Positions 1 through 64,000 of a DNA stretch of 64,000 nucleotides are shown in pieces. Position numbers and translations under genes: made by a program. The DNA is from Methanobacteriota archaeon (GTDB lineage: Archaea; Thermoplasmatota; Thermoplasmata; SG8-5; JACRNV01). Below the pieces are notes generated by a model that saw nothing but the letters and a program-made list of their open reading frames with translations, was not told the DNA's origin and ran no database searches. Location of the stretch: contig JACRNV010000005.1 of assembly GCA_016214785.1 (NCBI GenBank), positions 62,001 through 126,000 on the forward strand. The letters run 5' to 3'. How positions within the stretch are numbered: position 1 is the first letter of the stretch; each line of letters starts with the position of its first letter.

Positions 1-37
1 AACTGGCTGAGTACCCAATGTTCTGTACGAGGTAACC

Positions 38-328
38 ATGCGAAACAAATACTTAGTCGGTTACGACATATCGGACGACAAACGGCTTAACAAAGTCTTC
101 ACAATCATGCAGGGATACGGAGAGCGACTTCAGTATTCCGTGTTCATATGCGACCTTTCGCCGAGAGAAAAGGCCACCCTCGAAGCGACCTTGACCGAGC
201 ATATTAATCATACAGAAGATTGCATAATGATGGTTGACCTCGGCAGTGGCGAAGGCGCACTCGCAGAGAAGATTCAATTTATTGGCATACGAAAAACCAT
301 TCCTGAACGGCGGGCGGTGATCGTGTGA
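38..328 (+). CDS. cas2: CRISPR-associated endoribonuclease Cas2
   Basis: 96 aa, starts MRNKYLVGYDISDDKRLNKVF (Cas2 ferredoxin-like N-terminus), ends PERRAVIV; sits just upstream of a CRISPR array. Confidence 0.92.
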   Translation: MRNKYLVGYDISDDKRLNKVFTIMQGYGERLQYSVFICDLSPREKATLEATLTEHINHTEDCIMMVDLGSGEGALAEKIQFIGIRKTIPERRAVIV

Positions 329-351
329 GAGCCAAACTCGCCCGTTCACGG

Positions 352-494
352 CGCCGATGAAAACACCCTGCGACGGCAGGAACCTAAAAGGACCGCCCTC
401 ATCGGTGTCGACAATAGTAAGGCCGTCTAGTTCGAGCGCCTACGTGGCGAAAGCGGTGCGGGTAGGCGCTCGAAGCCCTTTATGCCGTCGGGCA
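352..494 (+). ncRNA. Candidate structured RNA between cas2 and the CRISPR array
   Basis: Nested pairings: CGCCGATGA(352-360)/TCATCGGTG(400-408), CCTGC-GACG-GCAGG (367-380), perfect 13-bp stem TTCGAGCGCCTAC(431-443)/GTAGGCGCTCGAA(462-474), small hairpin TGCC-GTCG-GGCA (483-494). Confidence 0.45.
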
Positions 495-549
495 GAGATG
501 TGACGCAGCAGAATCTTGCACCGTTTACGTCCTCAGGACACGCAGCTCT

Positions 550-561
550 CGAAATATATAT
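550..561 (+). promoter_or_regulatory. Possible BRE/TATA box for CRISPR array transcription
   Basis: CGAAATATATAT about 100 bp upstream of the first repeat, in the leader region. Confidence 0.4.
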
Positions 562-663
562 CATGAGAGTTCCATTAAATTTAATACAGGCATCGCCCAT
601 ATCAACGACGCATAAGACCTCGCAAATCCGATGAAAAAGGTACAAATGCGGGTTTTTGAGGCC

Positions 664-1571
664 GTTTCCACGGATGAAAATCCGTGGCCCCATTGAAGCC
701 CCGCTTCTTTTCGCTTTCCGTGCTGGTCGCCCTAGCGTTTCCACGGATGAAAATCCGTGGCCCCATTGAAGCAAACCCGTTCGGCTGTATTCGACCCTAA
801 CACGGCGTGTTTCCACGGATGAAAATCCGTGGCCCCATTGAAGCCAGGGCACTGCCGCCGGCGCCGGCAATGTCACGTGCAGTTTCCACGGATGAAAATC
901 CGTGGCCCCATTGAAGCCTTGAATTGGAAAGTCATAGTTGGGTAAATGCCATGGTTTCCACGGATGAAAATCCGTGGCCCCATTGAAGCCTGCGCCCCCG
1001 CCGACGAGGGCAGGGAGGAACTGCCCGTTTCCACGGATGAAAATCCGTGGCCCCATTGAAGCGGGCCATCGGCGGGGGCGAGCGCCAAGCCCGACCTGGT
1101 TTCCACGGATGAAAATCCGTGGCCCCATTGAAGCCTGCGGGACGACCAGTCCGCGAGCTTGTCTGGTCGCGTTTCCACGGATGAAAATCCGTGGCCCCAT
1201 TGAAGCTTTGGAAGGTGCCGCCCAACGCCGCCTCCAGGGATGGTTTCCACGGATGAAAATCCGTGGCCCCATTGAAGCACCGGGTTGATGAGCGCGACCG
1301 TCCACTTCAGGACTTCCGTTTCCACGGATGAAAATCCGTGGCCCCATTGAAGCATTATTCGAGGAATAAATATTTCGGCGTGAGATAAAAGTTTCCACGG
1401 ATGAAAATCCGTGGCCCCATTGAAGCTCAGATTGAAATAATCGCAAATGGAAATAAAACAAGTTTCCACGGATGAAAATCCGTGGCCCCATTGAAGCAGG
1501 TGGTAATGGCGGGCTCACTGGGAGCTACCGAGCCCGTTTCCACGGATGAAAATCCGTGGCCCCCATTGTGA
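664..1571 (+). CRISPR. CRISPR array, 13 repeats (last one degenerate), 12 spacers of 35-39 bp
   Basis: 36-bp repeat GTTTCCACGGATGAAAATCCGTGGCCCCATTGAAGC at 664,737,809,882,954,1027,1099,1171,1243,1318,1391,1462 and degenerate copy at 1536; internal palindrome CCACGGAT-GAAA-ATCCGTGG. Confidence 0.98.
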
Positions 1572-1586
1572 ATAGTTGTTTCTATC

Positions 1587-2405
1587 TCAAACAATGAACG
1601 GCCACGCCAGCAGCGCGACCCCCAGCCCGACGCAGTACGGCGCGAACCACCACATGCCGTTCCTCTTGGCGATGAACATCATAGCCTTGAGGCACAGGAA
1701 GCCGACGAGCGCGGCTGCGAGAGCGCCGACGGCCATCGGCAGCAGGTCCGCCCGGGCGAGGGCGCCGATGTCGAATATCTTCAGCGCCGCAGCGCCTATC
1801 ACCGCCGGTATCATCGCGAGGAACGAGAACTTCCCCGCGTCCTCGCGCGAGACGCCCATCAGCGCCGCCGCGCCCACGGTCAGGCCCGAGCGCGAGAGCG
1901 ACGAGAAGACCGAGAGCCCCTGGGCGGCGCCGACTGTTGCGGCCTCCGGCGCTCCCATCTGTCTTTCCTTCGGCTTCGCGAAATAGGTTGTCGCGAGGAA
2001 AATGCCCGTTACGATGAAACCCGCGCCCAGGAACGCCAGCGAGGTGAAGTCCCCGCCGCCGAGGTACCTGTCCAGCAGGAAGCCGATTATCGCCGTCGGA
2101 ATCGACGCGAGGAGTATGAGCCATCCCCAGAGCCGCGCCTTCTTCCCGAAGAGCGCGGCCTTCCTGTTCCCTGGCCTCGTCGCCTCCGAGATGCCGCGCG
2201 CCCAGTCGCCGACTATCGCTACGACATCCTTGCGGAAATAGACGATGACGACGGCCAGCGTCGCGACGTGCAGCACGACGTCGTAGGCGACCGTCCCCTC
2301 GCCCATGTAGAGCTGCGCCAGCGCCAGGTGGCCGCTGCTGCTCAGGGGGAGCCACTCGGTCAGCCCTTGTACGATTCCCAAGACCAGCGCCTGGAAGACT
2401 TCCAT
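1587..2405 (-). CDS. uppP: Undecaprenyl-diphosphatase family (BacA/UppP)
   Basis: MEVFQALVLGIVQGLTEWLPLSSSGHL motif, polytopic membrane protein. Confidence 0.9.
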   Translation of the reverse strand: MEVFQALVLGIVQGLTEWLPLSSSGHLALAQLYMGEGTVAYDVVLHVATLAVVIVYFRKDVVAIVGDWARGISEATRPGNRKAALFGKKARLWGWLILLASIPTAIIGFLLDRYLGGGDFTSLAFLGAGFIVTGIFLATTYFAKPKERQMGAPEAATVGAAQGLSVFSSLSRSGLTVGAAALMGVSREDAGKFSFLAMIPAVIGAAALKIFDIGALARADLLPMAVGALAAALVGFLCLKAMMFIAKRNGMWWFAPYCVGLGVALLAWPFIV

Positions 2406-2408
2406 CGA

Positions 2409-2936
2409 TCACCCTGTCTTCTTCAGAGAGCCGGGATACCTGCGCCTCGCCAGCTCCTCGTACATTCCCTTGAACTTCGTCCACTGGGTCCTGAAATCGT
2501 CGTCTATCTCCCCGACCACCTTCGCCGGGACGCCGACGGCGATGGCCTTCGCTGGAATCTCCTGCTTGTTCTTCACGACCGCGCCCTCGCCGACGACGGC
2601 CCACTCGCCGACGACGGAGTAATCGGAGACGACGGCGCCCATGCCGATGACGGCGAAGTCCCTCACCGTGCAATTGTGGACGATGGCGCCGTGGCCGACT
2701 GTGACCGACTTGCCAATCTCAAGGCGCTCCCCCGGCCTCGCGTGGAGGACGCAGTTGTCCTCGATGGCCGTGCCACGGCCTACTATGATCGTTCCGTAGT
2801 CTCCCCTGACCCGCGCCCCCGGGCCCACGTAGCAGTTCTCGCCCAGGGTGACGTCGCCGATCAAGTCCGCAGTGTCGTGGATGTACGAGCCGCTCCCGGC
2901 CTTTGGCCGCTTGCCCTCGAACTCGTAGGCGGCCAT
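2409..2936 (-). CDS. Gamma-carbonic-anhydrase-like hexapeptide-repeat protein
   Basis: Left-handed beta-helix hexapeptide repeats (GDVTLGENCYVGPGARVRGDYGTIIVG...), 175 aa. Confidence 0.85.
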   Translation of the reverse strand: MAAYEFEGKRPKAGSGSYIHDTADLIGDVTLGENCYVGPGARVRGDYGTIIVGRGTAIEDNCVLHARPGERLEIGKSVTVGHGAIVHNCTVRDFAVIGMGAVVSDYSVVGEWAVVGEGAVVKNKQEIPAKAIAVGVPAKVVGEIDDDFRTQWTKFKGMYEELARRRYPGSLKKTG

Positions 2937-2937
2937 T

Positions 2938-3963
2938 TCAGTACCTCTTGTAGCTCAGGCCCATGTGCGGCACCGTGACGCCCCTTCCCTTTGCGACGCC
3001 CCCGACCCGCTTGGCGGTGGCGCCGTTCGCCCTCAGAATCCTGATTGCCTTGGGCACCTCGCCCTCTGGCAGCACCACCGCGAAGCCCATCCCCATGTTG
3101 AATATCTGGTACATCTCCTCGTCGGTGACGCGCCCCTCCTTCTGCATCCAGTCGAAGATTGCCTGCGGCTCCAGGGGCTCCTCGAACCTGAACTCCACCC
3201 CGTCCTTGAGGCGCACGAGGTTCCTCAGCCCGCCTCCTGTGATGTTGGCCATCCCGTGGACCCGGCACTTCTTCAGCATCTCCAGGACCGGCTTGACGTA
3301 GAGCTTGGTCGGCGTCAAAAGCTCCTCGCCTATGGATCGGTCCAATTCTCTCGGACGAGCCTTCCACGAGAGCCCGGCGAGGTTGACAATCTTCCGCGCA
3401 AGCGTGAGCCCGTTGGAATGGATGCCGCTGCTCTCCAACCCGATGACTGCATCGCCGACCTTTATCTTCGAGCCCGTGACTATATCCTTCTTTTTTACCA
3501 TGCCCAGGCATGTCCCCCCGAGGTCGGCGCCATTGACGAGCTCCGGTACGACGGCGATCTCCCCTCCGATGATGCTGACGTTGGACATCCTCGCTCCCTC
3601 GTTCAAGCCGACGCCTATCTGCCGCGTCCTATCGGAGTCCGGCCTGTCAATCGATATGAAGTCTACGAAGGCCAGGGGTTCCGCGCCGACGCAAATCATG
3701 TCGTTGACGTTCATCGCCATGCAATCGATACCTATGGTGTCCCATTTCTTCATCTCGTTGGCGACGATTATTTTCGTGCCGACGGTGTCCGTACACAGCG
3801 AAAGTGCGTAATCGCCGAAGTCGATCAGGCCCGTGAAGTGCCCGCCGATGTCGAGCATCCTCCCCTTCCCCTTCCTCCTAAATTCGAGGGTCTGGACAAG
3901 GTGAGATATCGCGTTCGACTTCCCGTCTATGTCAACGCCCGCTTTCGCGTAAGTCATCCCCAT
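2938..3963 (-). CDS. purM: Phosphoribosylformylglycinamidine cyclo-ligase
   Basis: MTYAKAGVDIDGKSNAI...CTDTVGTKIIVA...GIDCMAMNVNDMICVGAEPL; start trimmed to MGMTYAK. Confidence 0.9.
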   Translation of the reverse strand: MGMTYAKAGVDIDGKSNAISHLVQTLEFRRKGKGRMLDIGGHFTGLIDFGDYALSLCTDTVGTKIIVANEMKKWDTIGIDCMAMNVNDMICVGAEPLAFVDFISIDRPDSDRTRQIGVGLNEGARMSNVSIIGGEIAVVPELVNGADLGGTCLGMVKKKDIVTGSKIKVGDAVIGLESSGIHSNGLTLARKIVNLAGLSWKARPRELDRSIGEELLTPTKLYVKPVLEMLKKCRVHGMANITGGGLRNLVRLKDGVEFRFEEPLEPQAIFDWMQKEGRVTDEEMYQIFNMGMGFAVVLPEGEVPKAIRILRANGATAKRVGGVAKGRGVTVPHMGLSYKRY

Positions 3964-4038
3964 GTGATCACAGCACCGTATCGGCAATGGGGTAAGAAAA
4001 GGTTGCGGGGGGGATGTTAGAGGATTAACAGCCAAATC

Positions 4039-4078
4039 CTTTCCGTGGGGGTCAAGGGGGATTTCCGCGGAAATCCCC
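4039..4078 (-). repeat. Dispersed hairpin family B, copy 1
   Basis: 22-bp perfect palindrome GGGGATTTCCGCGGAAATCCCC (4057-4078) followed on the minus strand by CTTGACCCCCACGGAAAGGATTT; matches copies at 46031 and 46125. Confidence 0.65.
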
Positions 4079-4125
4079 TTGTGGGGCGCAAGTAATATAT
4101 ATCCGCATCGCGATTCTCCACCGTG

Positions 4126-4866
4126 ATGGGATACATAGCCGCCATAGCGCTCTGCGCGGTCATGGCCGGGCTGGCCTACTGGCGCGGCCTGCTGTCGGGC
4201 GCGGGCTCCGCGGCAGCGCTCGCCGTCGGCATCCTCATCGCCGTATTCGGCGGCCTGGGATGGGTTCTCATCCTCCTGATATTCCTACTTTCCAGCTTCG
4301 CCGCCACGCGCTACCGGTTCGAGGCGAAGAAGGCCATGGGCCTGGAGGAGGGCGCGAGGGGCGAGCGCGGGCCGGCTAACGTCCTGGCCAACGGCGCCGT
4401 TGCCTGCGCGGCGGCGGTCGCGTACTTCTTCTTCCGGCAGTTGGACGCTACGCTTGGAAACATGGCCGTCGTCCTTTTCCTCGTCGCAGTTGCGACCGCC
4501 GCATCGGACACGCTCGCCTCCGAGCTCGGCGTCCTCTCCCCGAAGGCGTACCTCATTACCAACGGGAAACGCGTGCCGCCCGGGACGAACGGCGGCGTCT
4601 CTGGCATGGGGACCGTATGGGCGCTAGTCGCCGCTGCGTATGTCTCTGCGGTGGGCAACATCGTCCTACTTCTGACGGGGGCGATCCAACCGACCGCGAT
4701 GTCCGTCTTCCTCCCAATCCTCTTCGGCTTCGTCGGCTGCCAGGTCGACAGCGTCTTCGGCGCGCTCCTCGAGAACAGGGGGCTCATCTCGAAGCAGACA
4801 AATAATTTATATTCAATCGCGCTAGCCACGCTGATGGCCGCGGTGGTGATGCTGTGCCTGAGATGA
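4126..4866 (+). CDS. DUF92 family membrane protein
   Basis: Polytopic; ASDTLASELGVLS...TNGKRVPPGTNGGVS...GFVGCQVDSVFGALLE is characteristic of the DUF92 family. Confidence 0.85.
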   Translation: MGYIAAIALCAVMAGLAYWRGLLSGAGSAAALAVGILIAVFGGLGWVLILLIFLLSSFAATRYRFEAKKAMGLEEGARGERGPANVLANGAVACAAAVAYFFFRQLDATLGNMAVVLFLVAVATAASDTLASELGVLSPKAYLITNGKRVPPGTNGGVSGMGTVWALVAAAYVSAVGNIVLLLTGAIQPTAMSVFLPILFGFVGCQVDSVFGALLENRGLISKQTNNLYSIALATLMAAVVMLCLR

Positions 4867-6068
4867 AGGCAGTCATGGTCATATGCGACGGCATGGGGGA
4901 CCGCCCGATAGGATCGCTAGGTTACAAGACGCCGCTGCAGACTGCGAAAAAGCCTAATTTTGACCGCGTCGCCAAGGACGGCATGTGCGGTCTCATGTAC
5001 ACCATCGGCCCCGGGATAACTCCGGGAAGCGACACCGCGCACCTTGCTCTGCTGGGCTACGACCCCGTGCCCATCTACACCGGTCGCGGGCCTTTCGAGG
5101 CCATGGGCATCGGCATGGAGGTCAGGCCCGGCGACGTCGCCTTCAGATGCAACTTCGCCACCGTCGACGGGAACAAGGTAATTGACCGTCGGGCCGGTCG
5201 CATCCGCGATGGGACACAAGAGCTCGCCGCCGCCGTCTCCGGCATGGAGATCGAAGGCGTGAAAATTATAGTCAGGGAGGGCGTCGAGCACAGGGGCGTC
5301 CTCATCCTGCGCGGGGAAGGGCTAGATCCGCACGTCGGCGACATCGACCCGCACAAGGAACAGGTGCCAATGCTTGTTTCCAAAGCCCTCAAACCATCTG
5401 CGGAAAAAACTGCAAGGATATTAAATACATTCACAACGGAATCGATGAAAATCCTCTCCGAATCCGACCTGAACAAGGGAAGGGAGAGGCCCGCGAATGC
5501 AATCTTAGCGCGCGGGCCGGGACAGGCGCCGCACATTCCCCAATTCCAGGAGAAGCACGGCATGAAGGGCGCGGTCGTCGTCGGCATCCCGCTCGTCAGG
5601 GGCCTGTGCAGGTTCGCCGGTCTCGAGGTCCGCGACGTGCAGGGCGCGACCGGCTCCATAGACACCAACTTCGAGGGGAAGGCGCGCGCAGTTGCGGCTG
5701 CGCTCAAGACAAATGACTTTGTCCTATTGCATTTCAAGGCCCCCGACGTCTACAGCCACGACCGGAAGCCAGCAGGCAAGGTCAAGGGCGTCCAGGACAT
5801 TGACCGCGCCATCGGCATCATGCTGGAGGAGATTGGAGACGAGGCGGTCATAGCGCTCACCGCCGACCACACGACCCCGTGCGAGGTCGGCGACCATACG
5901 GCGGACCCGGTGCCGCTCGCGATATGGGGGAAGGGGCTGCGCGCAGACGCCGTGAAGAAGTACGACGAGATATCGTGCGCGTCCGGTATGCACAACGGGG
6001 TGCGCGGCGTCGACCTGATACCGCTGCTGAAAGGGTACGCGAACAGGAGCGCGAAGTACGGGGCGTAA
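4863..6068 (+). CDS. apgM: 2,3-bisphosphoglycerate-independent phosphoglycerate mutase (archaeal type)
   Basis: MKAVMVICDGMGDRPI...GPGITPGSDTAHLALLGYDP. Confidence 0.93.
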   Translation: MKAVMVICDGMGDRPIGSLGYKTPLQTAKKPNFDRVAKDGMCGLMYTIGPGITPGSDTAHLALLGYDPVPIYTGRGPFEAMGIGMEVRPGDVAFRCNFATVDGNKVIDRRAGRIRDGTQELAAAVSGMEIEGVKIIVREGVEHRGVLILRGEGLDPHVGDIDPHKEQVPMLVSKALKPSAEKTARILNTFTTESMKILSESDLNKGRERPANAILARGPGQAPHIPQFQEKHGMKGAVVVGIPLVRGLCRFAGLEVRDVQGATGSIDTNFEGKARAVAAALKTNDFVLLHFKAPDVYSHDRKPAGKVKGVQDIDRAIGIMLEEIGDEAVIALTADHTTPCEVGDHTADPVPLAIWGKGLRADAVKKYDEISCASGMHNGVRGVDLIPLLKGYANRSAKYGA

Positions 6069-6093
6069 CTTGGATGGAAAAATTAAAAATATT

Positions 6094-6339
6094 ATGAAAA
6101 ATGAACAACCTCGTTCAAAATTATTCGAGAATATTAAAAGAGATTATTGGTGGCTATCTATTTGCGCAGGCATTATCGCTTTAATTCTATCTGGTATTTA
6201 TTTTATAGGTACATTGCCAGATAGTGATATTCCATCTGAACAAATAAATTATTCCACAGTATATATTTTTACGTCTATACCGACAATGATTGGATTGATG
6301 TTGATTGTCATTGGAATCAGATTAAAATTTACAGAGTGA
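6094..6339 (+). CDS. Small AT-rich hypothetical membrane protein
   Basis: About 81 aa with two predicted hydrophobic segments. Confidence 0.45.
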   Translation: MKNEQPRSKLFENIKRDYWWLSICAGIIALILSGIYFIGTLPDSDIPSEQINYSTVYIFTSIPTMIGLMLIVIGIRLKFTE

Positions 6340-6489
6340 AATATTGATAATGAGTGAAGGATTAGACCTTTTCACTCAGATAGTGGAATTCGACTATTGC
6401 ATTTATCTACGAAGAATTCCACATTAACATTTTTCGTCCGGGTTGATAAGGGAATTCGATTCCCATTATCTTACGCCGGGAGAATGCCC

Positions 6490-6933
6490 TTATTCTTCTT
6501 CCTCTTCCTCCACAGCGCCCCTGAGCCGCCATATGTCGTCGGGCACTTCCTTGTACACGTCCTCTGGCCTTCCCGCCATGGCCGCGCGCTCCTTGTCCTT
6601 CGAGACGTTCACTAGCTCGACTATCCTGTCCTTCTTGAAGAGCCAGTAGTGGATGCGCCATTCCCTCCCATCGTAGAGGGTGGTCTCCTCGCGCTCCGTC
6701 GTCAGGAGCCCCGAGTCCTCGAGCATGTAGAAGGCGTCCCTGTCCTCGGGCTCGAGTATGTTGTCGATGATCCTGTCGCCGTAGCCGAAGAAGTTCAGCA
6801 CGTGCTGGGCCATCCTCCTCGCGTCCTCCTCCTTCAGGCCCTTCCTATCGATAGAGTTCTTTATGGCCCGCGTGAGGTCGTCCACGGTCAGCGTGTTAGC
6901 CACGTTCTTGTCAAGCTTGGTCATTATGCTCAT
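6490..6933 (-). CDS. Conserved archaeal hypothetical protein (DUF6015-like)
   Basis: 147-aa ORF, charged, acidic C-terminus; family name from memory. Confidence 0.6.
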   Translation of the reverse strand: MSIMTKLDKNVANTLTVDDLTRAIKNSIDRKGLKEEDARRMAQHVLNFFGYGDRIIDNILEPEDRDAFYMLEDSGLLTTEREETTLYDGREWRIHYWLFKKDRIVELVNVSKDKERAAMAGRPEDVYKEVPDDIWRLRGAVEEEEEE

Positions 6934-7123
6934 TCTGCCGCCTCGTTTTCGCTATATGCCCGCTAATGATAGTTGTCGGGAGACCTATATTATGTTTTCG
7001 TGCCCCCTGTTCGCAAGGCGCGCACGTCGCACGTTTGAGCTTTCGCGGAAATCCGATGCGAAATTGCCCGCCGCTGCCCGCGGCAGATAAGATAATAATA
7101 ACCGATAACAATGCCGAGCGGAC

Positions 7124-8281
7124 ATGGCATTGGAAAGGATATTCAGGGACGTATCGAAGCTGTCGTTCGACTACATACCAGAAAAATTGGTCCATCGCGA
7201 GGCGGATCTCAAATCGCTCTTCACGATATTCCAGACCGTCGTCAGCCACGACCTCCCGCAGCGCGCGTTCATCACCGGCTCGGTGGGCACAGGGAAGACC
7301 GCGCTCTCGAAGAGGTTCTGCCTCGACTTCAAGGCCTTCGCCTCCGGGAAGGGCAAGCCCGTCGACTTCGTGACCGTGAACTGCCGGCAGCGCAGCACGG
7401 AGAACGCAGCGCTCCTGAAGATACTGATGCACTTCGACTCGAACTTCCCCGACCGAGGATTTTCAACCCCAGAGATGCTCGAGGTCCTGCGCAGGCACCT
7501 GGGGCAGAGGGGGCTGCACCTGTTCGTCGTGCTGGACGAGGCCGACGTCCTGCTGAAGAAGAGCGGCTCGGACCTGGTCTACAGCCTCAGCAGGCTCGAC
7601 GAGGAGAGGCTCTCTCCGAAGGGGCGGCTATCGCTGATCATGATATCGCAGAAGTGGGCGCTAGACATGCTCGACCCCGCGGCGCTGTCCACGTTCAAAC
7701 GGAGCAACACCGTCGAGCTCGGCAAGTACACACAAGGGCAACTCTATGACATCCTCAAGGTGCGGGCAGACCTGGCCGTCCAGCCCGGCGCCGTCGGCGA
7801 CGACGTGCTGGAGCTCATCTCTGACATAGCATCCGAGTGGGGCGACGCGCGCTACGCCATCGAGCTGCTGGAGCGGGCGGGGGTGCTGGCGCAGGAGGCC
7901 GACCAGGACGCCATCGAGGCGGAGCAGGTCCGCGCGGCGAAGGCGGACACCTACTCGGTCGTCACTGAGAGCAAGCTGGAGGCGCTGGAGATGCACGAGC
8001 TCCTCGCGCTACTCGCTGCGGCGAGGGTGCTGAGGAAGGGCGCGTTCACTACCACCGGCGACGTGGAAAAAACATACGCCGCGGCCTGCGAGGAGTACGG
8101 CGAGAAGCCGCGCGGCCACACGCAGTTCTGGGAGTACCTGAACGCCCTGGGCGCGAGCGGCCTGCTGGAGACCAAGGCATCGGGAAAGGGGACGTCGGGA
8201 AGGACGACGGTCATCTCGCTGCCGGACATACCTGCGGGGGAGCTGGCGGCGCAGATAGAGGGGATGCTGGGGAAGAAATAA
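7124..8281 (+). CDS. Orc1/Cdc6-family AAA+ replication initiator-like protein
   Basis: Walker A GSVGTGKTALSKR, Walker B VVLDEADVLL, sensor and C-terminal winged-helix region. Confidence 0.85.
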   Translation: MALERIFRDVSKLSFDYIPEKLVHREADLKSLFTIFQTVVSHDLPQRAFITGSVGTGKTALSKRFCLDFKAFASGKGKPVDFVTVNCRQRSTENAALLKILMHFDSNFPDRGFSTPEMLEVLRRHLGQRGLHLFVVLDEADVLLKKSGSDLVYSLSRLDEERLSPKGRLSLIMISQKWALDMLDPAALSTFKRSNTVELGKYTQGQLYDILKVRADLAVQPGAVGDDVLELISDIASEWGDARYAIELLERAGVLAQEADQDAIEAEQVRAAKADTYSVVTESKLEALEMHELLALLAAARVLRKGAFTTTGDVEKTYAAACEEYGEKPRGHTQFWEYLNALGASGLLETKASGKGTSGRTTVISLPDIPAGELAAQIEGMLGKK

Positions 8282-8371
8282 TTGAGCTTGGAATTGGTAC
8301 AAACCCCTCTAATAGAACTAAAGTTACGATTGACACGGTATATTAAAATAGCTTAACCCAATCACCTTTTC

Positions 8372-10819
8372 ATGCCTAAGAGGGGGGCCCTGAGCGTCTG
8401 GGAGTCCATCGTGCTGCACCTGGCCCGCTTCTCCAGGTTCGCTGGGGAGTTCGAGGTGCCGGGCGCGGTCGTGCAGGAGGGCGTCGCCGACGGCGCGGGC
8501 GTCACGCGCGCCCACGCCGCCGTCGAGCTGAAGAAACTAAGGGACAAGAACCTCATAACCGAGAGGCTCGCCCATGTGCGCGGGGCCAAGACGAAGAAGA
8601 AGGCATACTTCCTCACCGCCGACGGCGAGGCCTCCGCGAAGCAGATGCGCGAGAGCGCCCTCAAATCCAGGCTCGCGCTCGTGACGCTGGACGGCGAGGA
8701 GAGGGAGCTGCCGGGGGCGGAATGCCTGCGCTACCTCACCGGCGCCGTGGCGCTCTCCGAGGTCGATGCGATAAAGGCCATGCTCGGCGGAGAGCGCGTG
8801 GACGCGCGCCTGCTCGCCAAGGTCGAGAAGGAGGAGCCCGGCGGCCTGCAGATGGCCGAGGGGTTCGTCGGCAGGGCGGACGAGCTGGCCGCGCTGCGCA
8901 GGTGGCTTTCTTCCGGTTCGCGCTTCATGGTCGTCCAGGGGCTGCACGGCATAGGCAAGTCGTCGCTCGTGGCAGCGGCGCTCGATGGCGCGAAGGGCGC
9001 GCACGTCTACCGCCCGACGCTCATGGACACGCCCGGGCACATGCTCGCCTTCATGCTCCGGAGCCTCTCGGGGCGCCCGGCGGGTCTGGCGGATCCCAGG
9101 GAGTCGTTCGTCAGGCTGCTGGACGCGGGCAGCGGCGCGCTCTTCGTCGTCGAGGGCTACGAGGCCGCCGCGCGGTCGCTCGACCCGTTCCTGTCCCAGT
9201 TCCTCGCGGCCGGGAAGGGGCCGCGTTTCATCATCGCAAGCGCAATCCGTCCAAGATTCTACTCCAGCTCCGACGTGGCGCAGGGGGGCGTGCGCGAGAT
9301 CCCTCTCTCGGGCCTCTCGAAGGCCGATTCGCTGACGCTCCTTGAGAGGAAGGGCGCTGCGAAGGACGTGGCCGAGCGCATCTACTCTGCCACCGGAGGG
9401 CACCCGCTCTCGATGCTGCTCGCGCCGCGCGACGCAGCCGCGGGCAAGGGCACGCTCACGGGCATATTGCAGAAGGCCGTCTCCTCCCTCGACCGAGAGG
9501 AGGCCGGTGCCATCGTCTCGCTGGCCATATTCAGGAAGCCGGTCCCGCCCATCGCCGCGCGGGTAACGGACGCGTCGCTCGCCTCCGCCCTCGCGGGCAA
9601 GGGCTTCGCCGTCGAGGACCGGGAAGGGAATATCATCGCCCACCCCTGCGTGCGCGAGGCCGTACTGTCGAGGCTCGGCGCGCAGCAGCTCAAGGTCCTG
9701 CACTCGAAGGCCGCGGACTACTGGCTCGACGCCGGCGGGTACCTGGAGAGGCTCCACCACCTGGTCGAGGCCCAGCGGCACGGCGAGGCGCGCATGCTCC
9801 TCACCTCGCGCTGCGCGGAGCTGGAGGGCGAGGCCGGGCCGTCGGAACTCCTCGCTACCGTCCGCGGCGTGGAGATAAGGGACAGGGACGTGCGCTACCG
9901 GCTCGCCCTCGCGGGCCTTGCGCTCGACGCGGGCCAGCATCAGGCCGCGCTCGCGTACTCGACCCTGAAGGCCACGCCCGGCGACCGGGCGCTCGGCGCC
10001 GAGGCGACGGTGATCAGGGCCCGCGTCCTCACGAGGCTAGGGAAGATTGCAGAGGCCGAGACTGCGCTGGAGAGCGCGGCGCCGGACGCCGACGGGGACG
10101 CCAAACTGGAGCTGGAGCGGCTCCTGGGCAGCCTGCGGATGAAGAGGGGGCAGTACGATGAGGCGCGCTCGTCCTTCGCCCGCGTCTTCGAGGCCGCGAG
10201 CGGCGAGGCCGCGGCCGAGGCGGCCAACCAGCTCGCGAACATCGATCTCATGCTCGGCAATTTCAAGGAGGCGTCCCGCTGGCTCGAGGCCGGCATCGAC
10301 GCCTGCGGCGGCGGCGCGACCTCGGTCGCCCTTCGCGCGAACTACGCCCTCGCGTCCGCGTCAAGAGGAAAGGAGGAGGAGGCGCTGGGCCACTTCGGCG
10401 CCGCGCTCAAGGAGGCGCGCAGGCTCGGCCTGCCGATGTACGAGGCGGAGATAAGCGCGAACATGTCCGATTTGCTCTCGAAGGGCAACAAATGCGAGGA
10501 GGCGCTGCCCCTGGCCGAGCGCTCCGTCGAGCTGCTCAGGTCCCTGGGCGTGCGGGACAGGCTCGGGCTCGCGCTCCTGAACATGGGGCGCACCCTCGCC
10601 TGCCTGAAGAGGAGGGAGCGGGCGCTGGAGACGCTCGACGAGGCCGTCTCGCTCAACGGCTTCGTCGCCGACCCGCGCGCGCGGGCGAGGCGGCTCCTGG
10701 ACGCCTCGGAGTCGTACGCGATGCTCGGCGCAACGGCGAAATCGAAAGAGATGAAGGACGCCGCGCGCGCCAACGGCGGGAAGGCGCCGGCCAAAGGCCG
10801 ACCAAGGAGAAAAAGATAA
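8372..10819 (+). CDS. wHTH-STAND NTPase-TPR protein
   Basis: N-terminal winged helix, P-loop GLHGIGKSSLV after FVGRADEL, C-terminal TPR-like repeats; 815 aa. Confidence 0.75.
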   Translation: MPKRGALSVWESIVLHLARFSRFAGEFEVPGAVVQEGVADGAGVTRAHAAVELKKLRDKNLITERLAHVRGAKTKKKAYFLTADGEASAKQMRESALKSRLALVTLDGEERELPGAECLRYLTGAVALSEVDAIKAMLGGERVDARLLAKVEKEEPGGLQMAEGFVGRADELAALRRWLSSGSRFMVVQGLHGIGKSSLVAAALDGAKGAHVYRPTLMDTPGHMLAFMLRSLSGRPAGLADPRESFVRLLDAGSGALFVVEGYEAAARSLDPFLSQFLAAGKGPRFIIASAIRPRFYSSSDVAQGGVREIPLSGLSKADSLTLLERKGAAKDVAERIYSATGGHPLSMLLAPRDAAAGKGTLTGILQKAVSSLDREEAGAIVSLAIFRKPVPPIAARVTDASLASALAGKGFAVEDREGNIIAHPCVREAVLSRLGAQQLKVLHSKAADYWLDAGGYLERLHHLVEAQRHGEARMLLTSRCAELEGEAGPSELLATVRGVEIRDRDVRYRLALAGLALDAGQHQAALAYSTLKATPGDRALGAEATVIRARVLTRLGKIAEAETALESAAPDADGDAKLELERLLGSLRMKRGQYDEARSSFARVFEAASGEAAAEAANQLANIDLMLGNFKEASRWLEAGIDACGGGATSVALRANYALASASRGKEEEALGHFGAALKEARRLGLPMYEAEISANMSDLLSKGNKCEEALPLAERSVELLRSLGVRDRLGLALLNMGRTLACLKRRERALETLDEAVSLNGFVADPRARARRLLDASESYAMLGATAKSKEMKDAARANGGKAPAKGRPRRKR

Positions 10820-10861
10820 GAACATGCGCGCATATGGCCCGCGGGGCAAAGGAGGCGTGCG

Positions 10862-11041
10862 ATGACCGACGACACAAAGGAGCTCATCAAGGAGGTCAGG
10901 CATCTCAGGGAGGAGCTGCGCCAGATCCGCGAGGTCGTCAACTCGCTCGTCCAGATAGTCATGGAGATGGACGAGTTCGAGGACGAGCCAGAGTTCCCGA
11001 GCCTCCCGGGGAGCCAGAGCCCGCCGTCGTTCAACAACTGA
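10862..11041 (+). CDS. Small acidic coiled-coil protein (59 aa)
   Basis: MTDDTKELIKEVRHLREELRQIREVVNSLVQIVMEMDEFEDEPEFPSLPGSQSPPSFNN; abuts glyA; below ORF-track length cutoff. Confidence 0.55.
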   Translation: MTDDTKELIKEVRHLREELRQIREVVNSLVQIVMEMDEFEDEPEFPSLPGSQSPPSFNN

Positions 11042-11042
11042 G

Positions 11043-12272
11043 GTGGGCGCAGTGCCATCGAAGGACTTTTCCGCGCTCGCGAAGGCCCACGACGACTGGC
11101 GCCTGAAGAGATGCATAAACCTCATACCATCCGAGAATATCATGAGCCCGACGGCCAGAGCCCTTCTTTCCTCGGACCTGGCGAGCCGCTACTCTCTCCC
11201 AATCAACGACGTCGTGCACGGCGCGTTCGTCGAGAACGCCTACCGCGGCACGCGCTATTCCGACGAGATTACCATATCGGCCGAGAGGCTGGCCTGCGAG
11301 GCCTTCGGCGCGCGGCACGTCTCGCTCGCGCCGCTCTCCGGGCACGTCGCAGCGATATTAATGCTCTCGGCGCTCTGCCGCAAGGGCGATACTGTCATGT
11401 CCCTCAGCTCGTCGGACGGCGGGTACGACGGGTACTGCAAAAAATATATACCAGACATGCTCGGGCTCGGGACGAGGTGCCTGCCATTCGACCAGTCGTT
11501 ATGGAACATAGACGTCGAGGCCGCGTGCGCGGCCATCCTCAGGTTCAGGCCGCGGCTCGTCGTGCTGGGCGCCAGCTACCTGCCCTTCCCGCACCCGGTC
11601 AGGGAGCTGTCGGAGGCGTGCGCCACCGCCGGAGCCTTCCTGGGCTACGACGCAGCTCATGTCCTGGGTATACTCCCAAGCTTCCAGCAGCCGCTTAGGG
11701 AGGGCGCGGACATCGTAGTTGCAAACACCCACAAGACATTCTGGGGCCCGCAGGGCGGCCTGGCGATGGCCAACGACCCCGAGATAGACCAGGCCGTGCG
11801 CCGCAACCTCACCTGGCGCACTCTGGATAACACGCACCTCAACCGCATCGCGGCGACGGGCCAGGCCTTACTGGAATACAAGAGGCACGGCAAGGCCTAC
11901 GCCGCGCAGGTCGTGAAGAACTCCCGCGCGCTGGCGGCCGCGCTCGACGGCGGCGGCTTTCCGGTGAGATTCAAGAAGCTCGGCTACACGCGCTCCCACC
12001 AGATCCTGCTGGGTATCGACGGGATGAAGAAAATGTTCCGCGCGGACAGCAACACCATCGCCAAGCGCCTCGAGAGATACAACGTGATAACCGATGCGGT
12101 CGGACGCCTCGGCACGCAAGAGGTCACGAGGATGGGGCTCAGGGAGCGCGACATGAAGGAGCTTGCGGAGCTCATTTTCATGGGCGCAAGCGGGGAGAAC
12201 ATCGGGAAAGGCGTGAGGGCGCTGAGAAAGAGGATGAAACTCTGCTACGTTCTGAAAAAGAGGGGAGACTGA
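11043..12272 (+). CDS. glyA: Serine hydroxymethyltransferase
   Basis: LIPSENIMSPTARALLSSDLASRY..., PLP site NTHKTFWGPQGG. Confidence 0.92.
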   Translation: MGAVPSKDFSALAKAHDDWRLKRCINLIPSENIMSPTARALLSSDLASRYSLPINDVVHGAFVENAYRGTRYSDEITISAERLACEAFGARHVSLAPLSGHVAAILMLSALCRKGDTVMSLSSSDGGYDGYCKKYIPDMLGLGTRCLPFDQSLWNIDVEAACAAILRFRPRLVVLGASYLPFPHPVRELSEACATAGAFLGYDAAHVLGILPSFQQPLREGADIVVANTHKTFWGPQGGLAMANDPEIDQAVRRNLTWRTLDNTHLNRIAATGQALLEYKRHGKAYAAQVVKNSRALAAALDGGGFPVRFKKLGYTRSHQILLGIDGMKKMFRADSNTIAKRLERYNVITDAVGRLGTQEVTRMGLRERDMKELAELIFMGASGENIGKGVRALRKRMKLCYVLKKRGD

Positions 12273-12278
12273 CATAAT

Positions 12279-13112
12279 TTGAGTGTTAAAAAGGACTATT
12301 GTTCCTATATTGCATTTCTTGATGTGCTCGGCTTCAAAGATATGATAGATAAGAACGAACATGATAAAATGAAAGAGATATATTCAACCAACCTGACATC
12401 TAATGTTAAAAGGAGTGTATCACCAGATTCAATACGCATGGTAAATAAAGATGGAAAGGAAGTATCACTTTCAGAATTGAATGAAACCCTAGTGAATTCA
12501 TTGATTATTTCAGATAGTATTATACTCTGGACTGATGACGATTCATCGGAGAGTTTTTTTAATATCATAAAAGGTGCAGGTATACTTTTAAGAAATTTTA
12601 TTATTGGGGGGTTACCGCTCAGAGGTTGTATTACATTGGGTGAATTTAGTCTTCGGTACAGTCAAATGAGATCGAATAGGCAGAATATTCAAATGACTAT
12701 ATTTGGTAAAGCCATTACAAATGCGTATTCCAAAACAGACATTCAACAATGGGTCGGATGCACAGTAGATAACGATGCTATAAAAAAATTTCGGGAATGG
12801 GAGAAAAAACATTCTACTATGTCGAATTTTGCATCAATTGAATGGTTTTGCAAATTGAAGCTTCTTGCTAGATATAAAGTTCCTTTAAAATATGGTCCTT
12901 TAGAAAAAAAATATGTCATCGATTGGATTTCAAACACCGAAATAACAGAAAGGATTATTCGAGAAGCATTCTCAAAACATAAAAAGACTGTAAATGATTG
13001 GGATGTTCGGTATAAGCTAGAAAACACAATCAAATTTTATCAATTCATCAAAATGAAGAAAACCCACATACAATATGATGCTTTTACACTTCGAGACGTT
13101 CCACCTAAATAG
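12279..13112 (+). CDS. Low-GC protein with a class III nucleotide-cyclase-like fold signature
   Basis: YIAFLDVLGFKDMI at N-terminus and RGCITLGEF...IFGKAITNAY; strongly lower GC than neighbours. Confidence 0.5.
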   Translation: MSVKKDYCSYIAFLDVLGFKDMIDKNEHDKMKEIYSTNLTSNVKRSVSPDSIRMVNKDGKEVSLSELNETLVNSLIISDSIILWTDDDSSESFFNIIKGAGILLRNFIIGGLPLRGCITLGEFSLRYSQMRSNRQNIQMTIFGKAITNAYSKTDIQQWVGCTVDNDAIKKFREWEKKHSTMSNFASIEWFCKLKLLARYKVPLKYGPLEKKYVIDWISNTEITERIIREAFSKHKKTVNDWDVRYKLENTIKFYQFIKMKKTHIQYDAFTLRDVPPK

Positions 13113-13189
13113 CCCCTGATGGCTGAGGTTTTTGACTACGTTAGGTGCAAAGCCGCACTTCGACGATTCGAGAATTGACAAGTAGAGCA

Positions 13190-13990
13190 TTATTTTTTAT
13201 ATCCAGCTTTCAGCTTCTTCACTCTCGTCCCGATGAGCTTCCTGATTTTTTCATAGCTCGGCGGCGGCCCGGTGCGCACGAACTTCCCGTCGATGAAAAG
13301 CGCGTCCGAGAGCCCCCATTCGCGCATCGTCGCCTTGTCCATCGTGCCTATCTCCGTGAAAACGACGGCGTCGCCGAACTCCGCGCTGGCCCGCTTCGCC
13401 CTTTCATAGACGATGTTCTGCGCCGGGCACCACCCGTTCACGAACGACGTGACCGCGACCTTCCCGGGCACCAGGACGGGCTTTCTCACTTGCTTGATCC
13501 ACCTCGGCGGCTCCGCATCGTCCGAGAACCGCTTCCAGAGCAGGACCGCGATGCCGTCCTTGTCCGCTTGCACATAACCGTGCTTCTTGAACCACGAGGC
13601 CTTCATCCAAAATGGCAGCGAAAGACCCCAGGCCGCGATGCCCTTGGCGCCGAGGGCTCTGGCATCCTCCTCCGCGGCATTCAGGAGCGCGGCGCCCATC
13701 CCGCGCTTCTGAAAATCGCCCCGTCCCTGCTTGTGGCCATGGACCCATATGCAGGAGATGAAGTAGAGCCCATCCCCTTCAACGTGGGAGCGCTCAATCG
13801 GGATGTACTGAATCATGCCGCCGACAACGCCATCGTCGTTGGCGGCCAGCTTCACCCTTAGGCCATTCTTTTCCATGGCCTTGAACCAGAGGTCCTTTTT
13901 ATTTCCCGCGTCTTTCATCTCGTCGGACCAGTCCTCGAGGCATTGGAGATAGAGAGAATAGGGCTCTGGAGCGAGGTCGAGGATTTTCAT
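13190..13990 (-). CDS. GNAT acetyltransferase with YoaP-like C-terminal domain
   Basis: QKRGMGAALLNAAEEDARALGAKGIAAWG; C-terminal thioredoxin-like/YoaP-like segment. Confidence 0.75.
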   Translation of the reverse strand: MKILDLAPEPYSLYLQCLEDWSDEMKDAGNKKDLWFKAMEKNGLRVKLAANDDGVVGGMIQYIPIERSHVEGDGLYFISCIWVHGHKQGRGDFQKRGMGAALLNAAEEDARALGAKGIAAWGLSLPFWMKASWFKKHGYVQADKDGIAVLLWKRFSDDAEPPRWIKQVRKPVLVPGKVAVTSFVNGWCPAQNIVYERAKRASAEFGDAVVFTEIGTMDKATMREWGLSDALFIDGKFVRTGPPPSYEKIRKLIGTRVKKLKAGYKK

Positions 13991-14011
13991 TGATGGCCCT
14001 CCACGGGCAGG

Positions 14012-14485
14012 TCACTTCTTCTTCCTTATCGGCACCTGGATGTTGGCGTATATTATCGTCTTCGCCCCCTCGACCGTGGGCTTCTTGGTGTATATCTCGA
14101 GGCACGGCCCCGAGCACTCGTAGCCGTTGGCCGCGACCCATTCCATAACCTTCCTGTAGGTCTCGGGGAACTCGGTGCCCGGCGCCTTGTGCTTTATGAC
14201 CGCGACCTCCATCTCGGGGAGTATCTTGACCTTAACGCCCTTCGACGGCACGGCCTCGCCCTTGAGGGTTATAGCGATTTCGCTCTTCAGCTTCTCGGGC
14301 GGGGTGACCTTGGGGTCGTCCGGGTACATTGCGAACGGGTGGAAGCCGGGCATCACCTTGTTCTCCTTCGCGAAGCCGTAGAGCTTGCCAATATATACAT
14401 CAAACGGTATCTTGTCGTACGGCCCCGTGTGCTCGACGTACGCGATCTTCGTTGCTTCCCTCTTCTTGACAACAATTTCCGGCAT
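14012..14485 (-). CDS. GyrI-like (effector-binding) domain protein
   Basis: KIAYVEHTGPYDKIPFDVYIGKLYGFA...EMEVAVIKHKAPGTEFPETYRKVMEWVAANGYE...EIYTKKP. Confidence 0.8.
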   Translation of the reverse strand: MPEIVVKKREATKIAYVEHTGPYDKIPFDVYIGKLYGFAKENKVMPGFHPFAMYPDDPKVTPPEKLKSEIAITLKGEAVPSKGVKVKILPEMEVAVIKHKAPGTEFPETYRKVMEWVAANGYECSGPCLEIYTKKPTVEGAKTIIYANIQVPIRKKK

Positions 14486-14507
14486 TGAATCCCCTCAGCG
14501 GGCAGAG

Positions 14508-14529
14508 CCCGCCAATGAACATTGGCGGG
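14508..14529. other. Strong hairpin upstream of the GyrI-like gene
   Basis: CCCGCCAATG-AA-CATTGGCGGG, 10-bp perfect arms. Confidence 0.6.
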
Positions 14530-14587
14530 AGGGATTAAGAACCTTTCCAATGGGGGGGCGAAACTACAAATAGAGTTTCTGAGAACC

Positions 14588-14688
14588 GTTTCGCTAGGAG
14601 ATTTACAGGAAAATCTCCGGCGAAACTACTCTGGATATTCACAGAAAACCGTTTCTATAGGAGAATCACAAGAGATTCTCCGGCAAAA
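14588..14688 (+). repeat. Dispersed hairpin family A, copies 1 and 2
   Basis: GTTTCGCTAGGAGATTT-ACAGGA-AAATCTCCGGCGAAAC (14588-14626) and TAGGAGAATC-ACAAGA-GATTCTCCGG (about 14658-14683); related copies at 46477-46570. Confidence 0.75.
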
Positions 14689-14783
14689 GTGCCCGAATGA
14701 GGCGTCGAGCGTCCAGAAACCGCCGGAATCTGCTCTTGAAATGCTTGAACCGTCCACAAGATGGCGGCGGTTCCCCGACCCTT

Positions 14784-16067
14784 TCAGAGCGCCAGCAGCT
14801 TCCGCGCCTGCCTTTCGGCTTCCTTCATTATTTTCGCCTCGTCGAAAGCCTTGAGCGCCCGTCCCCTGACGACGACCTTGCCGTCGACGATTACGTCCCG
14901 GACGTTCGCGCCGATGCAGGAATATGCCAAATTCGACACGAGATTGCCCGAATGCGTCGGTGCCATGTTCGGAGCGGTAATGTCGACAATTGCCAGGTCA
15001 GCGCGCTTCCCCCTTTCGATGGAGCCGATGGCCCTCTCCGCTCCGATGGCCCGCGCCGCATCTATCGTCGCCATGTCGAGTATCTCCTGCGCGTTCATGA
15101 CCGTAGCGTCCCACCGGTGCGCCTTGTGCGCCAGCGCGCAGAACTTCATCTCCTGGAACATGTCGAGGCAGTTGTTGGACGCGCTACCGTCCGTGCCCAA
15201 GCCTACGGGCACGCCTTCGCGGCGCATCTCCGGTACCGGCGCTATCCCACCGCTGGCCAGCTTGGCGTTCGACACAGGGCAGTGGGCGACGCCCACGCCG
15301 TTCTTCTTCAAGATGCGAATCTCATTGATTGTGAGCCAGACGCAGTGCGCGGCCGACAACCTGTCATTCAGGAAGCCAATGCCCTCCAGCCATGCGATGG
15401 GGCGCTTCCCCGTCTTCTTCTCGTGCTCGTGCACTTCGTACCTCGTTTCCTGGAGGTGCATGTGCAGGCCGGCGCCGTGCTCCTCTGCGAGGGAGCGCGC
15501 CCCAAGCAAGGTCTCCTCCGAACATGCATAAACCCCCTGGGGCGCGACCAGCGGCCTAACTAATGGGCTCGATTTGAACCGACTGATGAACCTGTCCGCG
15601 TTCTTCAGCGGGCTCCCCTTCTGGGTGGTCTTGTCGTCGTCGAGGACGGCCCAGCCGAGATGGCCCCTGATGCCCGTGGCCTCCACGGCCTCGGCGACGG
15701 CGTCCTCGTGGTAGTACATGTCCATGAAGGTGGTTGTACCCGAGAGAAGCATCTCGAGGCACCCGAGCATCGCGCCCGCGCGGACGTCCTGGCGAGTCCT
15801 GCGGGCGTCGACGGCGAATGTCCTGCCGAGGAACTGCTCGAGGTTCAGGTCGTCGGCCACGCCCTTCATCAGCGCCATTGCCGCGTGCCCGTGGCAGTTC
15901 ACGAGCCCGGGGATGACCGCGCAGCCGCTCGCGTCCAGTGTCTTCGCGCCCTTGATGGACTTGCCTATCGCTGCGATGCGCCCGTCCTCGATTAGGACAT
16001 CGGCCCGTAAAACATCCCTCTTCGGGTCCTGCGTGGCGACGAGGCCGTTCTTGATTACGAGGCTCAT
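14784..16067 (-). CDS. 5-methylthioadenosine/S-adenosylhomocysteine deaminase-like amidohydrolase
   Basis: VIPGLVNCHGHAAMALMKG...HLQET...GVGVAHCPVSNAKLASGGIAPV...GLGTDGSASNN. Confidence 0.88.
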   Translation of the reverse strand: MSLVIKNGLVATQDPKRDVLRADVLIEDGRIAAIGKSIKGAKTLDASGCAVIPGLVNCHGHAAMALMKGVADDLNLEQFLGRTFAVDARRTRQDVRAGAMLGCLEMLLSGTTTFMDMYYHEDAVAEAVEATGIRGHLGWAVLDDDKTTQKGSPLKNADRFISRFKSSPLVRPLVAPQGVYACSEETLLGARSLAEEHGAGLHMHLQETRYEVHEHEKKTGKRPIAWLEGIGFLNDRLSAAHCVWLTINEIRILKKNGVGVAHCPVSNAKLASGGIAPVPEMRREGVPVGLGTDGSASNNCLDMFQEMKFCALAHKAHRWDATVMNAQEILDMATIDAARAIGAERAIGSIERGKRADLAIVDITAPNMAPTHSGNLVSNLAYSCIGANVRDVIVDGKVVVRGRALKAFDEAKIMKEAERQARKLLAL

Positions 16068-16108
16068 CGCGACCGCATCGCCCGGATGATAGATAAAGGT
16101 TCTCGGGC

Positions 16109-18817
16109 TCATCCCGGGTTCGCCAGGCGCCAGTCCGAGAGAGACGGGGGGAACTTCGCCCCCAGGGCCTCGATGTCCCGCCTGGCCTCCTCCATCGTCT
16201 CGTCCCCGTTGGGCAGGGAGAAGCGCGCCAGCGCCAGCGCAAGGTCGTGGTTCGACACAGCCCGCTCGTACTTGTCCCCCAGGCGCTCGAACAGGGCTAC
16301 CGAATCCTCCAGGTAGCGCATGGAAATATACCACTCCCCCTTCAGGCCGGAGAGCGCCCCCAGGGTCCTGCAGAGCCTGGCCCTCCCGCGCAGGTTGGAC
16401 TGGTCGGTCGCCGCCATCGCGTCCCTCAGCGTGCTCTCGGCTCCCGCGACGTTCCTTGCTGCGAGCTGTATCAGCCCCCACGCATGAAGCGCGGCGGCGC
16501 GCCCCTCGGAGCGCGGGGCCAGCGCGGCCCATTCTACGAACTCCCTGGCGGTCGCCGACGCATCCTCAATCTTCCCGAGGGCCAGATGTGCCCTCGATAT
16601 GTCGACGCGCGCCCCCGCCAGGGAGCCGCGGTCCTGCGCCCCCACTCTCGCCTCGCACGACCGCGCATACCTGCCCACTGCCTCCTCAGCCTTCCCGGCA
16701 GCCATTGCCTCGTGGCCCTCGATCGCCAGGGCCTCGGCCTCGACGTTCTTGTCGCCGGACATCCTCGCGACGGCCAGCGCCCTCTTCCTGTGCTTCCCCG
16801 ACTCTTCCCACGCCCCCGTCTCCCACAATGCCATTGCTAGATTGACAAGGGACATCCCGTACCTCGGGTCGCCGTGCCTCTCGAACAGCGCCGCGCTCTC
16901 CCTCCACAGCGCGACGGCCTCGGCGAGCCTGTTCCCCTTGTAGCGTATGGCGGCGATGTTGTTGAGGATGGTCCCCTCCATCCGCACGTTCTTCGCGGCG
17001 CGAATCCTGTCCAATGCGGCCTTGTAATGCTCTGCGGCCTCATCGAGGCGCCCCCGGAGCATGCACACGTTCCCGCGCGTCGCCTCGCAGAGTCCTATGA
17101 GATCGTCCCTCCTCGACCTCCTCGCCAGCGCGACCGCGCGCTCGCTATGCTCTTCCGCCTTCTCGATCTCCCCCTTCCTGAGGTGAAGGGTCGCCAGCTC
17201 GTCGCATATCCTCGCCTCTATGTGCGGGTTGCCCCTGGGCAGCGCGTCCATGCTTTCCCCGTATGCCCTGAGCGCCGCGTCCAGGTCCCTCTTCGCGAGA
17301 TGCACGGAGGCTATGCGCGCCATCGTCTCGGCCCGGGGCGCGCGGTCGCGCCCGAGAAGCGCCATGGCCTCTTCAAAGCACGCGATCGCCTCGCCCCACT
17401 TCCCTTTCATCTTACGGAGGTTCCCCTTCAGTATCAGAGCGTTGGCCCTGTCCCCCTTGTCGAGATGGCCCAGGTCGAGCTGGCCGATAATGGCCTCCAG
17501 CTTATCACCGAGCCCGGCCTTGAGCATCGGCTCCCCCGCATCGCGCAGGGCCTTCCCGCACTCCCGTAGCGCCCCGGCCTTCACGAGGTGGGAGCACGCC
17601 TCGGCCGCATGCCCGGCGTCGTCCCACGTGGCCACGAGCGCGCGGGCTATCCTCAAATGGGCGCGCCGCCTTTCCTCCGGGCTTCCGCTCTCTGGCAGGA
17701 CGAACTGTGGCGCCAGATGGACATGGCCCCCGGCGGACATGAGCGCCCCCTTCTCGGTAAGCCACGAGACGACCTGGTAGTCTATGCCGAGCTGGGCGAT
17801 CTCCCCGACGTGCACGGGCCTGCCAAAGGCCGCCAGGAGCCCGAGGAGCCGCCTCTCCCCCCTGGACAGGGCTGCGTCATCCGTAAGGGGGGCGTCCCCT
17901 CCGCGACGCGGCGACAGCAGCAGAGGCCTCCCGCCCGTTTGGGCGAACGCCTCCGAGGGGATGGGGTAGCCCTGCCGCCTGGCAAGGGCGAGTGTCTCCT
18001 CCTCGCTCAGCGGGCCCATGTCCAGCCTCCCCCACGTGCCTTCGGCCAGCGTCGGGCAGGGGCCATCTGTGGAGAGCACGAGCTTCGCCGCTCTCCCATC
18101 TGCCATGGCCCTGGCCAGCGACTCGACCTCCGCCTGGCTCTGCGCGTGCCCTGTGTCGTCGAGCGCGATGAGCATCGGAGGCCTGACTTCGCCCAGTATG
18201 CTCGCCACCCTTGCGTAAGGTATCTCCCGCTCCGAGCGCATTATGTAGCCGAGCAGGCCGCCGGCGCCTTCCGGCAGGGTCGCGGCCAGGGATTCCAGGC
18301 CCTCGCGCAGCGTGCCGTCCCTCTTGAGCGACCAGTAGAACGCCGTTCGCTCGGTCCCGAGCCCGGCCATGAAGCGGCGCAGAAGGGAGGTCTTTCCCAT
18401 GCCCCTCTCACCATATAGTATGAGCGTTGCCGGGCCATCCCGGGCGAATGCCGCCAACTCCCTTAGCTCCCTCGAGCGCCCGACGAAGTCCGCCGGCGGC
18501 GCGACAGACAATGTCTTCGGTGCGAGCGCGCGCTTCCCCAGGCCGTTGGCGACGACCCTACCTTCGTCCGTGAGGAAGTAGCATGTCCTCTTCCTGCTGC
18601 AGCCGTCGACGCGCGCCTTCCTCGCGAAGACGTACCCCCTCCTCATCAGGTCTATCACCGCCCGCGGCACGTGGTTGCGCGCTATCCCGACCGACTGCGC
18701 CACCCCGTCCTGCGTCACCAGCCTAGGTTGCAGGTAGCTGCCCGCCAGGCGCGAGAGCGGGGCTAGGTGAGAGACAATCTTCTCCTGCGTGGGGCTAAGG
18801 TCGTTCGCCCGCTGCAC
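16109..18817 (-). CDS. wHTH-STAND NTPase-TPR protein (paralogous architecture to 8372-10819)
   Basis: N-terminal wHTH, DFVGRSRELRELAAF, P-loop GERGMGKTSLLRRF, many TPR-like repeats; 902 aa. Confidence 0.78.
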   Translation of the reverse strand: MQRANDLSPTQEKIVSHLAPLSRLAGSYLQPRLVTQDGVAQSVGIARNHVPRAVIDLMRRGYVFARKARVDGCSRKRTCYFLTDEGRVVANGLGKRALAPKTLSVAPPADFVGRSRELRELAAFARDGPATLILYGERGMGKTSLLRRFMAGLGTERTAFYWSLKRDGTLREGLESLAATLPEGAGGLLGYIMRSEREIPYARVASILGEVRPPMLIALDDTGHAQSQAEVESLARAMADGRAAKLVLSTDGPCPTLAEGTWGRLDMGPLSEEETLALARRQGYPIPSEAFAQTGGRPLLLSPRRGGDAPLTDDAALSRGERRLLGLLAAFGRPVHVGEIAQLGIDYQVVSWLTEKGALMSAGGHVHLAPQFVLPESGSPEERRRAHLRIARALVATWDDAGHAAEACSHLVKAGALRECGKALRDAGEPMLKAGLGDKLEAIIGQLDLGHLDKGDRANALILKGNLRKMKGKWGEAIACFEEAMALLGRDRAPRAETMARIASVHLAKRDLDAALRAYGESMDALPRGNPHIEARICDELATLHLRKGEIEKAEEHSERAVALARRSRRDDLIGLCEATRGNVCMLRGRLDEAAEHYKAALDRIRAAKNVRMEGTILNNIAAIRYKGNRLAEAVALWRESAALFERHGDPRYGMSLVNLAMALWETGAWEESGKHRKRALAVARMSGDKNVEAEALAIEGHEAMAAGKAEEAVGRYARSCEARVGAQDRGSLAGARVDISRAHLALGKIEDASATAREFVEWAALAPRSEGRAAALHAWGLIQLAARNVAGAESTLRDAMAATDQSNLRGRARLCRTLGALSGLKGEWYISMRYLEDSVALFERLGDKYERAVSNHDLALALARFSLPNGDETMEEARRDIEALGAKFPPSLSDWRLANPG

Positions 18818-18829
18818 GCATGTGATTTG

Positions 18830-18872
18830 TTTTCTTAGTATAAAAACATTTCTATTTGTTGCACTAAGAAAA
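18830..18872. promoter_or_regulatory. Inverted repeat in divergent promoter region
   Basis: TTTTCTTAGT (18830-18839) and ACTAAGAAAA (18863-18872), perfect 10-bp arms; also tandem AAGTTGTGC at 18884-18892 and 18893-18901. Confidence 0.55.
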
Positions 18873-18995
18873 TTATATATTATAAGTTGTGCAAGTTGTG
18901 CGGCTGTTCGAGAGGTTTAAATACGCGCAATCTCATGCAATTGGACAAGGAGTCTCAATGTCGTACGTTGCGAAAGCGTCGAGGAGGCTGTCGGG

Positions 18996-21900
18996 ATGCG
19001 TGCGGTGTTAGGTAAGTGGGCGGCTGTTTCTGTGGGCCTGGTAGTGTTGCTGAGCGCGATGGTCGTGGGGAGCTGGCAGACGAACGGGACGGCCTCGCGC
19101 CCTGCAGTGCCTCTGAATTATACTGCACATGCACCGATAAGGATCAACTCAGACGCGGAGTTCGCGACGAAGGCGGCGAGCGAGGGGTGGAACGGGAGCG
19201 GGGCGCAGGGGGACCCGTATATCATCGAGAGCTACGACATCAACGGTACAAGTTACGGATATTGCATCTACATCGGGAACACAACAGATTATTTTGTAGT
19301 GAGCAATTCTTATTTGCATGAGGCGAGCGGTGTGAGCAGTTACCCTTATTATTGCGAGGCAGGATTAATCCTTTATAATGTACAAAATGGCACCATCGCC
19401 AATAACAACGCCTCCTCGAATAACGGTTATGGCATCTTCCTCAACTTCTACAGTAACTACAACACCATCGTCAACAACACCGCCTCCTCGAACAACGGTT
19501 ACGGCGGCATCTTCCTCAACTTCGTCAGCAACTACAACACCATCGCCAACAACACCGCTTCCTCGAACAACGGTTGGGGCATCTTCCTCGACTCCTCCAG
19601 CAGTAACGCCGTCGCCAATAACACAGCTTCCTCGAACAACTTGGGTGGCATCTTTATCTCCTACTCCAGCAGCAACGCCATCGCTAACAACACTATGGCG
19701 GATGATGGAATATTCATAAGGGGAGATTTGCTTGAGCATTGGAACACTCACACAATCGACACTTCGAACACGGTGAATGGCAAACCCGTCCAATATTGGG
19801 AAAATCAGACTAGTGGAAGCGTACCCACGGGAGCCGGGCAGGTAATACTCGCCAATTGTACGAACGTCGTAGTGGAGAACCACAACGTGAGCAAGGGAAC
19901 GGTTGGGATCGAGTTAGGTTTCTCCACCAGCAACATAATCACCAACAATACCGCCTTCTCGAACGACGAAGACGGCATATACGTCTGTAACTCTAGCAGC
20001 AATACCATCGTCAACAACACAGCCTCCTCGAACAACCAATATGGCATCTACTTGGATGGAACAAGTAGCAATACCATTTACCATAACAATATCATCGACA
20101 ACTTCATCCAAGCATTCGATAACGGAATGAACTCCTGGGACAACGGTTACCCATCCGGCGGTAACTTCTGGTCCAACTACACCGGCGTCGATGTCATGTC
20201 CGGCCCCAACCAGAACGTCCCCGGCGCTGACGGCATCGGGGACACGCCGTTCATCATCGACGCCGACTCGCGGGACAACTACCCGCTGATGGCGCCCTTC
20301 AACGGCTCGGTGCTGGCGCCCCCCGCCTGGAACTGGTCCGTGCCCGTCGATTACACCTCGAACGGCCCCGGCATCGGCGACCTGGACGGCGACGGCTTCG
20401 CTGAAGTCCTGTTCTGCTCCAACTGCGGCGTCCACTGCCTCGACCGCTACGGGAGCTGGCTGTGGAACTACAACGGGACTGCCGATTTCCGCGAGTCATT
20501 GCCCGTCGTAGCCAACCTGTACCAGGACGGGAGCGCGGAGGTGCTCGTCGGCTCCCTGAACGGCAGCCTCTATTGTTTCGACTCCCTGGGGAACCTTGCA
20601 TGGTCCTCGGATTATATCGGTGAATGGCTCACGTCCGCGCCTGGCGTGGCGGACATAGACGCCAACGGCGCCCTTGAAATAATCATGGCTTCGGACAACG
20701 GAACCTATTGCCTCGATGCCTTCGGCAACCTCACGTGGAGCGTCCCTTACAATGTCAGCTTCGCCACCTCCCCCTCGAACACCCCGGCCATCGACGATCT
20801 TGATGGCGACGGCCTGATGGAGATAGTCTATGCGACATCCAACAACTACATTAGCTGCATAAACTGCACTGGAAATGAAATGTGGGGGGTCTACTGCGGC
20901 GACCCTTACTCCGCCAATTCGTCCCCTGCCTCCCCTGCTGTCGCCGACATCAATGCCGACGGCCTGAAGGAGATCCTGGTCAATTGCGAGGACTTCCTGG
21001 TCTGCTATGATAAGAACGGGAGCGAGCTCTGGCGCTTCAACTGCTCGGTCTCCACCACCAGCAGCTCGGACACGGGCCCGACAGTCGCCGACCTCGACCT
21101 CGATGGCAATTATGAGATACTCTTCGGCATACCCGAGGGGCACTTCTACTGCATCAATCACACCGGCCAGCTTTTATGGGAGAAGAACTACACCGTATAT
21201 TCGTGGAGCCCGGGCGTTGGCGACTTCTCCGGGAGCCCCGACCTCGAGGTCCTCGTGTCCTTTGATGGCATCCGGTGCCTCGACAAGGACGGGAACGAGC
21301 TGTGGTACAACAACACCGACTGGGTACTTGGCGCGGTGTCCGGCGACATTGACCGGGATGGCGGCGTCGAGCTGCTGGTGAGGTTCCAGGGCAACATGAC
21401 GTGCATCAAGACGCCCGGCGCGAGCCCTGATGGCTACCTGGAATGGCCTTTCTTCAAGAACGGGCTCACCCACCCTGGCAGGTATTCCAACATCACGAGC
21501 CAGTCGCAGAACGACCTCTCCATAGTCCCCACTGACATCTCCTTCTCCATCCCCGCCCCGCATAAATGGGACGAGGTCACCATCACCGCCACGATACGGA
21601 GCAATGTCCCTGTCACCAACCTGCCGCCGAGCTCCGCGGTCGATGCGAGCGCGCCGTACTGGAAGGCGTCGAGCCCAATTACCATCAACGCAACGGCCAG
21701 CGATCCCGACGGGAACGTATCCTCCGTGGACCTCTGGTTCAGGTGGTCGAGCAACAACGCGAGCTGGGGCGCCTGGACGCTCTTCGGGAACGATACCGCG
21801 TTCCCATGGTCGTGGTCGTTCAACTTCACGAGCGGCCAGGGATTCTACCAGTTCTATTCGATTGCAGAGGACAATCTCGGCGCGACCGAGTCAGCCCCGG

Positions 21901-24900
21901 GCGCGCCCGACGCCCTCTGCGGCTACGATTCCACCCCCGGCTCGCAGACGCTTAGCGCCGGCCCCGGCTTCTGGAAGGGCGCCAACATCACTGTGAACGC
22001 CAGCGCCAGCGACGCCGTGAGCGGAGTCGCGAGCGTGGAGCTCTGGTACAGGTACTCCGCGAACAACGCGACATGGGGTTCCTGGGCGCTCGTCGGCGCC
22101 GACTCGGCGCCGCCGTACCAATGGAACCTGACGCTCGGGTTTGGCTATTACCAGTTCTACACTCGTGTCCGGGACTTGGCGGGGAACTACGAGCCAGTGC
22201 CAGGCGGCCCCGAGCTGTGGATAGGAATCGACACCGCATTCCCGGTCAGCGCGGTCGATGCCATCAGCCCGTACGTCCAGCCTAACGCCCCCATAATAGT
22301 GACTGCGACGGCGAGCGACACTGGCGCGTCCGGCCTGGCGGGCGTGGAGATGTGGTACCGGAACTCCACAGACAATTCGACCTGGGGCGCATGGTCCCTC
22401 TTCGGCACGGACTCGGCGGCACCGTATTCGTGGAGCTTCACCTTCCCGGCGGGAGCGGCCTATTACGAGTTCTACTCGAGAGCGAGGGACAATGCGGGGA
22501 ACTACGAGCCTGCGCCGGGAAGCGCGGACACGCGCTGCTACTACAACCCGCCCGCTCCGTCGATCACTGTGTCCAAGATTGTAGACAAGGCGACCGCCAA
22601 CCCCGGCGACAACCTGACGTACACAATATATTTCGACAACACGGGCGGAGCTATCGCCTCCGACGTCTTCGTCAACGACACGCTGCCTGCTGGTGTCACA
22701 TACATCAGCGACACCTCCGCCTCGCTGCCGGAGTTCTCCTCGCGCGTCATAAACGGCGCCGAATGCTATTTCTCATTCGTCAATGTCGCGCCGGGCGCTC
22801 ACAGCTTCACACTGATGGCGAGCATCAACTCGACTGTGGCGAACGGCACGAACTTGACAAATTACGTTTCCTGTGAATATTATCCTTCGGGCACGCTCAC
22901 GGAGGCATGGGCGAGCACGACCATCGGTGGAGTCTTGGTCCCGAGGCCGCCGATACGCATCAACAGCAACTCCGACTTCGACGCCGCGCACGGGGTGAGC
23001 TCGGGGAACGGCTCGCAGGCGAACCCGTACATCATCGAGAACTGGGACATCAACGGAGGCGGGTACGGGTACTGCGTCTACGTCGGGAATACTACGATGT
23101 ACTTCACCGTCAGGAACTGCTACCTCCACAACGCGAGCGGAGTCTCCCTGTGGCCGTACTATTACGGCCAGGGCATAATCCTCTACAACATCCAGAACGG
23201 CACGATAAACAACAACAATGCGTCCTCGAACGCAAATATCGGCATCCACCTCGATCACTCCGACGGCAATACCATCTCGAACAACAATGCAACCTTAAAT
23301 GGTGGATACGACTGGGGAGGCATCTTGCTGTACATGTCCAATGGCACTACCGTAACAGGCAACTCTGTCTGCTCGAATACAGGCCCCTGCAGCAGTGGTA
23401 TCAATGTCACATATTCCAATAACAACATAATCGCATACAACCGCGCTTCCTCGAATGCTGGCCTCGAAGGACGCGGTATCATACTCTTAGGTTCTGATAA
23501 TAATACAGTGGCAAATAATACTCTCTCCTTGAATGTCTATGGTTGTTGGTTAATTTACGGATGCGATAGCAACACCCTAAGGAACAATTCACTATCACAG
23601 AATACCTATGGATGTAGCATTATCGCGGGCACCGTGAATGTCCTTTATTATAATAATTTCATCAACAACACGTACCAACAAGCATTTGATACTGGGAATT
23701 CGAATTACTGGAACGCCTCCTACCCCACCGGCGGCAACTACTGGTCCAACTACACTGGTGTCGATGTCATGTCCGGACCCAACCAGGACATCCCCGGCGC
23801 AGACGGCATCGGCGACACGCCCTTCATCATAGACGCCGACTCTCAGGACATGTATCCGCTCATGTCGCCGATCAACTTGAGTGCGGGAAGCGATTACTCC
23901 ATCTGCTCTACCCCCACTAATCCAGTACCGTTCTCCTCTCCTGGTCCTGTCGTCCTCGCCGCCAACGGATCGAACTGCACCGTCTCCTTCTACCTGGATT
24001 CCGTGAGCGAGACAAACCTCATCTACCGGGAATACGGGGTCTTTGTCCCCGCCGGCGGATGGGCGAACGTCTCCGCCGGCTGGTTCGTGACATCCGACGG
24101 CAACCACACCATCATCGTCAATATCACCGACTCTGACCCCGCGGAGGCCGACCTCTCCAACAACCAGGCCTCCAAGGATGTCTATGTCACACCGCCGTGC
24201 GGCAAGCTGAAGGTCAAGGCCAGCTCCGACAAGCAGAAATATGTCTCTGGCGTAGACACACACGCTGATATCATAGTCAAGGTCACCTACCTCGGCCAGC
24301 TCGTCGGCGGCGCGAACGTCTCCGCTTGGACCCTCTCCCCCAACGGGACGAACTCCTCCGTCGCCATGGCCGAAGCCTCCCCCGGGATATGGGTGGGCGC
24401 ATATCCCTTCACGAACGAATCGGTCCCTGGGACGTACAGGATCAAGGCTGTCGCCACAAAAGCTGGCTTCATCGACGGCGCCAACGACGACTCGAAGGAC
24501 AAGTTCTTCCTGGACTCCCCCAATGCCGTGCAGTCCGTCACGGTGACGCCTCCCATCTCTCAATCTGCCGATACATTGCTCATCGAGGTTTCGGGCAACG
24601 GTTCCGTTAACAAGGCCGTGCTCCGCGGCGCGGTCATAAACTGCTCGTACAGCCTGCCGCTCTTCGACGACGGCACGCATGGCGACGCATTGCCGTCGGA
24701 CGGCATTTTCAGCAACCAGATCGATGCGTCCCTCCTCCGCTCCAGCGATTATGTCGTTGACGCCGTCACGGCCGACGGCGCCTTCCCGGCCAAGGGGTCA
24801 TTCGCCGTCGTCCCTCCCGACCTGCTCATGCGCGACGTCATCGGTTTCTCGAGCTCCGGCGGCTCCGCGCTCCTCTGCTCGGGCACGACCAACATAACCA

Positions 24901-25736
24901 TGGACTTCGACTTCGCCGCGGACATCGCGAACGCCAGCATCGCCATCTTCGAGCACAGGACGTCCTCCGAGGGAAAATATTACAACATCATCCCGGACCC
25001 GATGGTGTCCGCGGCAATGACCAAGGCAAGGCTTAACATCACGTACATCGAGAGCGACGTCCCTGCCGGCGTTCCGGAGGAGGACATGCTCATCAACGTA
25101 TACGACCCCTATCTAGGCGGATACCAGGCCCTGACGCCCGGCGGGTGCGACGCGCCGAAGGATGTCGTCTGGGGGGACACCGAGCACTTCAGCCGGTTCC
25201 TCGTCAACAGGGTCCCGGTGAGGTTCAAGATACCCGTCGTCGCGGGCTGGAACCTCGTCTCTGTCCCACTTCAGATGAACGCGACCTCCCTCCCCACCGC
25301 GCTGCTCGACAGCGACGGCGATACGCTGTGGGACCGGATACAGTGGTACGACCCCCTCGACCCTGCCAACAGATGGAAGCAGTATTACACGGGCTGGGCC
25401 TCGCCGCTCAACGACCTCGGGGCGGTGAACCATACGATGGGCGTCTGGATTTATGTGACTGCTGCCGGCGACGGCTTCGTCAACGTCGGCGGCCTCATTC
25501 CGAACTCCACATCGATGCCGCTCCGCGCGGGCTGGAACCTCGTGGGCTATCCGACACTGAACGCGACCGTCGCTGCCGCCGACGCCTTCTGGGGAACGGG
25601 TGCGACAATGATAGAGGTCTTCGATCCTTCGGCCCCGTACCGGACAAAGGTCGTGGGCCCGACGTACATCATGAAACCCGGCGAAGGATACTGGGTCTAT
25701 GTGCCGGCCCCCTCGACCTGGACGGTCGATTGGTAG
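18996..25736 (+). CDS. Giant secreted or surface protein: NosD-like beta-helix, beta-propeller/FG-GAP-like, Ig-like and DUF11-like modules
   Basis: Signal-peptide-like N-terminus; IANNTASSNNGYGIFL-type repeats; LDGDGFAEVLF...CLDRYG propeller repeats; two copies of GNxWSNYTGVDVMSGPNQxxPGADGIGDTPFIIDADS; three W(F/Y)R-S-NN-TWG-W repeats. Confidence 0.88.
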   Translation: MRAVLGKWAAVSVGLVVLLSAMVVGSWQTNGTASRPAVPLNYTAHAPIRINSDAEFATKAASEGWNGSGAQGDPYIIESYDINGTSYGYCIYIGNTTDYFVVSNSYLHEASGVSSYPYYCEAGLILYNVQNGTIANNNASSNNGYGIFLNFYSNYNTIVNNTASSNNGYGGIFLNFVSNYNTIANNTASSNNGWGIFLDSSSSNAVANNTASSNNLGGIFISYSSSNAIANNTMADDGIFIRGDLLEHWNTHTIDTSNTVNGKPVQYWENQTSGSVPTGAGQVILANCTNVVVENHNVSKGTVGIELGFSTSNIITNNTAFSNDEDGIYVCNSSSNTIVNNTASSNNQYGIYLDGTSSNTIYHNNIIDNFIQAFDNGMNSWDNGYPSGGNFWSNYTGVDVMSGPNQNVPGADGIGDTPFIIDADSRDNYPLMAPFNGSVLAPPAWNWSVPVDYTSNGPGIGDLDGDGFAEVLFCSNCGVHCLDRYGSWLWNYNGTADFRESLPVVANLYQDGSAEVLVGSLNGSLYCFDSLGNLAWSSDYIGEWLTSAPGVADIDANGALEIIMASDNGTYCLDAFGNLTWSVPYNVSFATSPSNTPAIDDLDGDGLMEIVYATSNNYISCINCTGNEMWGVYCGDPYSANSSPASPAVADINADGLKEILVNCEDFLVCYDKNGSELWRFNCSVSTTSSSDTGPTVADLDLDGNYEILFGIPEGHFYCINHTGQLLWEKNYTVYSWSPGVGDFSGSPDLEVLVSFDGIRCLDKDGNELWYNNTDWVLGAVSGDIDRDGGVELLVRFQGNMTCIKTPGASPDGYLEWPFFKNGLTHPGRYSNITSQSQNDLSIVPTDISFSIPAPHKWDEVTITATIRSNVPVTNLPPSSAVDASAPYWKASSPITINATASDPDGNVSSVDLWFRWSSNNASWGAWTLFGNDTAFPWSWSFNFTSGQGFYQFYSIAEDNLGATESAPGAPDALCGYDSTPGSQTLSAGPGFWKGANITVNASASDAVSGVASVELWYRYSANNATWGSWALVGADSAPPYQWNLTLGFGYYQFYTRVRDLAGNYEPVPGGPELWIGIDTAFPVSAVDAISPYVQPNAPIIVTATASDTGASGLAGVEMWYRNSTDNSTWGAWSLFGTDSAAPYSWSFTFPAGAAYYEFYSRARDNAGNYEPAPGSADTRCYYNPPAPSITVSKIVDKATANPGDNLTYTIYFDNTGGAIASDVFVNDTLPAGVTYISDTSASLPEFSSRVINGAECYFSFVNVAPGAHSFTLMASINSTVANGTNLTNYVSCEYYPSGTLTEAWASTTIGGVLVPRPPIRINSNSDFDAAHGVSSGNGSQANPYIIENWDINGGGYGYCVYVGNTTMYFTVRNCYLHNASGVSLWPYYYGQGIILYNIQNGTINNNNASSNANIGIHLDHSDGNTISNNNATLNGGYDWGGILLYMSNGTTVTGNSVCSNTGPCSSGINVTYSNNNIIAYNRASSNAGLEGRGIILLGSDNNTVANNTLSLNVYGCWLIYGCDSNTLRNNSLSQNTYGCSIIAGTVNVLYYNNFINNTYQQAFDTGNSNYWNASYPTGGNYWSNYTGVDVMSGPNQDIPGADGIGDTPFIIDADSQDMYPLMSPINLSAGSDYSICSTPTNPVPFSSPGPVVLAANGSNCTVSFYLDSVSETNLIYREYGVFVPAGGWANVSAGWFVTSDGNHTIIVNITDSDPAEADLSNNQASKDVYVTPPCGKLKVKASSDKQKYVSGVDTHADIIVKVTYLGQLVGGANVSAWTLSPNGTNSSVAMAEASPGIWVGAYPFTNESVPGTYRIKAVATKAGFIDGANDDSKDKFFLDSPNAVQSVTVTPPISQSADTLLIEVSGNGSVNKAVLRGAVINCSYSLPLFDDGTHGDALPSDGIFSNQIDASLLRSSDYVVDAVTADGAFPAKGSFAVVPPDLLMRDVIGFSSSGGSALLCSGTTNITMDFDFAADIANASIAIFEHRTSSEGKYYNIIPDPMVSAAMTKARLNITYIESDVPAGVPEEDMLINVYDPYLGGYQALTPGGCDAPKDVVWGDTEHFSRFLVNRVPVRFKIPVVAGWNLVSVPLQMNATSLPTALLDSDGDTLWDRIQWYDPLDPANRWKQYYTGWASPLNDLGAVNHTMGVWIYVTAAGDGFVNVGGLIPNSTSMPLRAGWNLVGYPTLNATVAAADAFWGTGATMIEVFDPSAPYRTKVVGPTYIMKPGEGYWVYVPAPSTWTVDW

Positions 25737-25774
25737 TCAAAAGGCCCATTAACCACCACGCCCATTCCTATGGC

Positions 25775-26557
25775 GTGACACTGCTCACCTTCATCGGCAC
25801 CGGGGGCGGCCGCTACGCGACCATCTTCCAGCCCAGGGGCACGGGCGGCCTCTACCTCGAGGACGGCACCCGCATCCACATAGACCCCGGCCCGGGGGCG
25901 CTCGTCGCGATGAGGCGCCTGGAGCTCGACCCGTCGCTGACGGACGCCATAGTCGTCACCCACGGGCACCCCGACCACTACGGGGACGCGGAAGTGCTGA
26001 TAGAGGCCATGACGCGCGGGGGGAAGATAAGGCGCGGGGCGCTCGTCGGCTCTGGCTCGGTCCTCAGGGGAGGCGACGGGCACTGGCCGGTCCTGACGAA
26101 GTACCACTCGGAGATGCCGGAGAAGGTCGTGTGCGCCATCCCCGGCGAGCACATCGACATACGGGGCGTCGGCCTGGACGCCGTGGGCACGCGCCACACG
26201 GACCCCAGCTCCATAGGCTTCCGCTTCTCGACGAGGGAGGGGGTCATATCCTATGTCGGGGACTCGGAGCTCGACCCCGACGTCGTCAAAGGCTTCTCGG
26301 GCTGCAGGCTCCTGATAGTCTCGGCCACGAGGCCGCTGAACGCGCGCATCGCCGGCCACCTGAGCACCGAGGACGTGGCAGACTTCACCGCGGCCGTGAA
26401 GCCGGAGATGACGGTCATGACCCATTTCGGGATGAAGGTCATCGAGGCCGGCCCGGAGACGCAGGCCCGGTGGGTCGAGGAGCGGACTGGCATCCCCACC
26501 CTGGCGGCCCGGGACGGCATGAGGGTCCAGCTCGGCAAGGGCATATCGAGCATATAG
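25775..26557 (+). CDS. Metallo-beta-lactamase-fold hydrolase
   Basis: VVTHGHPDHYGD motif, IHIDPGPGAL, GDSELDP; GTG start proposed at 25775. Confidence 0.82.
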   Translation: MTLLTFIGTGGGRYATIFQPRGTGGLYLEDGTRIHIDPGPGALVAMRRLELDPSLTDAIVVTHGHPDHYGDAEVLIEAMTRGGKIRRGALVGSGSVLRGGDGHWPVLTKYHSEMPEKVVCAIPGEHIDIRGVGLDAVGTRHTDPSSIGFRFSTREGVISYVGDSELDPDVVKGFSGCRLLIVSATRPLNARIAGHLSTEDVADFTAAVKPEMTVMTHFGMKVIEAGPETQARWVEERTGIPTLAARDGMRVQLGKGISSI

Positions 26558-26677
26558 TGCGCGTCTCTCGCCATTTCACTCTCGCAACCCTGCCACTCAA
26601 GTGACGCGCACGCCGGAAAGGTGGACGGCCCACCCTCTGATGGTCCTATCGACTCCCTTTAAAATGGCAATTCAGGC

Positions 26678-26923
26678 CTATTTCCCAGGTATCGGCAACC
26701 CCTCGGCGCCATCCATGGCTGAGCCCCCCTCGTACGCGTCGCAGAGCTCGGAGAGGAACTCCTCGTAGGTCTTCCTGAACTTGAGCCTCCACAGGCGGTC
26801 GCGCAGCGCCGGCGATATCTGGATGCACGTCTTCCTCCCCGCCGGCGGCTGGACGGGCTGGACCGGCGCATCCGGGGGCTCGGCGGTCCGCGTCGCCCGG
26901 GCCTTGGCCTTCCTCTTTGGCAT
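26678..26923 (-). CDS. Small basic DNA-binding-like (RHH-like) protein
   Basis: MPKRKAKARAT...KTCIQISPALRDRLWRLKFRKTYEEFLSELCDAYEGG; RHH-like strand-helix pattern. Confidence 0.55.
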   Translation of the reverse strand: MPKRKAKARATRTAEPPDAPVQPVQPPAGRKTCIQISPALRDRLWRLKFRKTYEEFLSELCDAYEGGSAMDGAEGLPIPGK

Positions 26924-27279
26924 GAAAGTCACCTGTGGAACCGCATGGATACATAGTATAAATAACTTTGTTGAAAAAAATGATATGAATAAATTAAATG
27001 AAGAAATAAATTTCAATAAATATATTGATGAAATAGATACAAATATTAAAAATAAAAGCAATAATGCAATTGATGTCATTTATGTCAATATTCATTATCA
27101 ATATATTTAATTCATTTTCATATAATTACGATAAATAAGATTATTTTATCATATTAATGTTAATATACGGCTCTGAAAAAAGATACATTTAAATATAACC
27201 TACAATGATATCGTAAGATGACCTTATGCTAACGGGGTAGATAGTATATCATCCCCTTTTGCATAAGATGGTGGTCGAA

Positions 27280-28002
27280 ATGATACGTGTCGTCGTCTAT
27301 GCCAGGGTTTCCACGAAGGAGCAGGAGAAGGAGGACACCGTCGAGACGCAGATCGACAAGCTGACCCCGCTCATCCTCCAGTCCGGCGACAGGGAGATAG
27401 TGCGCATCGTCAAGGACGAGGACGTCTCCGGCGACACTGAGCCCGAGCAGCGCAAGCACTTCCCCGTCGTGCTGGACATGGCGGAGAAGGGGGACTTCGA
27501 CGAGCTTTGGCTGGCTTCGAGGGACCGCCTGGCCAGGGACGTGGACATCGCTGGGTACATCCGTACGGTGCTAAGAAGGCACGGCGTGAAGATAGTCGCC
27601 CTGGACGACAGCGACGAGAAGACCTTCGACAGGTTCAAGGATGTCCTTGGGGAGATGGAGCTGGAGAAGTACAGGGCCAAGCGCCTCGACGGGATAAACC
27701 GCGCCATCAAGGAGCACAGGATACTCCAGCGCCCCCCGTTCGGCTACATGGTCCAGGAGAAGAAGATGGTCGTCGACGAGAGGCACAGGGGCATCATCGT
27801 CGCGCTCTACCGGGACTTCAAGCTGCCGGCGATGTCCCTGCGCAAGCTGTCCCAGAAGTACAACCTCCCGCCGTCGCTGATACAGAGGATAAGGTCGAAT
27901 ACGATATATATCACCGGAGAGGTCCGGTGGCAGGGGCGCGTCATCTACCACGTCGAGCCCATAGTCAAGGAGGAGGAAGTGGTAAAATCGCAGAAAACAT
28001 GA
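27280..28002 (+). CDS. Serine recombinase (resolvase/invertase family)
   Basis: MIRVVVYARVSTKEQEKEDTVETQIDKL, LWLASRDRLARD, Recombinase-like segment HRILQRPPFGYMV. Confidence 0.9.
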   Translation: MIRVVVYARVSTKEQEKEDTVETQIDKLTPLILQSGDREIVRIVKDEDVSGDTEPEQRKHFPVVLDMAEKGDFDELWLASRDRLARDVDIAGYIRTVLRRHGVKIVALDDSDEKTFDRFKDVLGEMELEKYRAKRLDGINRAIKEHRILQRPPFGYMVQEKKMVVDERHRGIIVALYRDFKLPAMSLRKLSQKYNLPPSLIQRIRSNTIYITGEVRWQGRVIYHVEPIVKEEEVVKSQKT

Positions 28003-28090
28003 TTTATTTATACCTAATATCGTAATAATTGCATATCTTATCATATTATTTGAGAAAAGAGCCCTCAACCTCTATTTATCTAGGGTTTCA

Positions 28091-29716
28091 TTGCGGAACG
28101 TGAGCTACCACCGCCAGGTAATAGAGGAAATCCTCTCAGGGCGCGTCAGGACGCGTTCGGAGCTCGAGAGATTGAAGATAGAGCTATGCAAGGGCTCGGG
28201 GCTCTCCCACATCCCCACGAACGCGGAAATCCTCGAGAAGGCCACCCCGGAGGAGCGGGCGCGCCTGCTCCCCTTTCTCAGGATCAAGCCGATGCGCACC
28301 CTCAGCGGCGTGGCCGTCGTGGCCACCATGACCTCCCCGGCGGACTGCCCGCACGGGAAGTGCTCGTACTGCCCCGGGGGGGTGCCGTCCAATACGCCCC
28401 AGTCCTACACCGGCAGGGAGCCCGCGGCGCTACGGGCGTCGCACAACGCCTACGATCCCTACCGCCAGACGAAAGCCAGGCTCGAGCAGCTCGCGGCCAT
28501 CGGCCACCCGACGGACAAGGTGGACCTCATAATCATGGGCGGCACTTTCACGTCCCGCACGGCCGAATACAGGGAGGGGTTCGTGAAGGGCTGCCTCGAC
28601 GCGATGAACGGCGCAATCTCCGACGACTTGGAAAGCGCGAAGACCCTCAATGAGAGCGCCCCCAGCCGGTGCATCGGCCTCACCATCGAGACGCGCCCGG
28701 ACAGGTTCTCCCCGGCCGAGGCCGTGGACTCCCTGCGCGTCGGTGCCACGCGCCTGGAGTTCGGCGTGCAGACGCTCAATGATTCGACCCTGAAGGCCGT
28801 CGAGAGGGGACACGGCGTCAAGGAGACCACGGAGGCGACCAAAACGGCCAAGGACGCGGGGCTCAAGGTCGGGTACCACATGATGCCCGGGCTGCCCGGC
28901 GAGACGAGGGACAGCGACCTGGCGACGTTCCGCACACTGTTTTCGGACGAGAGGTTCATGCCCGACATGCTGAAGATATACCCCACCCTCGTGATGCCAG
29001 GGACCAAGCTCCACGCGGCCTGGGAAAGAGGGGAATACAAGCCGTATAGCGTCGAGGAAGTCGTCGAGCTGCTGGCAGATTTCAAAGCCCACGTCCCGCC
29101 GTGGTTGCGCATCCAGCGCATCCAGCGCGACATACCCGCGCAGCTCATCGCCGACGGCGTGAGGAAGAGCCACGTGCGCGTCCTGGTGAGGGAAGAACTT
29201 CGACGGCGCGGGGGGCGCTGCAGGTGCATCAGGTGCCGGGAGGTCGGCCACGCCCTTGCCGTCGAGGGCGAGCCAGACGCCGGGGACGCCGTCCTGAACA
29301 CCATCGAATACAAAGCCTCCGGCGGGAGGGAGGTATTCATCTCCTTCGACGAGCCGGGGAGGGGCGCGCTCGTCGCATACCTGCGGCTCAGGCTGACGAC
29401 CGAAGGCGCGCATGCGGCCGCGCTGGGGGGCCAGCGCAGAAACAGCAGTGACGCGCTCGGAAGCTCGGCCGCGGCAGAGCCGCTCGGGATAGTGCGCGAG
29501 GTGAAGGTCTTCGGGCAGATGCTGCCCATCTCCTCCGAGCCGAAAAGCGAGTGGCAGCACAGGGGTCTGGGGGGCCGTTTGCTGGCCGAGGCGGAGGAGA
29601 TTTCCCGGGCCGCGGGAGCGCGGCGGATGCTGGTCACCAGCGGGGTGGGCGCGAGGGGCTACTACCGACGGCTGGGCTACGCCCTTTCGGGGGAGCACAT
29701 GGGGAAGCGGCTGTGA
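28091..29716 (+). CDS. elp3: Elp3-type tRNA U34 modification radical SAM/GNAT enzyme
   Basis: CPHGKCSYCPGG radical-SAM motif, IETRPD, RGYYRRLGY GNAT C-terminus. Confidence 0.93.
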   Translation: MRNVSYHRQVIEEILSGRVRTRSELERLKIELCKGSGLSHIPTNAEILEKATPEERARLLPFLRIKPMRTLSGVAVVATMTSPADCPHGKCSYCPGGVPSNTPQSYTGREPAALRASHNAYDPYRQTKARLEQLAAIGHPTDKVDLIIMGGTFTSRTAEYREGFVKGCLDAMNGAISDDLESAKTLNESAPSRCIGLTIETRPDRFSPAEAVDSLRVGATRLEFGVQTLNDSTLKAVERGHGVKETTEATKTAKDAGLKVGYHMMPGLPGETRDSDLATFRTLFSDERFMPDMLKIYPTLVMPGTKLHAAWERGEYKPYSVEEVVELLADFKAHVPPWLRIQRIQRDIPAQLIADGVRKSHVRVLVREELRRRGGRCRCIRCREVGHALAVEGEPDAGDAVLNTIEYKASGGREVFISFDEPGRGALVAYLRLRLTTEGAHAAALGGQRRNSSDALGSSAAAEPLGIVREVKVFGQMLPISSEPKSEWQHRGLGGRLLAEAEEISRAAGARRMLVTSGVGARGYYRRLGYALSGEHMGKRL

Positions 29717-29884
29717 GAGATAATAATTTAAAAAATAGATAAATATAATATTAATTGATTAAATTATAATTATAATATTATTAATATATTATTATTTTTA
29801 TATTAATTAACATTTTTATTATAGCGCCCTGTCGCAAATGGCAGGGCACGTTTTATATATTGCCGACGTTTATGCCCTGAACCG

Positions 29885-30823
29885 ATGGCGACTGAAATCA
29901 GAGCCTTCGAGGAATCGATGCTTGCGGCCTACGCCGACGTCTGGAACCGCTCCCGGCGGGAGGTGCCCCTCCACGTCCCGGAGACGGCCGAGACTATGAG
30001 GGTCCTGCTGGTCAAGGACCCGGACTTCGACCCCCGCGGGACCTTCGTGGCCTTCGATGGCGGCGAGGCCGTGGGCATCGGCGAGGCGTACACGCAGAAG
30101 ACGCGCCTGGCCGCCGGGAAGAGCCAGGGGTTCATCACCGTGGAGGTCGTCCCCGAGAGGAGGGGGCAGGGCATCGAGCACGAACTGGCGGGCAGAACCA
30201 TGGGTTACCTGAAGTCCAGGGGGATACGCGAGGCTATACTATGGGAGACTCTGTCGATAGAGTGGAGGGCTCGGCTGGCCGCTGACTGCGGGCTCGAGCG
30301 GTTCAGGACATACTACGAGATGCGCGCAGACCTGACTCGCCCCATACCGGACGCGCCCTTCCAGCCCGGGACCACCCTGGAATACAGGGGCTTCACCGAC
30401 GCATCCCGGGAGTTCGTCCGGGAGTGGGCCGGGACCAAGGACGCGGCCTTCGTCGACCACTTCAACTCCGTGCCCTCGGACCCGGAGACGTTCTACATCT
30501 ACAGGGAGCTGAAGGGCACCATCGGGAGGTACGCCCTCGCAAGGGACCCGGCGGGGAGGCCGACCGGCGTCTCCCTCTCAGAGGTCATAAGGGCCGAGGG
30601 GGAGACGCGCGCATGGGTGATGGTCCTCGGGACGATCCCGGAGGCGCGGAGGAAGGGGCTGGGGAGGGCGCTCCTCGCGGACGCGCTGAAATGGGCCAGG
30701 TCAGAGAGGGAAACGGAGGCGTTTTTGGGCATGGACGCGCAGAACGAGAAGGCGCTGGGCCTCTACAGGAGCGTGGGGTTCGAGGTCTTCGTGGAGAACG
30801 CGACGTACCACAAGTTCCTTTAA
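29885..30823 (+). CDS. Two-domain GNAT acetyltransferase
   Basis: VEVVPERRGQGIEHEL and VLGTIPEARRKGLGRALLADAL. Confidence 0.82.
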   Translation: MATEIRAFEESMLAAYADVWNRSRREVPLHVPETAETMRVLLVKDPDFDPRGTFVAFDGGEAVGIGEAYTQKTRLAAGKSQGFITVEVVPERRGQGIEHELAGRTMGYLKSRGIREAILWETLSIEWRARLAADCGLERFRTYYEMRADLTRPIPDAPFQPGTTLEYRGFTDASREFVREWAGTKDAAFVDHFNSVPSDPETFYIYRELKGTIGRYALARDPAGRPTGVSLSEVIRAEGETRAWVMVLGTIPEARRKGLGRALLADALKWARSERETEAFLGMDAQNEKALGLYRSVGFEVFVENATYHKFL

Positions 30824-30829
30824 TATATA

Positions 30830-31150
30830 TTATTCTTCTTCGGACGATTGTGGCCTGTTGCGCTCCTGTCTGTCAACCCTTTTCAATAATTGAAGGAAGA
30901 GGATAATACCAATAATTAATGCAACAATTAAATGGATGATATAAAAATACCAGGGTGGATAGAAGATGAAAGAGTAAGTGAAGACCATCGCGAGATTCAC
31001 CATAAAAAAAGCACCGAGTATGACTCTGATACTCATCCAGCTCTGCTGCGGAAAGTCCCAAGGATCGTTCGGGTCTCTAATTCCATCCGGTTCTGTCTCG
31101 CCCGCCCTAACGACATCGTCCATTTTATCTGGGGAGACAAAATCAATCAT
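30830..31150 (-). CDS. Small two-TM membrane protein
   Basis: 106 aa, VILGAFFMVNLAMVFTYSFIFY and YFYIIHLIVALIIGIILFLQL. Confidence 0.5.
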   Translation of the reverse strand: MIDFVSPDKMDDVVRAGETEPDGIRDPNDPWDFPQQSWMSIRVILGAFFMVNLAMVFTYSFIFYPPWYFYIIHLIVALIIGIILFLQLLKRVDRQERNRPQSSEEE

Positions 31151-31255
31151 ATCGCGTTTCCTCCAAATACGAGATTTCCTTTACTCACACCTAGACTAAC
31201 CATACATAATCACATCACGAATGTTGTATTTTAAGATGTAGCTTTCGGTGGCATT

Positions 31256-32254
31256 TCAGACAAGATAGTATTGTTCCTCGTATTTCAACAGCAATGTTGT
31301 CTCTCCTGTGCGCACCCATCCCTGTGGCTTTAGGATATCGACGGTTTTGTTCGTCGCCGGGTCGAGAATCTGCAACTCCCTCCCGCCCTCGCTGACTATG
31401 ACCGCCTCGCGCACGAGCTCGTCGCCCCCCAGCACTTTCGCTTCGATAATCTCCTTCGCGGGCAGCGAAATCTCCTCCCACGTGTCCAATGCCTTTACGC
31501 CCAGCGACTTGCGCCCCATGGTCCTGAGCTGGTAGATGCGCCCCCGATGGAGCAGGAAGCAGCCGGGCCAGTAGGCGGCGAACTTCACGACGTGGGTGAC
31601 CCTGTAGACCTCCTTGCCGTCCTTCTGTCCGAAGAGCTGCGGGCTCGCCGAGGTCGTGCCGCCGGTGGACTCCGCTATGTTCTTGGCCATCTGGCGCGCG
31701 AACTCCTTGCTGCTCAGATATATATCAATGCCACCGCGCACCTCCTCCAGCCTCGTGATGAACACGCCCTTCTCCCGCAGGTCGAACGCCTTGCGGTCGA
31801 CGAGGTCGGCGGCGCCGTCCAGCTCGGCCTGCGTCGGGTCCCTGCGGTCCGCCCGGACCTGGAGAATGGCCTCGAAGTAGCTTCCAGACTGCCTGCTGCA
31901 CCTGTCGCATACCCTGTTGCTCAGCGAGACGCGCGTCTTGGCCTCGTCGCGGCATTCCGCGCCCTCGATCCTCCTGGTGACTGTGACCCCGGCGTTCCAG
32001 TTGCGCCCGTCGGCCTGCTCCAGCCTGAGGTCCATCTTGCCGCCCTGCGGGGAGAGCTTCGATTCGACGAGATGCCAAATAGCGTCCTCCGGCGACGTCT
32101 CCTTCCACTTGCCTCCGACGACGAACGAACCGCACTTGGCGCATATCGGCAGGGAGAGCAGCGGAGGCACCGAGACGGGCTCGCGCTTATTCATCGCGCA
32201 TTCCCTGCACAGCTTGGCGCCGTCCGTCGCCTTCCCGCACTCGACGCAGAACAT
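31256..32254 (-). CDS. NMD3 family 60S export/ribosome-associated homologue
   Basis: MFCVECGKATDGAKLCRECA...LPICAKCGSFVVGGKW...NRVCDRCSRQSGSYFEAILQVR. Confidence 0.85.
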   Translation of the reverse strand: MFCVECGKATDGAKLCRECAMNKREPVSVPPLLSLPICAKCGSFVVGGKWKETSPEDAIWHLVESKLSPQGGKMDLRLEQADGRNWNAGVTVTRRIEGAECRDEAKTRVSLSNRVCDRCSRQSGSYFEAILQVRADRRDPTQAELDGAADLVDRKAFDLREKGVFITRLEEVRGGIDIYLSSKEFARQMAKNIAESTGGTTSASPQLFGQKDGKEVYRVTHVVKFAAYWPGCFLLHRGRIYQLRTMGRKSLGVKALDTWEEISLPAKEIIEAKVLGGDELVREAVIVSEGGRELQILDPATNKTVDILKPQGWVRTGETTLLLKYEEQYYLV

Positions 32255-32258
32255 CGCA

Positions 32259-32564
32259 TCACCGCATTGCAACGAGGATGGCGTGCGGCACGCCGTCGAC
32301 GGTCAGGACGCAGCCCTCGTCGATGTAGCCCAGCTCGATGGCTATGCGCACGGCGCGCCCCCCGGTGAGATTGGCCGATGTGCACATCGAGAGAAAGCGC
32401 TCCAGCGATTCCTCGGGGCAGTCTTCGCGGCCGTAGAACTCCTCGTCGACTTTCAGCCTAACCTTGCCCTCCGAGAATGTTTTGCCGGCGAGCTCCGAGT
32501 CGCAGGCCGCGGCGATCACGTCGCTGCCGCATTTGTGCAACCTGATCCTGAGCAATGGGACCAC
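32259..32564 (-). CDS. DUF424 family protein
   Basis: 101 aa; GKTFSEGKVRLKVDEEFYG...SANLTGGRAVRIAIELGYIDEGCVL; between nmd3 and mcm. Confidence 0.8.
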   Translation of the reverse strand: MVPLLRIRLHKCGSDVIAAACDSELAGKTFSEGKVRLKVDEEFYGREDCPEESLERFLSMCTSANLTGGRAVRIAIELGYIDEGCVLTVDGVPHAILVAMR

Positions 32565-34733
32565 CTAAGCCATTTCCGCGAGGGAGTAGTGGTTGCTCTT
32601 CCTCGACAGGATGTCCCCGGACCTGTTCTGGAGCATGGATATGAGCTCGCCGACCCTCTCCTCGCTCATACCCCGGGCCTTTGCCTTCTCCAGGATGTCG
32701 GCGATGGGCGCGCCGTGGACGGTCGTCCCCTGGAGATCGCGGATGATCTCCTTGATGGCCATAATCTCGTCTCTCTGGGACTGCGGGATGCCCGTCTCCA
32801 CGCGGTCGACGTCCCAGAACTGCTCCCCTTCCCTGCCGAGGCCTATGACGCGGTTCATGTACTCTCTGAATATGCGCTTCGCGCGCTCGGCGTCCTCGGC
32901 GGTGATCGTCTCGCTGAGCCGTATCTTCGCGCTGGCCTCGGAGAGCCTGATGTAGGCCTCGAGCTGCCTGGCGGTGATAGGCACCGACGCCCTGCGCTCC
33001 CCGCCGCCCTGGGTGCCCCCTCCCCTCCGGACGGAGAGGTAGTAGCTCTTCAGGACCTCCATGGCCTCGGGGGTCATGACCGGCGTGACTTGCCTCGCGG
33101 TCGAGACGTACTTGCGCAGGAGCTCGGGCTCGATGGCCGGCACGACGCTCGCCCTTATGGACTCGAACTGCTCGTCCGAGACGGACGTGGAGCCCTTCTG
33201 CTTCTTCTGGATGAGGGCTTCCCCGAGCAGGTGCGATTTAAGTATGTGCGAGGCGACCATCGCGTCCCTGTTCTGGTCGGGTATGTCGGAGATTGGGAAG
33301 ATGAGGTCGAACCTCGACAGGAGGGTTGCTGGCAGATTTATCTGCTCGACTATCGAGACGTTGGGGTCGAAGCGCCCGAACTTGGGGTTGGCCGCGCCCA
33401 GGACGGCGCACCTGGCCTGCAGTGTGGCGGTGATGCCCGCCTTCGCGACCGAGATCGTCTGCTGCTCCATGGCCTCGTGCATCGAGCTCCTGTCCTGGTC
33501 GTTCATCTTGTCCAGCTCGTCGATTGCGGCTATGCCCTTGTCCGATAGGACGAGCGCGCCGGCCTCCAGCGTCCAGCGCCCCTCGCCGAACTCGTCTTTT
33601 ATGGCGGTCGCCGTGAGGCCCGCGCCCGTCGAGGATTTCCCTGAAGCGTAGATGCCCCTCGGGGTGAGGTCTGTGATGTACCTCAGGAGCTGCGACTTGG
33701 CTGTCCCAGGGTCGCCAACTAGTAACACGTGGATGTCCCCCCTTATCTTAGTGCCGTCGGGCATCTCCTTGTGGATGCCGCCGAAGAGCTGGAGGGCCAG
33801 CGCCTCCTTCTCGACGTCGAGGCCGTAGATTGTCGGGCTGATGGACTGCACAATCTTCGCGTAGATGCGCTCGTCGGCGGCCATCTCCTTAATCTTGGCC
33901 GCGTCCTCGGGGGAGATTGCCAGCTCCTTGTACTCGGGCTCCAACTGCTCGGTGGCGTTGAGCTCGAGGTAGATGTCGAAAAGCGTGGTGCGCTGGCGCG
34001 TGATGTCGCGCAGCTTGCTGCGCAGGATGCCGTTCATCTTCACCCTGTCGCCGGGCTGCACGTCCCCAGTCAAATCGTCCTCGGCCTGGATTGTCAGGCT
34101 CTGCGGCTGGGCGCCCCCCTTCATCTCCTCGGGGAGCTCCTGGAGCTCTATCTTCTGAGCGTCTATGTAGGTCGAGCGCTCGTAGACGAGCTTGAAGGAC
34201 GTCGAGCCAGCGGCGCGCCCGCAGCCAATAATCCCATTCTCGTCCGGGCTCTCCTTCGAGCACTCCAGCGGCTCGCGGAGCATCGTCTCCTCCTGCTGGA
34301 CGATGGTCTGGTGTCCGCAGCGCATGCACTCGAAGACCGCGTCCAAGATTCGGGGGCGCACCTCCGTCACCCTCTTGACCAGCCCCGTGACGGCGATGAA
34401 GCGCCCCTGGTGCTTGCTGCGGATGTTCCTTATGTCGACGTGCCTGTCTTCCGGGAGGTCTATGATTCTGAGCGTGATCTCGGCGCCCTCGGAGCCGGTC
34501 GGGAGCATCTCGCGAATCTGCTTCTCACCGGCTGCGAGCATCGTGCGCGGCCTGTGGAAGAGGTACGCGCCGAAGTCGGAGTCGTAGCGGTCTATGTCAA
34601 CGAAGGGGACGCAGAGGCTGCGCTTGTCCGGATAAGCGTCGGCGACTGCCTTTATGCGCGGAACGTACCTGAAATCGGAGAAGAACTCCTCCCATTTCGC
34701 GCCCAGAACCTCGCGCGAGTATTCCTCTGACAT
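32565..34733 (-). CDS. mcm: Replicative DNA helicase MCM
   Basis: Walker A GDPGTAKSQLLRYI, IDELDKMNDQDRSSMHEAMEQQTISVAKAGI, SRFDLIF. Confidence 0.97.
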   Translation of the reverse strand: MSEEYSREVLGAKWEEFFSDFRYVPRIKAVADAYPDKRSLCVPFVDIDRYDSDFGAYLFHRPRTMLAAGEKQIREMLPTGSEGAEITLRIIDLPEDRHVDIRNIRSKHQGRFIAVTGLVKRVTEVRPRILDAVFECMRCGHQTIVQQEETMLREPLECSKESPDENGIIGCGRAAGSTSFKLVYERSTYIDAQKIELQELPEEMKGGAQPQSLTIQAEDDLTGDVQPGDRVKMNGILRSKLRDITRQRTTLFDIYLELNATEQLEPEYKELAISPEDAAKIKEMAADERIYAKIVQSISPTIYGLDVEKEALALQLFGGIHKEMPDGTKIRGDIHVLLVGDPGTAKSQLLRYITDLTPRGIYASGKSSTGAGLTATAIKDEFGEGRWTLEAGALVLSDKGIAAIDELDKMNDQDRSSMHEAMEQQTISVAKAGITATLQARCAVLGAANPKFGRFDPNVSIVEQINLPATLLSRFDLIFPISDIPDQNRDAMVASHILKSHLLGEALIQKKQKGSTSVSDEQFESIRASVVPAIEPELLRKYVSTARQVTPVMTPEAMEVLKSYYLSVRRGGGTQGGGERRASVPITARQLEAYIRLSEASAKIRLSETITAEDAERAKRIFREYMNRVIGLGREGEQFWDVDRVETGIPQSQRDEIMAIKEIIRDLQGTTVHGAPIADILEKAKARGMSEERVGELISMLQNRSGDILSRKSNHYSLAEMA

Positions 34734-35011
34734 GCGACCCCCCCTGGAACGGGAAAGGGGGAATGAGATGCCTATATTTAAGTTGAGAGGGGGAGAGTAG
34801 ACTGAAAGTAAAAATCCCTAAAAATTGACAAAGTGTAAGATAATGCCGTCATCATCACGATGATAATTGCACAGTCCGTTTACTTACACCATGCATTTGT
34901 TCTAAGAACAAAGGTTTTTCCGGGCGAGACTTTCACGCTCACTCTTGTAGATGGATGAATAGTCACGGTCGCAGGGGTGATCTCCGAATATCGACGGCAG
35001 TGTGCCTTCTA

Positions 35012-35632
35012 CTAAGAATTCCTAGCTAAAATGTAATAATGTTTCTCTGATTTTGAATCCTCGTTGTAATAATCTGGCGTCGTCACAAGCCAATCTTTGA
35101 TGATACTAAATCCAGAATCTTTTATTGTTTGGAGTGAGGTTTCGGGTTTGTAATGACTCCAAAACATTTTTTCTCCACAGAATTCACCAATTTCTTCCCA
35201 TTCGCTCCATGCCATAGACACCAAAAGAATTCCATCTGGCTTTAATAGTCTATGGAACTGTTGGAACAGCGGTTTGTGCTTTTCTCTTGGAATGTGAATA
35301 ATTACACTAAAAGAAATAAGGCCATCAAATGAATTGTCCGGAAAATCCAGCTCTGTGATATTCTGTTTGATAAAAGTTACATGGGGTAAATTTTCTTTTG
35401 CAACTCTCAACATTTCGTCTGAAAAATCTACCCCGACAACATTATAGCCTGAATCATGTAGATATTTAGTATCTGGAATTCCTGTGCCACAGCCAGCATC
35501 TAAAATCTTTGCATGAGATGGTAATAATTTTGTTAATTCATCAAGTTCACTGATAGCGCGATTCTTACCGAGGTCTTGATACCTTTTTCCGATTTTATCA
35601 TAGCCGTCTTGCACAATCTTTTCGTGATCCAT
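35012..35632 (-). CDS. SAM-dependent methyltransferase (class I)
   Basis: ILDAGCGTGIPDTKYL motif I; low GC. Confidence 0.85.
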   Translation of the reverse strand: MDHEKIVQDGYDKIGKRYQDLGKNRAISELDELTKLLPSHAKILDAGCGTGIPDTKYLHDSGYNVVGVDFSDEMLRVAKENLPHVTFIKQNITELDFPDNSFDGLISFSVIIHIPREKHKPLFQQFHRLLKPDGILLVSMAWSEWEEIGEFCGEKMFWSHYKPETSLQTIKDSGFSIIKDWLVTTPDYYNEDSKSEKHYYILARNS

Positions 35633-35673
35633 TCAGGCACACAGCTTATACGATAAAGCGCTTCGATGTGGAC

Positions 35674-35994
35674 TTACTTAATAAGCTTGTTCAATTCAGC
35701 TTCCAGTTGATCCAACTCTGATTTTGGCAGACCAATGCCGCATCGCTTCAACAAACCTTTTTTAGAAACTATTACTATTTTCCTTGAATCCCTCTCAACT
35801 TTGCGAATATCCTTAATTTTCACCGTATGTGGCAACAAAGCGTCTAGAAACCATTGCGCAACCTTTCGTCCCCGTTGGTCTATCGTATCTACCCAATCCG
35901 GAGCCATATCAATCGTCAACTCGTTCTTAGTCAACTGAATTCGGGCACCATCCTTGGTTGTCGTTGTCCAGATTACGTTTGTTTGTTCCGTCAT
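35674..35994 (-). CDS. Hypothetical protein, low GC
   Basis: 106-aa ORF with start and stop in a low-GC block. Confidence 0.45.
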   Translation of the reverse strand: MTEQTNVIWTTTTKDGARIQLTKNELTIDMAPDWVDTIDQRGRKVAQWFLDALLPHTVKIKDIRKVERDSRKIVIVSKKGLLKRCGIGLPKSELDQLEAELNKLIK

Positions 35995-36070
35995 TTTAAT
36001 GCACCTTGGTCTACATAATGGATTTTCTGCTTATTATACTTTGTAAATTTTCAAAACGGTTATACAGCGC

Positions 36071-36793
36071 CTAAGCCAGCAGATGTCTTCCGCGGTGCGC
36101 CATTAATATTTCAACGATTTTTTCCATCGCTTTATTACGGGTATCCATGAAGTATTTTACTTGTTTTCTTGCAGTTATTATTCCGCCTTTCAATTCGTCT
36201 GGCAAAGATTCGATCCCCACCATCTCTCCGTATAAGATTGTTCGAGGCCTATGAACCTCATTTCCTAGAGTTTGATAATATTTTTCAACCTTTTTCACTA
36301 CTTCTCTTTCAACAGGCAAGACCAATTTCAAATTTCGATGATTCCTGAATGGAACACGCATGCCAGGTAAGAATTTTTTGGGGATTCCTGCTTCGAGGAG
36401 TGCTTCATTTCTAAATTTCATTTGAATCGCATGAACCTTAGTTTTGTTTGCAGCATATAGATTCGTAATAATTTCTTGTTGTTCATTTGGAATTTCTTCT
36501 GCCCTTACATAGAGCCATGTATCAATTAATTCCTGTGTCAACTCCCTTTCTTTTCCCTCAACTAGATCGTAATATACGCCAGCATCTAAAATATTCAATT
36601 TTTTTAATGCGGGTGTTTTATTCTTTAAAATACTATCAACGTCAATTCCCCCACTATCGAATGTCACTTGTAAAGGAAAATCGTCAGTCATAGAGAGCAT
36701 GTAATTGAAGATAGCTTGAAAAGTCGGGCTTCGTTGAATATTTCCCGAATCCACAGCCCTTATAATCATTTTTCCCATATCAATCGACTCCAA
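36071..36793 (-). CDS. Hypothetical protein, low GC
   Basis: 240-aa ORF, no family recognised. Confidence 0.55.
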   Translation of the reverse strand: MESIDMGKMIIRAVDSGNIQRSPTFQAIFNYMLSMTDDFPLQVTFDSGGIDVDSILKNKTPALKKLNILDAGVYYDLVEGKERELTQELIDTWLYVRAEEIPNEQQEIITNLYAANKTKVHAIQMKFRNEALLEAGIPKKFLPGMRVPFRNHRNLKLVLPVEREVVKKVEKYYQTLGNEVHRPRTILYGEMVGIESLPDELKGGIITARKQVKYFMDTRNKAMEKIVEILMAHRGRHLLA

Positions 36794-36831
36794 AATCCAT
36801 GTAATACTCTAACGGCACATCTCCTCCACAA

Positions 36832-37128
36832 TTATTCATCGCCCGACCGGATCAGCTCGCGCTTGCCGTGGATGATTGTCAGGATTGTGATTCTGTCCCT
36901 CTCCGATCGGTAGATGACGCGGTACGTCTCGTACAGTATCTCCCTGATGTCTTTTTTATTGTATTCCGGCACGATGCGCCCCATCTTCGGGAAGTCCCCG
37001 ACCTTCTCGGCGCAATCTATCAAATCGTTGACGAAGACGTTGGCATAATGCTCGGAATCGTTGGCTATGTAATCGAAGATGTTCTTCAGGTCGTCCAGTG
37101 CGGGCTCGGCCCAGACCAGCTTTTTCAT
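36832..37128 (-). CDS. ParE/RelE-family toxin
   Basis: MKKLVWAEPALDDLKNIFDYIANDSEHYANVFVNDLIDCAEKVGDFPKMGRIVPEY...YRVIYRSERDRITILTIIHGKREL. Confidence 0.88.
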   Translation of the reverse strand: MKKLVWAEPALDDLKNIFDYIANDSEHYANVFVNDLIDCAEKVGDFPKMGRIVPEYNKKDIREILYETYRVIYRSERDRITILTIIHGKRELIRSGDE

Positions 37129-37301
37129 TTGGCGAACCTCTTCCTGACGTCTGCGTGGGATACGACCTTGCCTTTGGCCGCGGCCTTCAGCCCCATCTCT
37201 ATCTTCTTTCTGACATACATCTTGTAGATGATGTCCTCCCACGAGCAGTCGTCCGGAAGAGACCCGATGAGCTTGATTGCCTCGGATTTGGTCGCGTTCA
37301 T
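37125..37301 (-). CDS. Cognate antitoxin
   Basis: 58 aa MNATKSEAIKLIGSLPDDCSWEDIIYKMYVRKKIEMGLKAAAKGKVVSHADVRKRFAK; ATGA overlap with the toxin start; below ORF-track cutoff. Confidence 0.82.
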   Translation of the reverse strand: MNATKSEAIKLIGSLPDDCSWEDIIYKMYVRKKIEMGLKAAAKGKVVSHADVRKRFAK

Positions 37302-37359
37302 GTCGGCACGTCCAAATTACCAATGGATTTCCGCTGTATAAATTACTTTCGGGGCGCAT

Positions 37360-40300
37360 CTATTTCTTTTTCTTGCCCTTCTTCGGCCTCTCTTCGTCCG
37401 GCTCTCCCTTCACTCCCAGCGCCCTCCTCGTCCCGACCTGTATCTCGCACTCCGGCTCGCCGTCGGCCATGGTCTTGGCCATGCGCACGGCCAGATCCTC
37501 TCCCGCGTAGTGCGCGAACCTCCAGGCCATCGCCCGGCACAGGATGCAGAGCATGAAGTTCCTATGTTTCTGGTTGTCCCACGGGCAGGTCGTCACCCTC
37601 ACAAGCGTGCTGGACGCGCCGTGGCTCTCGTGGCGCGCCGTCCCGCCGAGGTCGAAGAGCACGCCTATGTACGCCGTCGCGGCCTCCCGAGCCCCGGTGA
37701 GGTGGATGGCCTTGGAATAGCGCTCGGCTATGACCTCGTCCAGGCGCTCGGACAGGCGCACTATCATCTCCTCGCGCTTCCCTGGCTCCAGCGTCTCGAG
37801 GAAGAGGGGGATGATGTCTGTGATGACGGACTTGAGCTCGTACTGGGCCTCGAGCATGCGCCTGCGCAACTGTTCTTCTTGCCTGCGCTTCTGGACTGTG
37901 ATGTCCCGCACGACGGTCACGACGCGCACGGCCTTCCCGCCCTCGATGACCGGGACCTTGCGCGTCTCGGTGATTACCTCGGCGTCGCCGATGGTCGTGC
38001 TCTCCTCGGTGACGAGCGCGCGCCCTGTGTCGAAGACCTGCTCGTACTCGTACCTGACCTTCTCGGGGAGGTACGGGAAGACCTCGAAGACGTCCTTGCC
38101 GACGATGTCAGTCTCGAGGCCGAGCCTCTTGTTCCACTGCTTCATGGCCTTGTTGGCGAGCATCACGCGCAGGCCGGAATCGACCATGTGGATGGCGTCG
38201 TTCATCGCGTCTATCGTCAGGTGGTACTGCTCCTCCGAGAGGCGGAGCATCGTCTCGGCGCGCCTTGTCTCCGTGACGTCGTGGACGAAGCCGACGAAGT
38301 ACCTTTCCTCGCCGATGGTGTAGGTCGAGACCGATATCCTCGCTGCGAAGGTGCTGCTGTCCTTCCGCAGGCCGCGGAAGTCGTAGCGCTGGGGGGCACG
38401 CCTTTCCCTACCGCTCGAACGCAGGACGGTGTAGCTGGCGACGCGGTCGCGGTCCTCGGGCGCGATAGTGACCTCGGTCGGCCGGCCGATGAGCTCCTCG
38501 GGGCTGTCGTAGCCGAATATCTTCGCGAACGACGGGTTGACAAAGACCAGCTTGTCGTCCTTCTCGACGCCGATGCCGTCGATAGAAGCCTGGAAGAGGG
38601 CGTTGAGCTGCTCCTCGGCCCTGGCCATGCCCATGATGTCCTCGATCAGCGCCAGGGAGCCAATCTGCCCGCCCCCCGCGTCCCTGAGCGGGACTATCAT
38701 GAGCGTCACGACGATGCTCTTGCCCCAGTTGGTCTTGTACCCGATGCGGTCGAGGCGTATCTCCCCCCCTTCCTTCAGGCACTTCTCGAATAGGGCAGAT
38801 ACGCCCTGGTCCACCATGGCCTTCAATTTCAGGACGTTGAACTTCATCGTGCTGTCCGCGCCGGGGCTCCCCAGGATGGACAGCATGGCGTTGTTCACGC
38901 TGGTGATCCCACCCTCCATGTCGGTGGTCATGATTCCTATCGGGGCGTTGGAGACGACGTTCTCGTTGAGCCGCTGCATCTCCGCGAGCCTCGCCGCGGC
39001 CTCCTTCCTCTCGGTGATGTCCTGCGTGAGCGTGACTATCTGCTCGAGCTTGCCGCCCGTCCCCAGTATGCCGTAGAAGAAGAGCGACACCGTTTTCTCT
39101 CTTCCTGCGCCGATGTCCCTGATCTGCACTTCGGGTATGAAGTACTCGCCCCCCACCGTCCATACTTTTTTCACCTCCTTGAACCACGGCTCCAGATAGG
39201 GGTATATCTCCTCGAAGGGCTTGCCGGCGCTCTGCCTTATGCGCTCCCTGATGGACTTCTCGGACAGCGCCCAGATGTCCTTCCAGACCGTGTTATACAT
39301 CAGGAGCTCGCCGTCCTTGTCGCGCAAGGTTATCCCGACCGGCGAGCTGTCTATGACCGCCCTGCTCAGCGTCTCGCTCTTGCGTATGAGCTCGTCGGCC
39401 CTCTCCCTCTCCGAGAGGTCCCTCACGAAGATGAGGTCTGCCGGCTTGCCCTGATAATCGACCGCCCCCGCATTGACCTCGACCGGCACCTCCGTGCCGT
39501 CGGCCCTGAGTATCCTCGTTTCGTATATCGTGGGCAAGTCCTTGTCTTTGCCCTCGATGCGCAACCGGTAACGTTCGAAGAGGTCGGCCTTGACCTCCTC
39601 CGGCACGAAGTCGGTGAAGGGCCTTCCGATGATATCCATGTGCCCCTGGCCGATCAGGCGCTCCACTTGCCGGTTCGCGAAGGCCACTCGTCCGTCTTGC
39701 AATATGGCAATGGCGTCGTTGGCGCGCTCGACAAGGTTCCTGTACTTCTCCTCGCTCTGGCTCAGCGCCTCCCACGATGTCTTGCGCTCCGTGATGTCCC
39801 TGACGACTGCGACCGACCCCCTGTACACCCCGTCCCTCATTATGGGGGACAGCTTTGCAGAGAACCAGCGCATGTCGTTCCCGATCTTCATCCAGTACTC
39901 GATCTCAGCGACCTTGCCTCCCCTGTTCGCACTGACAGCGTCGTTCATCTTCTCCATCATGTAAGGGGGCAGGACCTCGTCGAACCGCTTCCCCATGAAG
40001 GCGCTCGGGGGGACGTATAGTCTGGAATCCTCCAGCGAGTGGTAGTAATTGAAGCGGCCGTTTTCGTCGAGCATGAAGATGAGGTCGTTCATCGAGGATA
40101 TCATGCCGCGCAGCCTCTCCTCGCTCTCGAGCAGGGCTTGATCGGCCCGCTTCTGCTCGGTGATGTCGCGCATGCCGAAGATGGCGCCAGCCACCTCCCC
40201 GCTCGGAGAAATCGCCAGGGTCCCCAGGGCTTCTATCCAGACATACTCGCCCTTCGCGTTCATCATGCGGAACTCGGCCCGGTCGACGCCTCCGCTCCTG

Positions 40301-40935
40301 GCCACGACTTCGACGAGCTTGTTCATCTTTTCCAGGTCGTCCGCGTGCATGTATTCCCTGAACGGCTTCCTTGCCATCTCCTGAGGCGTGTATCCCAGAA
40401 CCCGCTCCACCGAAGGGCTCACGAAGAGGATGTCCCCCTGGGCGTCGACCTTGCATACGACGTCGAGCATGTTGTCGGCAATGCTTCTGAGCAGGCTCTC
40501 GGTCTTCTTGCGTTCCGAGACGTCCCTGGAGACGCTGAGCAGGTAGAGTGGTTCGTCTTTCTCATCGCATACCAATGAGCCGCTGAATTCTATAGGCACA
40601 GTCGAACCGTCCTTCCTCAGAAGGTTGAACTCGATGCCTCTGATAATCTTGGCCTCAAAAATCCCTTGAAGCGCGTCCAACATGCGGGGGTGATCCCCGG
40701 GCGCGATCAGCTCGGTGGCGTCCATGCCCACGAGCTCGTCGGGCGTGCCGTAGCCCAGGTGCTTCGCGCCCGTCCTGTTCGCCATAATGATTTTCATGTC
40801 CAGACCGATGAGCGTAATCGCATCGGGGGAGGTTTCGATGATTGTCTCCAGCAGCCTGAGGCGCTGCGCGGTCCGGCCAGGGGCTTCGCTCTCCTTCCTC
40901 GCATCCCCCTCCCCAGCGCCGTCCTTGCTCGCCAT
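37360..40935 (-). CDS. Multi-PAS sensor (about eight PAS domains) lacking a visible histidine kinase, C-terminal putative output domain
   Basis: Repeated PAS/PAC signatures; C-terminus lacks H-box/N-box and has TTCPWDNQKHRNFMLCILCRAMAWRFA. Confidence 0.85.
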   Translation of the reverse strand: MASKDGAGEGDARKESEAPGRTAQRLRLLETIIETSPDAITLIGLDMKIIMANRTGAKHLGYGTPDELVGMDATELIAPGDHPRMLDALQGIFEAKIIRGIEFNLLRKDGSTVPIEFSGSLVCDEKDEPLYLLSVSRDVSERKKTESLLRSIADNMLDVVCKVDAQGDILFVSPSVERVLGYTPQEMARKPFREYMHADDLEKMNKLVEVVARSGGVDRAEFRMMNAKGEYVWIEALGTLAISPSGEVAGAIFGMRDITEQKRADQALLESEERLRGMISSMNDLIFMLDENGRFNYYHSLEDSRLYVPPSAFMGKRFDEVLPPYMMEKMNDAVSANRGGKVAEIEYWMKIGNDMRWFSAKLSPIMRDGVYRGSVAVVRDITERKTSWEALSQSEEKYRNLVERANDAIAILQDGRVAFANRQVERLIGQGHMDIIGRPFTDFVPEEVKADLFERYRLRIEGKDKDLPTIYETRILRADGTEVPVEVNAGAVDYQGKPADLIFVRDLSERERADELIRKSETLSRAVIDSSPVGITLRDKDGELLMYNTVWKDIWALSEKSIRERIRQSAGKPFEEIYPYLEPWFKEVKKVWTVGGEYFIPEVQIRDIGAGREKTVSLFFYGILGTGGKLEQIVTLTQDITERKEAAARLAEMQRLNENVVSNAPIGIMTTDMEGGITSVNNAMLSILGSPGADSTMKFNVLKLKAMVDQGVSALFEKCLKEGGEIRLDRIGYKTNWGKSIVVTLMIVPLRDAGGGQIGSLALIEDIMGMARAEEQLNALFQASIDGIGVEKDDKLVFVNPSFAKIFGYDSPEELIGRPTEVTIAPEDRDRVASYTVLRSSGRERRAPQRYDFRGLRKDSSTFAARISVSTYTIGEERYFVGFVHDVTETRRAETMLRLSEEQYHLTIDAMNDAIHMVDSGLRVMLANKAMKQWNKRLGLETDIVGKDVFEVFPYLPEKVRYEYEQVFDTGRALVTEESTTIGDAEVITETRKVPVIEGGKAVRVVTVVRDITVQKRRQEEQLRRRMLEAQYELKSVITDIIPLFLETLEPGKREEMIVRLSERLDEVIAERYSKAIHLTGAREAATAYIGVLFDLGGTARHESHGASSTLVRVTTCPWDNQKHRNFMLCILCRAMAWRFAHYAGEDLAVRMAKTMADGEPECEIQVGTRRALGVKGEPDEERPKKGKKKK

Positions 40936-40948
40936 ACGACCCCCAACC

Positions 40949-42421
40949 TCACTGGTGCTTGAAGAACTGCTCCACCCTCTCGGCTATGGCCTTGCGGGGG
41001 CTGCCGGTCATGACCCCCTCGACGCCCTCGAACTTCTTGCCTATGCTGATGCCCTTGTCGGTGACGGAGTACTCGCGGATCTCGCGGACGTGGCGGGAGC
41101 CGCGCATCTTCAGTATGTTCAGCGCCTTCTTCATCTCCGAGCCCATCTCCACGAAGCGCATCATGATTATCGTGTCGACGATGAACGAGACGCCCTTGTC
41201 GGTGATGTGGCTCGCGCCTATGAGCTCCGGCGTCTCCGAAGTGAGTATAGACGTGATGCCGCGCTTCTTGAACTCCAGGACCATGTTCGAGAGGAAGACC
41301 TTCATCTCGCTCTCGGGGAGCGCGACCTCGTAGTCGGACGCGGAGTCGACCATGACCCTAGACACGCCTTCGAGCATGCCGCGGACCTGCGCGAGGTGCT
41401 TGTTGACCTCGATTTCCGTCGATGGGGTGTATAGTATCTGGACGAGCCCCTTCTTCTCGAGCGCGGCAAGGTCGATGCCCACGCTGGTGGCGTTCCGCCT
41501 CATCTGGGAGGGCGGCTCCTCGAAGCTTATGACGAGCCCCTTCTTGCCGCGGGCCGCGCCCTCGTTTATGAACTGGAGCCCGAAGATGGACTTGCCCGTC
41601 CCCGCCGGCCCCGTGACGAGCATCACGTCCCCGCTCATCAGGCCGCCGCCGAGCATGTCGTCCAGCCCCTCGATGCCCGCCTTCACGCGCTCGGACTTGG
41701 ACTGGATGTCGGACTGCGCGGGGAACCTCGGGTAGACCGTGTACCCTTCGTCCGAAATCTCGAACGAGTGCCTGCCGTGCAGGTACGCCGAGCCGCGCAT
41801 CTTGTAGACCTCCAGGGTCCTGCTGCCCGCCTTGTAGGTTATGATGATTATCGAGTCGGTGACGTACTCCTCGACCGTATAGCGCGAGAGGCGCCCCTCC
41901 TCGTTTATCTCGGTGGTTATCACCGAAGTGAGACCGAGGTCCTTCATCAGCGTCGTGAGCCTGAAGAGCGCGCCCCTGTACTCGTTCTCGCACCCGTACC
42001 TGAGGCCCAGGGCGGCGATGCCATCGATGACTATGCGCCTTATCTTCTTCTCCTTGGCCCAGGCCTGCACGACCTCGGCTAAGACCTCGACGTCCAGGAC
42101 GCTCGACGCGCCGCTCCTCTCGTCGTTCAGGGACAAGAGCTTCCTCATCTCGGACAGGTCGAGGAACCACACGCTGTCCGCGAGCCTCTCGATCTCCTTC
42201 CCCATCGCCGAGGGCATGTTCGTCAGCATGCTCGCCCTGCTCTCCTCCAGCGTTATGAGCAGCCCCGGCTCGCCCGAGGCGGCGCCCTTGAGCAGGAAGT
42301 TGACGGCGAGGATGGTCTTCCCCGTGCCGCTCCCCCCGCTGATGAGGTTCGACGACGACTGCACGAACCCACCATGCAGCACCGCGTCCAGGCCCTCCAC
42401 GCCCGTCTTGAGTCTCTTCAT
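40949..42421 (-). CDS. KaiC-like dual RecA-domain ATPase
   Basis: Two P-loops GGSGTGKTILAVNF and GPAGTGKSIFGLQF; start at MKRLKTGVEGLD. Confidence 0.9.
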   Translation of the reverse strand: MKRLKTGVEGLDAVLHGGFVQSSSNLISGGSGTGKTILAVNFLLKGAASGEPGLLITLEESRASMLTNMPSAMGKEIERLADSVWFLDLSEMRKLLSLNDERSGASSVLDVEVLAEVVQAWAKEKKIRRIVIDGIAALGLRYGCENEYRGALFRLTTLMKDLGLTSVITTEINEEGRLSRYTVEEYVTDSIIIITYKAGSRTLEVYKMRGSAYLHGRHSFEISDEGYTVYPRFPAQSDIQSKSERVKAGIEGLDDMLGGGLMSGDVMLVTGPAGTGKSIFGLQFINEGAARGKKGLVISFEEPPSQMRRNATSVGIDLAALEKKGLVQILYTPSTEIEVNKHLAQVRGMLEGVSRVMVDSASDYEVALPESEMKVFLSNMVLEFKKRGITSILTSETPELIGASHITDKGVSFIVDTIIMMRFVEMGSEMKKALNILKMRGSRHVREIREYSVTDKGISIGKKFEGVEGVMTGSPRKAIAERVEQFFKHQ

Positions 42422-42849
42422 TTGCCTTCCCCCTTCCCCTTCGTCATGCCGTCTGTGATTACCTTCGCCATCGTCGGCCCTAGCGTCGACGACAGCAGGG
42501 CCGTCACGGCCTGTATGTAGGCGCGCGGGTCCTTCTCCGGGTCGATGCCCTTCGTGGCCTTTGCCAGGCGGCGCTCGAACTCCCCGGCGAACTTGTCCCC
42601 CAGCGAGCGCTTCAGGACGTCCTCGACGCGCTCGGGGAGAGCCATGAGCTCGCCCTGCCTCAGGTAGTCCTGCTGGCGCACGTACTCGAGGTGCCTGCGC
42701 ACGGCGTCGCGGACGAAGTCGTTGGGCGTGCTCCAGGCGTACTCGGGATGGCCATCGACGGCCTCCTCGACCTGGTGCATCATGGGCTTCGAGAGCCTGA
42801 CGCCGACCCACTTCCTGTTGTCCTCCGACCCCTCGTCATCCTCTGGCAT
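42418..42849 (-). CDS. Ribbon-helix-helix-type regulator-like protein
   Basis: KWVGVRLSKPMMHQVEEAV...STPNDFVRDAVRRHLEYV; overlaps the kaiC-like start by ATGA. Confidence 0.7.
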   Translation of the reverse strand: MPEDDEGSEDNRKWVGVRLSKPMMHQVEEAVDGHPEYAWSTPNDFVRDAVRRHLEYVRQQDYLRQGELMALPERVEDVLKRSLGDKFAGEFERRLAKATKGIDPEKDPRAYIQAVTALLSSTLGPTMAKVITDGMTKGKGEGK

Positions 42850-42894
42850 GACATATATACGATAGGGAGGGGGTTATATAGGCTTTTCTGAGGC

Positions 42895-44100
42895 TCAGTC
42901 GTTCCTGAAGAAGTCCCGGCCGAGCAGCTCCCTGGCCACGATCAGCTTCTGTATCTCGGTCGCGCCCTCGGCCCACATGTACGAGCGCACGCCCTTCAGA
43001 CCGAGCTCGAGGGGGCAATCCTCCGTGTAACCCATCGCACCGAACCACTGCATCGCGTCGTTGATGGCGCCGAACGCCTGCACGGGAGCGAGCATCTTCG
43101 CCATGGCGATGGCCATCGTCGACGCAAACCTGCTCCCCCTCCCCTCGCGCTCCGTCTTGAGGGCCCAGAGCCCCCTCAGCGCGAGGAGCCTGACCGCCTC
43201 CACTTGCGCCCAGTTCTCCGCAAGCTTGAACTGCACCCCCTCGAACTTCCCGAGATGCTGGCCGAACGCCTTGCGCCCCTTGATGTGATCGATGCCCAGC
43301 TCCATGCAGCGCTGCGCCACCCCGCAGCATATCATCCCGATGATGCCGCGGGCGTAGTCGAAGCCTTCCATCGCGGCGTAGAACCCCTTCCCCTCCTCCC
43401 CGATGAGGTGGCTCGCCGGCAGCTCCACGTCGACCATGGCGAACCCGCCGGTCGAGATGCCGCGCCTCCCCCAGTCCTCGAGGTAGGTTGGGTCGATCCC
43501 CCTGGATGTCAGGGGGACGTAGAACATCGATATCCCGGCCCCGCCCTTCCCGGCTCCGGTCCTGGCGAGCGTGAGGTGCCCACCGCCCCCGGGCATCTGG
43601 TGCACGGACTCCCTCACGCCGGAGATGAACATCTTCTCTCCGTCGAGGTGCCATCTCCCGCCGAGCATCGCGCCCCTCGTCCTTATCGCGGTGACGTCGG
43701 AGCCGGTGTCCGGTTCGGTCGAGGCAATCCCCAGGAACTGCTTCCCGGCCGCGACCCCGGGCAGCACCCTTCCCTTCAGCTCGTCGCTGCCGTACTTCTG
43801 AAGCACGCACCCCCAGGCGGTCTGGACCAGGAAGAAGACGGGGACCGCGCAGGTGATGTCGCCCCTGGCCAGCTCTTCGGCGACCAGGCCGACGGTCACG
43901 GGGTCCATGCCGCTGCCGCCGTACTCGGGCGACAGACCTATCCCGAGTATCCCCATGTCCGCCATCTGCTTGATAATATCGTCGGGTATCTTTTCCCCTT
44001 TCTCGATCTCCCTCGCCCTGGGGAACAGCACCTTCTGGCTGAACTCCCGGACGGTCTTCTTCAGCATCCTCTGCTCCTCTGTCGGCTCGAAGTCAATCAT
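42895..44100 (-). CDS. Acyl-CoA dehydrogenase family protein
   Basis: MIDFEPTEEQRMLKKTVREFSQK...GIASTEPDTGSDVTAIRTRA-type motif...EIQKLIVARELLGRD. Confidence 0.93.
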   Translation of the reverse strand: MIDFEPTEEQRMLKKTVREFSQKVLFPRAREIEKGEKIPDDIIKQMADMGILGIGLSPEYGGSGMDPVTVGLVAEELARGDITCAVPVFFLVQTAWGCVLQKYGSDELKGRVLPGVAAGKQFLGIASTEPDTGSDVTAIRTRGAMLGGRWHLDGEKMFISGVRESVHQMPGGGGHLTLARTGAGKGGAGISMFYVPLTSRGIDPTYLEDWGRRGISTGGFAMVDVELPASHLIGEEGKGFYAAMEGFDYARGIIGMICCGVAQRCMELGIDHIKGRKAFGQHLGKFEGVQFKLAENWAQVEAVRLLALRGLWALKTEREGRGSRFASTMAIAMAKMLAPVQAFGAINDAMQWFGAMGYTEDCPLELGLKGVRSYMWAEGATEIQKLIVARELLGRDFFRND

Positions 44101-44182
44101 GCGCTCGCCGCCCACCCAACCGGGTGAGGGCTTAAATCGGTTGCGGGAAAGGTATATGGGGGGCGCCGCCATCACTCCAGCG

Positions 44183-44875
44183 ATGCTCAACCTGCACAAC
44201 CACACCACATTCTCGGACGGCGCCTGGACAGTCCAGGAGATACTCGGGGCCGCTGCGCGGAGCGGGCTCTCGGTAATAGGCATCTCGGACCATTTCGCCA
44301 CTTCGAAGGTTCACTGCGTCATGCCCGGCGAGCTCGCGCAGTACGCCGCAGCGATACGCGAGGCGGCAAGGCCCTACGGGGGGAGGCTCCGCGTCCTGGC
44401 CGGGGCGGAGATAGACTCCTCGGCGAAGAGAACCGACTTCTCGTCCATCGATCTCAAGGCGCTGGGGGCGCTCGACTACGCCCTCTTCGAGTACGTCGAG
44501 GACGGTGACGCCGACGGCATGCCACTGTGGGAGTTCCTCGACGTGCGAAAGAAGGTGGCATGCAAGGCCGGGCTGGCGCACAACGACTTCGCCCGGAACT
44601 TCAAGGACATGGATGCCGGCGAGCTTGCCAGCGTCCTCGCGGGGAACGGCATCTTCCTGGAGATGAGCACCAACAGGTCGTACGGCAGGCTGGGCAAGCA
44701 GTACTACAGGCTGTGGCCCGACCTCTTCGTCCGCCACGCGAAGGCCGGCGGCGCCCTCTCCATCGGGTGCGACATCCACTCGCAGCTCGCGCGCGTGGGC
44801 GACGTGGCCGACGCCCTCGACTTCCTGGACGCGCACGGCATCCGGGGTGCGCTCGACGGCTGGCTGCGCGCCTGA
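44183..44875 (+). CDS. PHP-domain (histidinol-phosphatase-like) hydrolase
   Basis: MLNLHNHTTFSDGAWTVQEIL...IGISDHF...GAEID...IGCDIHS. Confidence 0.85.
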   Translation: MLNLHNHTTFSDGAWTVQEILGAAARSGLSVIGISDHFATSKVHCVMPGELAQYAAAIREAARPYGGRLRVLAGAEIDSSAKRTDFSSIDLKALGALDYALFEYVEDGDADGMPLWEFLDVRKKVACKAGLAHNDFARNFKDMDAGELASVLAGNGIFLEMSTNRSYGRLGKQYYRLWPDLFVRHAKAGGALSIGCDIHSQLARVGDVADALDFLDAHGIRGALDGWLRA

Positions 44876-44924
44876 GGCCGTGAAAAGGATTATATCATCG
44901 AATTTTATCGGTGTCTTGGATTAA

Positions 44925-45299
44925 ATGCCTGAAAAGACGACGCTGTCCAAGAGGCAGGGGGAGCTGGCGGCGCTGCTGCGCCGCGCCGGGATGGGCGAGA
45001 AGCCCGCCGTGCTGCTGGCCGCGCTGGCGAACGGCGACGAGCTGACGTCCAGGGCGCTCGAGCAGACGGCATCGCTGCGCCAGCCCGAGGTTTCGATCGC
45101 CATGAAGGAGATGCGCGTCAAGGGCTGGGTCAAGAAGCGCGGGATAAAGCGCGCGGGCAAGGGGAGGCCCCACCACGCATACAGGCTCACGGTCCCGATC
45201 CGCGACATAGCCAAGGACATCGAGACAATCGAGAGAAGGAAGCTGCGCGAGAGCGAGGAAGCGCTCACGAGGCTCAGGCGGCTGATGCGGAAATTTTAG
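44925..45299 (+). CDS. Winged-helix transcriptional regulator
   Basis: LTSRALEQTASLRQPEVSIAMKEMRVKGWVKKR...GRPHHAYRLT. Confidence 0.75.
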   Translation: MPEKTTLSKRQGELAALLRRAGMGEKPAVLLAALANGDELTSRALEQTASLRQPEVSIAMKEMRVKGWVKKRGIKRAGKGRPHHAYRLTVPIRDIAKDIETIERRKLRESEEALTRLRRLMRKF

Positions 45300-45961
45300 T
45301 ATGTGAATCTGCGCGCCCCGTCCTCCGAGCCGACTATCACGTGCGGCTTCATCCCGAGGAAGAGCCCCGTCTCCAAAACGCCCGTTATAGACTTCATCGC
45401 GCCGTTCAGCCCCGCCGGGTCCCTGATGCCGTTGAACCTGCAGTCGACGATGTAGTTGCCGTTGTCTGTGACGAAGGGCTTTTCGCCGCCGCGGAGCTTC
45501 GGGTCGCAGCCGAGCCTCTCGAGGCGCGATGCGGCGTGCCTGGCGCCGTACTGCGAGACCTCGACCGGGACCGGGGCTTTGGTCCCGAGGGTGTCGACCA
45601 GCTTCGAGCCATCGATTATGATGACGTACTTCTTCGTGATGGAGGCGACGACCTTCTCGCGGAAGAGCGCGCCCCCGAGCCCCTTGACGGCGTCGCCGTT
45701 CGGGTCGACCTCGTCCGCGCCGTCGATGGTGACGTCGATGCGGTCAACCATGTCCACGTCCAGGAGCGGGATGGCGAGCTTGCAGGCGAGCGCGGACGTT
45801 GCCTTTGAAGTGGCGACGGCCTTGATTTTCAGGCCCTCCGCCACGCGCCGGCCGATTGCGCGCGTAGCTTTCTCCGCTGTGCTGCCGGTGCCGAGACCGA
45901 CAAACATGCCGTCCACGACGAGTTTGGCGGCCTCCTCCCCTGCGGCTGTCTTGGGGTCCAT
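45296..45961 (-). CDS. rpiA: Ribose-5-phosphate isomerase A
   Basis: VGLGTGSTAEKATRAIG...DVTIDGADEVDPNGDAVKGLGGALFREKVVA. Confidence 0.95.
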   Translation of the reverse strand: MDPKTAAGEEAAKLVVDGMFVGLGTGSTAEKATRAIGRRVAEGLKIKAVATSKATSALACKLAIPLLDVDMVDRIDVTIDGADEVDPNGDAVKGLGGALFREKVVASITKKYVIIIDGSKLVDTLGTKAPVPVEVSQYGARHAASRLERLGCDPKLRGGEKPFVTDNGNYIVDCRFNGIRDPAGLNGAMKSITGVLETGLFLGMKPHVIVGSEDGARRFTY

Positions 45962-46030
45962 GGAAAGGAGTAAGGCGCGAGACTAAAAAAAAGTTGGTAT
46001 TCAAGGGGCATTACTCTGCCGAATATTATT

Positions 46031-46217
46031 GGGAATCGTAATTCCCCCTTGACCCCCTGGAAAGGATTTCATGACATAAAGCGGATGCGTTCAACTTTGG
46101 GAGGTGCTAAGGAGTATCGATCAAGGGGTTTGACTGCAAACCCCCTTGACCCCCAAAAGGATTTCATCACGGAATGCGGATGTGTTCAACTTTGGGAGGT
46201 GCTAAGGAGTATCGATT
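46031..46217 (+). repeat. Dispersed hairpin family B, copies 2 and 3 (tandem, about 95-bp period)
   Basis: GGGAAT-CGTA-ATTCCC (46031-46046) and GGGGTTTG-ACTG-CAAACCCC (46125-46144), each followed by CTTGACCCCC..AAAGGATTTCAT.AC and GCGGATGyGTTCAACTTTGGGAGGTGCTAAGGAGTATCGAT. Confidence 0.8.
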
Positions 46218-46294
46218 CATGCAACTCCCCATCGAAGATTATCCTTAGAAAAAATGGGGTAGGGGCTTGCGCCCCACTATCCCAAAGGATGGAA

Positions 46295-46384
46295 TCAGTC
46301 ATCGCAATAGTCGATGTCGCAGCCGTAAAGGCGGAAGACGTCTTCCCAGCCGCAGTCCGATGGTTCGGAGGTAGTGTCCTGCAT
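46295..46384 (-). CDS. Candidate 29-aa cysteine-containing microprotein
   Basis: MQDTTSEPSDCGWEDVFRLYGCDIDYCDD with SD GAGGTGA (46391-46397) and TATA-like TTTTATA (46420-46426) upstream. Confidence 0.35.
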   Translation of the reverse strand: MQDTTSEPSDCGWEDVFRLYGCDIDYCDD

Positions 46385-46476
46385 TTTGTCTCACCTCGGA
46401 ACAAGATAAGCGGGGGGAGTATAAAAGGCGGAACAGGGGAGGTCGCCGAAAGTTAAAATCTAGGCACTGAGATTCC

Positions 46477-46570
46477 TTTCGGTAGGAGAATGACATGACA
46501 TTCTCCGGCGAAACTAATATGGGTTTTACTGGTATTCGTTTCTCTAGGAGAATCACAAGAGATTCTCCAC
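46477..46570 (+). repeat. Dispersed hairpin family A, copies 3 and 4
   Basis: TTTCGGTAGGAGAATG-ACATGA-CATTCTCCGGCGAAA (46477-46513) and GGAGAATC-ACAAGA-GATTCTCC (46547-46568). Confidence 0.75.
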
Positions 46571-46590
46571 CGAAAGTGTGGGGGGTGTTC

Positions 46591-46767
46591 CTAACCCTTC
46601 CTCTCTCCCAATCCTTTGGCAATAAGAACCAGGCCGGATAGTATGAATATAATACCAGAGAGCAAGAAATATATATTTATATAGAGCCACGCAAATGAGA
46701 GGAGGGCGCCCACTACGGCGAACATTGCGCCGAAGCCCATTGCTGCCTTGCCTCCGGATTTACCCAT
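46591..46767 (-). CDS. Small membrane protein (58 aa)
   Basis: MGKSGGKAAMGFGAMFAVVGALLSFAWLYINIYFLLSGIIFILSGLVLIAKGLGERKG; two TM segments; below ORF-track cutoff. Confidence 0.55.
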   Translation of the reverse strand: MGKSGGKAAMGFGAMFAVVGALLSFAWLYINIYFLLSGIIFILSGLVLIAKGLGERKG

Positions 46768-46866
46768 GAACGACGGTAACGACTACGCTAATAATAATCT
46801 AACTAGAGGGGAATATTCAACCGTCTCAATTCCCCCCAAGACGTAGGAATGTTATAAGATAATAAG

Positions 46867-47090
46867 GAGGGTTACCAATTAGTAAGGTCTCGTTTGTAGC
46901 CTATATGAAGTCTCGCTAACGCAACAGAACCCTACCCCGTCGGATGACCGACGGCCTACAAATTAGAATCTACTAATTGGTAGGGAAAAGCTACTCATTA
47001 GTAACCAGAACCCTACCCCGTCGGATGACCGACGGCCTACAAATTAGAATCTACTAATTGGTAGGGAAAAGCTACTCATTAGTAACCCTC
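46867..47090. mobile_element. MITE-like element with terminal inverted repeats and two perfect 81-bp internal repeats
   Basis: 18-bp ends GAGGGTTACCAATTAGTA / TACTCATTAGTAACCCTC (16/18 inverted match), flanked by AATAAG at 46861-46866 and 47091-47096; internal 81-bp units at 46925 and 47006. Confidence 0.65.
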
Positions 47091-47147
47091 AATAAGAGAA
47101 GATTGTAAAGGATTTGTCGTAGTAGAGACGGTTGTTGGGCGTCTACG

Positions 47148-47663
47148 CTACAACTTTTTCGCGTATTCGAAGACGTTCCCGGCTTCCAAGATGTCTCTCT
47201 GCACCTTCGATATAGGCGCTAAGCTCCCGACCTTCTGCCCCGCCTTTGTTATCTCCAGCTTGTCGATGTCCACCCTGATCGTGTCCCCAGTTTTCAGGGC
47301 GCCTAAGTCTATCTGCTCGACGATGAAGAGCGGGTAGCCGGAGTTGATGGCGTTGCGCTTGGATATCGCGCCTATCGACATCACGAGGACGCAGCCTATT
47401 CCTAACGACTTGAAGCAGTCGATGGCCTGCTGGCGCGAGGAGCCGGAGCCGAAGTTCTGCCCTGCGACGACGATATCGCCGGGCTTTGCCTCCTTGGCGA
47501 AGCTCTCGTAGCCCTTCAGGTTGCCGAGCGCGTACTGGCCCATCTGCTTGATGTCGGTTATGGCCAGATGGCTGTTGTGGTAGATCATGTCCGTGTCTAT
47601 GTCGTCGATGAGCTTGCCGTCCCTCAGGAGGGGCCAGGCCTTTCCTTCGAAGACAGTCTGCAT
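47148..47663 (-). CDS. leuD: 3-isopropylmalate/homoaconitate-type dehydratase small subunit
   Basis: DDIDTDMIYH..., GQNFGSGSSRQQAIDCFKSLGIGCVL. Confidence 0.9.
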   Translation of the reverse strand: MQTVFEGKAWPLLRDGKLIDDIDTDMIYHNSHLAITDIKQMGQYALGNLKGYESFAKEAKPGDIVVAGQNFGSGSSRQQAIDCFKSLGIGCVLVMSIGAISKRNAINSGYPLFIVEQIDLGALKTGDTIRVDIDKLEITKAGQKVGSLAPISKVQRDILEAGNVFEYAKKL

Positions 47664-48913
47664 CACTTCACCTCCTCTGCCGTGGCAATCCTGCCAAGCA
47701 AGGCGGAAGCCACCGCCGTATCTGGCGAAGCAAGGTACGTGAAACCGTCCCCCTGCTTCCCGGCGAAGTTGCGGTTGGACGTCGAGACCTGGACCTCGTC
47801 CTTGCCCGTCATGCCGATCTGCCCGGACGCGCACCCGCCGCACCCGGGGTTCGAGACGAGGAAGCCCGCCTCTACGAAGGTCGCGATGTGCCCCTCCTTC
47901 AGCAGGCGCTTGTACCCGGCCATAGTCGCCGGAACGACCGATGCGAGGATGCCTTCCTTGACGTGCCTGCCCTTCACGAGCTTCGCGGCCCTGGCCAGGT
48001 CGTCGTAGGTTCCGTTCGTGCAGGAGCCGATGAAGACCGAGTCCACCTTAATGTCCTTGAGGGACTCGACATCGACCACGTTGTCGGGCTTCGGCGGCTT
48101 GGCAATCTGCGGCTTCAGATTTGAGATGTCGATTGTGATTTCCTTGGCGTACTTCGCCCCCTTGTCCGAGAAGACGCCCTCGACCTTCTTCCCAGAGGCC
48201 TTCCCGCAGAACTTGAGGATATCCTTGCTCGGGGGAATCATCGGGGCGATGGCGCCCATCTCCGTCGCCATGGAGGCGAGCGTGATGCGCCCTGCGAGGT
48301 CAAGGGAGTCAATGGCTTCGCCGTAGAACTCCATGGCCATGCCCAGCGCCCCCTTGGACGTCAGGGTGCCGCAGACCTTCAAGGTCAGGTCCTTGGCCGT
48401 GCAGCCTTTCGGGAGCTTCCCCTTGATGTCAATTTTCATCGTCTCCGGAATCTCGAACCACGTCTTGCCCGCGCGGAAGACGAAGGCTATGTCCTGGTCC
48501 CCCATGCCCTGGCCGAACGCCCCGATGGCGCCCAGAATGTTCAGGTGGGAGTCCGTGCCGACCATCGTCGAGCCCGGGACGACCAGCCCATTCTCAATCG
48601 CCACGTGGGAGCCGATGCCAGCGTCGCAGTCGAAGACCTTTATGCCCTGGCCGCGCGCGAACTTCCTGCACGCGTGCTGGTTGCTCGCGTAGGCGATTGT
48701 ATTCGCCGGAACGTTGCAGTCGAAGGTGAAGACGGTCTTGCTCACGTCGTTGACCTTGTCGCCGGGATAGTGCTGGTTGAATGCTTTTACGACGTTCGCG
48801 CCGCCGAAGTCGCGCGCGCTCCTGACGTCTATGTCGATCCACACAATGCCGCCGGCATTCACATCTTCCTTAGAATGCGCCTGCAGTATCTTTTCAATCA
48901 TCGTCTTGGGCAT
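47663..48913 (-). CDS. leuC: 3-isopropylmalate/homoaconitate-type dehydratase large subunit
   Basis: GTDSHLNILGAIGAFGQGMGDQDIAF..., FIGSCTNGTYDDL, NPGCGGCASGQIG. Confidence 0.9.
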   Translation of the reverse strand: MPKTMIEKILQAHSKEDVNAGGIVWIDIDVRSARDFGGANVVKAFNQHYPGDKVNDVSKTVFTFDCNVPANTIAYASNQHACRKFARGQGIKVFDCDAGIGSHVAIENGLVVPGSTMVGTDSHLNILGAIGAFGQGMGDQDIAFVFRAGKTWFEIPETMKIDIKGKLPKGCTAKDLTLKVCGTLTSKGALGMAMEFYGEAIDSLDLAGRITLASMATEMGAIAPMIPPSKDILKFCGKASGKKVEGVFSDKGAKYAKEITIDISNLKPQIAKPPKPDNVVDVESLKDIKVDSVFIGSCTNGTYDDLARAAKLVKGRHVKEGILASVVPATMAGYKRLLKEGHIATFVEAGFLVSNPGCGGCASGQIGMTGKDEVQVSTSNRNFAGKQGDGFTYLASPDTAVASALLGRIATAEEVK

Positions 48914-49175
48914 GGTGCCACCTGCACCGGAATCGGCGGGCGGATTATAAAAATATCCAGGGATGATGCGCTTGGCATGGAATTAAGATGAGGCTGTGGC
49001 GATTTTTCTCCTTTTTGACAAGATATCGCGAGACTGCGCGGCATGATGGAAAGATGGTTCTGAAACAACAGAGATGGGCCCGAGGATCATTTTAATATCA
49101 CATCTGACTCACATGTGACAAGACAATTTATATAGCTCCGATAACAATATGCATCGTAGAAAGTGGAGGAATTGC

Positions 49176-49631
49176 ATGAACGAGGAAACGAAGGAGAGTT
49201 GTGCGCATGCGGGCAGTGACATCATACATCTGAAGCCGAAATGCCCGTACTATGTTGACACGCAATCGAACCTTTACTGCCCCTATTTCATGATGGCCAG
49301 CCAGTACCCGATGATGGGGCTGCCGCAGAACGGCTACCCCAGATGGCCTGGGACGTCCTCGCTCGTCCTCGGCATCCTTGCCCTCGTCCTCTCTTGGCTG
49401 TGCTTCATCCCATACATCGGCTTTTTGCCGTTCATCATAGTCCTCATCCTCTCGGTGCTCTCGATAGTCTTCGGCGCGTTTGGGATGAGGGCGATACCGG
49501 CGGGTATGCGCGGCAGGGGGACGGCCATCGCCGGCTTCATCCTCGGGATGCTGGGGCTCGTACTCGGCATAGTCTTCCTGATTCTATCGTTAATCCTTTT
49601 CAGGCCCATGTATGCGACAGGGGGGATGTGA
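49176..49631 (+). CDS. DUF4190-like membrane protein with N-terminal Cys-rich segment
   Basis: HLKPKCPYYVDTQSNLYCPYF then SSLVLGILALVLSWLCFIPYIGFLPFIIVLILSVLSIVFG. Confidence 0.65.
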   Translation: MNEETKESCAHAGSDIIHLKPKCPYYVDTQSNLYCPYFMMASQYPMMGLPQNGYPRWPGTSSLVLGILALVLSWLCFIPYIGFLPFIIVLILSVLSIVFGAFGMRAIPAGMRGRGTAIAGFILGMLGLVLGIVFLILSLILFRPMYATGGM

Positions 49632-49632
49632 G

Positions 49633-50028
49633 ATGTCGGGGCAGCCTCAGGCTTCCGGGACATACCCCCCTCCGCCGCTCATGCCCATTCCGCCGATGGT
49701 CCCGATAGCCCCGTTCCCCGGCCAAGCGAAGAAGATGGGGGCGTTCGACACGGCCTCGCTCGTGCTGGGAATCCTCGCCATATGCCTGCACTGGGTCGTG
49801 ATCTTCAAGTGGGGGCTAATTCTCTACACAGTTCCACTGGTCCTCTCCTGTCTGGCAGTGGCATTCGGCACCATTGCCGCTCACAAGATCCTAGTCAGGA
49901 AGAAGGCCGCACCGACGCCATCGGACAAGGCCGGTCTCGCCGGGTTCGCCCTCGGCATACTGAGCCTCATGTTCGCGACCGCGTGGCTGCTGCTGGCGCA
50001 AGCCTACCTCTGGGGGTGGGCGCTGTGA
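49633..50028 (+). CDS. DUF4190-like membrane protein
   Basis: TASLVLGILAICLHWVVIF...AGLAGFALGILSLMFATAWLL. Confidence 0.65.
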   Translation: MSGQPQASGTYPPPPLMPIPPMVPIAPFPGQAKKMGAFDTASLVLGILAICLHWVVIFKWGLILYTVPLVLSCLAVAFGTIAAHKILVRKKAAPTPSDKAGLAGFALGILSLMFATAWLLLAQAYLWGWAL

Positions 50029-50720
50029 ACGACGACGGGAACGGGATAGATCCGAGGAAGGCCTTCTTCGCCGTCATCGCGGTCGGGGCGGTGGTGGTCG
50101 CTTGCATGAGCGGCGTCTTCTACTTTGCCGACCGCGCAGGCGTAATCAGGGCGCAGGTGCTGGTTTCGGGATATGCGCAGACGAACGCGACATACGGCTC
50201 CCTGTATGTAGACGGTGTGAAGTTCATCACCCAGCCCTTCGGCGGCGGTTATTACGATTACTCGTACTACAGCTATTCGTACGAGGGGAGGAAATACTTC
50301 ACTTTCCAGAACGTGATGGTCAGGGCCAATGCCGCGCACACCTTCCAGGTGAGGACGGAGCTCGGCGAGGAGTCCCAGGTCATAGAAGCGACAACGCCTT
50401 ACGGCGTAACTACGACGGTCCCGGGCCTGAGCATTGAGAAAAAGATGGTGCGCATCACAGTCAAAGGGATGAACAACGCCGCGAACGGCCTGTCGCTCAC
50501 CCTCTATGTGGACGGCCAGTATGCGGACAACCAGTATTCCTCCATGATGGGGCAGCAATACACGATGTGGCCGAACGTCACGGACAATGCCAACCACTCG
50601 TTCAGGATTCAAGCTTCCGGGGGATATAGTTACGGCTACAACTACTCGGGCGACTACACCAACCAGACCTACGCATATGTCAGCGGGGAGGGCACGGTTA
50701 TAACCCTAAACCTGCCATAG
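50025..50720 (+). CDS. Membrane-anchored extracytoplasmic protein
   Basis: GTG start overlapping the previous stop; single N-terminal TM followed by a beta-rich Tyr-rich domain. Confidence 0.6.
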   Translation: MNDDGNGIDPRKAFFAVIAVGAVVVACMSGVFYFADRAGVIRAQVLVSGYAQTNATYGSLYVDGVKFITQPFGGGYYDYSYYSYSYEGRKYFTFQNVMVRANAAHTFQVRTELGEESQVIEATTPYGVTTTVPGLSIEKKMVRITVKGMNNAANGLSLTLYVDGQYADNQYSSMMGQQYTMWPNVTDNANHSFRIQASGGYSYGYNYSGDYTNQTYAYVSGEGTVITLNLP

Positions 50721-50765
50721 AGGCCGGGCTGCAGATATAAATATCCGAACCTTGTTGCCAAAGCG

Positions 50766-51869
50766 ATGGCTTCCAAGGTCCATTTCATATCGCTCAGAGC
50801 CCGGAAAGGGAGCGACAGCGTCCTGAAGAAGCTCGGTAGGCTCTTCGAGGCCGCCGGGTTCCCAGGCTGCATCGCGAAGAACGACCTGGTGGCAGTGAAG
50901 ACGCACTTCGGGGAGATAGGGAACACGGGATTCGTGCAGCCCATCTACCTGCGCAGCATCGTCGATTCCATCAGGGCCTCAGGTGGCAGGCCATTCCTCA
51001 CCGACGCGAACACCATGTACGTCGGCCAGAGGGCCAACGCCTACGACCATCTGAACACCGCCTACAGGCACGGCTTTTTACCGGCGGTCGTTGACGCGCC
51101 CGTCATCATCGCCGACGGGCTCACCGGGCGCGACTACGTCGAGGTCCCGATAAACCTGAAGCACTTCAAGAAGGTCAAGCTCGGCGCGGCGGCCGTGCAC
51201 GCGCAGGCGCTCATCGGCGTCTCGCACTTCAAGGGGCACATGGTGGCGGGCTTCGGCGGCACGATGAAGAACGTCGGCATGGGGCTGGGCTCCAGGGCCG
51301 GCAAGCAGCAGATGCACTCGGACGTGAAGCCCGAGGTGCTTACAGAGAAATGCATCGGGTGCGGCACCTGCGCGAAGTACTGCCCGGCGGGCGCAATCAC
51401 GGTCGTGAAGAAGGCGGCGATAGACCACGGCAAGTGCATCGGTTGCGGCGAGTGCCTCATCTCCTGCCAGTACAAGGCCATAGGCCAGCGCTGGGACTCG
51501 GGCGGCGACAAGCTGCAGGAGAAGCTGGCCGAGTACGCCGCCGGCGCCCTCAAGGGGAAGGAGGGGAAGTGCGGGTTCTTCAACTTCGTCATCAACGTCA
51601 CGCCGGACTGCGACTGCGCCCCATGGAGCGACGAGCCCATCGTGGGGGACATAGGCATACTGGCGTCGAAGGACCCCGTGGCCATCGACCAGGCGTCGGC
51701 CGACCTCGTCACAAAGGAGCCTGGGAACCCGCGCTCGAAGATAAAGAACAGCCTCGCCGCCGGCGCCGACAAGCTGCGCGAGGCGAACGACATAGATTGG
51801 TCCATTCAGCTCAGGTACGCCGAAGAGATTGGACTGGGCTCGCGCAAGTACGAGCTCGTGGAGCTCTAG
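50766..51869 (+). CDS. DUF362-domain protein with two [4Fe-4S] motifs
   Basis: VAVKTHFGEIGNTGFVQP...CIGCGTCAKYCPAGAI, CIGCGECLISC. Confidence 0.9.
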   Translation: MASKVHFISLRARKGSDSVLKKLGRLFEAAGFPGCIAKNDLVAVKTHFGEIGNTGFVQPIYLRSIVDSIRASGGRPFLTDANTMYVGQRANAYDHLNTAYRHGFLPAVVDAPVIIADGLTGRDYVEVPINLKHFKKVKLGAAAVHAQALIGVSHFKGHMVAGFGGTMKNVGMGLGSRAGKQQMHSDVKPEVLTEKCIGCGTCAKYCPAGAITVVKKAAIDHGKCIGCGECLISCQYKAIGQRWDSGGDKLQEKLAEYAAGALKGKEGKCGFFNFVINVTPDCDCAPWSDEPIVGDIGILASKDPVAIDQASADLVTKEPGNPRSKIKNSLAAGADKLREANDIDWSIQLRYAEEIGLGSRKYELVEL

Positions 51870-51873
51870 GCCG

Positions 51874-52161
51874 ATGCCCTCGGCCAAGGAGGCGCTGGAC
51901 AGGCTGCGCTGGCACCCCGATTTCTCAATCTCCGATGTTATGATATGGTACGAGGACCGCATGTCCGAGACGGGGGTGGCGTGCCTCAAGGGGGCGGACG
52001 TCGGGTTCTTCGAGAGCTCGTTCTTCGGCGTGGAAGAGGCGAGCATCCCCTACCACAGGGTCTTCAGGATAGAGCACCGGGGGCTCGCCGTCTTCGAGCG
52101 GCCAAGGCGGCAAGGCAGCCAATCCCGGCGAGGCAGAGCGCGGCCAGGAAGGAGAACGTAG
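51874..52161 (+). CDS. DUF504 family (MJ1316-like RNA-end-recognition) protein
   Basis: ALDRLRWHPDFSISDVMIWYEDR...IPYHRVFRIEHRGLAVFER. Confidence 0.82.
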   Translation: MPSAKEALDRLRWHPDFSISDVMIWYEDRMSETGVACLKGADVGFFESSFFGVEEASIPYHRVFRIEHRGLAVFERPRRQGSQSRRGRARPGRRT

Positions 52162-53293
52162 CCCACGGCCCGAAGGCGTCCCATAGCATCCCGCCGAGGA
52201 GCGCGAGAGGGAGTGCGCCGAGCCCGACGGCCATGTTGTAGGCGCCGAGCGCCGTGCCCTTCATGCCCGGAGGCGACTGCTCGGCCACGAGGGCCTTTTG
52301 CACGCCATCCGTGAAGCCGAAGTAGAGGCCGAAGAAGACGAATACCATTACTAGAGCCAGAGTGTCCGATACAATGATGGCGAGCGCGAACGTCACCGCC
52401 AGGAGCGCGTACCCGGAAATGATGAGCGGGTACCGCCCAATTTTATCGGACAGCGAGCCAGTCGGGATGGAAACCCCCATATAGATGATGTTGAAGAGGA
52501 GGTAGAGGCCTATCACCCATGATGCGCTCGCCGCGGCGGACATTCCCAGCGAGGAGGCGAACACCCCTGATGCTCGCAGAAGCAGGAAGGAGGTGGTGAC
52601 TGCCCCGACCGACAGCAGTCCCATAGTTCCTATGAAGAGCCTGAGGTCGAGCGGCAGGTCGGAGAACCTGCCCATCTGCGCGCGCGATGCCTTAGCCTGC
52701 GGCGCGTTGTCTCCCTTCTCCCTCAGGAAGAGGATGAAGACGAGCGCGCAGGCCGCCGGCACTAGCGCGGCTAAGAATACGTCCCTGTACCCGAGGGCCA
52801 GGGCGCCCACCACCAGCAGCGCCAGCAACACTCCGACCACCGCGCCGGAAGTGTCCATGGCGCGGTGGAAGCCGTAGACCTTGCCCAGGTGCTCCTTGTC
52901 CGTCGAATCTGCTATCATCGCGTCCCTGGGCGCCACCCTGATGCCCTTGCCCATGCGCTCTATGACCCTGAATGCGACGACTTGCTCCCACATCGTCGAG
53001 ACGTAGAAGAAGGCCTTGGAGAGGGTGGAGAACCCGTAACCGGCGAAGATGAACGGCTTGCGCCGCTTTATCTTGTCCGACCAGCGCCCCACTACGGCCT
53101 TGAGGATGCTGGCCGTGCTTTCGGCCGCGCCGTCGAAGAGGCCGATGGCCCATACCGGCGCTCCCAGCACGGTATAGAGGAATAGGGGGAAGACGGGCAC
53201 GAGCATCTCCGTGCTCGCGTCGGTGAGGAGGCTGATGATGCCTAGCAGGATGACGTTGACGGACAGAACCTTCAAGAGGCGCGTCTTGTTCAT
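52064..53293 (-). CDS. MFS transporter
   Basis: 12-TM-like; LLTDASTEMLVPVFPLFL, RMGKGIRVAPRDAMIADS. Confidence 0.9.
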   Translation of the reverse strand: MNKTRLLKVLSVNVILLGIISLLTDASTEMLVPVFPLFLYTVLGAPVWAIGLFDGAAESTASILKAVVGRWSDKIKRRKPFIFAGYGFSTLSKAFFYVSTMWEQVVAFRVIERMGKGIRVAPRDAMIADSTDKEHLGKVYGFHRAMDTSGAVVGVLLALLVVGALALGYRDVFLAALVPAACALVFILFLREKGDNAPQAKASRAQMGRFSDLPLDLRLFIGTMGLLSVGAVTTSFLLLRASGVFASSLGMSAAASASWVIGLYLLFNIIYMGVSIPTGSLSDKIGRYPLIISGYALLAVTFALAIIVSDTLALVMVFVFFGLYFGFTDGVQKALVAEQSPPGMKGTALGAYNMAVGLGALPLALLGGMLWDAFGPWATFSFLAALCLAGIGCLAALAARRRRAPGALS

Positions 53294-53301
53294 CCTTCGC
53301 C

Positions 53302-54243
53302 TCAGTAGCTGTCCAAGTCTGTCATCTGGAATATCCCCTTGTCCATGCCCAGCAGGCGCTCCAGCCCCGCCCTCGCGACGGGCCGCCTCGCGCCGCGCGC
53401 CATGAAGACGATGTACGTGCCCACGTCGAGCGGGAGGCCGGCCCTCTCCGCCCATTTGATCGTGCTGCGCTTCGTATGCGTAGATAATTGGACGTACTGC
53501 ACATCGTAGGCTCTTTCGAGCGCGGCGACGCATTCCGGGATGTTCCGCTCCTCGGGGCAGCATATCTCCTGGATGACGAGCCTGTCCTTCCATTTGCTGA
53601 GGAGCGCGTAGCCCACGGTCCTTCCGCCGCGCTCCAGCAGGCAGGCGTCGTCGAGCCACGTGGGCGTCCACGCCCTCCGGATGGACACGAAACCGTCCGC
53701 ACGCCGCGCGAACCCCAGCGCGCCCTCGGAAGCCTCGCGATAGAGCCTGGCAATCTCCCTGCTCTTCCACTGCTTCTTCAGGACATGCACGCTGGATTTC
53801 GAGTTCGCCCTGCGCTTCCGAACCGACCAGTTGAACGGGACGATGTCCATGTACTCGAACTTCTCGTAGAGCCCGTGCGCGACGAAGGAGCGCAGTGTCA
53901 TAAGGACGAAGAGGTCCGCGCCGTCGTCGAGCATCCTCTCGTGCATCGATTCGAAAAGGATTTTCTGGTAGCCCTTCCTGGCCAGCCCGGGGCGTGTGGC
54001 CACCCCCCAGACGAAGCCGGCCCTCATCTCCCCCTCCGAGGTCGTGAGGCGCGGGTAGCAGACACCGGCCTGCGCCACCGGCTCCTTCCCGTCCATGAGG
54101 TAGAGGGCGAGCCAGTCGCTGCAAGCGGGGTCGATCTTCCTGATGTTGGCGACTTTCTCGGAGTCGAGCAGCCAGTTGAAGGCCATGGCGTTCAGGCGCA
54201 TCGCCCTGTCGGGGTCAATCTCGTCGTATGTAGCTACGCGCAT
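53302..54243 (-). CDS. GNAT family N-acetyltransferase
   Basis: GVCYPRLTTSEGEMRAGFVWGVATRPGLARKGYQKILFESMHERML. Confidence 0.78.
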   Translation of the reverse strand: MRVATYDEIDPDRAMRLNAMAFNWLLDSEKVANIRKIDPACSDWLALYLMDGKEPVAQAGVCYPRLTTSEGEMRAGFVWGVATRPGLARKGYQKILFESMHERMLDDGADLFVLMTLRSFVAHGLYEKFEYMDIVPFNWSVRKRRANSKSSVHVLKKQWKSREIARLYREASEGALGFARRADGFVSIRRAWTPTWLDDACLLERGGRTVGYALLSKWKDRLVIQEICCPEERNIPECVAALERAYDVQYVQLSTHTKRSTIKWAERAGLPLDVGTYIVFMARGARRPVARAGLERLLGMDKGIFQMTDLDSY

Positions 54244-54296
54244 CGGCGCCGTATCGTAAAGCGTAGATTAATCCTTCGCCCAGGCATGATGGAAGC

Positions 54297-54485
54297 GGAC
54301 CGGGCGAGATGCGAGGTCAGGAATCAGGCTGGAAGTAATCACTGACCGAGCATGAGCCCGTTCCCATCGACTTCCGGCGTGGTCCACCGTAAAGACGCAA
54401 AATGAAAGAAGAGGTGGACCGGGCGAGATCGAGGGCGAGGCAATCTTGTATGAAGCATTTTCTCGCCCGAGATGAGCCCGGTCCA
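54297..54485 (-). repeat. Two tRNA-Ala 3-prime-end-derived hairpin elements downstream of tRNA-Ala
   Basis: GGACCGGGCGAGAT repeated at 54297, 54416 and within the tRNA (54515); IR TGGACCGGGC (54415-54424)/GCCCGGTCCA (54476-54485) with inner GGGCGAG/CTCGCCC; second unit has inner GGTCAG/CTGACC. Confidence 0.7.
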
Positions 54486-54513
54486 TCGTATAGACGCAAA
54501 ATAAAATCAGAGA

Positions 54514-54587
54514 TGGACCGGGCGAGATTTGAACTCGCGGCCTCTCGCATGCCAAGCGAGCGATCTTCCGAGCTGATCTACCGGCCC
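54514..54587 (-). tRNA. tRNA-Ala (anticodon GGC)
   Basis: 74-nt cloverleaf GGGCCGG-TA-GATC..GATC-G-CTCGC-TTGGCAT-GCGAG-AGGCC-GCGAG-TTCAAAT-CTCGC-CCGGTCC-A; G3:U70 pair characteristic of alanine. Confidence 0.95.
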
Positions 54588-54631
54588 ATGGCGCGAGCGA
54601 GCTAAAACGCGGGGGGATAATAACCTTTGGC

Positions 54632-55651
54632 TCACTTGCCCTCGTATATCGTCAGCTCGCGCTCGACCATCTTCAGGTCCTTCTCCTCGAGCGTGAGGGG
54701 GCTCAGCGGCACAATCAGGACAGCGCCCTTGACGGATATGAGCTCGTTGACGAGCTGTATGAACTTCAGCACTGACTGGTAGGTGTTGTGCGAAATGAGG
54801 TACTCGAGCCCGGCAAGTATGACGATGCCCCTCTCGCTGCGCCTCATGAAGTTCTCTATGTTGTAGTAGAGGCCGGAGAGGTTCTGCGGCGCGACGGTCG
54901 CCTCCCCCTCGGTCGTCGAGAGCCAGATGACCGGCGTCTTCTCGAACCCATAGCGCTTCCTGACCTTCGCCGGGAAGTCCCTCGTGACGCAGAGGCCCTG
55001 GAAGCCGTGCTTGACGTGCTCTGCGAAGATCTCGTAGCTGCGCTCCCCGGTCTCGTCCTTGATCAGGTAGCCAGTGCCTGAATCGAGGGCCTGCAGTCCC
55101 GTCTTCTTCACGATGATATCGTCCTTGGCCTCTTCAGACCACTTGTATATCTCGGGGGCAAGGACGGCCTCTCCAACGCCGACTTCGTACTCGGGCCTTA
55201 TTTCCGCCGATTGCGCGAGCCTGTGCACGCACCTCTTGTCCCCCTTCGCCATGCAGCTCTCCTCGGTGGCCGTGAAGCGCCTGTCTAGCAGCGCGGAGAG
55301 CACCCCGGAGAGGTATCCGCTAGTGAAATGGCACGCCGGGACCGTGGTCTTGGCGATGGAGTTCGCCTCGACCGAGTCCTCGAAGCTGATTGTGACCTCG
55401 GATGGCAGGATGTCCATCTTGTCGACCCTGCCCAGGCCCGTCTCGATGAGCACGCCAGGCAAAAGGTCCCTGAGTTCCTCGGTGTCCTTGCACCTTATGT
55501 CGATGCTCTGCACCAGCCCCTCGCCGCACCTGAAGCCGTAGCGCTCTATCGTCTCGTGGGACGCCTTCTCCCCGACGAGTATCTGCAGCTCGTCCCCCAG
55601 GTTCTTGAGCGCGTTGCCGGACATGACGAAGAAGCTGATGTTCTCGGGCAT
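54632..55651 (-). CDS. V4R domain + DUF835 protein
   Basis: CHFTSGYLSGVLSALLDRRFTATEESCMAKGDKRCVH (V4R); DUF835-like C-terminus (TPVIWLSTTEG...ENFMRRSERGIVILAGLEYLISHN). Confidence 0.85.
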   Translation of the reverse strand: MPENISFFVMSGNALKNLGDELQILVGEKASHETIERYGFRCGEGLVQSIDIRCKDTEELRDLLPGVLIETGLGRVDKMDILPSEVTISFEDSVEANSIAKTTVPACHFTSGYLSGVLSALLDRRFTATEESCMAKGDKRCVHRLAQSAEIRPEYEVGVGEAVLAPEIYKWSEEAKDDIIVKKTGLQALDSGTGYLIKDETGERSYEIFAEHVKHGFQGLCVTRDFPAKVRKRYGFEKTPVIWLSTTEGEATVAPQNLSGLYYNIENFMRRSERGIVILAGLEYLISHNTYQSVLKFIQLVNELISVKGAVLIVPLSPLTLEEKDLKMVERELTIYEGK

Positions 55652-56190
55652 TACTGGGACCTCCGCATGCCCTCGAGGATGGCGTTGCTCATGCTCAGGA
55701 ACGCCTCCTCGACGTTCGCGCCGGTCTTCGCGCTCGTGAGCAAGTACCTTGCGCAATTGCCATCGGAGAGCTTCTGCAGGTCGGCATCGCTGACCGCCCT
55801 CCTGTCGGCGAGGTCGGATTTGTTCCCGAGGAATATGATCGGCGTATCTGGGCTGACGCTCCTGAAGACGCGCAACCACTCGTTCGCGCCCTCGAACGTC
55901 TCGCGGCGCGTGACGTCGCAGACGACGAACGCGCCCGCCGCGCCCTGGTAGTAGCTGGAGTGGAGGTTGTCGTGGACCCTCTGGCCGAGGATGTCCCACA
56001 TCATCAGGATGAGCTCGTAGTCCTGTCCTCCCACGTCGAGCCTGAGCTCTTTCTTGGTGACTTTGGTCCCGAACGTCATGATGTACTTGTCGTCGAAGGA
56101 ATCGAAGACGAACTTGCGGATGAGCGATGTCTTGCCCACGGCCCCGTCGCCTAGGAGGCAGACCTTCTTCATTATCTTCTTTGGCTCCAT
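55651..56190 (-). CDS. Rab/Ras-like small GTPase
   Basis: G1 GDGAVGKTSLIRK, G3 WDILGQR, G4 GNKSD, G5 SAKTG. Confidence 0.92.
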   Translation of the reverse strand: MEPKKIMKKVCLLGDGAVGKTSLIRKFVFDSFDDKYIMTFGTKVTKKELRLDVGGQDYELILMMWDILGQRVHDNLHSSYYQGAAGAFVVCDVTRRETFEGANEWLRVFRSVSPDTPIIFLGNKSDLADRRAVSDADLQKLSDGNCARYLLTSAKTGANVEEAFLSMSNAILEGMRRSQ

Positions 56191-56194
56191 GGCA

Positions 56195-57013
56195 TCACCC
56201 CTCGACCTTTTCCACGACGAGCCTGCGCTTCACCATCCGCGCCCTTGCCTCATGCTCCGTCTTCACTCCCTTCTCGGCCTCGGCCAGGTACTCGATGGCC
56301 TTCAGCACGCCGGCTTTCGTCGGCGCGTTGATGTCCACGCCCGCGCGGCCGAACTGCTGGCGCACGATGGCCATGGCCGTCTCCTCGTCGTTGTAACCCT
56401 TGCAGAAGTCGGAGATGATGAAATCCGTTGCGTCGATGAGCGTTTTGATCTCAGCGGCTTGCGTGCTCCCCTGCCCGGCCTCGGGCCTGGCTTCGGCCCT
56501 GCAGACGCTCTCCCCGAGGGCGCCGAAGGCCGCCTCGACGTTCTCGCCCGTCTTGGCGCTGCAGCGGAAGTACGGCGCGCCGAACTTGGTGGCGAAGGCC
56601 TTCAGCTCCCCCTCGGACACCTGGAACTGGTCCTTCAGGTCGCACTTGTTGCCCACGAGTACCAGGGGGACATTGCCCGCGACCTGCGAGAGGTTCGGGC
56701 ACCAGTACTCCTCGAGGCTCTTCAGCGTCTCCTTGCGCGTGAGGTCGCAGACGACTAGCGCGCCCTCCGAGCCCTTGTACGAGCTGGACTGGATGCTCGA
56801 GTAGCCCTTCTGGCCGAGGACGTCCCATATCATGAGCGTGAGCTCCGCGTTCTGCGGCTTCATCTCGAGGACCTTCTTCGTCACCTTGGTGCCGATGGTC
56901 GTGATGTACTTGTCGTCGAACCTGTCCATGACGTACTTGCGGATGAGCGAGGTCTTGCCCACAGCCCCGTCCCCTAAGAGGAGGACCTTGCGCTTTATCT
57001 TCCTGACTTCCAT
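56195..57013 (-). CDS. Rab/Ras-like small GTPase with about 100-aa C-terminal extension
   Basis: G1 GDGAVGKTSLIRK, G3 WDVLGQK, G4 GNKCD, G5 SAKTG. Confidence 0.92.
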   Translation of the reverse strand: MEVRKIKRKVLLLGDGAVGKTSLIRKYVMDRFDDKYITTIGTKVTKKVLEMKPQNAELTLMIWDVLGQKGYSSIQSSSYKGSEGALVVCDLTRKETLKSLEEYWCPNLSQVAGNVPLVLVGNKCDLKDQFQVSEGELKAFATKFGAPYFRCSAKTGENVEAAFGALGESVCRAEARPEAGQGSTQAAEIKTLIDATDFIISDFCKGYNDEETAMAIVRQQFGRAGVDINAPTKAGVLKAIEYLAEAEKGVKTEHEARARMVKRRLVVEKVEG

Positions 57014-57103
57014 GAACCTTACCCTGATTGTGCAAGGTATTGCGCATGGGTTTAATATCGTTTCTGTGAAAGGGTTAGATATCCAGTCGGCATATCGCCC
57101 TAC

Positions 57104-57913
57104 ATGGGCGGTTCCGTCAAGGAGGATCTCGCATCGCTGGGCATCAGGCCGTCGAAGCGCTTCGGCCAGCACTTCCTCGTCGACGAGAGCGTGGCGCACC
57201 GGCAGGTCTATTACGCGAAGCTGTCCAAGTCCGATACCGTGCTGGAGATAGGCCCGGGCCTCGGAACCCTCACGAGGCTCATCGCGCCCAAGGCCGGCAG
57301 GCTCGTCGCCATCGAAAGCGACAGGAGGCTCTGCGGCCACCTGTCGGGCAAGGTCGATGCTGAGATAATCTGCGGCGACGCGCTCGATGTCCCGTTCCCG
57401 GAGTTCAACAAGGTCGTGGCCAACCTGCCGTACTCCATCTCGTCGCCGATAACCTTCAAGCTCCTGGAGCACGACTTCGAGGTCGGGATACTGATGTACC
57501 AGCTCGAGTTCGCGGAGAGGATGGTCGCGCGGCCGGGGACGAAGGACTACTCGCGCCTTTCGGTGATGGCTCAGCACCGCGCCGCCATCGAGTTCATGGA
57601 GAAGGTCCCAAGGACCGCGTTCCACCCGCAGCCCGCCGTCGATTCGGCGATAATCAAGGTCGCGCCGCGCAAGCCCGGTTACGAGGTCGCGGACGAGCGA
57701 GCGTTCGAAGCCATTGTGCGCGTGCTCTTCTCGCACAGGCGCAAGAAGATAAGGACGACGATGTGCCTGTGCTCGCGCGAGCTCAGGGTTTCAAAGGAGA
57801 CGGCGGAGAGAGTGGCCGAGGAGTCTGGCTACGCCGACGCTCGGGTGGAAACGCTCGAGCCGTCCGAGCTGGCCGCGCTGTCAAACCTCCTGCACGAGGC
57901 GCGGTCGGGCTAG
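57104..57913 (+). CDS. ksgA: 16S rRNA dimethyladenosine transferase
   Basis: KRFGQHFLVDESV...VLEIGPGLGTLTRLI...VVANLPYSISSPI. Confidence 0.95.
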   Translation: MGGSVKEDLASLGIRPSKRFGQHFLVDESVAHRQVYYAKLSKSDTVLEIGPGLGTLTRLIAPKAGRLVAIESDRRLCGHLSGKVDAEIICGDALDVPFPEFNKVVANLPYSISSPITFKLLEHDFEVGILMYQLEFAERMVARPGTKDYSRLSVMAQHRAAIEFMEKVPRTAFHPQPAVDSAIIKVAPRKPGYEVADERAFEAIVRVLFSHRRKKIRTTMCLCSRELRVSKETAERVAEESGYADARVETLEPSELAALSNLLHEARSG

Positions 57914-57926
57914 GCGCGCCGCTCGA

Positions 57927-58268
57927 CTACTGCGCGGGCTGACCGGCCTTAGACCTCACGCCCATCCATGAAGATATCGCCAGCATCGCGAGCCAGATCA
58001 TGGCACAGGCAACGGTCATGGCAACGCCTATGGTCGCCATCTCCTGCAGCATCACCATAGTTTCCGATGCGCTTCCCATTGCCGTCAGGAACGGGAAGTA
58101 CGGCACAATCTCTTGATGCGCGATGTGTTCCAGTGCCAATCCAGCGGTCCCGCCCCATAGCAGCATGTTCAGCCAGTTGATGTGATACTTGGCCGGTATC
58201 TTGTTCCTCAGACCCGTCGTTCCTATCCCCAGTGCCATCGGCACCAGAAAGCATGCCATTTTTTTCAC
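57927..58268 (-). CDS. Small polytopic membrane protein (paralogue of the next gene)
   Basis: HINWLNMLLWGGTAGLALEHIAHQEIVPYFPF; GTGA overlap with the upstream gene. Confidence 0.65.
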   Translation of the reverse strand: MKKMACFLVPMALGIGTTGLRNKIPAKYHINWLNMLLWGGTAGLALEHIAHQEIVPYFPFLTAMGSASETMVMLQEMATIGVAMTVACAMIWLAMLAISSWMGVRSKAGQPAQ

Positions 58269-58564
58269 CCCTTCGCTAGATTCATTTTATACCTTGTGAA
58301 TGCCAGATACGCGGCCCAAATCGCGATGACCGGAACGAGCATGAGAATCCCAAGCAGCACGCCGTTAGCGACGAGCCCGTCAGTCTCCATCTCCAGGAAT
58401 GCGCCCCCCTCGTAGCCGAGGATGTGGTCCACCAGTATCATTGCCGTCAGCCCCCACAGCATCACGCCGAGCAGGTCCATCCTGTACTTCTTCGGGGCGA
58501 AACGCCACGCCGCCGTCGCCGCAACCGCGGCGACGAGAGAGGTCACGAGCCACATGAGCTTCAC
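58265..58564 (-). CDS. Small polytopic membrane protein
   Basis: YRMDLLGVMLWGLTAMILVDHILGYEGGAFLEM; similar core to the neighbouring protein. Confidence 0.62.
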   Translation of the reverse strand: MKLMWLVTSLVAAVAATAAWRFAPKKYRMDLLGVMLWGLTAMILVDHILGYEGGAFLEMETDGLVANGVLLGILMLVPVIAIWAAYLAFTRYKMNLAKG

Positions 58565-58638
58565 ATCTTCTGGGCGGCAAATGGCCGGAGAGTATATGAA
58601 GCTGCCGTAGCAACTTTTTAATATTCGTAGCACGCTCG

Positions 58639-59064
58639 ATGCCCGGGAGTGCTACCACGGCCATTGAAAGGGTGGGTATCTCGTTCGAGCCGGAGCTGCT
58701 GTCGAGGTTCGACGGGCTTGTTGAATCGCGGGGTTACGCGAGCAGGTCCGAAGCCATTCGCGACCTCGTGAGGGAGGAGCTCCTGCGCAGCGAGGTGAGC
58801 GCCGGGATAGGGGAAGTTGTCGGCACCCTCACGATACTCTACGACCACGAGCGCGGGGACGTCACCCACAGGCTCCTGCACATGCAGCACGACCACCACG
58901 CGCGGGTCCTCTCGACCCTGCACGTGCACGTGGACGAGCGCAACTGCCTCGAAGTGCTAGTCCTGCGCGGGGGCGCGAGGGAGGTCAAGAGGCTCGCGGA
59001 GGCCATAAGGGCGATAAAGGGCGTCCTTTACGGCCAGCTGGTGACGTCGAAGCCTTCCCTCTAA
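58639..59064 (+). CDS. nikR: NikR-family nickel-responsive regulator
   Basis: RHH N-terminus GISFEPELLSRFDGLVESRGYASRSEAIRDLVREEL; HRLLHMQHDHHARVLSTLHVHVDERNCLEVLVLRG. Confidence 0.93.
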   Translation: MPGSATTAIERVGISFEPELLSRFDGLVESRGYASRSEAIRDLVREELLRSEVSAGIGEVVGTLTILYDHERGDVTHRLLHMQHDHHARVLSTLHVHVDERNCLEVLVLRGGAREVKRLAEAIRAIKGVLYGQLVTSKPSL

Positions 59065-59100
59065 ATGGTGGTCCCTGCACTCCAGAAAAGATTCCCAGCC

Positions 59101-59451
59101 TTACTTCCCGGTGCCGCTGTGGCATCTGCAAAGCTTCGACCTCGCCCTCTCGGACAGCATCGAGGGGGCCCATTCCCCGTCCCTATCGACATCTATCTCG
59201 ACAGACTCGACCCCCGAAATAGCTATGACCGCGTCGTAGATGCCCTGGGCTATCGTCGGGTTGAATGGGCAGTGCCTCGATGCGAAAAGGACGCGCAGGC
59301 GGACGTTCCCGCCCTCAATCTCGACAGAGCGCACGATCCCCATGTCGGCGACGCTGAGCCCTACCTCCATGTCCCGGCACTCGCCGAGGGCGTCCATGAC
59401 CTTCTTTTCCGTGGCCTTGCCAGGAGGCATGAATCCCTCAAGCGGGAGCAT
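59101..59451 (-). CDS. MIP18/DUF59-like iron-sulfur assembly family protein
   Basis: KVMDALGECRDMEVGLSVADMGIVRSVEIEGGNVRLRVLFASRHCPF. Confidence 0.7.
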   Translation of the reverse strand: MLPLEGFMPPGKATEKKVMDALGECRDMEVGLSVADMGIVRSVEIEGGNVRLRVLFASRHCPFNPTIAQGIYDAVIAISGVESVEIDVDRDGEWAPSMLSERARSKLCRCHSGTGK

Positions 59452-59485
59452 ATAATAGGCATTGCCCCTAAAAGATTCGAAACGC

Positions 59486-60130
59486 CTATTCTGGCGTTTC
59501 GTTCTTCTCGAAGTACTTCTCTATGATCTTGCGCTGCCCGCGCCTTAGTATCTCGGAGAGCGTGGCTGTCGAGACCTGAAACATCTCGGACAGTTCTTTG
59601 ATACCCACGCGCTTGGGGAAGTCGTAGTACCCGCGCTTGAAAGCCGTCTGGATCATCTGCTCCTGCTTCTCCGTGAGCATCTCCTCGTCCCTGATGTTCG
59701 CTATCCGGATGAGGTTCACCTCGTCCCACTCCTTCTTCATCGTCCAGACGAGGTCCTGCACGGCCTTCCTGTCGCTGAAGATGATCTTGATGTTCACGAA
59801 GCCTTCCTTGGTGCTCGTGCAGGAGACGGGGAAGCAGTCGCACGACTCCAGGGCCTTGCATCCCATGCACTCCCTCAGGGTGACTATGGCGAAGAGCCTG
59901 TCGCCGTCGAGCCCCTCGATCTCGACGTCCTTGACGTTCCTGTGGGCCTTGATTGCCGCGAGGACATCCTTCTGGTCGGCGCCATGCGTCTTTATCTCCA
60001 CGAGCTCCTTCTCCGAATGGTCGGGGGCCTTTATCCGGTCGATCATCCGGATGCCGATGGGCATGGCCTTGGTGATCTGGCTCTTCCAGTTCTTGTCCGA
60101 CCTCGCGGAGATAACGGCTTCCATTATCAT
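59486..60130 (-). CDS. HTH_10 (bacterio-opsin activator-like) regulator
   Basis: C-terminal LTEKQEQMIQTAFKRGYYDFPKRVGIKELSEMFQVSTATLSEILRRGQRKII. Confidence 0.85.
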   Translation of the reverse strand: MIMEAVISARSDKNWKSQITKAMPIGIRMIDRIKAPDHSEKELVEIKTHGADQKDVLAAIKAHRNVKDVEIEGLDGDRLFAIVTLRECMGCKALESCDCFPVSCTSTKEGFVNIKIIFSDRKAVQDLVWTMKKEWDEVNLIRIANIRDEEMLTEKQEQMIQTAFKRGYYDFPKRVGIKELSEMFQVSTATLSEILRRGQRKIIEKYFEKNETPE

Positions 60131-60247
60131 TTGAACTTCAAAAGCCCATTTCCGTCTATATATATAATCTTGTTGTCCACCACCCCAGGCGCACGTCTGA
60201 AGCTGGCATACGAAAGGATTATCTATCCCGCGCCATCTTACCTCATT

Positions 60248-61114
60248 GTGCAGAAAAAGAAGCGCTCGGAGTCCGAAAGCGCGGAGCTGAGGTACCGCGG
60301 CATCCTGGACAAGAGGGACGAGTTCAACAACATCGCCGTCCAGTTCAGGGACGCTAGGAACCAGCTCAACGACCAGAGGCATGAGAGGCTCGACGAGCTG
60401 CGGAAGATGAAGGAGGAGCGCGGCGCCGTCGTCAAGAAGCTCCGCGAGCACAAGGCCAGGCGCGACGCGTACCAGAAGAAGTTCAAGGAGCTCCTGGCCT
60501 ACAAGCGCAACAAGAGGAAGGACATCCGCACCGGGCTCCCTCACGAGATAAAGTCGATCAAGACCGAGGTCGAGAAGCTCGACATGAAGCAGCAGACCGT
60601 CCCCCTCCCGATCCCGGAGGAGAACAAGCTCATCGACGAGATAAGGCTGAAGGTCAAGGGCGTCAAGGAGCTGGAGAAGAAGGCCGCGCAGCAGGAGACC
60701 ATCAAAATCCAGGTCGACGACATCGACAAGACGCTGACCGACCTGAAGGAGATGGCCGACGAGGAGCACAAGAAGGTCGTCGAGTTTTCCACCCAGGCGG
60801 ACGAGCTGCGCTCCAGGCAGGACGAGGCCTTCAAGGAGATCACCCACCTCATCATCGAGGGCAAGAAGAACCACGAGTCGTACCTCGCGGCGCGGGAGAA
60901 GGCCAACGAATATCACACGAAGGCCATGGAGATGCGCGAGAAGATCATGGCTTCCAAGCGAGAGGCCCGCGACGAGGCGCGCGCCGCCCGCAGGGAGGTC
61001 GATGAAGCGAACAGGGCCGCGCGCAGGGCGCTGCTCGAGCCGAGCAAGCTCGACGAGGCCGCGGAGCAGTCGCTGAAAGAGCTACTCAAGAAAGGCAAGG
61101 TCGAGATCGGATGA
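60248..61114 (+). CDS. Long coiled-coil protein (COG1340-like)
   Basis: Charged heptad-rich 288 aa; proposed GTG start. Confidence 0.75.
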   Translation: MQKKKRSESESAELRYRGILDKRDEFNNIAVQFRDARNQLNDQRHERLDELRKMKEERGAVVKKLREHKARRDAYQKKFKELLAYKRNKRKDIRTGLPHEIKSIKTEVEKLDMKQQTVPLPIPEENKLIDEIRLKVKGVKELEKKAAQQETIKIQVDDIDKTLTDLKEMADEEHKKVVEFSTQADELRSRQDEAFKEITHLIIEGKKNHESYLAAREKANEYHTKAMEMREKIMASKREARDEARAARREVDEANRAARRALLEPSKLDEAAEQSLKELLKKGKVEIG

Positions 61115-62208
61115 ACGAGGCGGTGATTCTCGCCGGCGGGGTCGGCAAGAGGCTCAAGCCGCTCACCGAGCACAGGCCCAAGCCGCTCATCCCCGTGGCC
61201 GGGAGGCCGTGCATCGATTATGTGATACGCTCCCTCGTCACCGCCAACGTCAAGAAGGTCATAATCACAACCAGCTACCTCTCGGACAAGGTCATAAAGC
61301 GCATCGGGGACGGCGCGCCATACGGCGCACACATCCTCTACTCCTTTGAGGGTACGCCCATGGGCACGGCCGGGGCGGTGAAGAAGGTCGAGGGGTTCAT
61401 CACCGGCGTCTTCATAGTCGCGAGCGGCGACGTGCTTGCTGACGTGGATATCTCCCAGCTCATCGCGTTCCACCACGAGAAGGGCGCTGACGTGACGCTC
61501 GCGCTGACGAAGGTAGAAGACCCGACGCAGTTCGGCATCGTGGAGATGGACGAGAGCGGCAGGATAAAGCGCTTCGCCGAGAAGCCCAAGAAGGAGGATG
61601 TATTCTCGAACCTCATCAACGCCGGCATCTACGTGATTTCCCGGGGGGTGCTGGATGAGATACCGTCCAAGGAAACCTTCGACTTCTCCAAGAACCTCTT
61701 CCCGAAGCTGCTGGCCTCGGGCTTTGCCTTGTACGGTAAGGTGCTCGACGGCCTGTGGCGCGACATAGGGCACCCGCAAGACCTTTTACAGGCCAATCTC
61801 GACGTGGTGGAGCGCGAGGGCGCGCAGCTGAACATCGACGGCGTGAGGTGCACGGGGAAGGTCATACTCGGCAAGGAGGTGACGATAGAGCGCGGCGTGC
61901 GCATCGTCGGGCCCGCGTACATCGCGGACAAGGCGCACATCGGCCGCGGCTCGCTCATAGACCGCGCGTGCATCTACGACCGCGTCGTCGTGGACCGGGG
62001 GGCGACGGTGCGCAAGAGCATCATCCTCGACGGCACCAAGATAGGGTGGCAGAGCGAGGTCGACGAGAGCGTCGTGGGCTTCAACTGCACGATCGAGGAG
62101 GACGTGAGGCTCATGCGCAGCGTCCTGGGGGACAACATCCAGATAAACATACACTCAAGGCTGACGGACGCGAACATCGCGCCACCGGAGACGAACGGGG
62201 ATAGATAG
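61111..62208 (+). CDS. Sugar-phosphate nucleotidyltransferase with left-handed beta-helix C-terminus
   Basis: MNEAVILAGGVGKRLKPLTEHRPKPLIPVAGRPCIDYVI. Confidence 0.92.
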   Translation: MNEAVILAGGVGKRLKPLTEHRPKPLIPVAGRPCIDYVIRSLVTANVKKVIITTSYLSDKVIKRIGDGAPYGAHILYSFEGTPMGTAGAVKKVEGFITGVFIVASGDVLADVDISQLIAFHHEKGADVTLALTKVEDPTQFGIVEMDESGRIKRFAEKPKKEDVFSNLINAGIYVISRGVLDEIPSKETFDFSKNLFPKLLASGFALYGKVLDGLWRDIGHPQDLLQANLDVVEREGAQLNIDGVRCTGKVILGKEVTIERGVRIVGPAYIADKAHIGRGSLIDRACIYDRVVVDRGATVRKSIILDGTKIGWQSEVDESVVGFNCTIEEDVRLMRSVLGDNIQINIHSRLTDANIAPPETNGDR

Positions 62209-62318
62209 GTGAACCCCTGAGTGCAATAATTGCTATTTGAACATATGCTCGACATCTGCCGATTCTCGTCGCAAACCTTTTTATCAGCGCGGCAAATACG
62301 GCGTTGAGAGGTTGTCTC

Positions 62319-63302
62319 ATGGCTCAAGGCTCCGGGTACGGCAAGGTCATCCTGTTCAACGAGCACTTCGTCGTCTACGGCATACCGTCCATCGCGTCGG
62401 CCATCGATTCCAGGACCATTGCGACAGTCGAGCACGTTCCGAAGGGGGAGCTCCCTGCGCCCTCCGGCAGGGAGGGCTCGATGGCCGGCGACGGCTGGGT
62501 GATGGAGGACGACAGGCCAGCGAACCCCGGCTACAAGGAGACCAAGAAGGAACAGCAGAAGAGATCCATCGAACTGGTCTTCGAGGCCGCGAGGTTCGAC
62601 CCGCGCAAGCGCAATGTCAGAATCCACCTCGGCGGCGACCTCATCGCCGTCGGAGGGGTGGGCGCGAGCGCCGCCGTCTGCGTGTCGGTCGCACGGGCGC
62701 TAAATACGGAGTTCAAGCTCGGTTTCGACGACAAGAGGATCAACGAAATCGCGTTCATCGGCGACAGCGCCTACGCCGGCACGCCTTCGGGAATAGACAA
62801 CACAGCATCGACCTTCGGCGGCCTGCTCTGGTTCGCCAAGAACCATCAGAAGGGGCCGAACACGATGGAGCAGCTGAAAATCAAAGCGCCGCTGAGAATT
62901 GTGATGGGGAACACCCTCCTGACGACGAACACGGAGGCGGCCGTCGCTGGAGTGCGGGAGCGCAAGGCCAAATTCCCCGAGAAGTACGACGCGATATTCG
63001 CGAAGTCGCGCGAGCTTGCGGACAGGGCGCGCGACGCCCTCTCGAAGTACGACATCGCCGAGGTCGGGCGCCTCATGGACGAGAACCATTCGCTCTTGCA
63101 GCAGATAGAGGTCTCGCACCCCAAGCTGGACGAGCTGGTGGGCATCGCACGGAGGAACGGGGCCGCCGGCGCGAAGATGACCGGCGGCGGGCTCGGCGGG
63201 TACATGGTTGCTCTGACGCCCGAGATGGCCGTTCAAGACAAGGTCGCAACAGCGATGGAGAAGGCGGGATTCAAGGCGCTGAAGACGACGATAGGAGTGT
63301 GA
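62319..63302 (+). CDS. mvk: Mevalonate kinase (GHMP kinase)
   Basis: GKVILFNEHFVVYGIPSIASAI, GGVGASAAVCVSVARAL, GAAGAKMTGGGLGGYMVAL. Confidence 0.88.
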   Translation: MAQGSGYGKVILFNEHFVVYGIPSIASAIDSRTIATVEHVPKGELPAPSGREGSMAGDGWVMEDDRPANPGYKETKKEQQKRSIELVFEAARFDPRKRNVRIHLGGDLIAVGGVGASAAVCVSVARALNTEFKLGFDDKRINEIAFIGDSAYAGTPSGIDNTASTFGGLLWFAKNHQKGPNTMEQLKIKAPLRIVMGNTLLTTNTEAAVAGVRERKAKFPEKYDAIFAKSRELADRARDALSKYDIAEVGRLMDENHSLLQQIEVSHPKLDELVGIARRNGAAGAKMTGGGLGGYMVALTPEMAVQDKVATAMEKAGFKALKTTIGV

Positions 63303-63306
63303 TTGC

Positions 63307-64000
63307 ATGAACCTTAGGGAATTCCTGGGTAAGCTGGAAGGGGAAGGGAAGCTCACGAGGGTGAAAAGGGAAGTGAGCCTTCAGTACGAACTGGCGAACG
63401 TCCTTAACTCGCTGGGCGAGCGCCCTGCCGTCTTCGAGAAGGTCAAGGGGAGCAGGTTCCCCGTCTTCGGCGGCATCACCTCCTCGAGGGACATCATCGC
63501 CGAGGGGCTCGGGACCACCAAGGACAAGATGCTCCTGCGGCTCGTGGAAGCCCTGCGCAAGCCCGTCCAGCCCGAAATCGTCGCGAAGGGGCCGTGCCAG
63601 GAAGTCGTGATCAAGAACCCCGACTTGTCCTTCTTACCGTTCCTCACCCACCTGCCGGGGGATGGAGGCCCGTACGCCACAGCGACGTGCTCGGTCATCA
63701 AGGACCCGGACACGGGCCGTAACATGGCCTACCACAGGCTCATGTTCCATGGGAAGAATAAATTCACTGCGCGGCTCATCCCCAAGAGGCAGACCAGGAC
63801 GACCTACGACAAGCTCAAGGGCGACCTGGAGATGGCCGTCTGCATCGGCAATTCCGTGCCGGTGATGGTAGCTGCGTCGCTCGGGCCTCCGCCGGGAGTG
63901 GACGAGCTGGCGATTGCGAACGCGCTCGGGGAGACCAAGGTCGTCAAGTGCGTGACCAAAGACCTGGAAGTACCCGCCGAGTCAGAGTTCGTCCTCGAGG
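63307..64000 (+). CDS. UbiD-family decarboxylase (runs off window end)
   Basis: MNLREFLGKLEGEGKLTRVKREVSLQYELANVL...GGPYATATCSVIKDPDTGRNMAYHRLM. Confidence 0.9.
   Translation, partial: MNLREFLGKLEGEGKLTRVKREVSLQYELANVLNSLGERPAVFEKVKGSRFPVFGGITSSRDIIAEGLGTTKDKMLLRLVEALRKPVQPEIVAKGPCQEVVIKNPDLSFLPFLTHLPGDGGPYATATCSVIKDPDTGRNMAYHRLMFHGKNKFTARLIPKRQTRTTYDKLKGDLEMAVCIGNSVPVMVAASLGPPPGVDELAIANALGETKVVKCVTKDLEVPAESEFVLE

Follow-up and report, generated by a model that had tools for sequence, protein, structure and literature searches.

What is the 224-bp structure, bounded by inverted repeats and holding two tandem 81-bp units, that lies in the window (by which we mean the whole stretch of 64,000 nucleotides analysed here)? 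The original prediction proposed either a non-autonomous transposon or an attC-like folded substrate. The features on which it rested (Table 1) were all re-found in the sequence: the arms of the terminal inverted repeats (TIRs) are 18 nt long with 16 of 18 positions paired (89% complementary), the hexamer AATAAG flanks both sides, the two 81-nt units are 100% identical to each other, and the upstream stretch TACCAATTAGTA (46873-46884) is complementary to TACTAATTGGTA in both of them. The structure had also been said to lack coding capacity, and indeed none of the six frames of the 143-bp basic element described below holds an open frame for a transposase.

Table 1. Features of the element and its flanks, in window coordinates
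Feature	Position	Strand	Remark
MITE copy as assembled	46867..47090	+	224 bp; true length probably 143 bp
Left terminal inverted repeat GAGGGTTACCAATTAGTA	46867..46884	+	
Right terminal inverted repeat, minus-strand reading GAGGGTTACTAATGAGTA	47073..47090	-	
Candidate target-site duplication, left copy AATAAG	46861..46866	+	6 bp; from the sequence
Candidate target-site duplication, right copy AATAAG	47091..47096	+	from the sequence
81-bp unit, first copy	46925..47005	+	
81-bp unit, second copy	47006..47086	+	begins where a false join is suspected, after element nt 139-140
TATA-like stretch CCTATATGAAG adjoining the left end	46900..46910	+	by sequence comparison; putative promoter
31-nt stretch (GGTTCTGTTGCGTTAGCGAGACTTCATATAG...)	46902..46932	-	94% identity to the end of another host repeat that resembles IS6-family tips

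Firstly, we searched the host genome, an assembly of 67 contigs totalling 2.18 Mb at 92% completeness, which among the genomes compared is the sole representative of its genus, the nearest ones belonging to other families. A lack of other copies would have counted against the original prediction by its own account; the search instead returned nine further loci that match at 100% identity along 136-141 nt, and the genome holds about ten near-identical copies, that of the window included. The contigs with copies include C20, C5, C45, C23, C11, C24 and C64; the window copy itself lies in the spacer between a leuD-like and an rpiA-like gene. Given nine additional occurrences in one genome, the observation is more than chance. 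Seven of the nine have one 81-bp unit only, and the basic element is therefore 143 bp long. As obtained from comparison of the copies, it contains one unit, reads GAGGGTTACCAATTAGTA ... TACTCATTAGTAACCCTC and has the ends GAGGGTTAC...GTAACCCTC. The common ends of the copies are sharp (GAGGG/CCCTC), the TIR ends are the same in the other copies, and the copies sit singly at unrelated sites, some of them in the intervals of converging or co-directional gene pairs. A partial, diverged relative on contig C47 has the right end only (93% over 55 nt). About 450 bp from this relative (L012:198-306 and 760-817, G000 C47) lies a tRNA gene, found as an Rfam hit and not called by ARAGORN.

Secondly, we compared the flanks. 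The direct repeats are AATAAG (6 bp) at the window copy and CGTTC (5 bp) around the copy on C64, so that the length of the candidate target duplication is not constant, and the matching AATAAG indicates that the two flanks of the window copy belong together. No target duplication was detected when the flanks of copy L002 were compared; six copies have lost their far end at a join. Dispersed identical copies, TIRs, candidate target duplications, the non-coding interior and the related ends of a transposase-bearing element (below) support the first half of the prediction, that the element is a non-autonomous transposon (MITE). The identity of the copies suggests a recent spread, and the family has apparently been active recently. 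MITEs are known from archaea, in Sulfolobus, Halobacterium, Haloquadratum and others (review PMC10969869). Like prokaryotic MITEs in general, the family is short, non-coding, TIR-bounded, multi-copy and foldable, and it would be mobilised in trans by a related transposase; unlike them, it matches no described sequence family, its mobiliser was not found in the host, and its candidate target duplication is of 5-6 bp.

Thirdly, we examined how far each copy follows the 143-bp element. Measured from the lower-coordinate side of the contig, the intact run is 140 (window), 140, 141, 139, 139, 139, 136, 139, 138 and 137 nt in L001 to L010. Beyond this run, six copies pass straight into the flank, their final element bases missing. 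Two re-enter the element, at a point 85 nt (window copy) or 88 nt (L002) short of its end; L007 continues with 49 Ns, and L009 meets the end of its contig. The intact side is the lower-coordinate side whichever strand the element is on, and a one-sided pattern of this kind in eight joined copies has a chance of 2 x 0.5^8 = 0.008. Since the break follows the direction of the contig and not that of the element, it is without biological meaning. The same distance recurs in longer repeats: contigs stop 140 nt inside elements that end in GGTTCTG, and an IS200-like repeat stands at some twenty contig ends, the contigs stopping mostly 134-142 nt inside it. From contigs that stop about 140 nt inside longer repeats we infer an assembly k of about 141, which the 143-bp element just exceeds; it would therefore have been left unresolved by the assembler and joined afterwards. 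In the window, the junction between the units falls at element nt 139-140. To judge from the contigs, the doubled 81-bp unit is thus probably an assembly product, the result of a false join near k-1 = 140 nt. The pair of perfect 81-bp repeats noted in the original prediction is present in the contig sequence and probably absent from the organism, its junction coinciding with the assembly break point. The existence of the element itself is untouched by the false join. Taken together, we consider it likely that the window element is one copy of a 143-bp gene-less MITE, moved in trans, whose second unit was created by an assembly join.

The alternative that survives best keeps the same MITE and takes the contigs at their word: the window copy would be truly duplicated in its 81-bp right part, by slippage or recombination, L002 in its left part, and the others would truly have lost a few end bases. 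The window contig does read so, with no Ns and with the two flanking AATAAG hexamers in agreement, and duplications are found in two copies. Against this, the intact side is the lower-coordinate one in 8 of 8 joined copies in both orientations, and the break lies 137-141 nt from either element end, which is the distance at which contigs stop in other repeats. We hold a real duplication to be unlikely. A real truncation at one end of the six copies was likewise judged to be an artefact, the intact side tracking the direction of the contig and not that of the element. That doubled and one-end-trimmed forms are both real, as in a MITE family whose inner unit is gained or lost by breakage some 4 bp in from either end, appears very improbable. 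L004 and L005 suggested insertion exactly at start codons; we rejected this, as bases dropped at the join explain it better and the pattern is absent in L006, L008 and L010. In L005, the join deletes the start codon of a PRPP synthase gene, as seen against an archaeal relative in the PDB whose sequence begins one residue before, and this likewise speaks for a false join.

We also looked for an enzyme that could move the 143-bp MITE. Allowing at most 1 mismatch, we found the TIR pattern GAGGGTTACYAATTRGTA in 4 genomes among the 399 of the class, and all four belong to the order of the host. In a relative (G002), the pattern bounds a 4,352-bp stretch (11167-15518) whose other end, inverted, reads GAGGGTTACTAACGAGAA, with TTTTG (5 bp) directly outside both ends. 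This element encodes a 486-aa transposase with DDE_Tnp_1 and DUF772 domains (Pfam E 6e-16), together with four further ORFs without a confident Pfam match. The nearest NCBIfam model of the transposase is IS1182, at 89.5 bits, which is far below the family cut-off of 270. A nested insertion sequence around the transposase gene was considered and rejected, no inverted repeats being found. We regard the 4.35-kb element, on the strength of its ends and its transposase gene, as a candidate autonomous relative or partner of the MITE. It is like IS1182-like DDE transposons in that its DDE_Tnp_1 + DUF772 protein has IS1182 as best NCBIfam model, and unlike them in its low score, in its size and additional ORFs, and in the host being without a match. 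In the host genome, at 92% completeness, neither a match to the G002 transposase nor an autonomous element with the MITE ends was found, and the three DDE_Tnp_1 genes of the host were discarded as mobilisers, having no matching ends. For the match of the TIRs to an autonomous transposase that the original prediction called for, there is a candidate in G002, with related ends and a 5-bp duplication, and none in the host sequence searched. Exact pattern scans of the genome-contig and viral-contig collections gave no matches, nor did P0001 against plasmids. In another genome, G006, a similar left end immediately precedes a type IIG-like restriction-modification gene; a search for its right end found none. 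This MITE-like left end and the gene, which encodes a 1123-aa Eco57I/MmeI-like protein, occupy L083:154-3579 (G006 C140).

The ends have a shared layout, GAGGGTTAC, an overlapping TACYAATTRGTA, then TTTGTAG or TTGGTAG, followed at the left end by the TATA-like box; in G002 and G006 the ends show the same TATA-like layout. We take TACYAATTRGTA and TTTGTAG, both subterminal, as putative transposase-binding motifs and the TATA-like box as a putative promoter. We propose that the 143-bp MITE, with its 18-bp imperfect TIRs, would depend for its movement on a transposase acting in trans and producing target duplications of 5-6 bp; this enzyme would be a DDE transposase like that of G002, IS1182-like, binding the subterminal TACYAATTRGTA and TTTGTAG. 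By eye only, a motif like ACAAAACNNNGTAC is seen near AT-rich, TATA-like stretches by several insertion sites (right flanks of L002 and L007; L033:235-270 in G002; L083:130-150 in G006), and it may be a regulator-binding site.

The TATA-like box beside the left end and the position of the similar G006 end, directly upstream of a restriction-modification gene, would also suit a dispersed regulatory repeat, operator plus promoter, that is no transposon. Sharp common ends with candidate target duplications, insertion at unrelated sites, some between genes that converge or run in the same direction, and the transposase gene carried by the G002 element all speak against it, and we give this reading little credence.

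The original prediction had also stressed a cloverleaf-like fold. Folded as DNA, the 224-nt strand reaches z -6.3 against shuffles. One 81-bp unit folded as RNA reaches z -4.7 and forms the proposed junction. The diverged C47 copy breaks 3 of the 6 pairs in the AATTAG/CTAATT hairpin, with no compensating changes, and has no closing arm; the inner fold is thus apparently not kept, one diverged copy being thin evidence. The element shares with integron attC sites an imperfect palindrome foldable on one strand; it differs from them in its single dispersed copies outside any cassette array, its candidate target duplications and a fold that is not conserved in the diverged copy. The idea that the unit is selected for its folded form, as an attC-like single-strand recombination substrate or a structured three-way-junction RNA, is scarcely credible even though each unit folds as proposed, given the broken C47 pairs, the absence of a meaningful match to any Rfam family, the absence of a cassette array around the copies, and arms made largely of motifs common to the G002 and G006 ends, whose interior is unrelated. 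The attC half of the prediction thus has no support, and the 143-bp MITE is retained.

Other repeats were noted along the way. Other host repeats have GGTTCTGTTGCG tips, which by eye resemble IS6-family tips (as in PMC7986276), and the 31-nt stretch within the MITE is similar to them; unlike IS6-family ends, that stretch is internal to the MITE, corresponds to a single end and does not mark the MITE boundaries. A repeat with such an IS6-like tip (GGTTCTGTTGCGTTCGCGGGACTT...) occurs in at least 2 copies (L013:1502-3031, G000 C25; contig ends C16 and C61, L014 and L015). After the tip come a DNA methyltransferase-like gene and a possible restriction gene; the repeat may represent a mobile module for restriction-modification. 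Four contigs (G000 C66, C57, C39 and C32; L094-L097) end in a second element, whose tip is GGTTCTGTTGCGTTGACGGGACTT, each of them 140 nt inside it. Within the window, another dispersed repeat (46420-46610) has four further partial matches in the host genome (80-89% identity), and two degenerate 62-nt copies occupy 46466-46589. Two 61-nt direct repeats, 92% identical and 95 nt apart, lie at 46061-46216, between an rpiA-like gene and the MITE.

The MITE family is new; the kind of element is ordinary and already known. The window copy also carries a warning: where a repeat slightly exceeds the assembly k, false perfect tandem repeats and false truncations that resemble biology can result. For a little-studied archaeal order, the analysis adds a MITE family for which a relative harbours a candidate autonomous partner.

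Follow-up and report, generated by a model that had tools for sequence, protein, structure and literature searches.

The DNA analyzed here is a 64-kb window (this term refers to the whole stretch) from a 2.18-Mb draft genome of the order SG8-5 (Ca. Proteinoplasmatales), Thermoplasmatota. It contains three adjoining minus-strand genes in the order GTPase1 → GTPase2 → V4R-DUF835 (Table 1). Open frames were confirmed for all three at the positions proposed in an earlier sequence-only reading, as was the 1-nt overlap between the GTPase2 and V4R-DUF835 genes; GTPase1 and GTPase2 are separated by 4 nt (TGCC). Since a divergent KsgA-type gene is located upstream and a tRNA-Ala gene downstream, the operon comprises these three genes only. 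On the downstream flank, the 3′ end of the tRNA-Ala gene, ATCTCGCCCGGTCCA, recurs ~100 nt further downstream (window positions 54410 to 54590), resembling a short att-site remnant.

Table 1. Features of the operon and its flanks (window coordinates).
Feature	Position	Strand	Remarks
GTPase1	56195-57013	-	272 aa; G domain of the Ras type at residues ~1-172, helical domain at the C terminus
GTPase1 C-terminal tail domain, residues 188-270	56204..56452	-	four-helix; on Ras-like GTPases
GTPase2	55651-56190	-	179 aa; single-domain Ras-like GTPase, constant partner of the V4R gene
G3/switch II of GTPase2, WDILGQRVHDNLHSSYYQGA	55939..55998	-	LHxxYY signature of V4R-partnered GTPases
V4R-DUF835 protein	54632-55651	-	339 aa
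V4R domain, residues 1-150	55202..55651	-	predicted Bet3/PoxR fold; both GxxxG motifs
Putative zinc-site codons Cys107, Glu130, Cys133, Cys141	55229..55333	-	
DUF835 domain, residues 189-334	54650..55087	-	FlaH/KaiC-like fold without P-loop
KsgA-type gene	57104-57913		divergent, upstream of operon; named by eye
tRNA-Ala	54512-54588		downstream of operon
Candidate archaeal TATA box, GATATTAAAC	57050..57059	-	before GTPase1, with CAGAAAC just before it; by eye

Domains of the operon-encoded proteins

Pfam searches assigned residues 87 to 145 of the V4R-DUF835 protein to V4R (PF02830; 49.4 bits versus a cutoff of 31, E = 5e-13) and residues 203 to 333 to DUF835 (115.6 bits, E = 1.9e-33), in agreement with the initial annotation. 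The AlphaFold model (mean pLDDT 85.6, pTM 0.49) consists of two confident domains joined by a disordered linker (residues 151 to 184). In Foldseek comparisons, the modeled V4R domain matched PoxR (E = 2.3e-7), MopR (4.4e-7), mouse Bet3 (4.7e-7; TM-score by target 0.69), and Thor-TRAPPC3 (3.3e-5; TM-score by target 0.70). The V4R domain is predicted to have the Bet3 fold, and the kinship with Bet3 cited in the sequence-only reading is borne out at this level. Both GxxxG pairs, named as motifs of the Bet3/V4R family by Podar et al., are kept (G39/G43 and G112/G116). The best-supported relative of the second domain is FlaH (Foldseek E = 1.1e-5), and the protein contains no Walker A motif (GxxxxGK[ST]). 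The DUF835 domain of the operon has a KaiC/FlaH-like fold without a P-loop, that is, it is an inactive KaiC-like domain, and DUF835 has been classed as inactive KaiC (PMC5847659).

At the level of sequence profiles, the only credible matches of the V4R domain were MJ1460, PoxR, and MopR; Bet3 was not among them, and the Pfam TRAPP model (PF04051) was absent from the hits up to E = 1. The domain contains a putative zinc site of the DmpR/MopR type (three cysteines and one glutamate), in which Cys107, Glu130, Cys133, and Cys141 are invariant in the V4R-domain alignment. The spacing of the three cysteines equals that of the DmpR zinc cysteines 151, 177, and 185, with Glu130 two residues off the register of DmpR's published Glu172. 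Judged by its sequence and these cysteines, the domain fits ligand sensors (DmpR, MopR, and PoxR) better than Bet3 or TRAPPC3. The position of Trp134, which anchors phenol in MopR, is occupied by V86; because the anchoring tryptophan is replaced by valine, any V4R ligand should be a different one.

GTPase1 and GTPase2 are classed as Ras superfamily small GTPases by their Pfam Ras scores (147 bits, E = 3.9e-43 and 130 bits, E = 1.1e-37, respectively; cutoff 21.6 bits) and by the GDGAVGKT P-loop, NKxD, and SAK motifs present in both. Their closest solved relatives by sequence are Thor-Rab and then eukaryotic Rabs, and GTPase1 is closest to Rab1 by fold. However, one clade (100/99) holds Rab21, Rab1A, Ran, Ras, Rho, and Thor-Rab apart from the Thermoplasmatota sequences, in a tree whose HRAS, RAB1A, RHOA, RAN, ARF1, and T. 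thermophilus MglA references were entered by hand and whose Thor-Rab and Rab21 references were taken from sequence matches to solved structures. A grouping with Arf or MglA, which the sequence-only reading had named as contrary to its proposal, was not seen: both are far off in the same tree, with T. thermophilus MglA being the most distant entry. By the usual definitions of the Rab family motifs RabF1 to RabF5, RabF1 (IGVDF) is not kept and reads IGTKV or FGTKV, DTAGQ reads D[IV]LGQ, and RabF3 is lost; the near matches are limited to F4 (YYQGA, in GTPase2) and an F5-like motif (VCDVT/VCDLT). Neither protein has a cysteine for prenylation among its 20 C-terminal residues. Because the Rab/Ras/Rho/Ran clade excludes these GTPases, which also keep the RabF motifs incompletely and lack C-terminal cysteines, we rejected membership in the Rab family and, on sequence criteria, regard them as Rab-like, not Rab. 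The initial description as Rab-like thus stands as to nearest relatives and does not extend to the family itself.

Identity with MglA was likewise rejected, since the GTPases are far from MglA in the tree and the operon is without a roadblock (MglB) gene. Roadblock genes of the source genome are found on contigs 26, 34, and 48 only. On the first of these (C26, positions 4306 to 5465; L061), an open frame fusing a KaiC-like domain to a GTPase is followed by a gene for a roadblock protein, giving an MglA/MglB-like pair.

The C-terminal tail of GTPase1, pointed out earlier as long and unexplained, is real. AlphaFold models its ~85 residues with high confidence as four helices, and four GTPases of the source genome carry it. 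Searches of Pfam and the PDB gave no credible match to the tail, which is a conserved domain representing a new family attached to Ras-like GTPases.

Conservation of the GTPase-V4R pair

The V4R-domain alignment was searched against 400 genomes of the class with a threshold of E ≤ 1e-12, yielding matches in 86 of them, and 80 stretches from this survey were annotated with profiles for the GTPase, V4R, DUF835, and the tail. A Ras-like GTPase gene was located directly upstream, on the same strand, at 67 of the 71 V4R loci scoring 90 bits or more, the gap between the GTPase and V4R domains being 3 to 94 nt (median, 16 nt); one of the four other loci is cut by a contig end. As the 2.18-Mb source genome contains just 13 Ras-family matches (eleven of them strong), this synteny is far above chance. 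A phylum-wide search revealed nine further loci outside the class, in five families. The GTPase gene is directly upstream of V4R at eight of them and 233 nt downstream at the ninth (family f58). With automated start-codon choice, 44 of 68 pairs show an overlap between the two genes, the most frequent being −4 (ATGA). The linkage spans ~20 families of Thermoplasmatota, so the pairing that had been noticed in this non-Asgard lineage is not restricted to the source genome.

Part of the synteny observed within a family reflects inheritance. Between family blocks, the flanks vary while the GTPase-V4R pair persists: they include a Zn-ribbon gene (seven families), other genes (f2, f3, and f10), and the KsgA-type gene with tRNA-Ala (the window), and no third gene is kept in all contexts. 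The conserved unit is GTPase2 plus V4R. The pair is present twice in tandem (GTPase, V4R-DUF835, GTPase, V4R) in two f39 genomes and at L185; the loci with this duplication are L212, L213, and L185. V4R-only paralogues adjoin GTPases too (L058, L158, L159, L160, L162-L165, L219, and L220). The cysteines are lost in the divergent V4R genes L025/L166 and L059, and orphan V4R-DUF835 genes without a GTPase occur in the source genome (C35; L060) and in genome G013 (L120). No natural GTPase-V4R fusion was seen among the surveyed loci.

Two local arrangements were recorded during the survey. The Zn-ribbon gene (weak DUF5817/DUF1922 similarity) lies on the same strand ~950 nt downstream of V4R at L096-L155, is limited to families f5, f20, f21, f29, f30, f32, and f33, and is followed by a divergent gene for a membrane protein. 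At L165 (G013:C53), four consecutive Ras-like GTPase genes precede the V4R gene.

The sequence-only reading had also stressed the tandem GTPases. A tail-bearing GTPase1 does precede the GTPase2-V4R pair in the window, at L147, and at those loci of the window's order that are complete, but tandem GTPases belong to this order and a few others, and the conserved unit has a single GTPase. Three other tandem GTPase pairs are present in the source genome (C54, C19, and C5). Contig C54 repeats the module (GTPase with tail, GTPase, and V4R without DUF835), and C5 carries a GTPase and a tail-bearing GTPase. On C64, a GTPase gene is followed by one for a DUF835 protein with a V4R-like N-terminal half that is without the cysteines and is not matched by the Pfam V4R model; C39 contains two single GTPases, one of them adjoining a wHTH protein. 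The C19 pair (positions 13500 to 22500; L056) is part of another GTPase-KaiC association, in which genes for KaiC (238 aa), a GTPase, a 79-aa coiled coil, a second GTPase, and an 816-aa HHH/KaiC protein follow one another on one strand.

Ras-like GTPases bind their regulators and effectors at switch II. An [LI]HxxYY signature was found in this region in 65 of the 66 scored GTPases partnered with V4R-DUF835; the sole miss is the window itself, where the pattern matched an incorrect segment, although LHSSYY can be seen by eye. The signature was also present in 5 of 11 partners of V4R-only proteins, and in 1 of 21 scored GTPases that are not directly upstream of V4R, namely, the reversed-order partner at L218. 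As judged from these sequences, the motif is specific to partnered GTPases, and shared descent may account for part of the pattern. Inter-protein co-variation was calculated as MI-APC from 63 pairs, a weak depth (Neff 28). The highest-scoring pairs fell in gap-rich columns, and the maximum was equal to that of within-family shuffles, so the analysis was given no weight, although the mean of the top 20 was higher than in all 30 shuffles.

Possible functions of the pair

There is, in our estimate, about an even chance that GTPase2 and V4R(-DUF835) form a dedicated one-operon signaling pair, a GTPase switch that responds to a hydrophobic ligand. A V4R homodimer would bind a hydrophobic small molecule in its Bet3/PoxR-type cavity and would touch switch II of GTPase2, and the ligand state and the nucleotide state would control each other. 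DUF835 may act as a scaffold or docking part, and in the window's order GTPase1, which carries the helical tail, would supply a second switch in addition. The switch-II signature would also be expected if GTP-bound GTPase2 recruited V4R-DUF835 as an effector, since effectors bind there too, and a signal passed on through DUF835 would fit its output-like use in the REC-DUF835 response regulators of archaea (PMC5847659). Nevertheless, V4R proteins without DUF835 are likewise paired with GTPases and V4R domains elsewhere serve as input domains, which leaves the effector role somewhat unlikely; with modest confidence, we favor V4R as a ligand-gated regulator that holds or releases the nucleotide.

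The sequence-only reading proposed a TRAPP-like regulatory module. The part of this proposal that stands is the Bet3 fold and the linkage of V4R to a GTPase. If the V4R dimer itself catalyzed GDP release from GTPase2, the pair would be a simple non-Asgard relative of TRAPP-Rab, and the fold shared with Bet3 and Thor-TRAPPC3, the retention of both GxxxG motifs, Rabs as the nearest relatives of the GTPase, and the near-obligate pairing are all in line with this. However, the active site of TRAPP is made of the longins Bet5 and Trs23 along with Bet3 and Trs31 (PMC8204860), which weakens the analogy, as the operon contains no longin or roadblock gene. In addition, the V4R sequence and its cysteine spacing are closer to sensors than to Bet3, the Pfam TRAPP model finds no match, and Asgard TRAPPC3 has itself been proposed to bind a ligand, with no exchange assay reported in the accessible part of that work (PMC10933270). 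We therefore consider exchange activity of the V4R dimer unlikely. A more specific version, in which the Bet3-fold dimer is a direct ligand-gated exchange factor and a longin-free forerunner or parallel of TRAPP-Rab outside Asgard archaea, is less probable still; if true, it would place such a forerunner or parallel in Thermoplasmatota.

The tandem GTPases of the window, of the complete loci of its order, and of L147, together with the C54, C19, and C5 pairs, would be accounted for if GTPase1 and GTPase2 worked as a Rag-like heterodimer on a V4R-DUF835 platform. We find this quite doubtful, since a single GTPase accompanies V4R in most genomes and the window GTPases score far lower with Pfam Gtr1_RagA than with Ras. 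Operon neighbors need not bind each other, and the genes might be adjacent for reasons of expression, with proteins acting separately; the persistence of the pair amid changing neighbors and its duplication as a unit make mere co-transcription very improbable.

Relation to known systems

The pair can be compared with several characterized systems. Like the TRAPP core with Rab1/Ypt1, it places a Bet3 fold with GxxxG motifs beside a Rab-like GTPase; unlike TRAPP, the operon has neither longins nor a multisubunit set, and its V4R is of the zinc-sensor type and fused to DUF835. With DmpR, MopR, and PoxR (XylR_N-V4R), the V4R-DUF835 protein shares the fold, three cysteines at zinc-ligand spacing, and an N-terminal V4R domain followed by a P-loop-class fold. 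It differs from them in lacking the sigma-54 activator part, the DNA-binding domain, and the phenol-anchoring tryptophan, and in its linkage to a GTPase gene. For both partners, solved archaeal relatives exist in Asgard Thor-Rab and Thor-TRAPPC3, but the GTPase genes of Asgard MK-D1 were reported not to share operons, as a rule, with genes for RB, longin, or TRAPPC3 (PMC10933270), whereas the GTPase-V4R operon is the rule in Thermoplasmatota.

MglA/MglB and conservon modules also combine a small GTPase with an adjoining cognate regulator; here, the partner is V4R instead of roadblock and the GTPase is far from MglA. The ArvABC vesiculation operon of Euryarchaeota is another archaeal small-GTPase operon kept in many genomes, with DUF2073 and DUF2072 partners (PMC10927574). 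Identity with ArvABC was rejected, the gene downstream of GTPase2 being V4R-DUF835. Rab-like sequences without a C-terminal cysteine, as found here, were reported from a Thermoplasmatales archaeon and Aciduliprofundum in a survey that leaves V4R and TRAPP unmentioned and puts weight on RabF motifs, a criterion that does not hold for the present GTPases (PMC4915359).

V4R has been proposed as the prokaryotic ancestor of Bet3, and the homology of the two is known (PMC2253512), as are archaeal Rab-like GTPases and Asgard TRAPPC3/Rab. What appears to be new is the near-obligate V4R-GTPase operon. In the freely accessible literature searched, we found no description of such an operon, no report linking V4R to GTPases in prokaryotes, and no paper that treats V4R together with either GTPase operons or DUF835 in this lineage. 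The kind of arrangement, a small GTPase and its cognate partner in one operon, is familiar, now with V4R as the partner: a Bet3-like protein and a Rab-like GTPase form a near-obligate gene pair in many families of a non-Asgard phylum. The gene pair suggests that relatives of two eukaryotic membrane-traffic parts make up a GTPase switch under ligand control that has not been described before. With just two proteins, which can probably be produced in E. coli, this small system allows one to ask whether V4R/Bet3 proteins handled GTPases before TRAPP and what effect the V4R ligand has on the GTPase.

Elsewhere in the window, a ribbon-helix-helix-like gene, a double-domain KaiC gene (490 aa; NCBIfam PRK09302, E = 7e-116), and a gene for a large PAS-type sensor (1191 aa, by eye) lie in a row on the minus strand at positions 37360 to 42849. 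Small overlapping genes at 36832 to 37301 resemble a ParE/RelE-type toxin-antitoxin pair, and an open frame at 27268 to 28002 resembles, by eye, a serine recombinase/resolvase.
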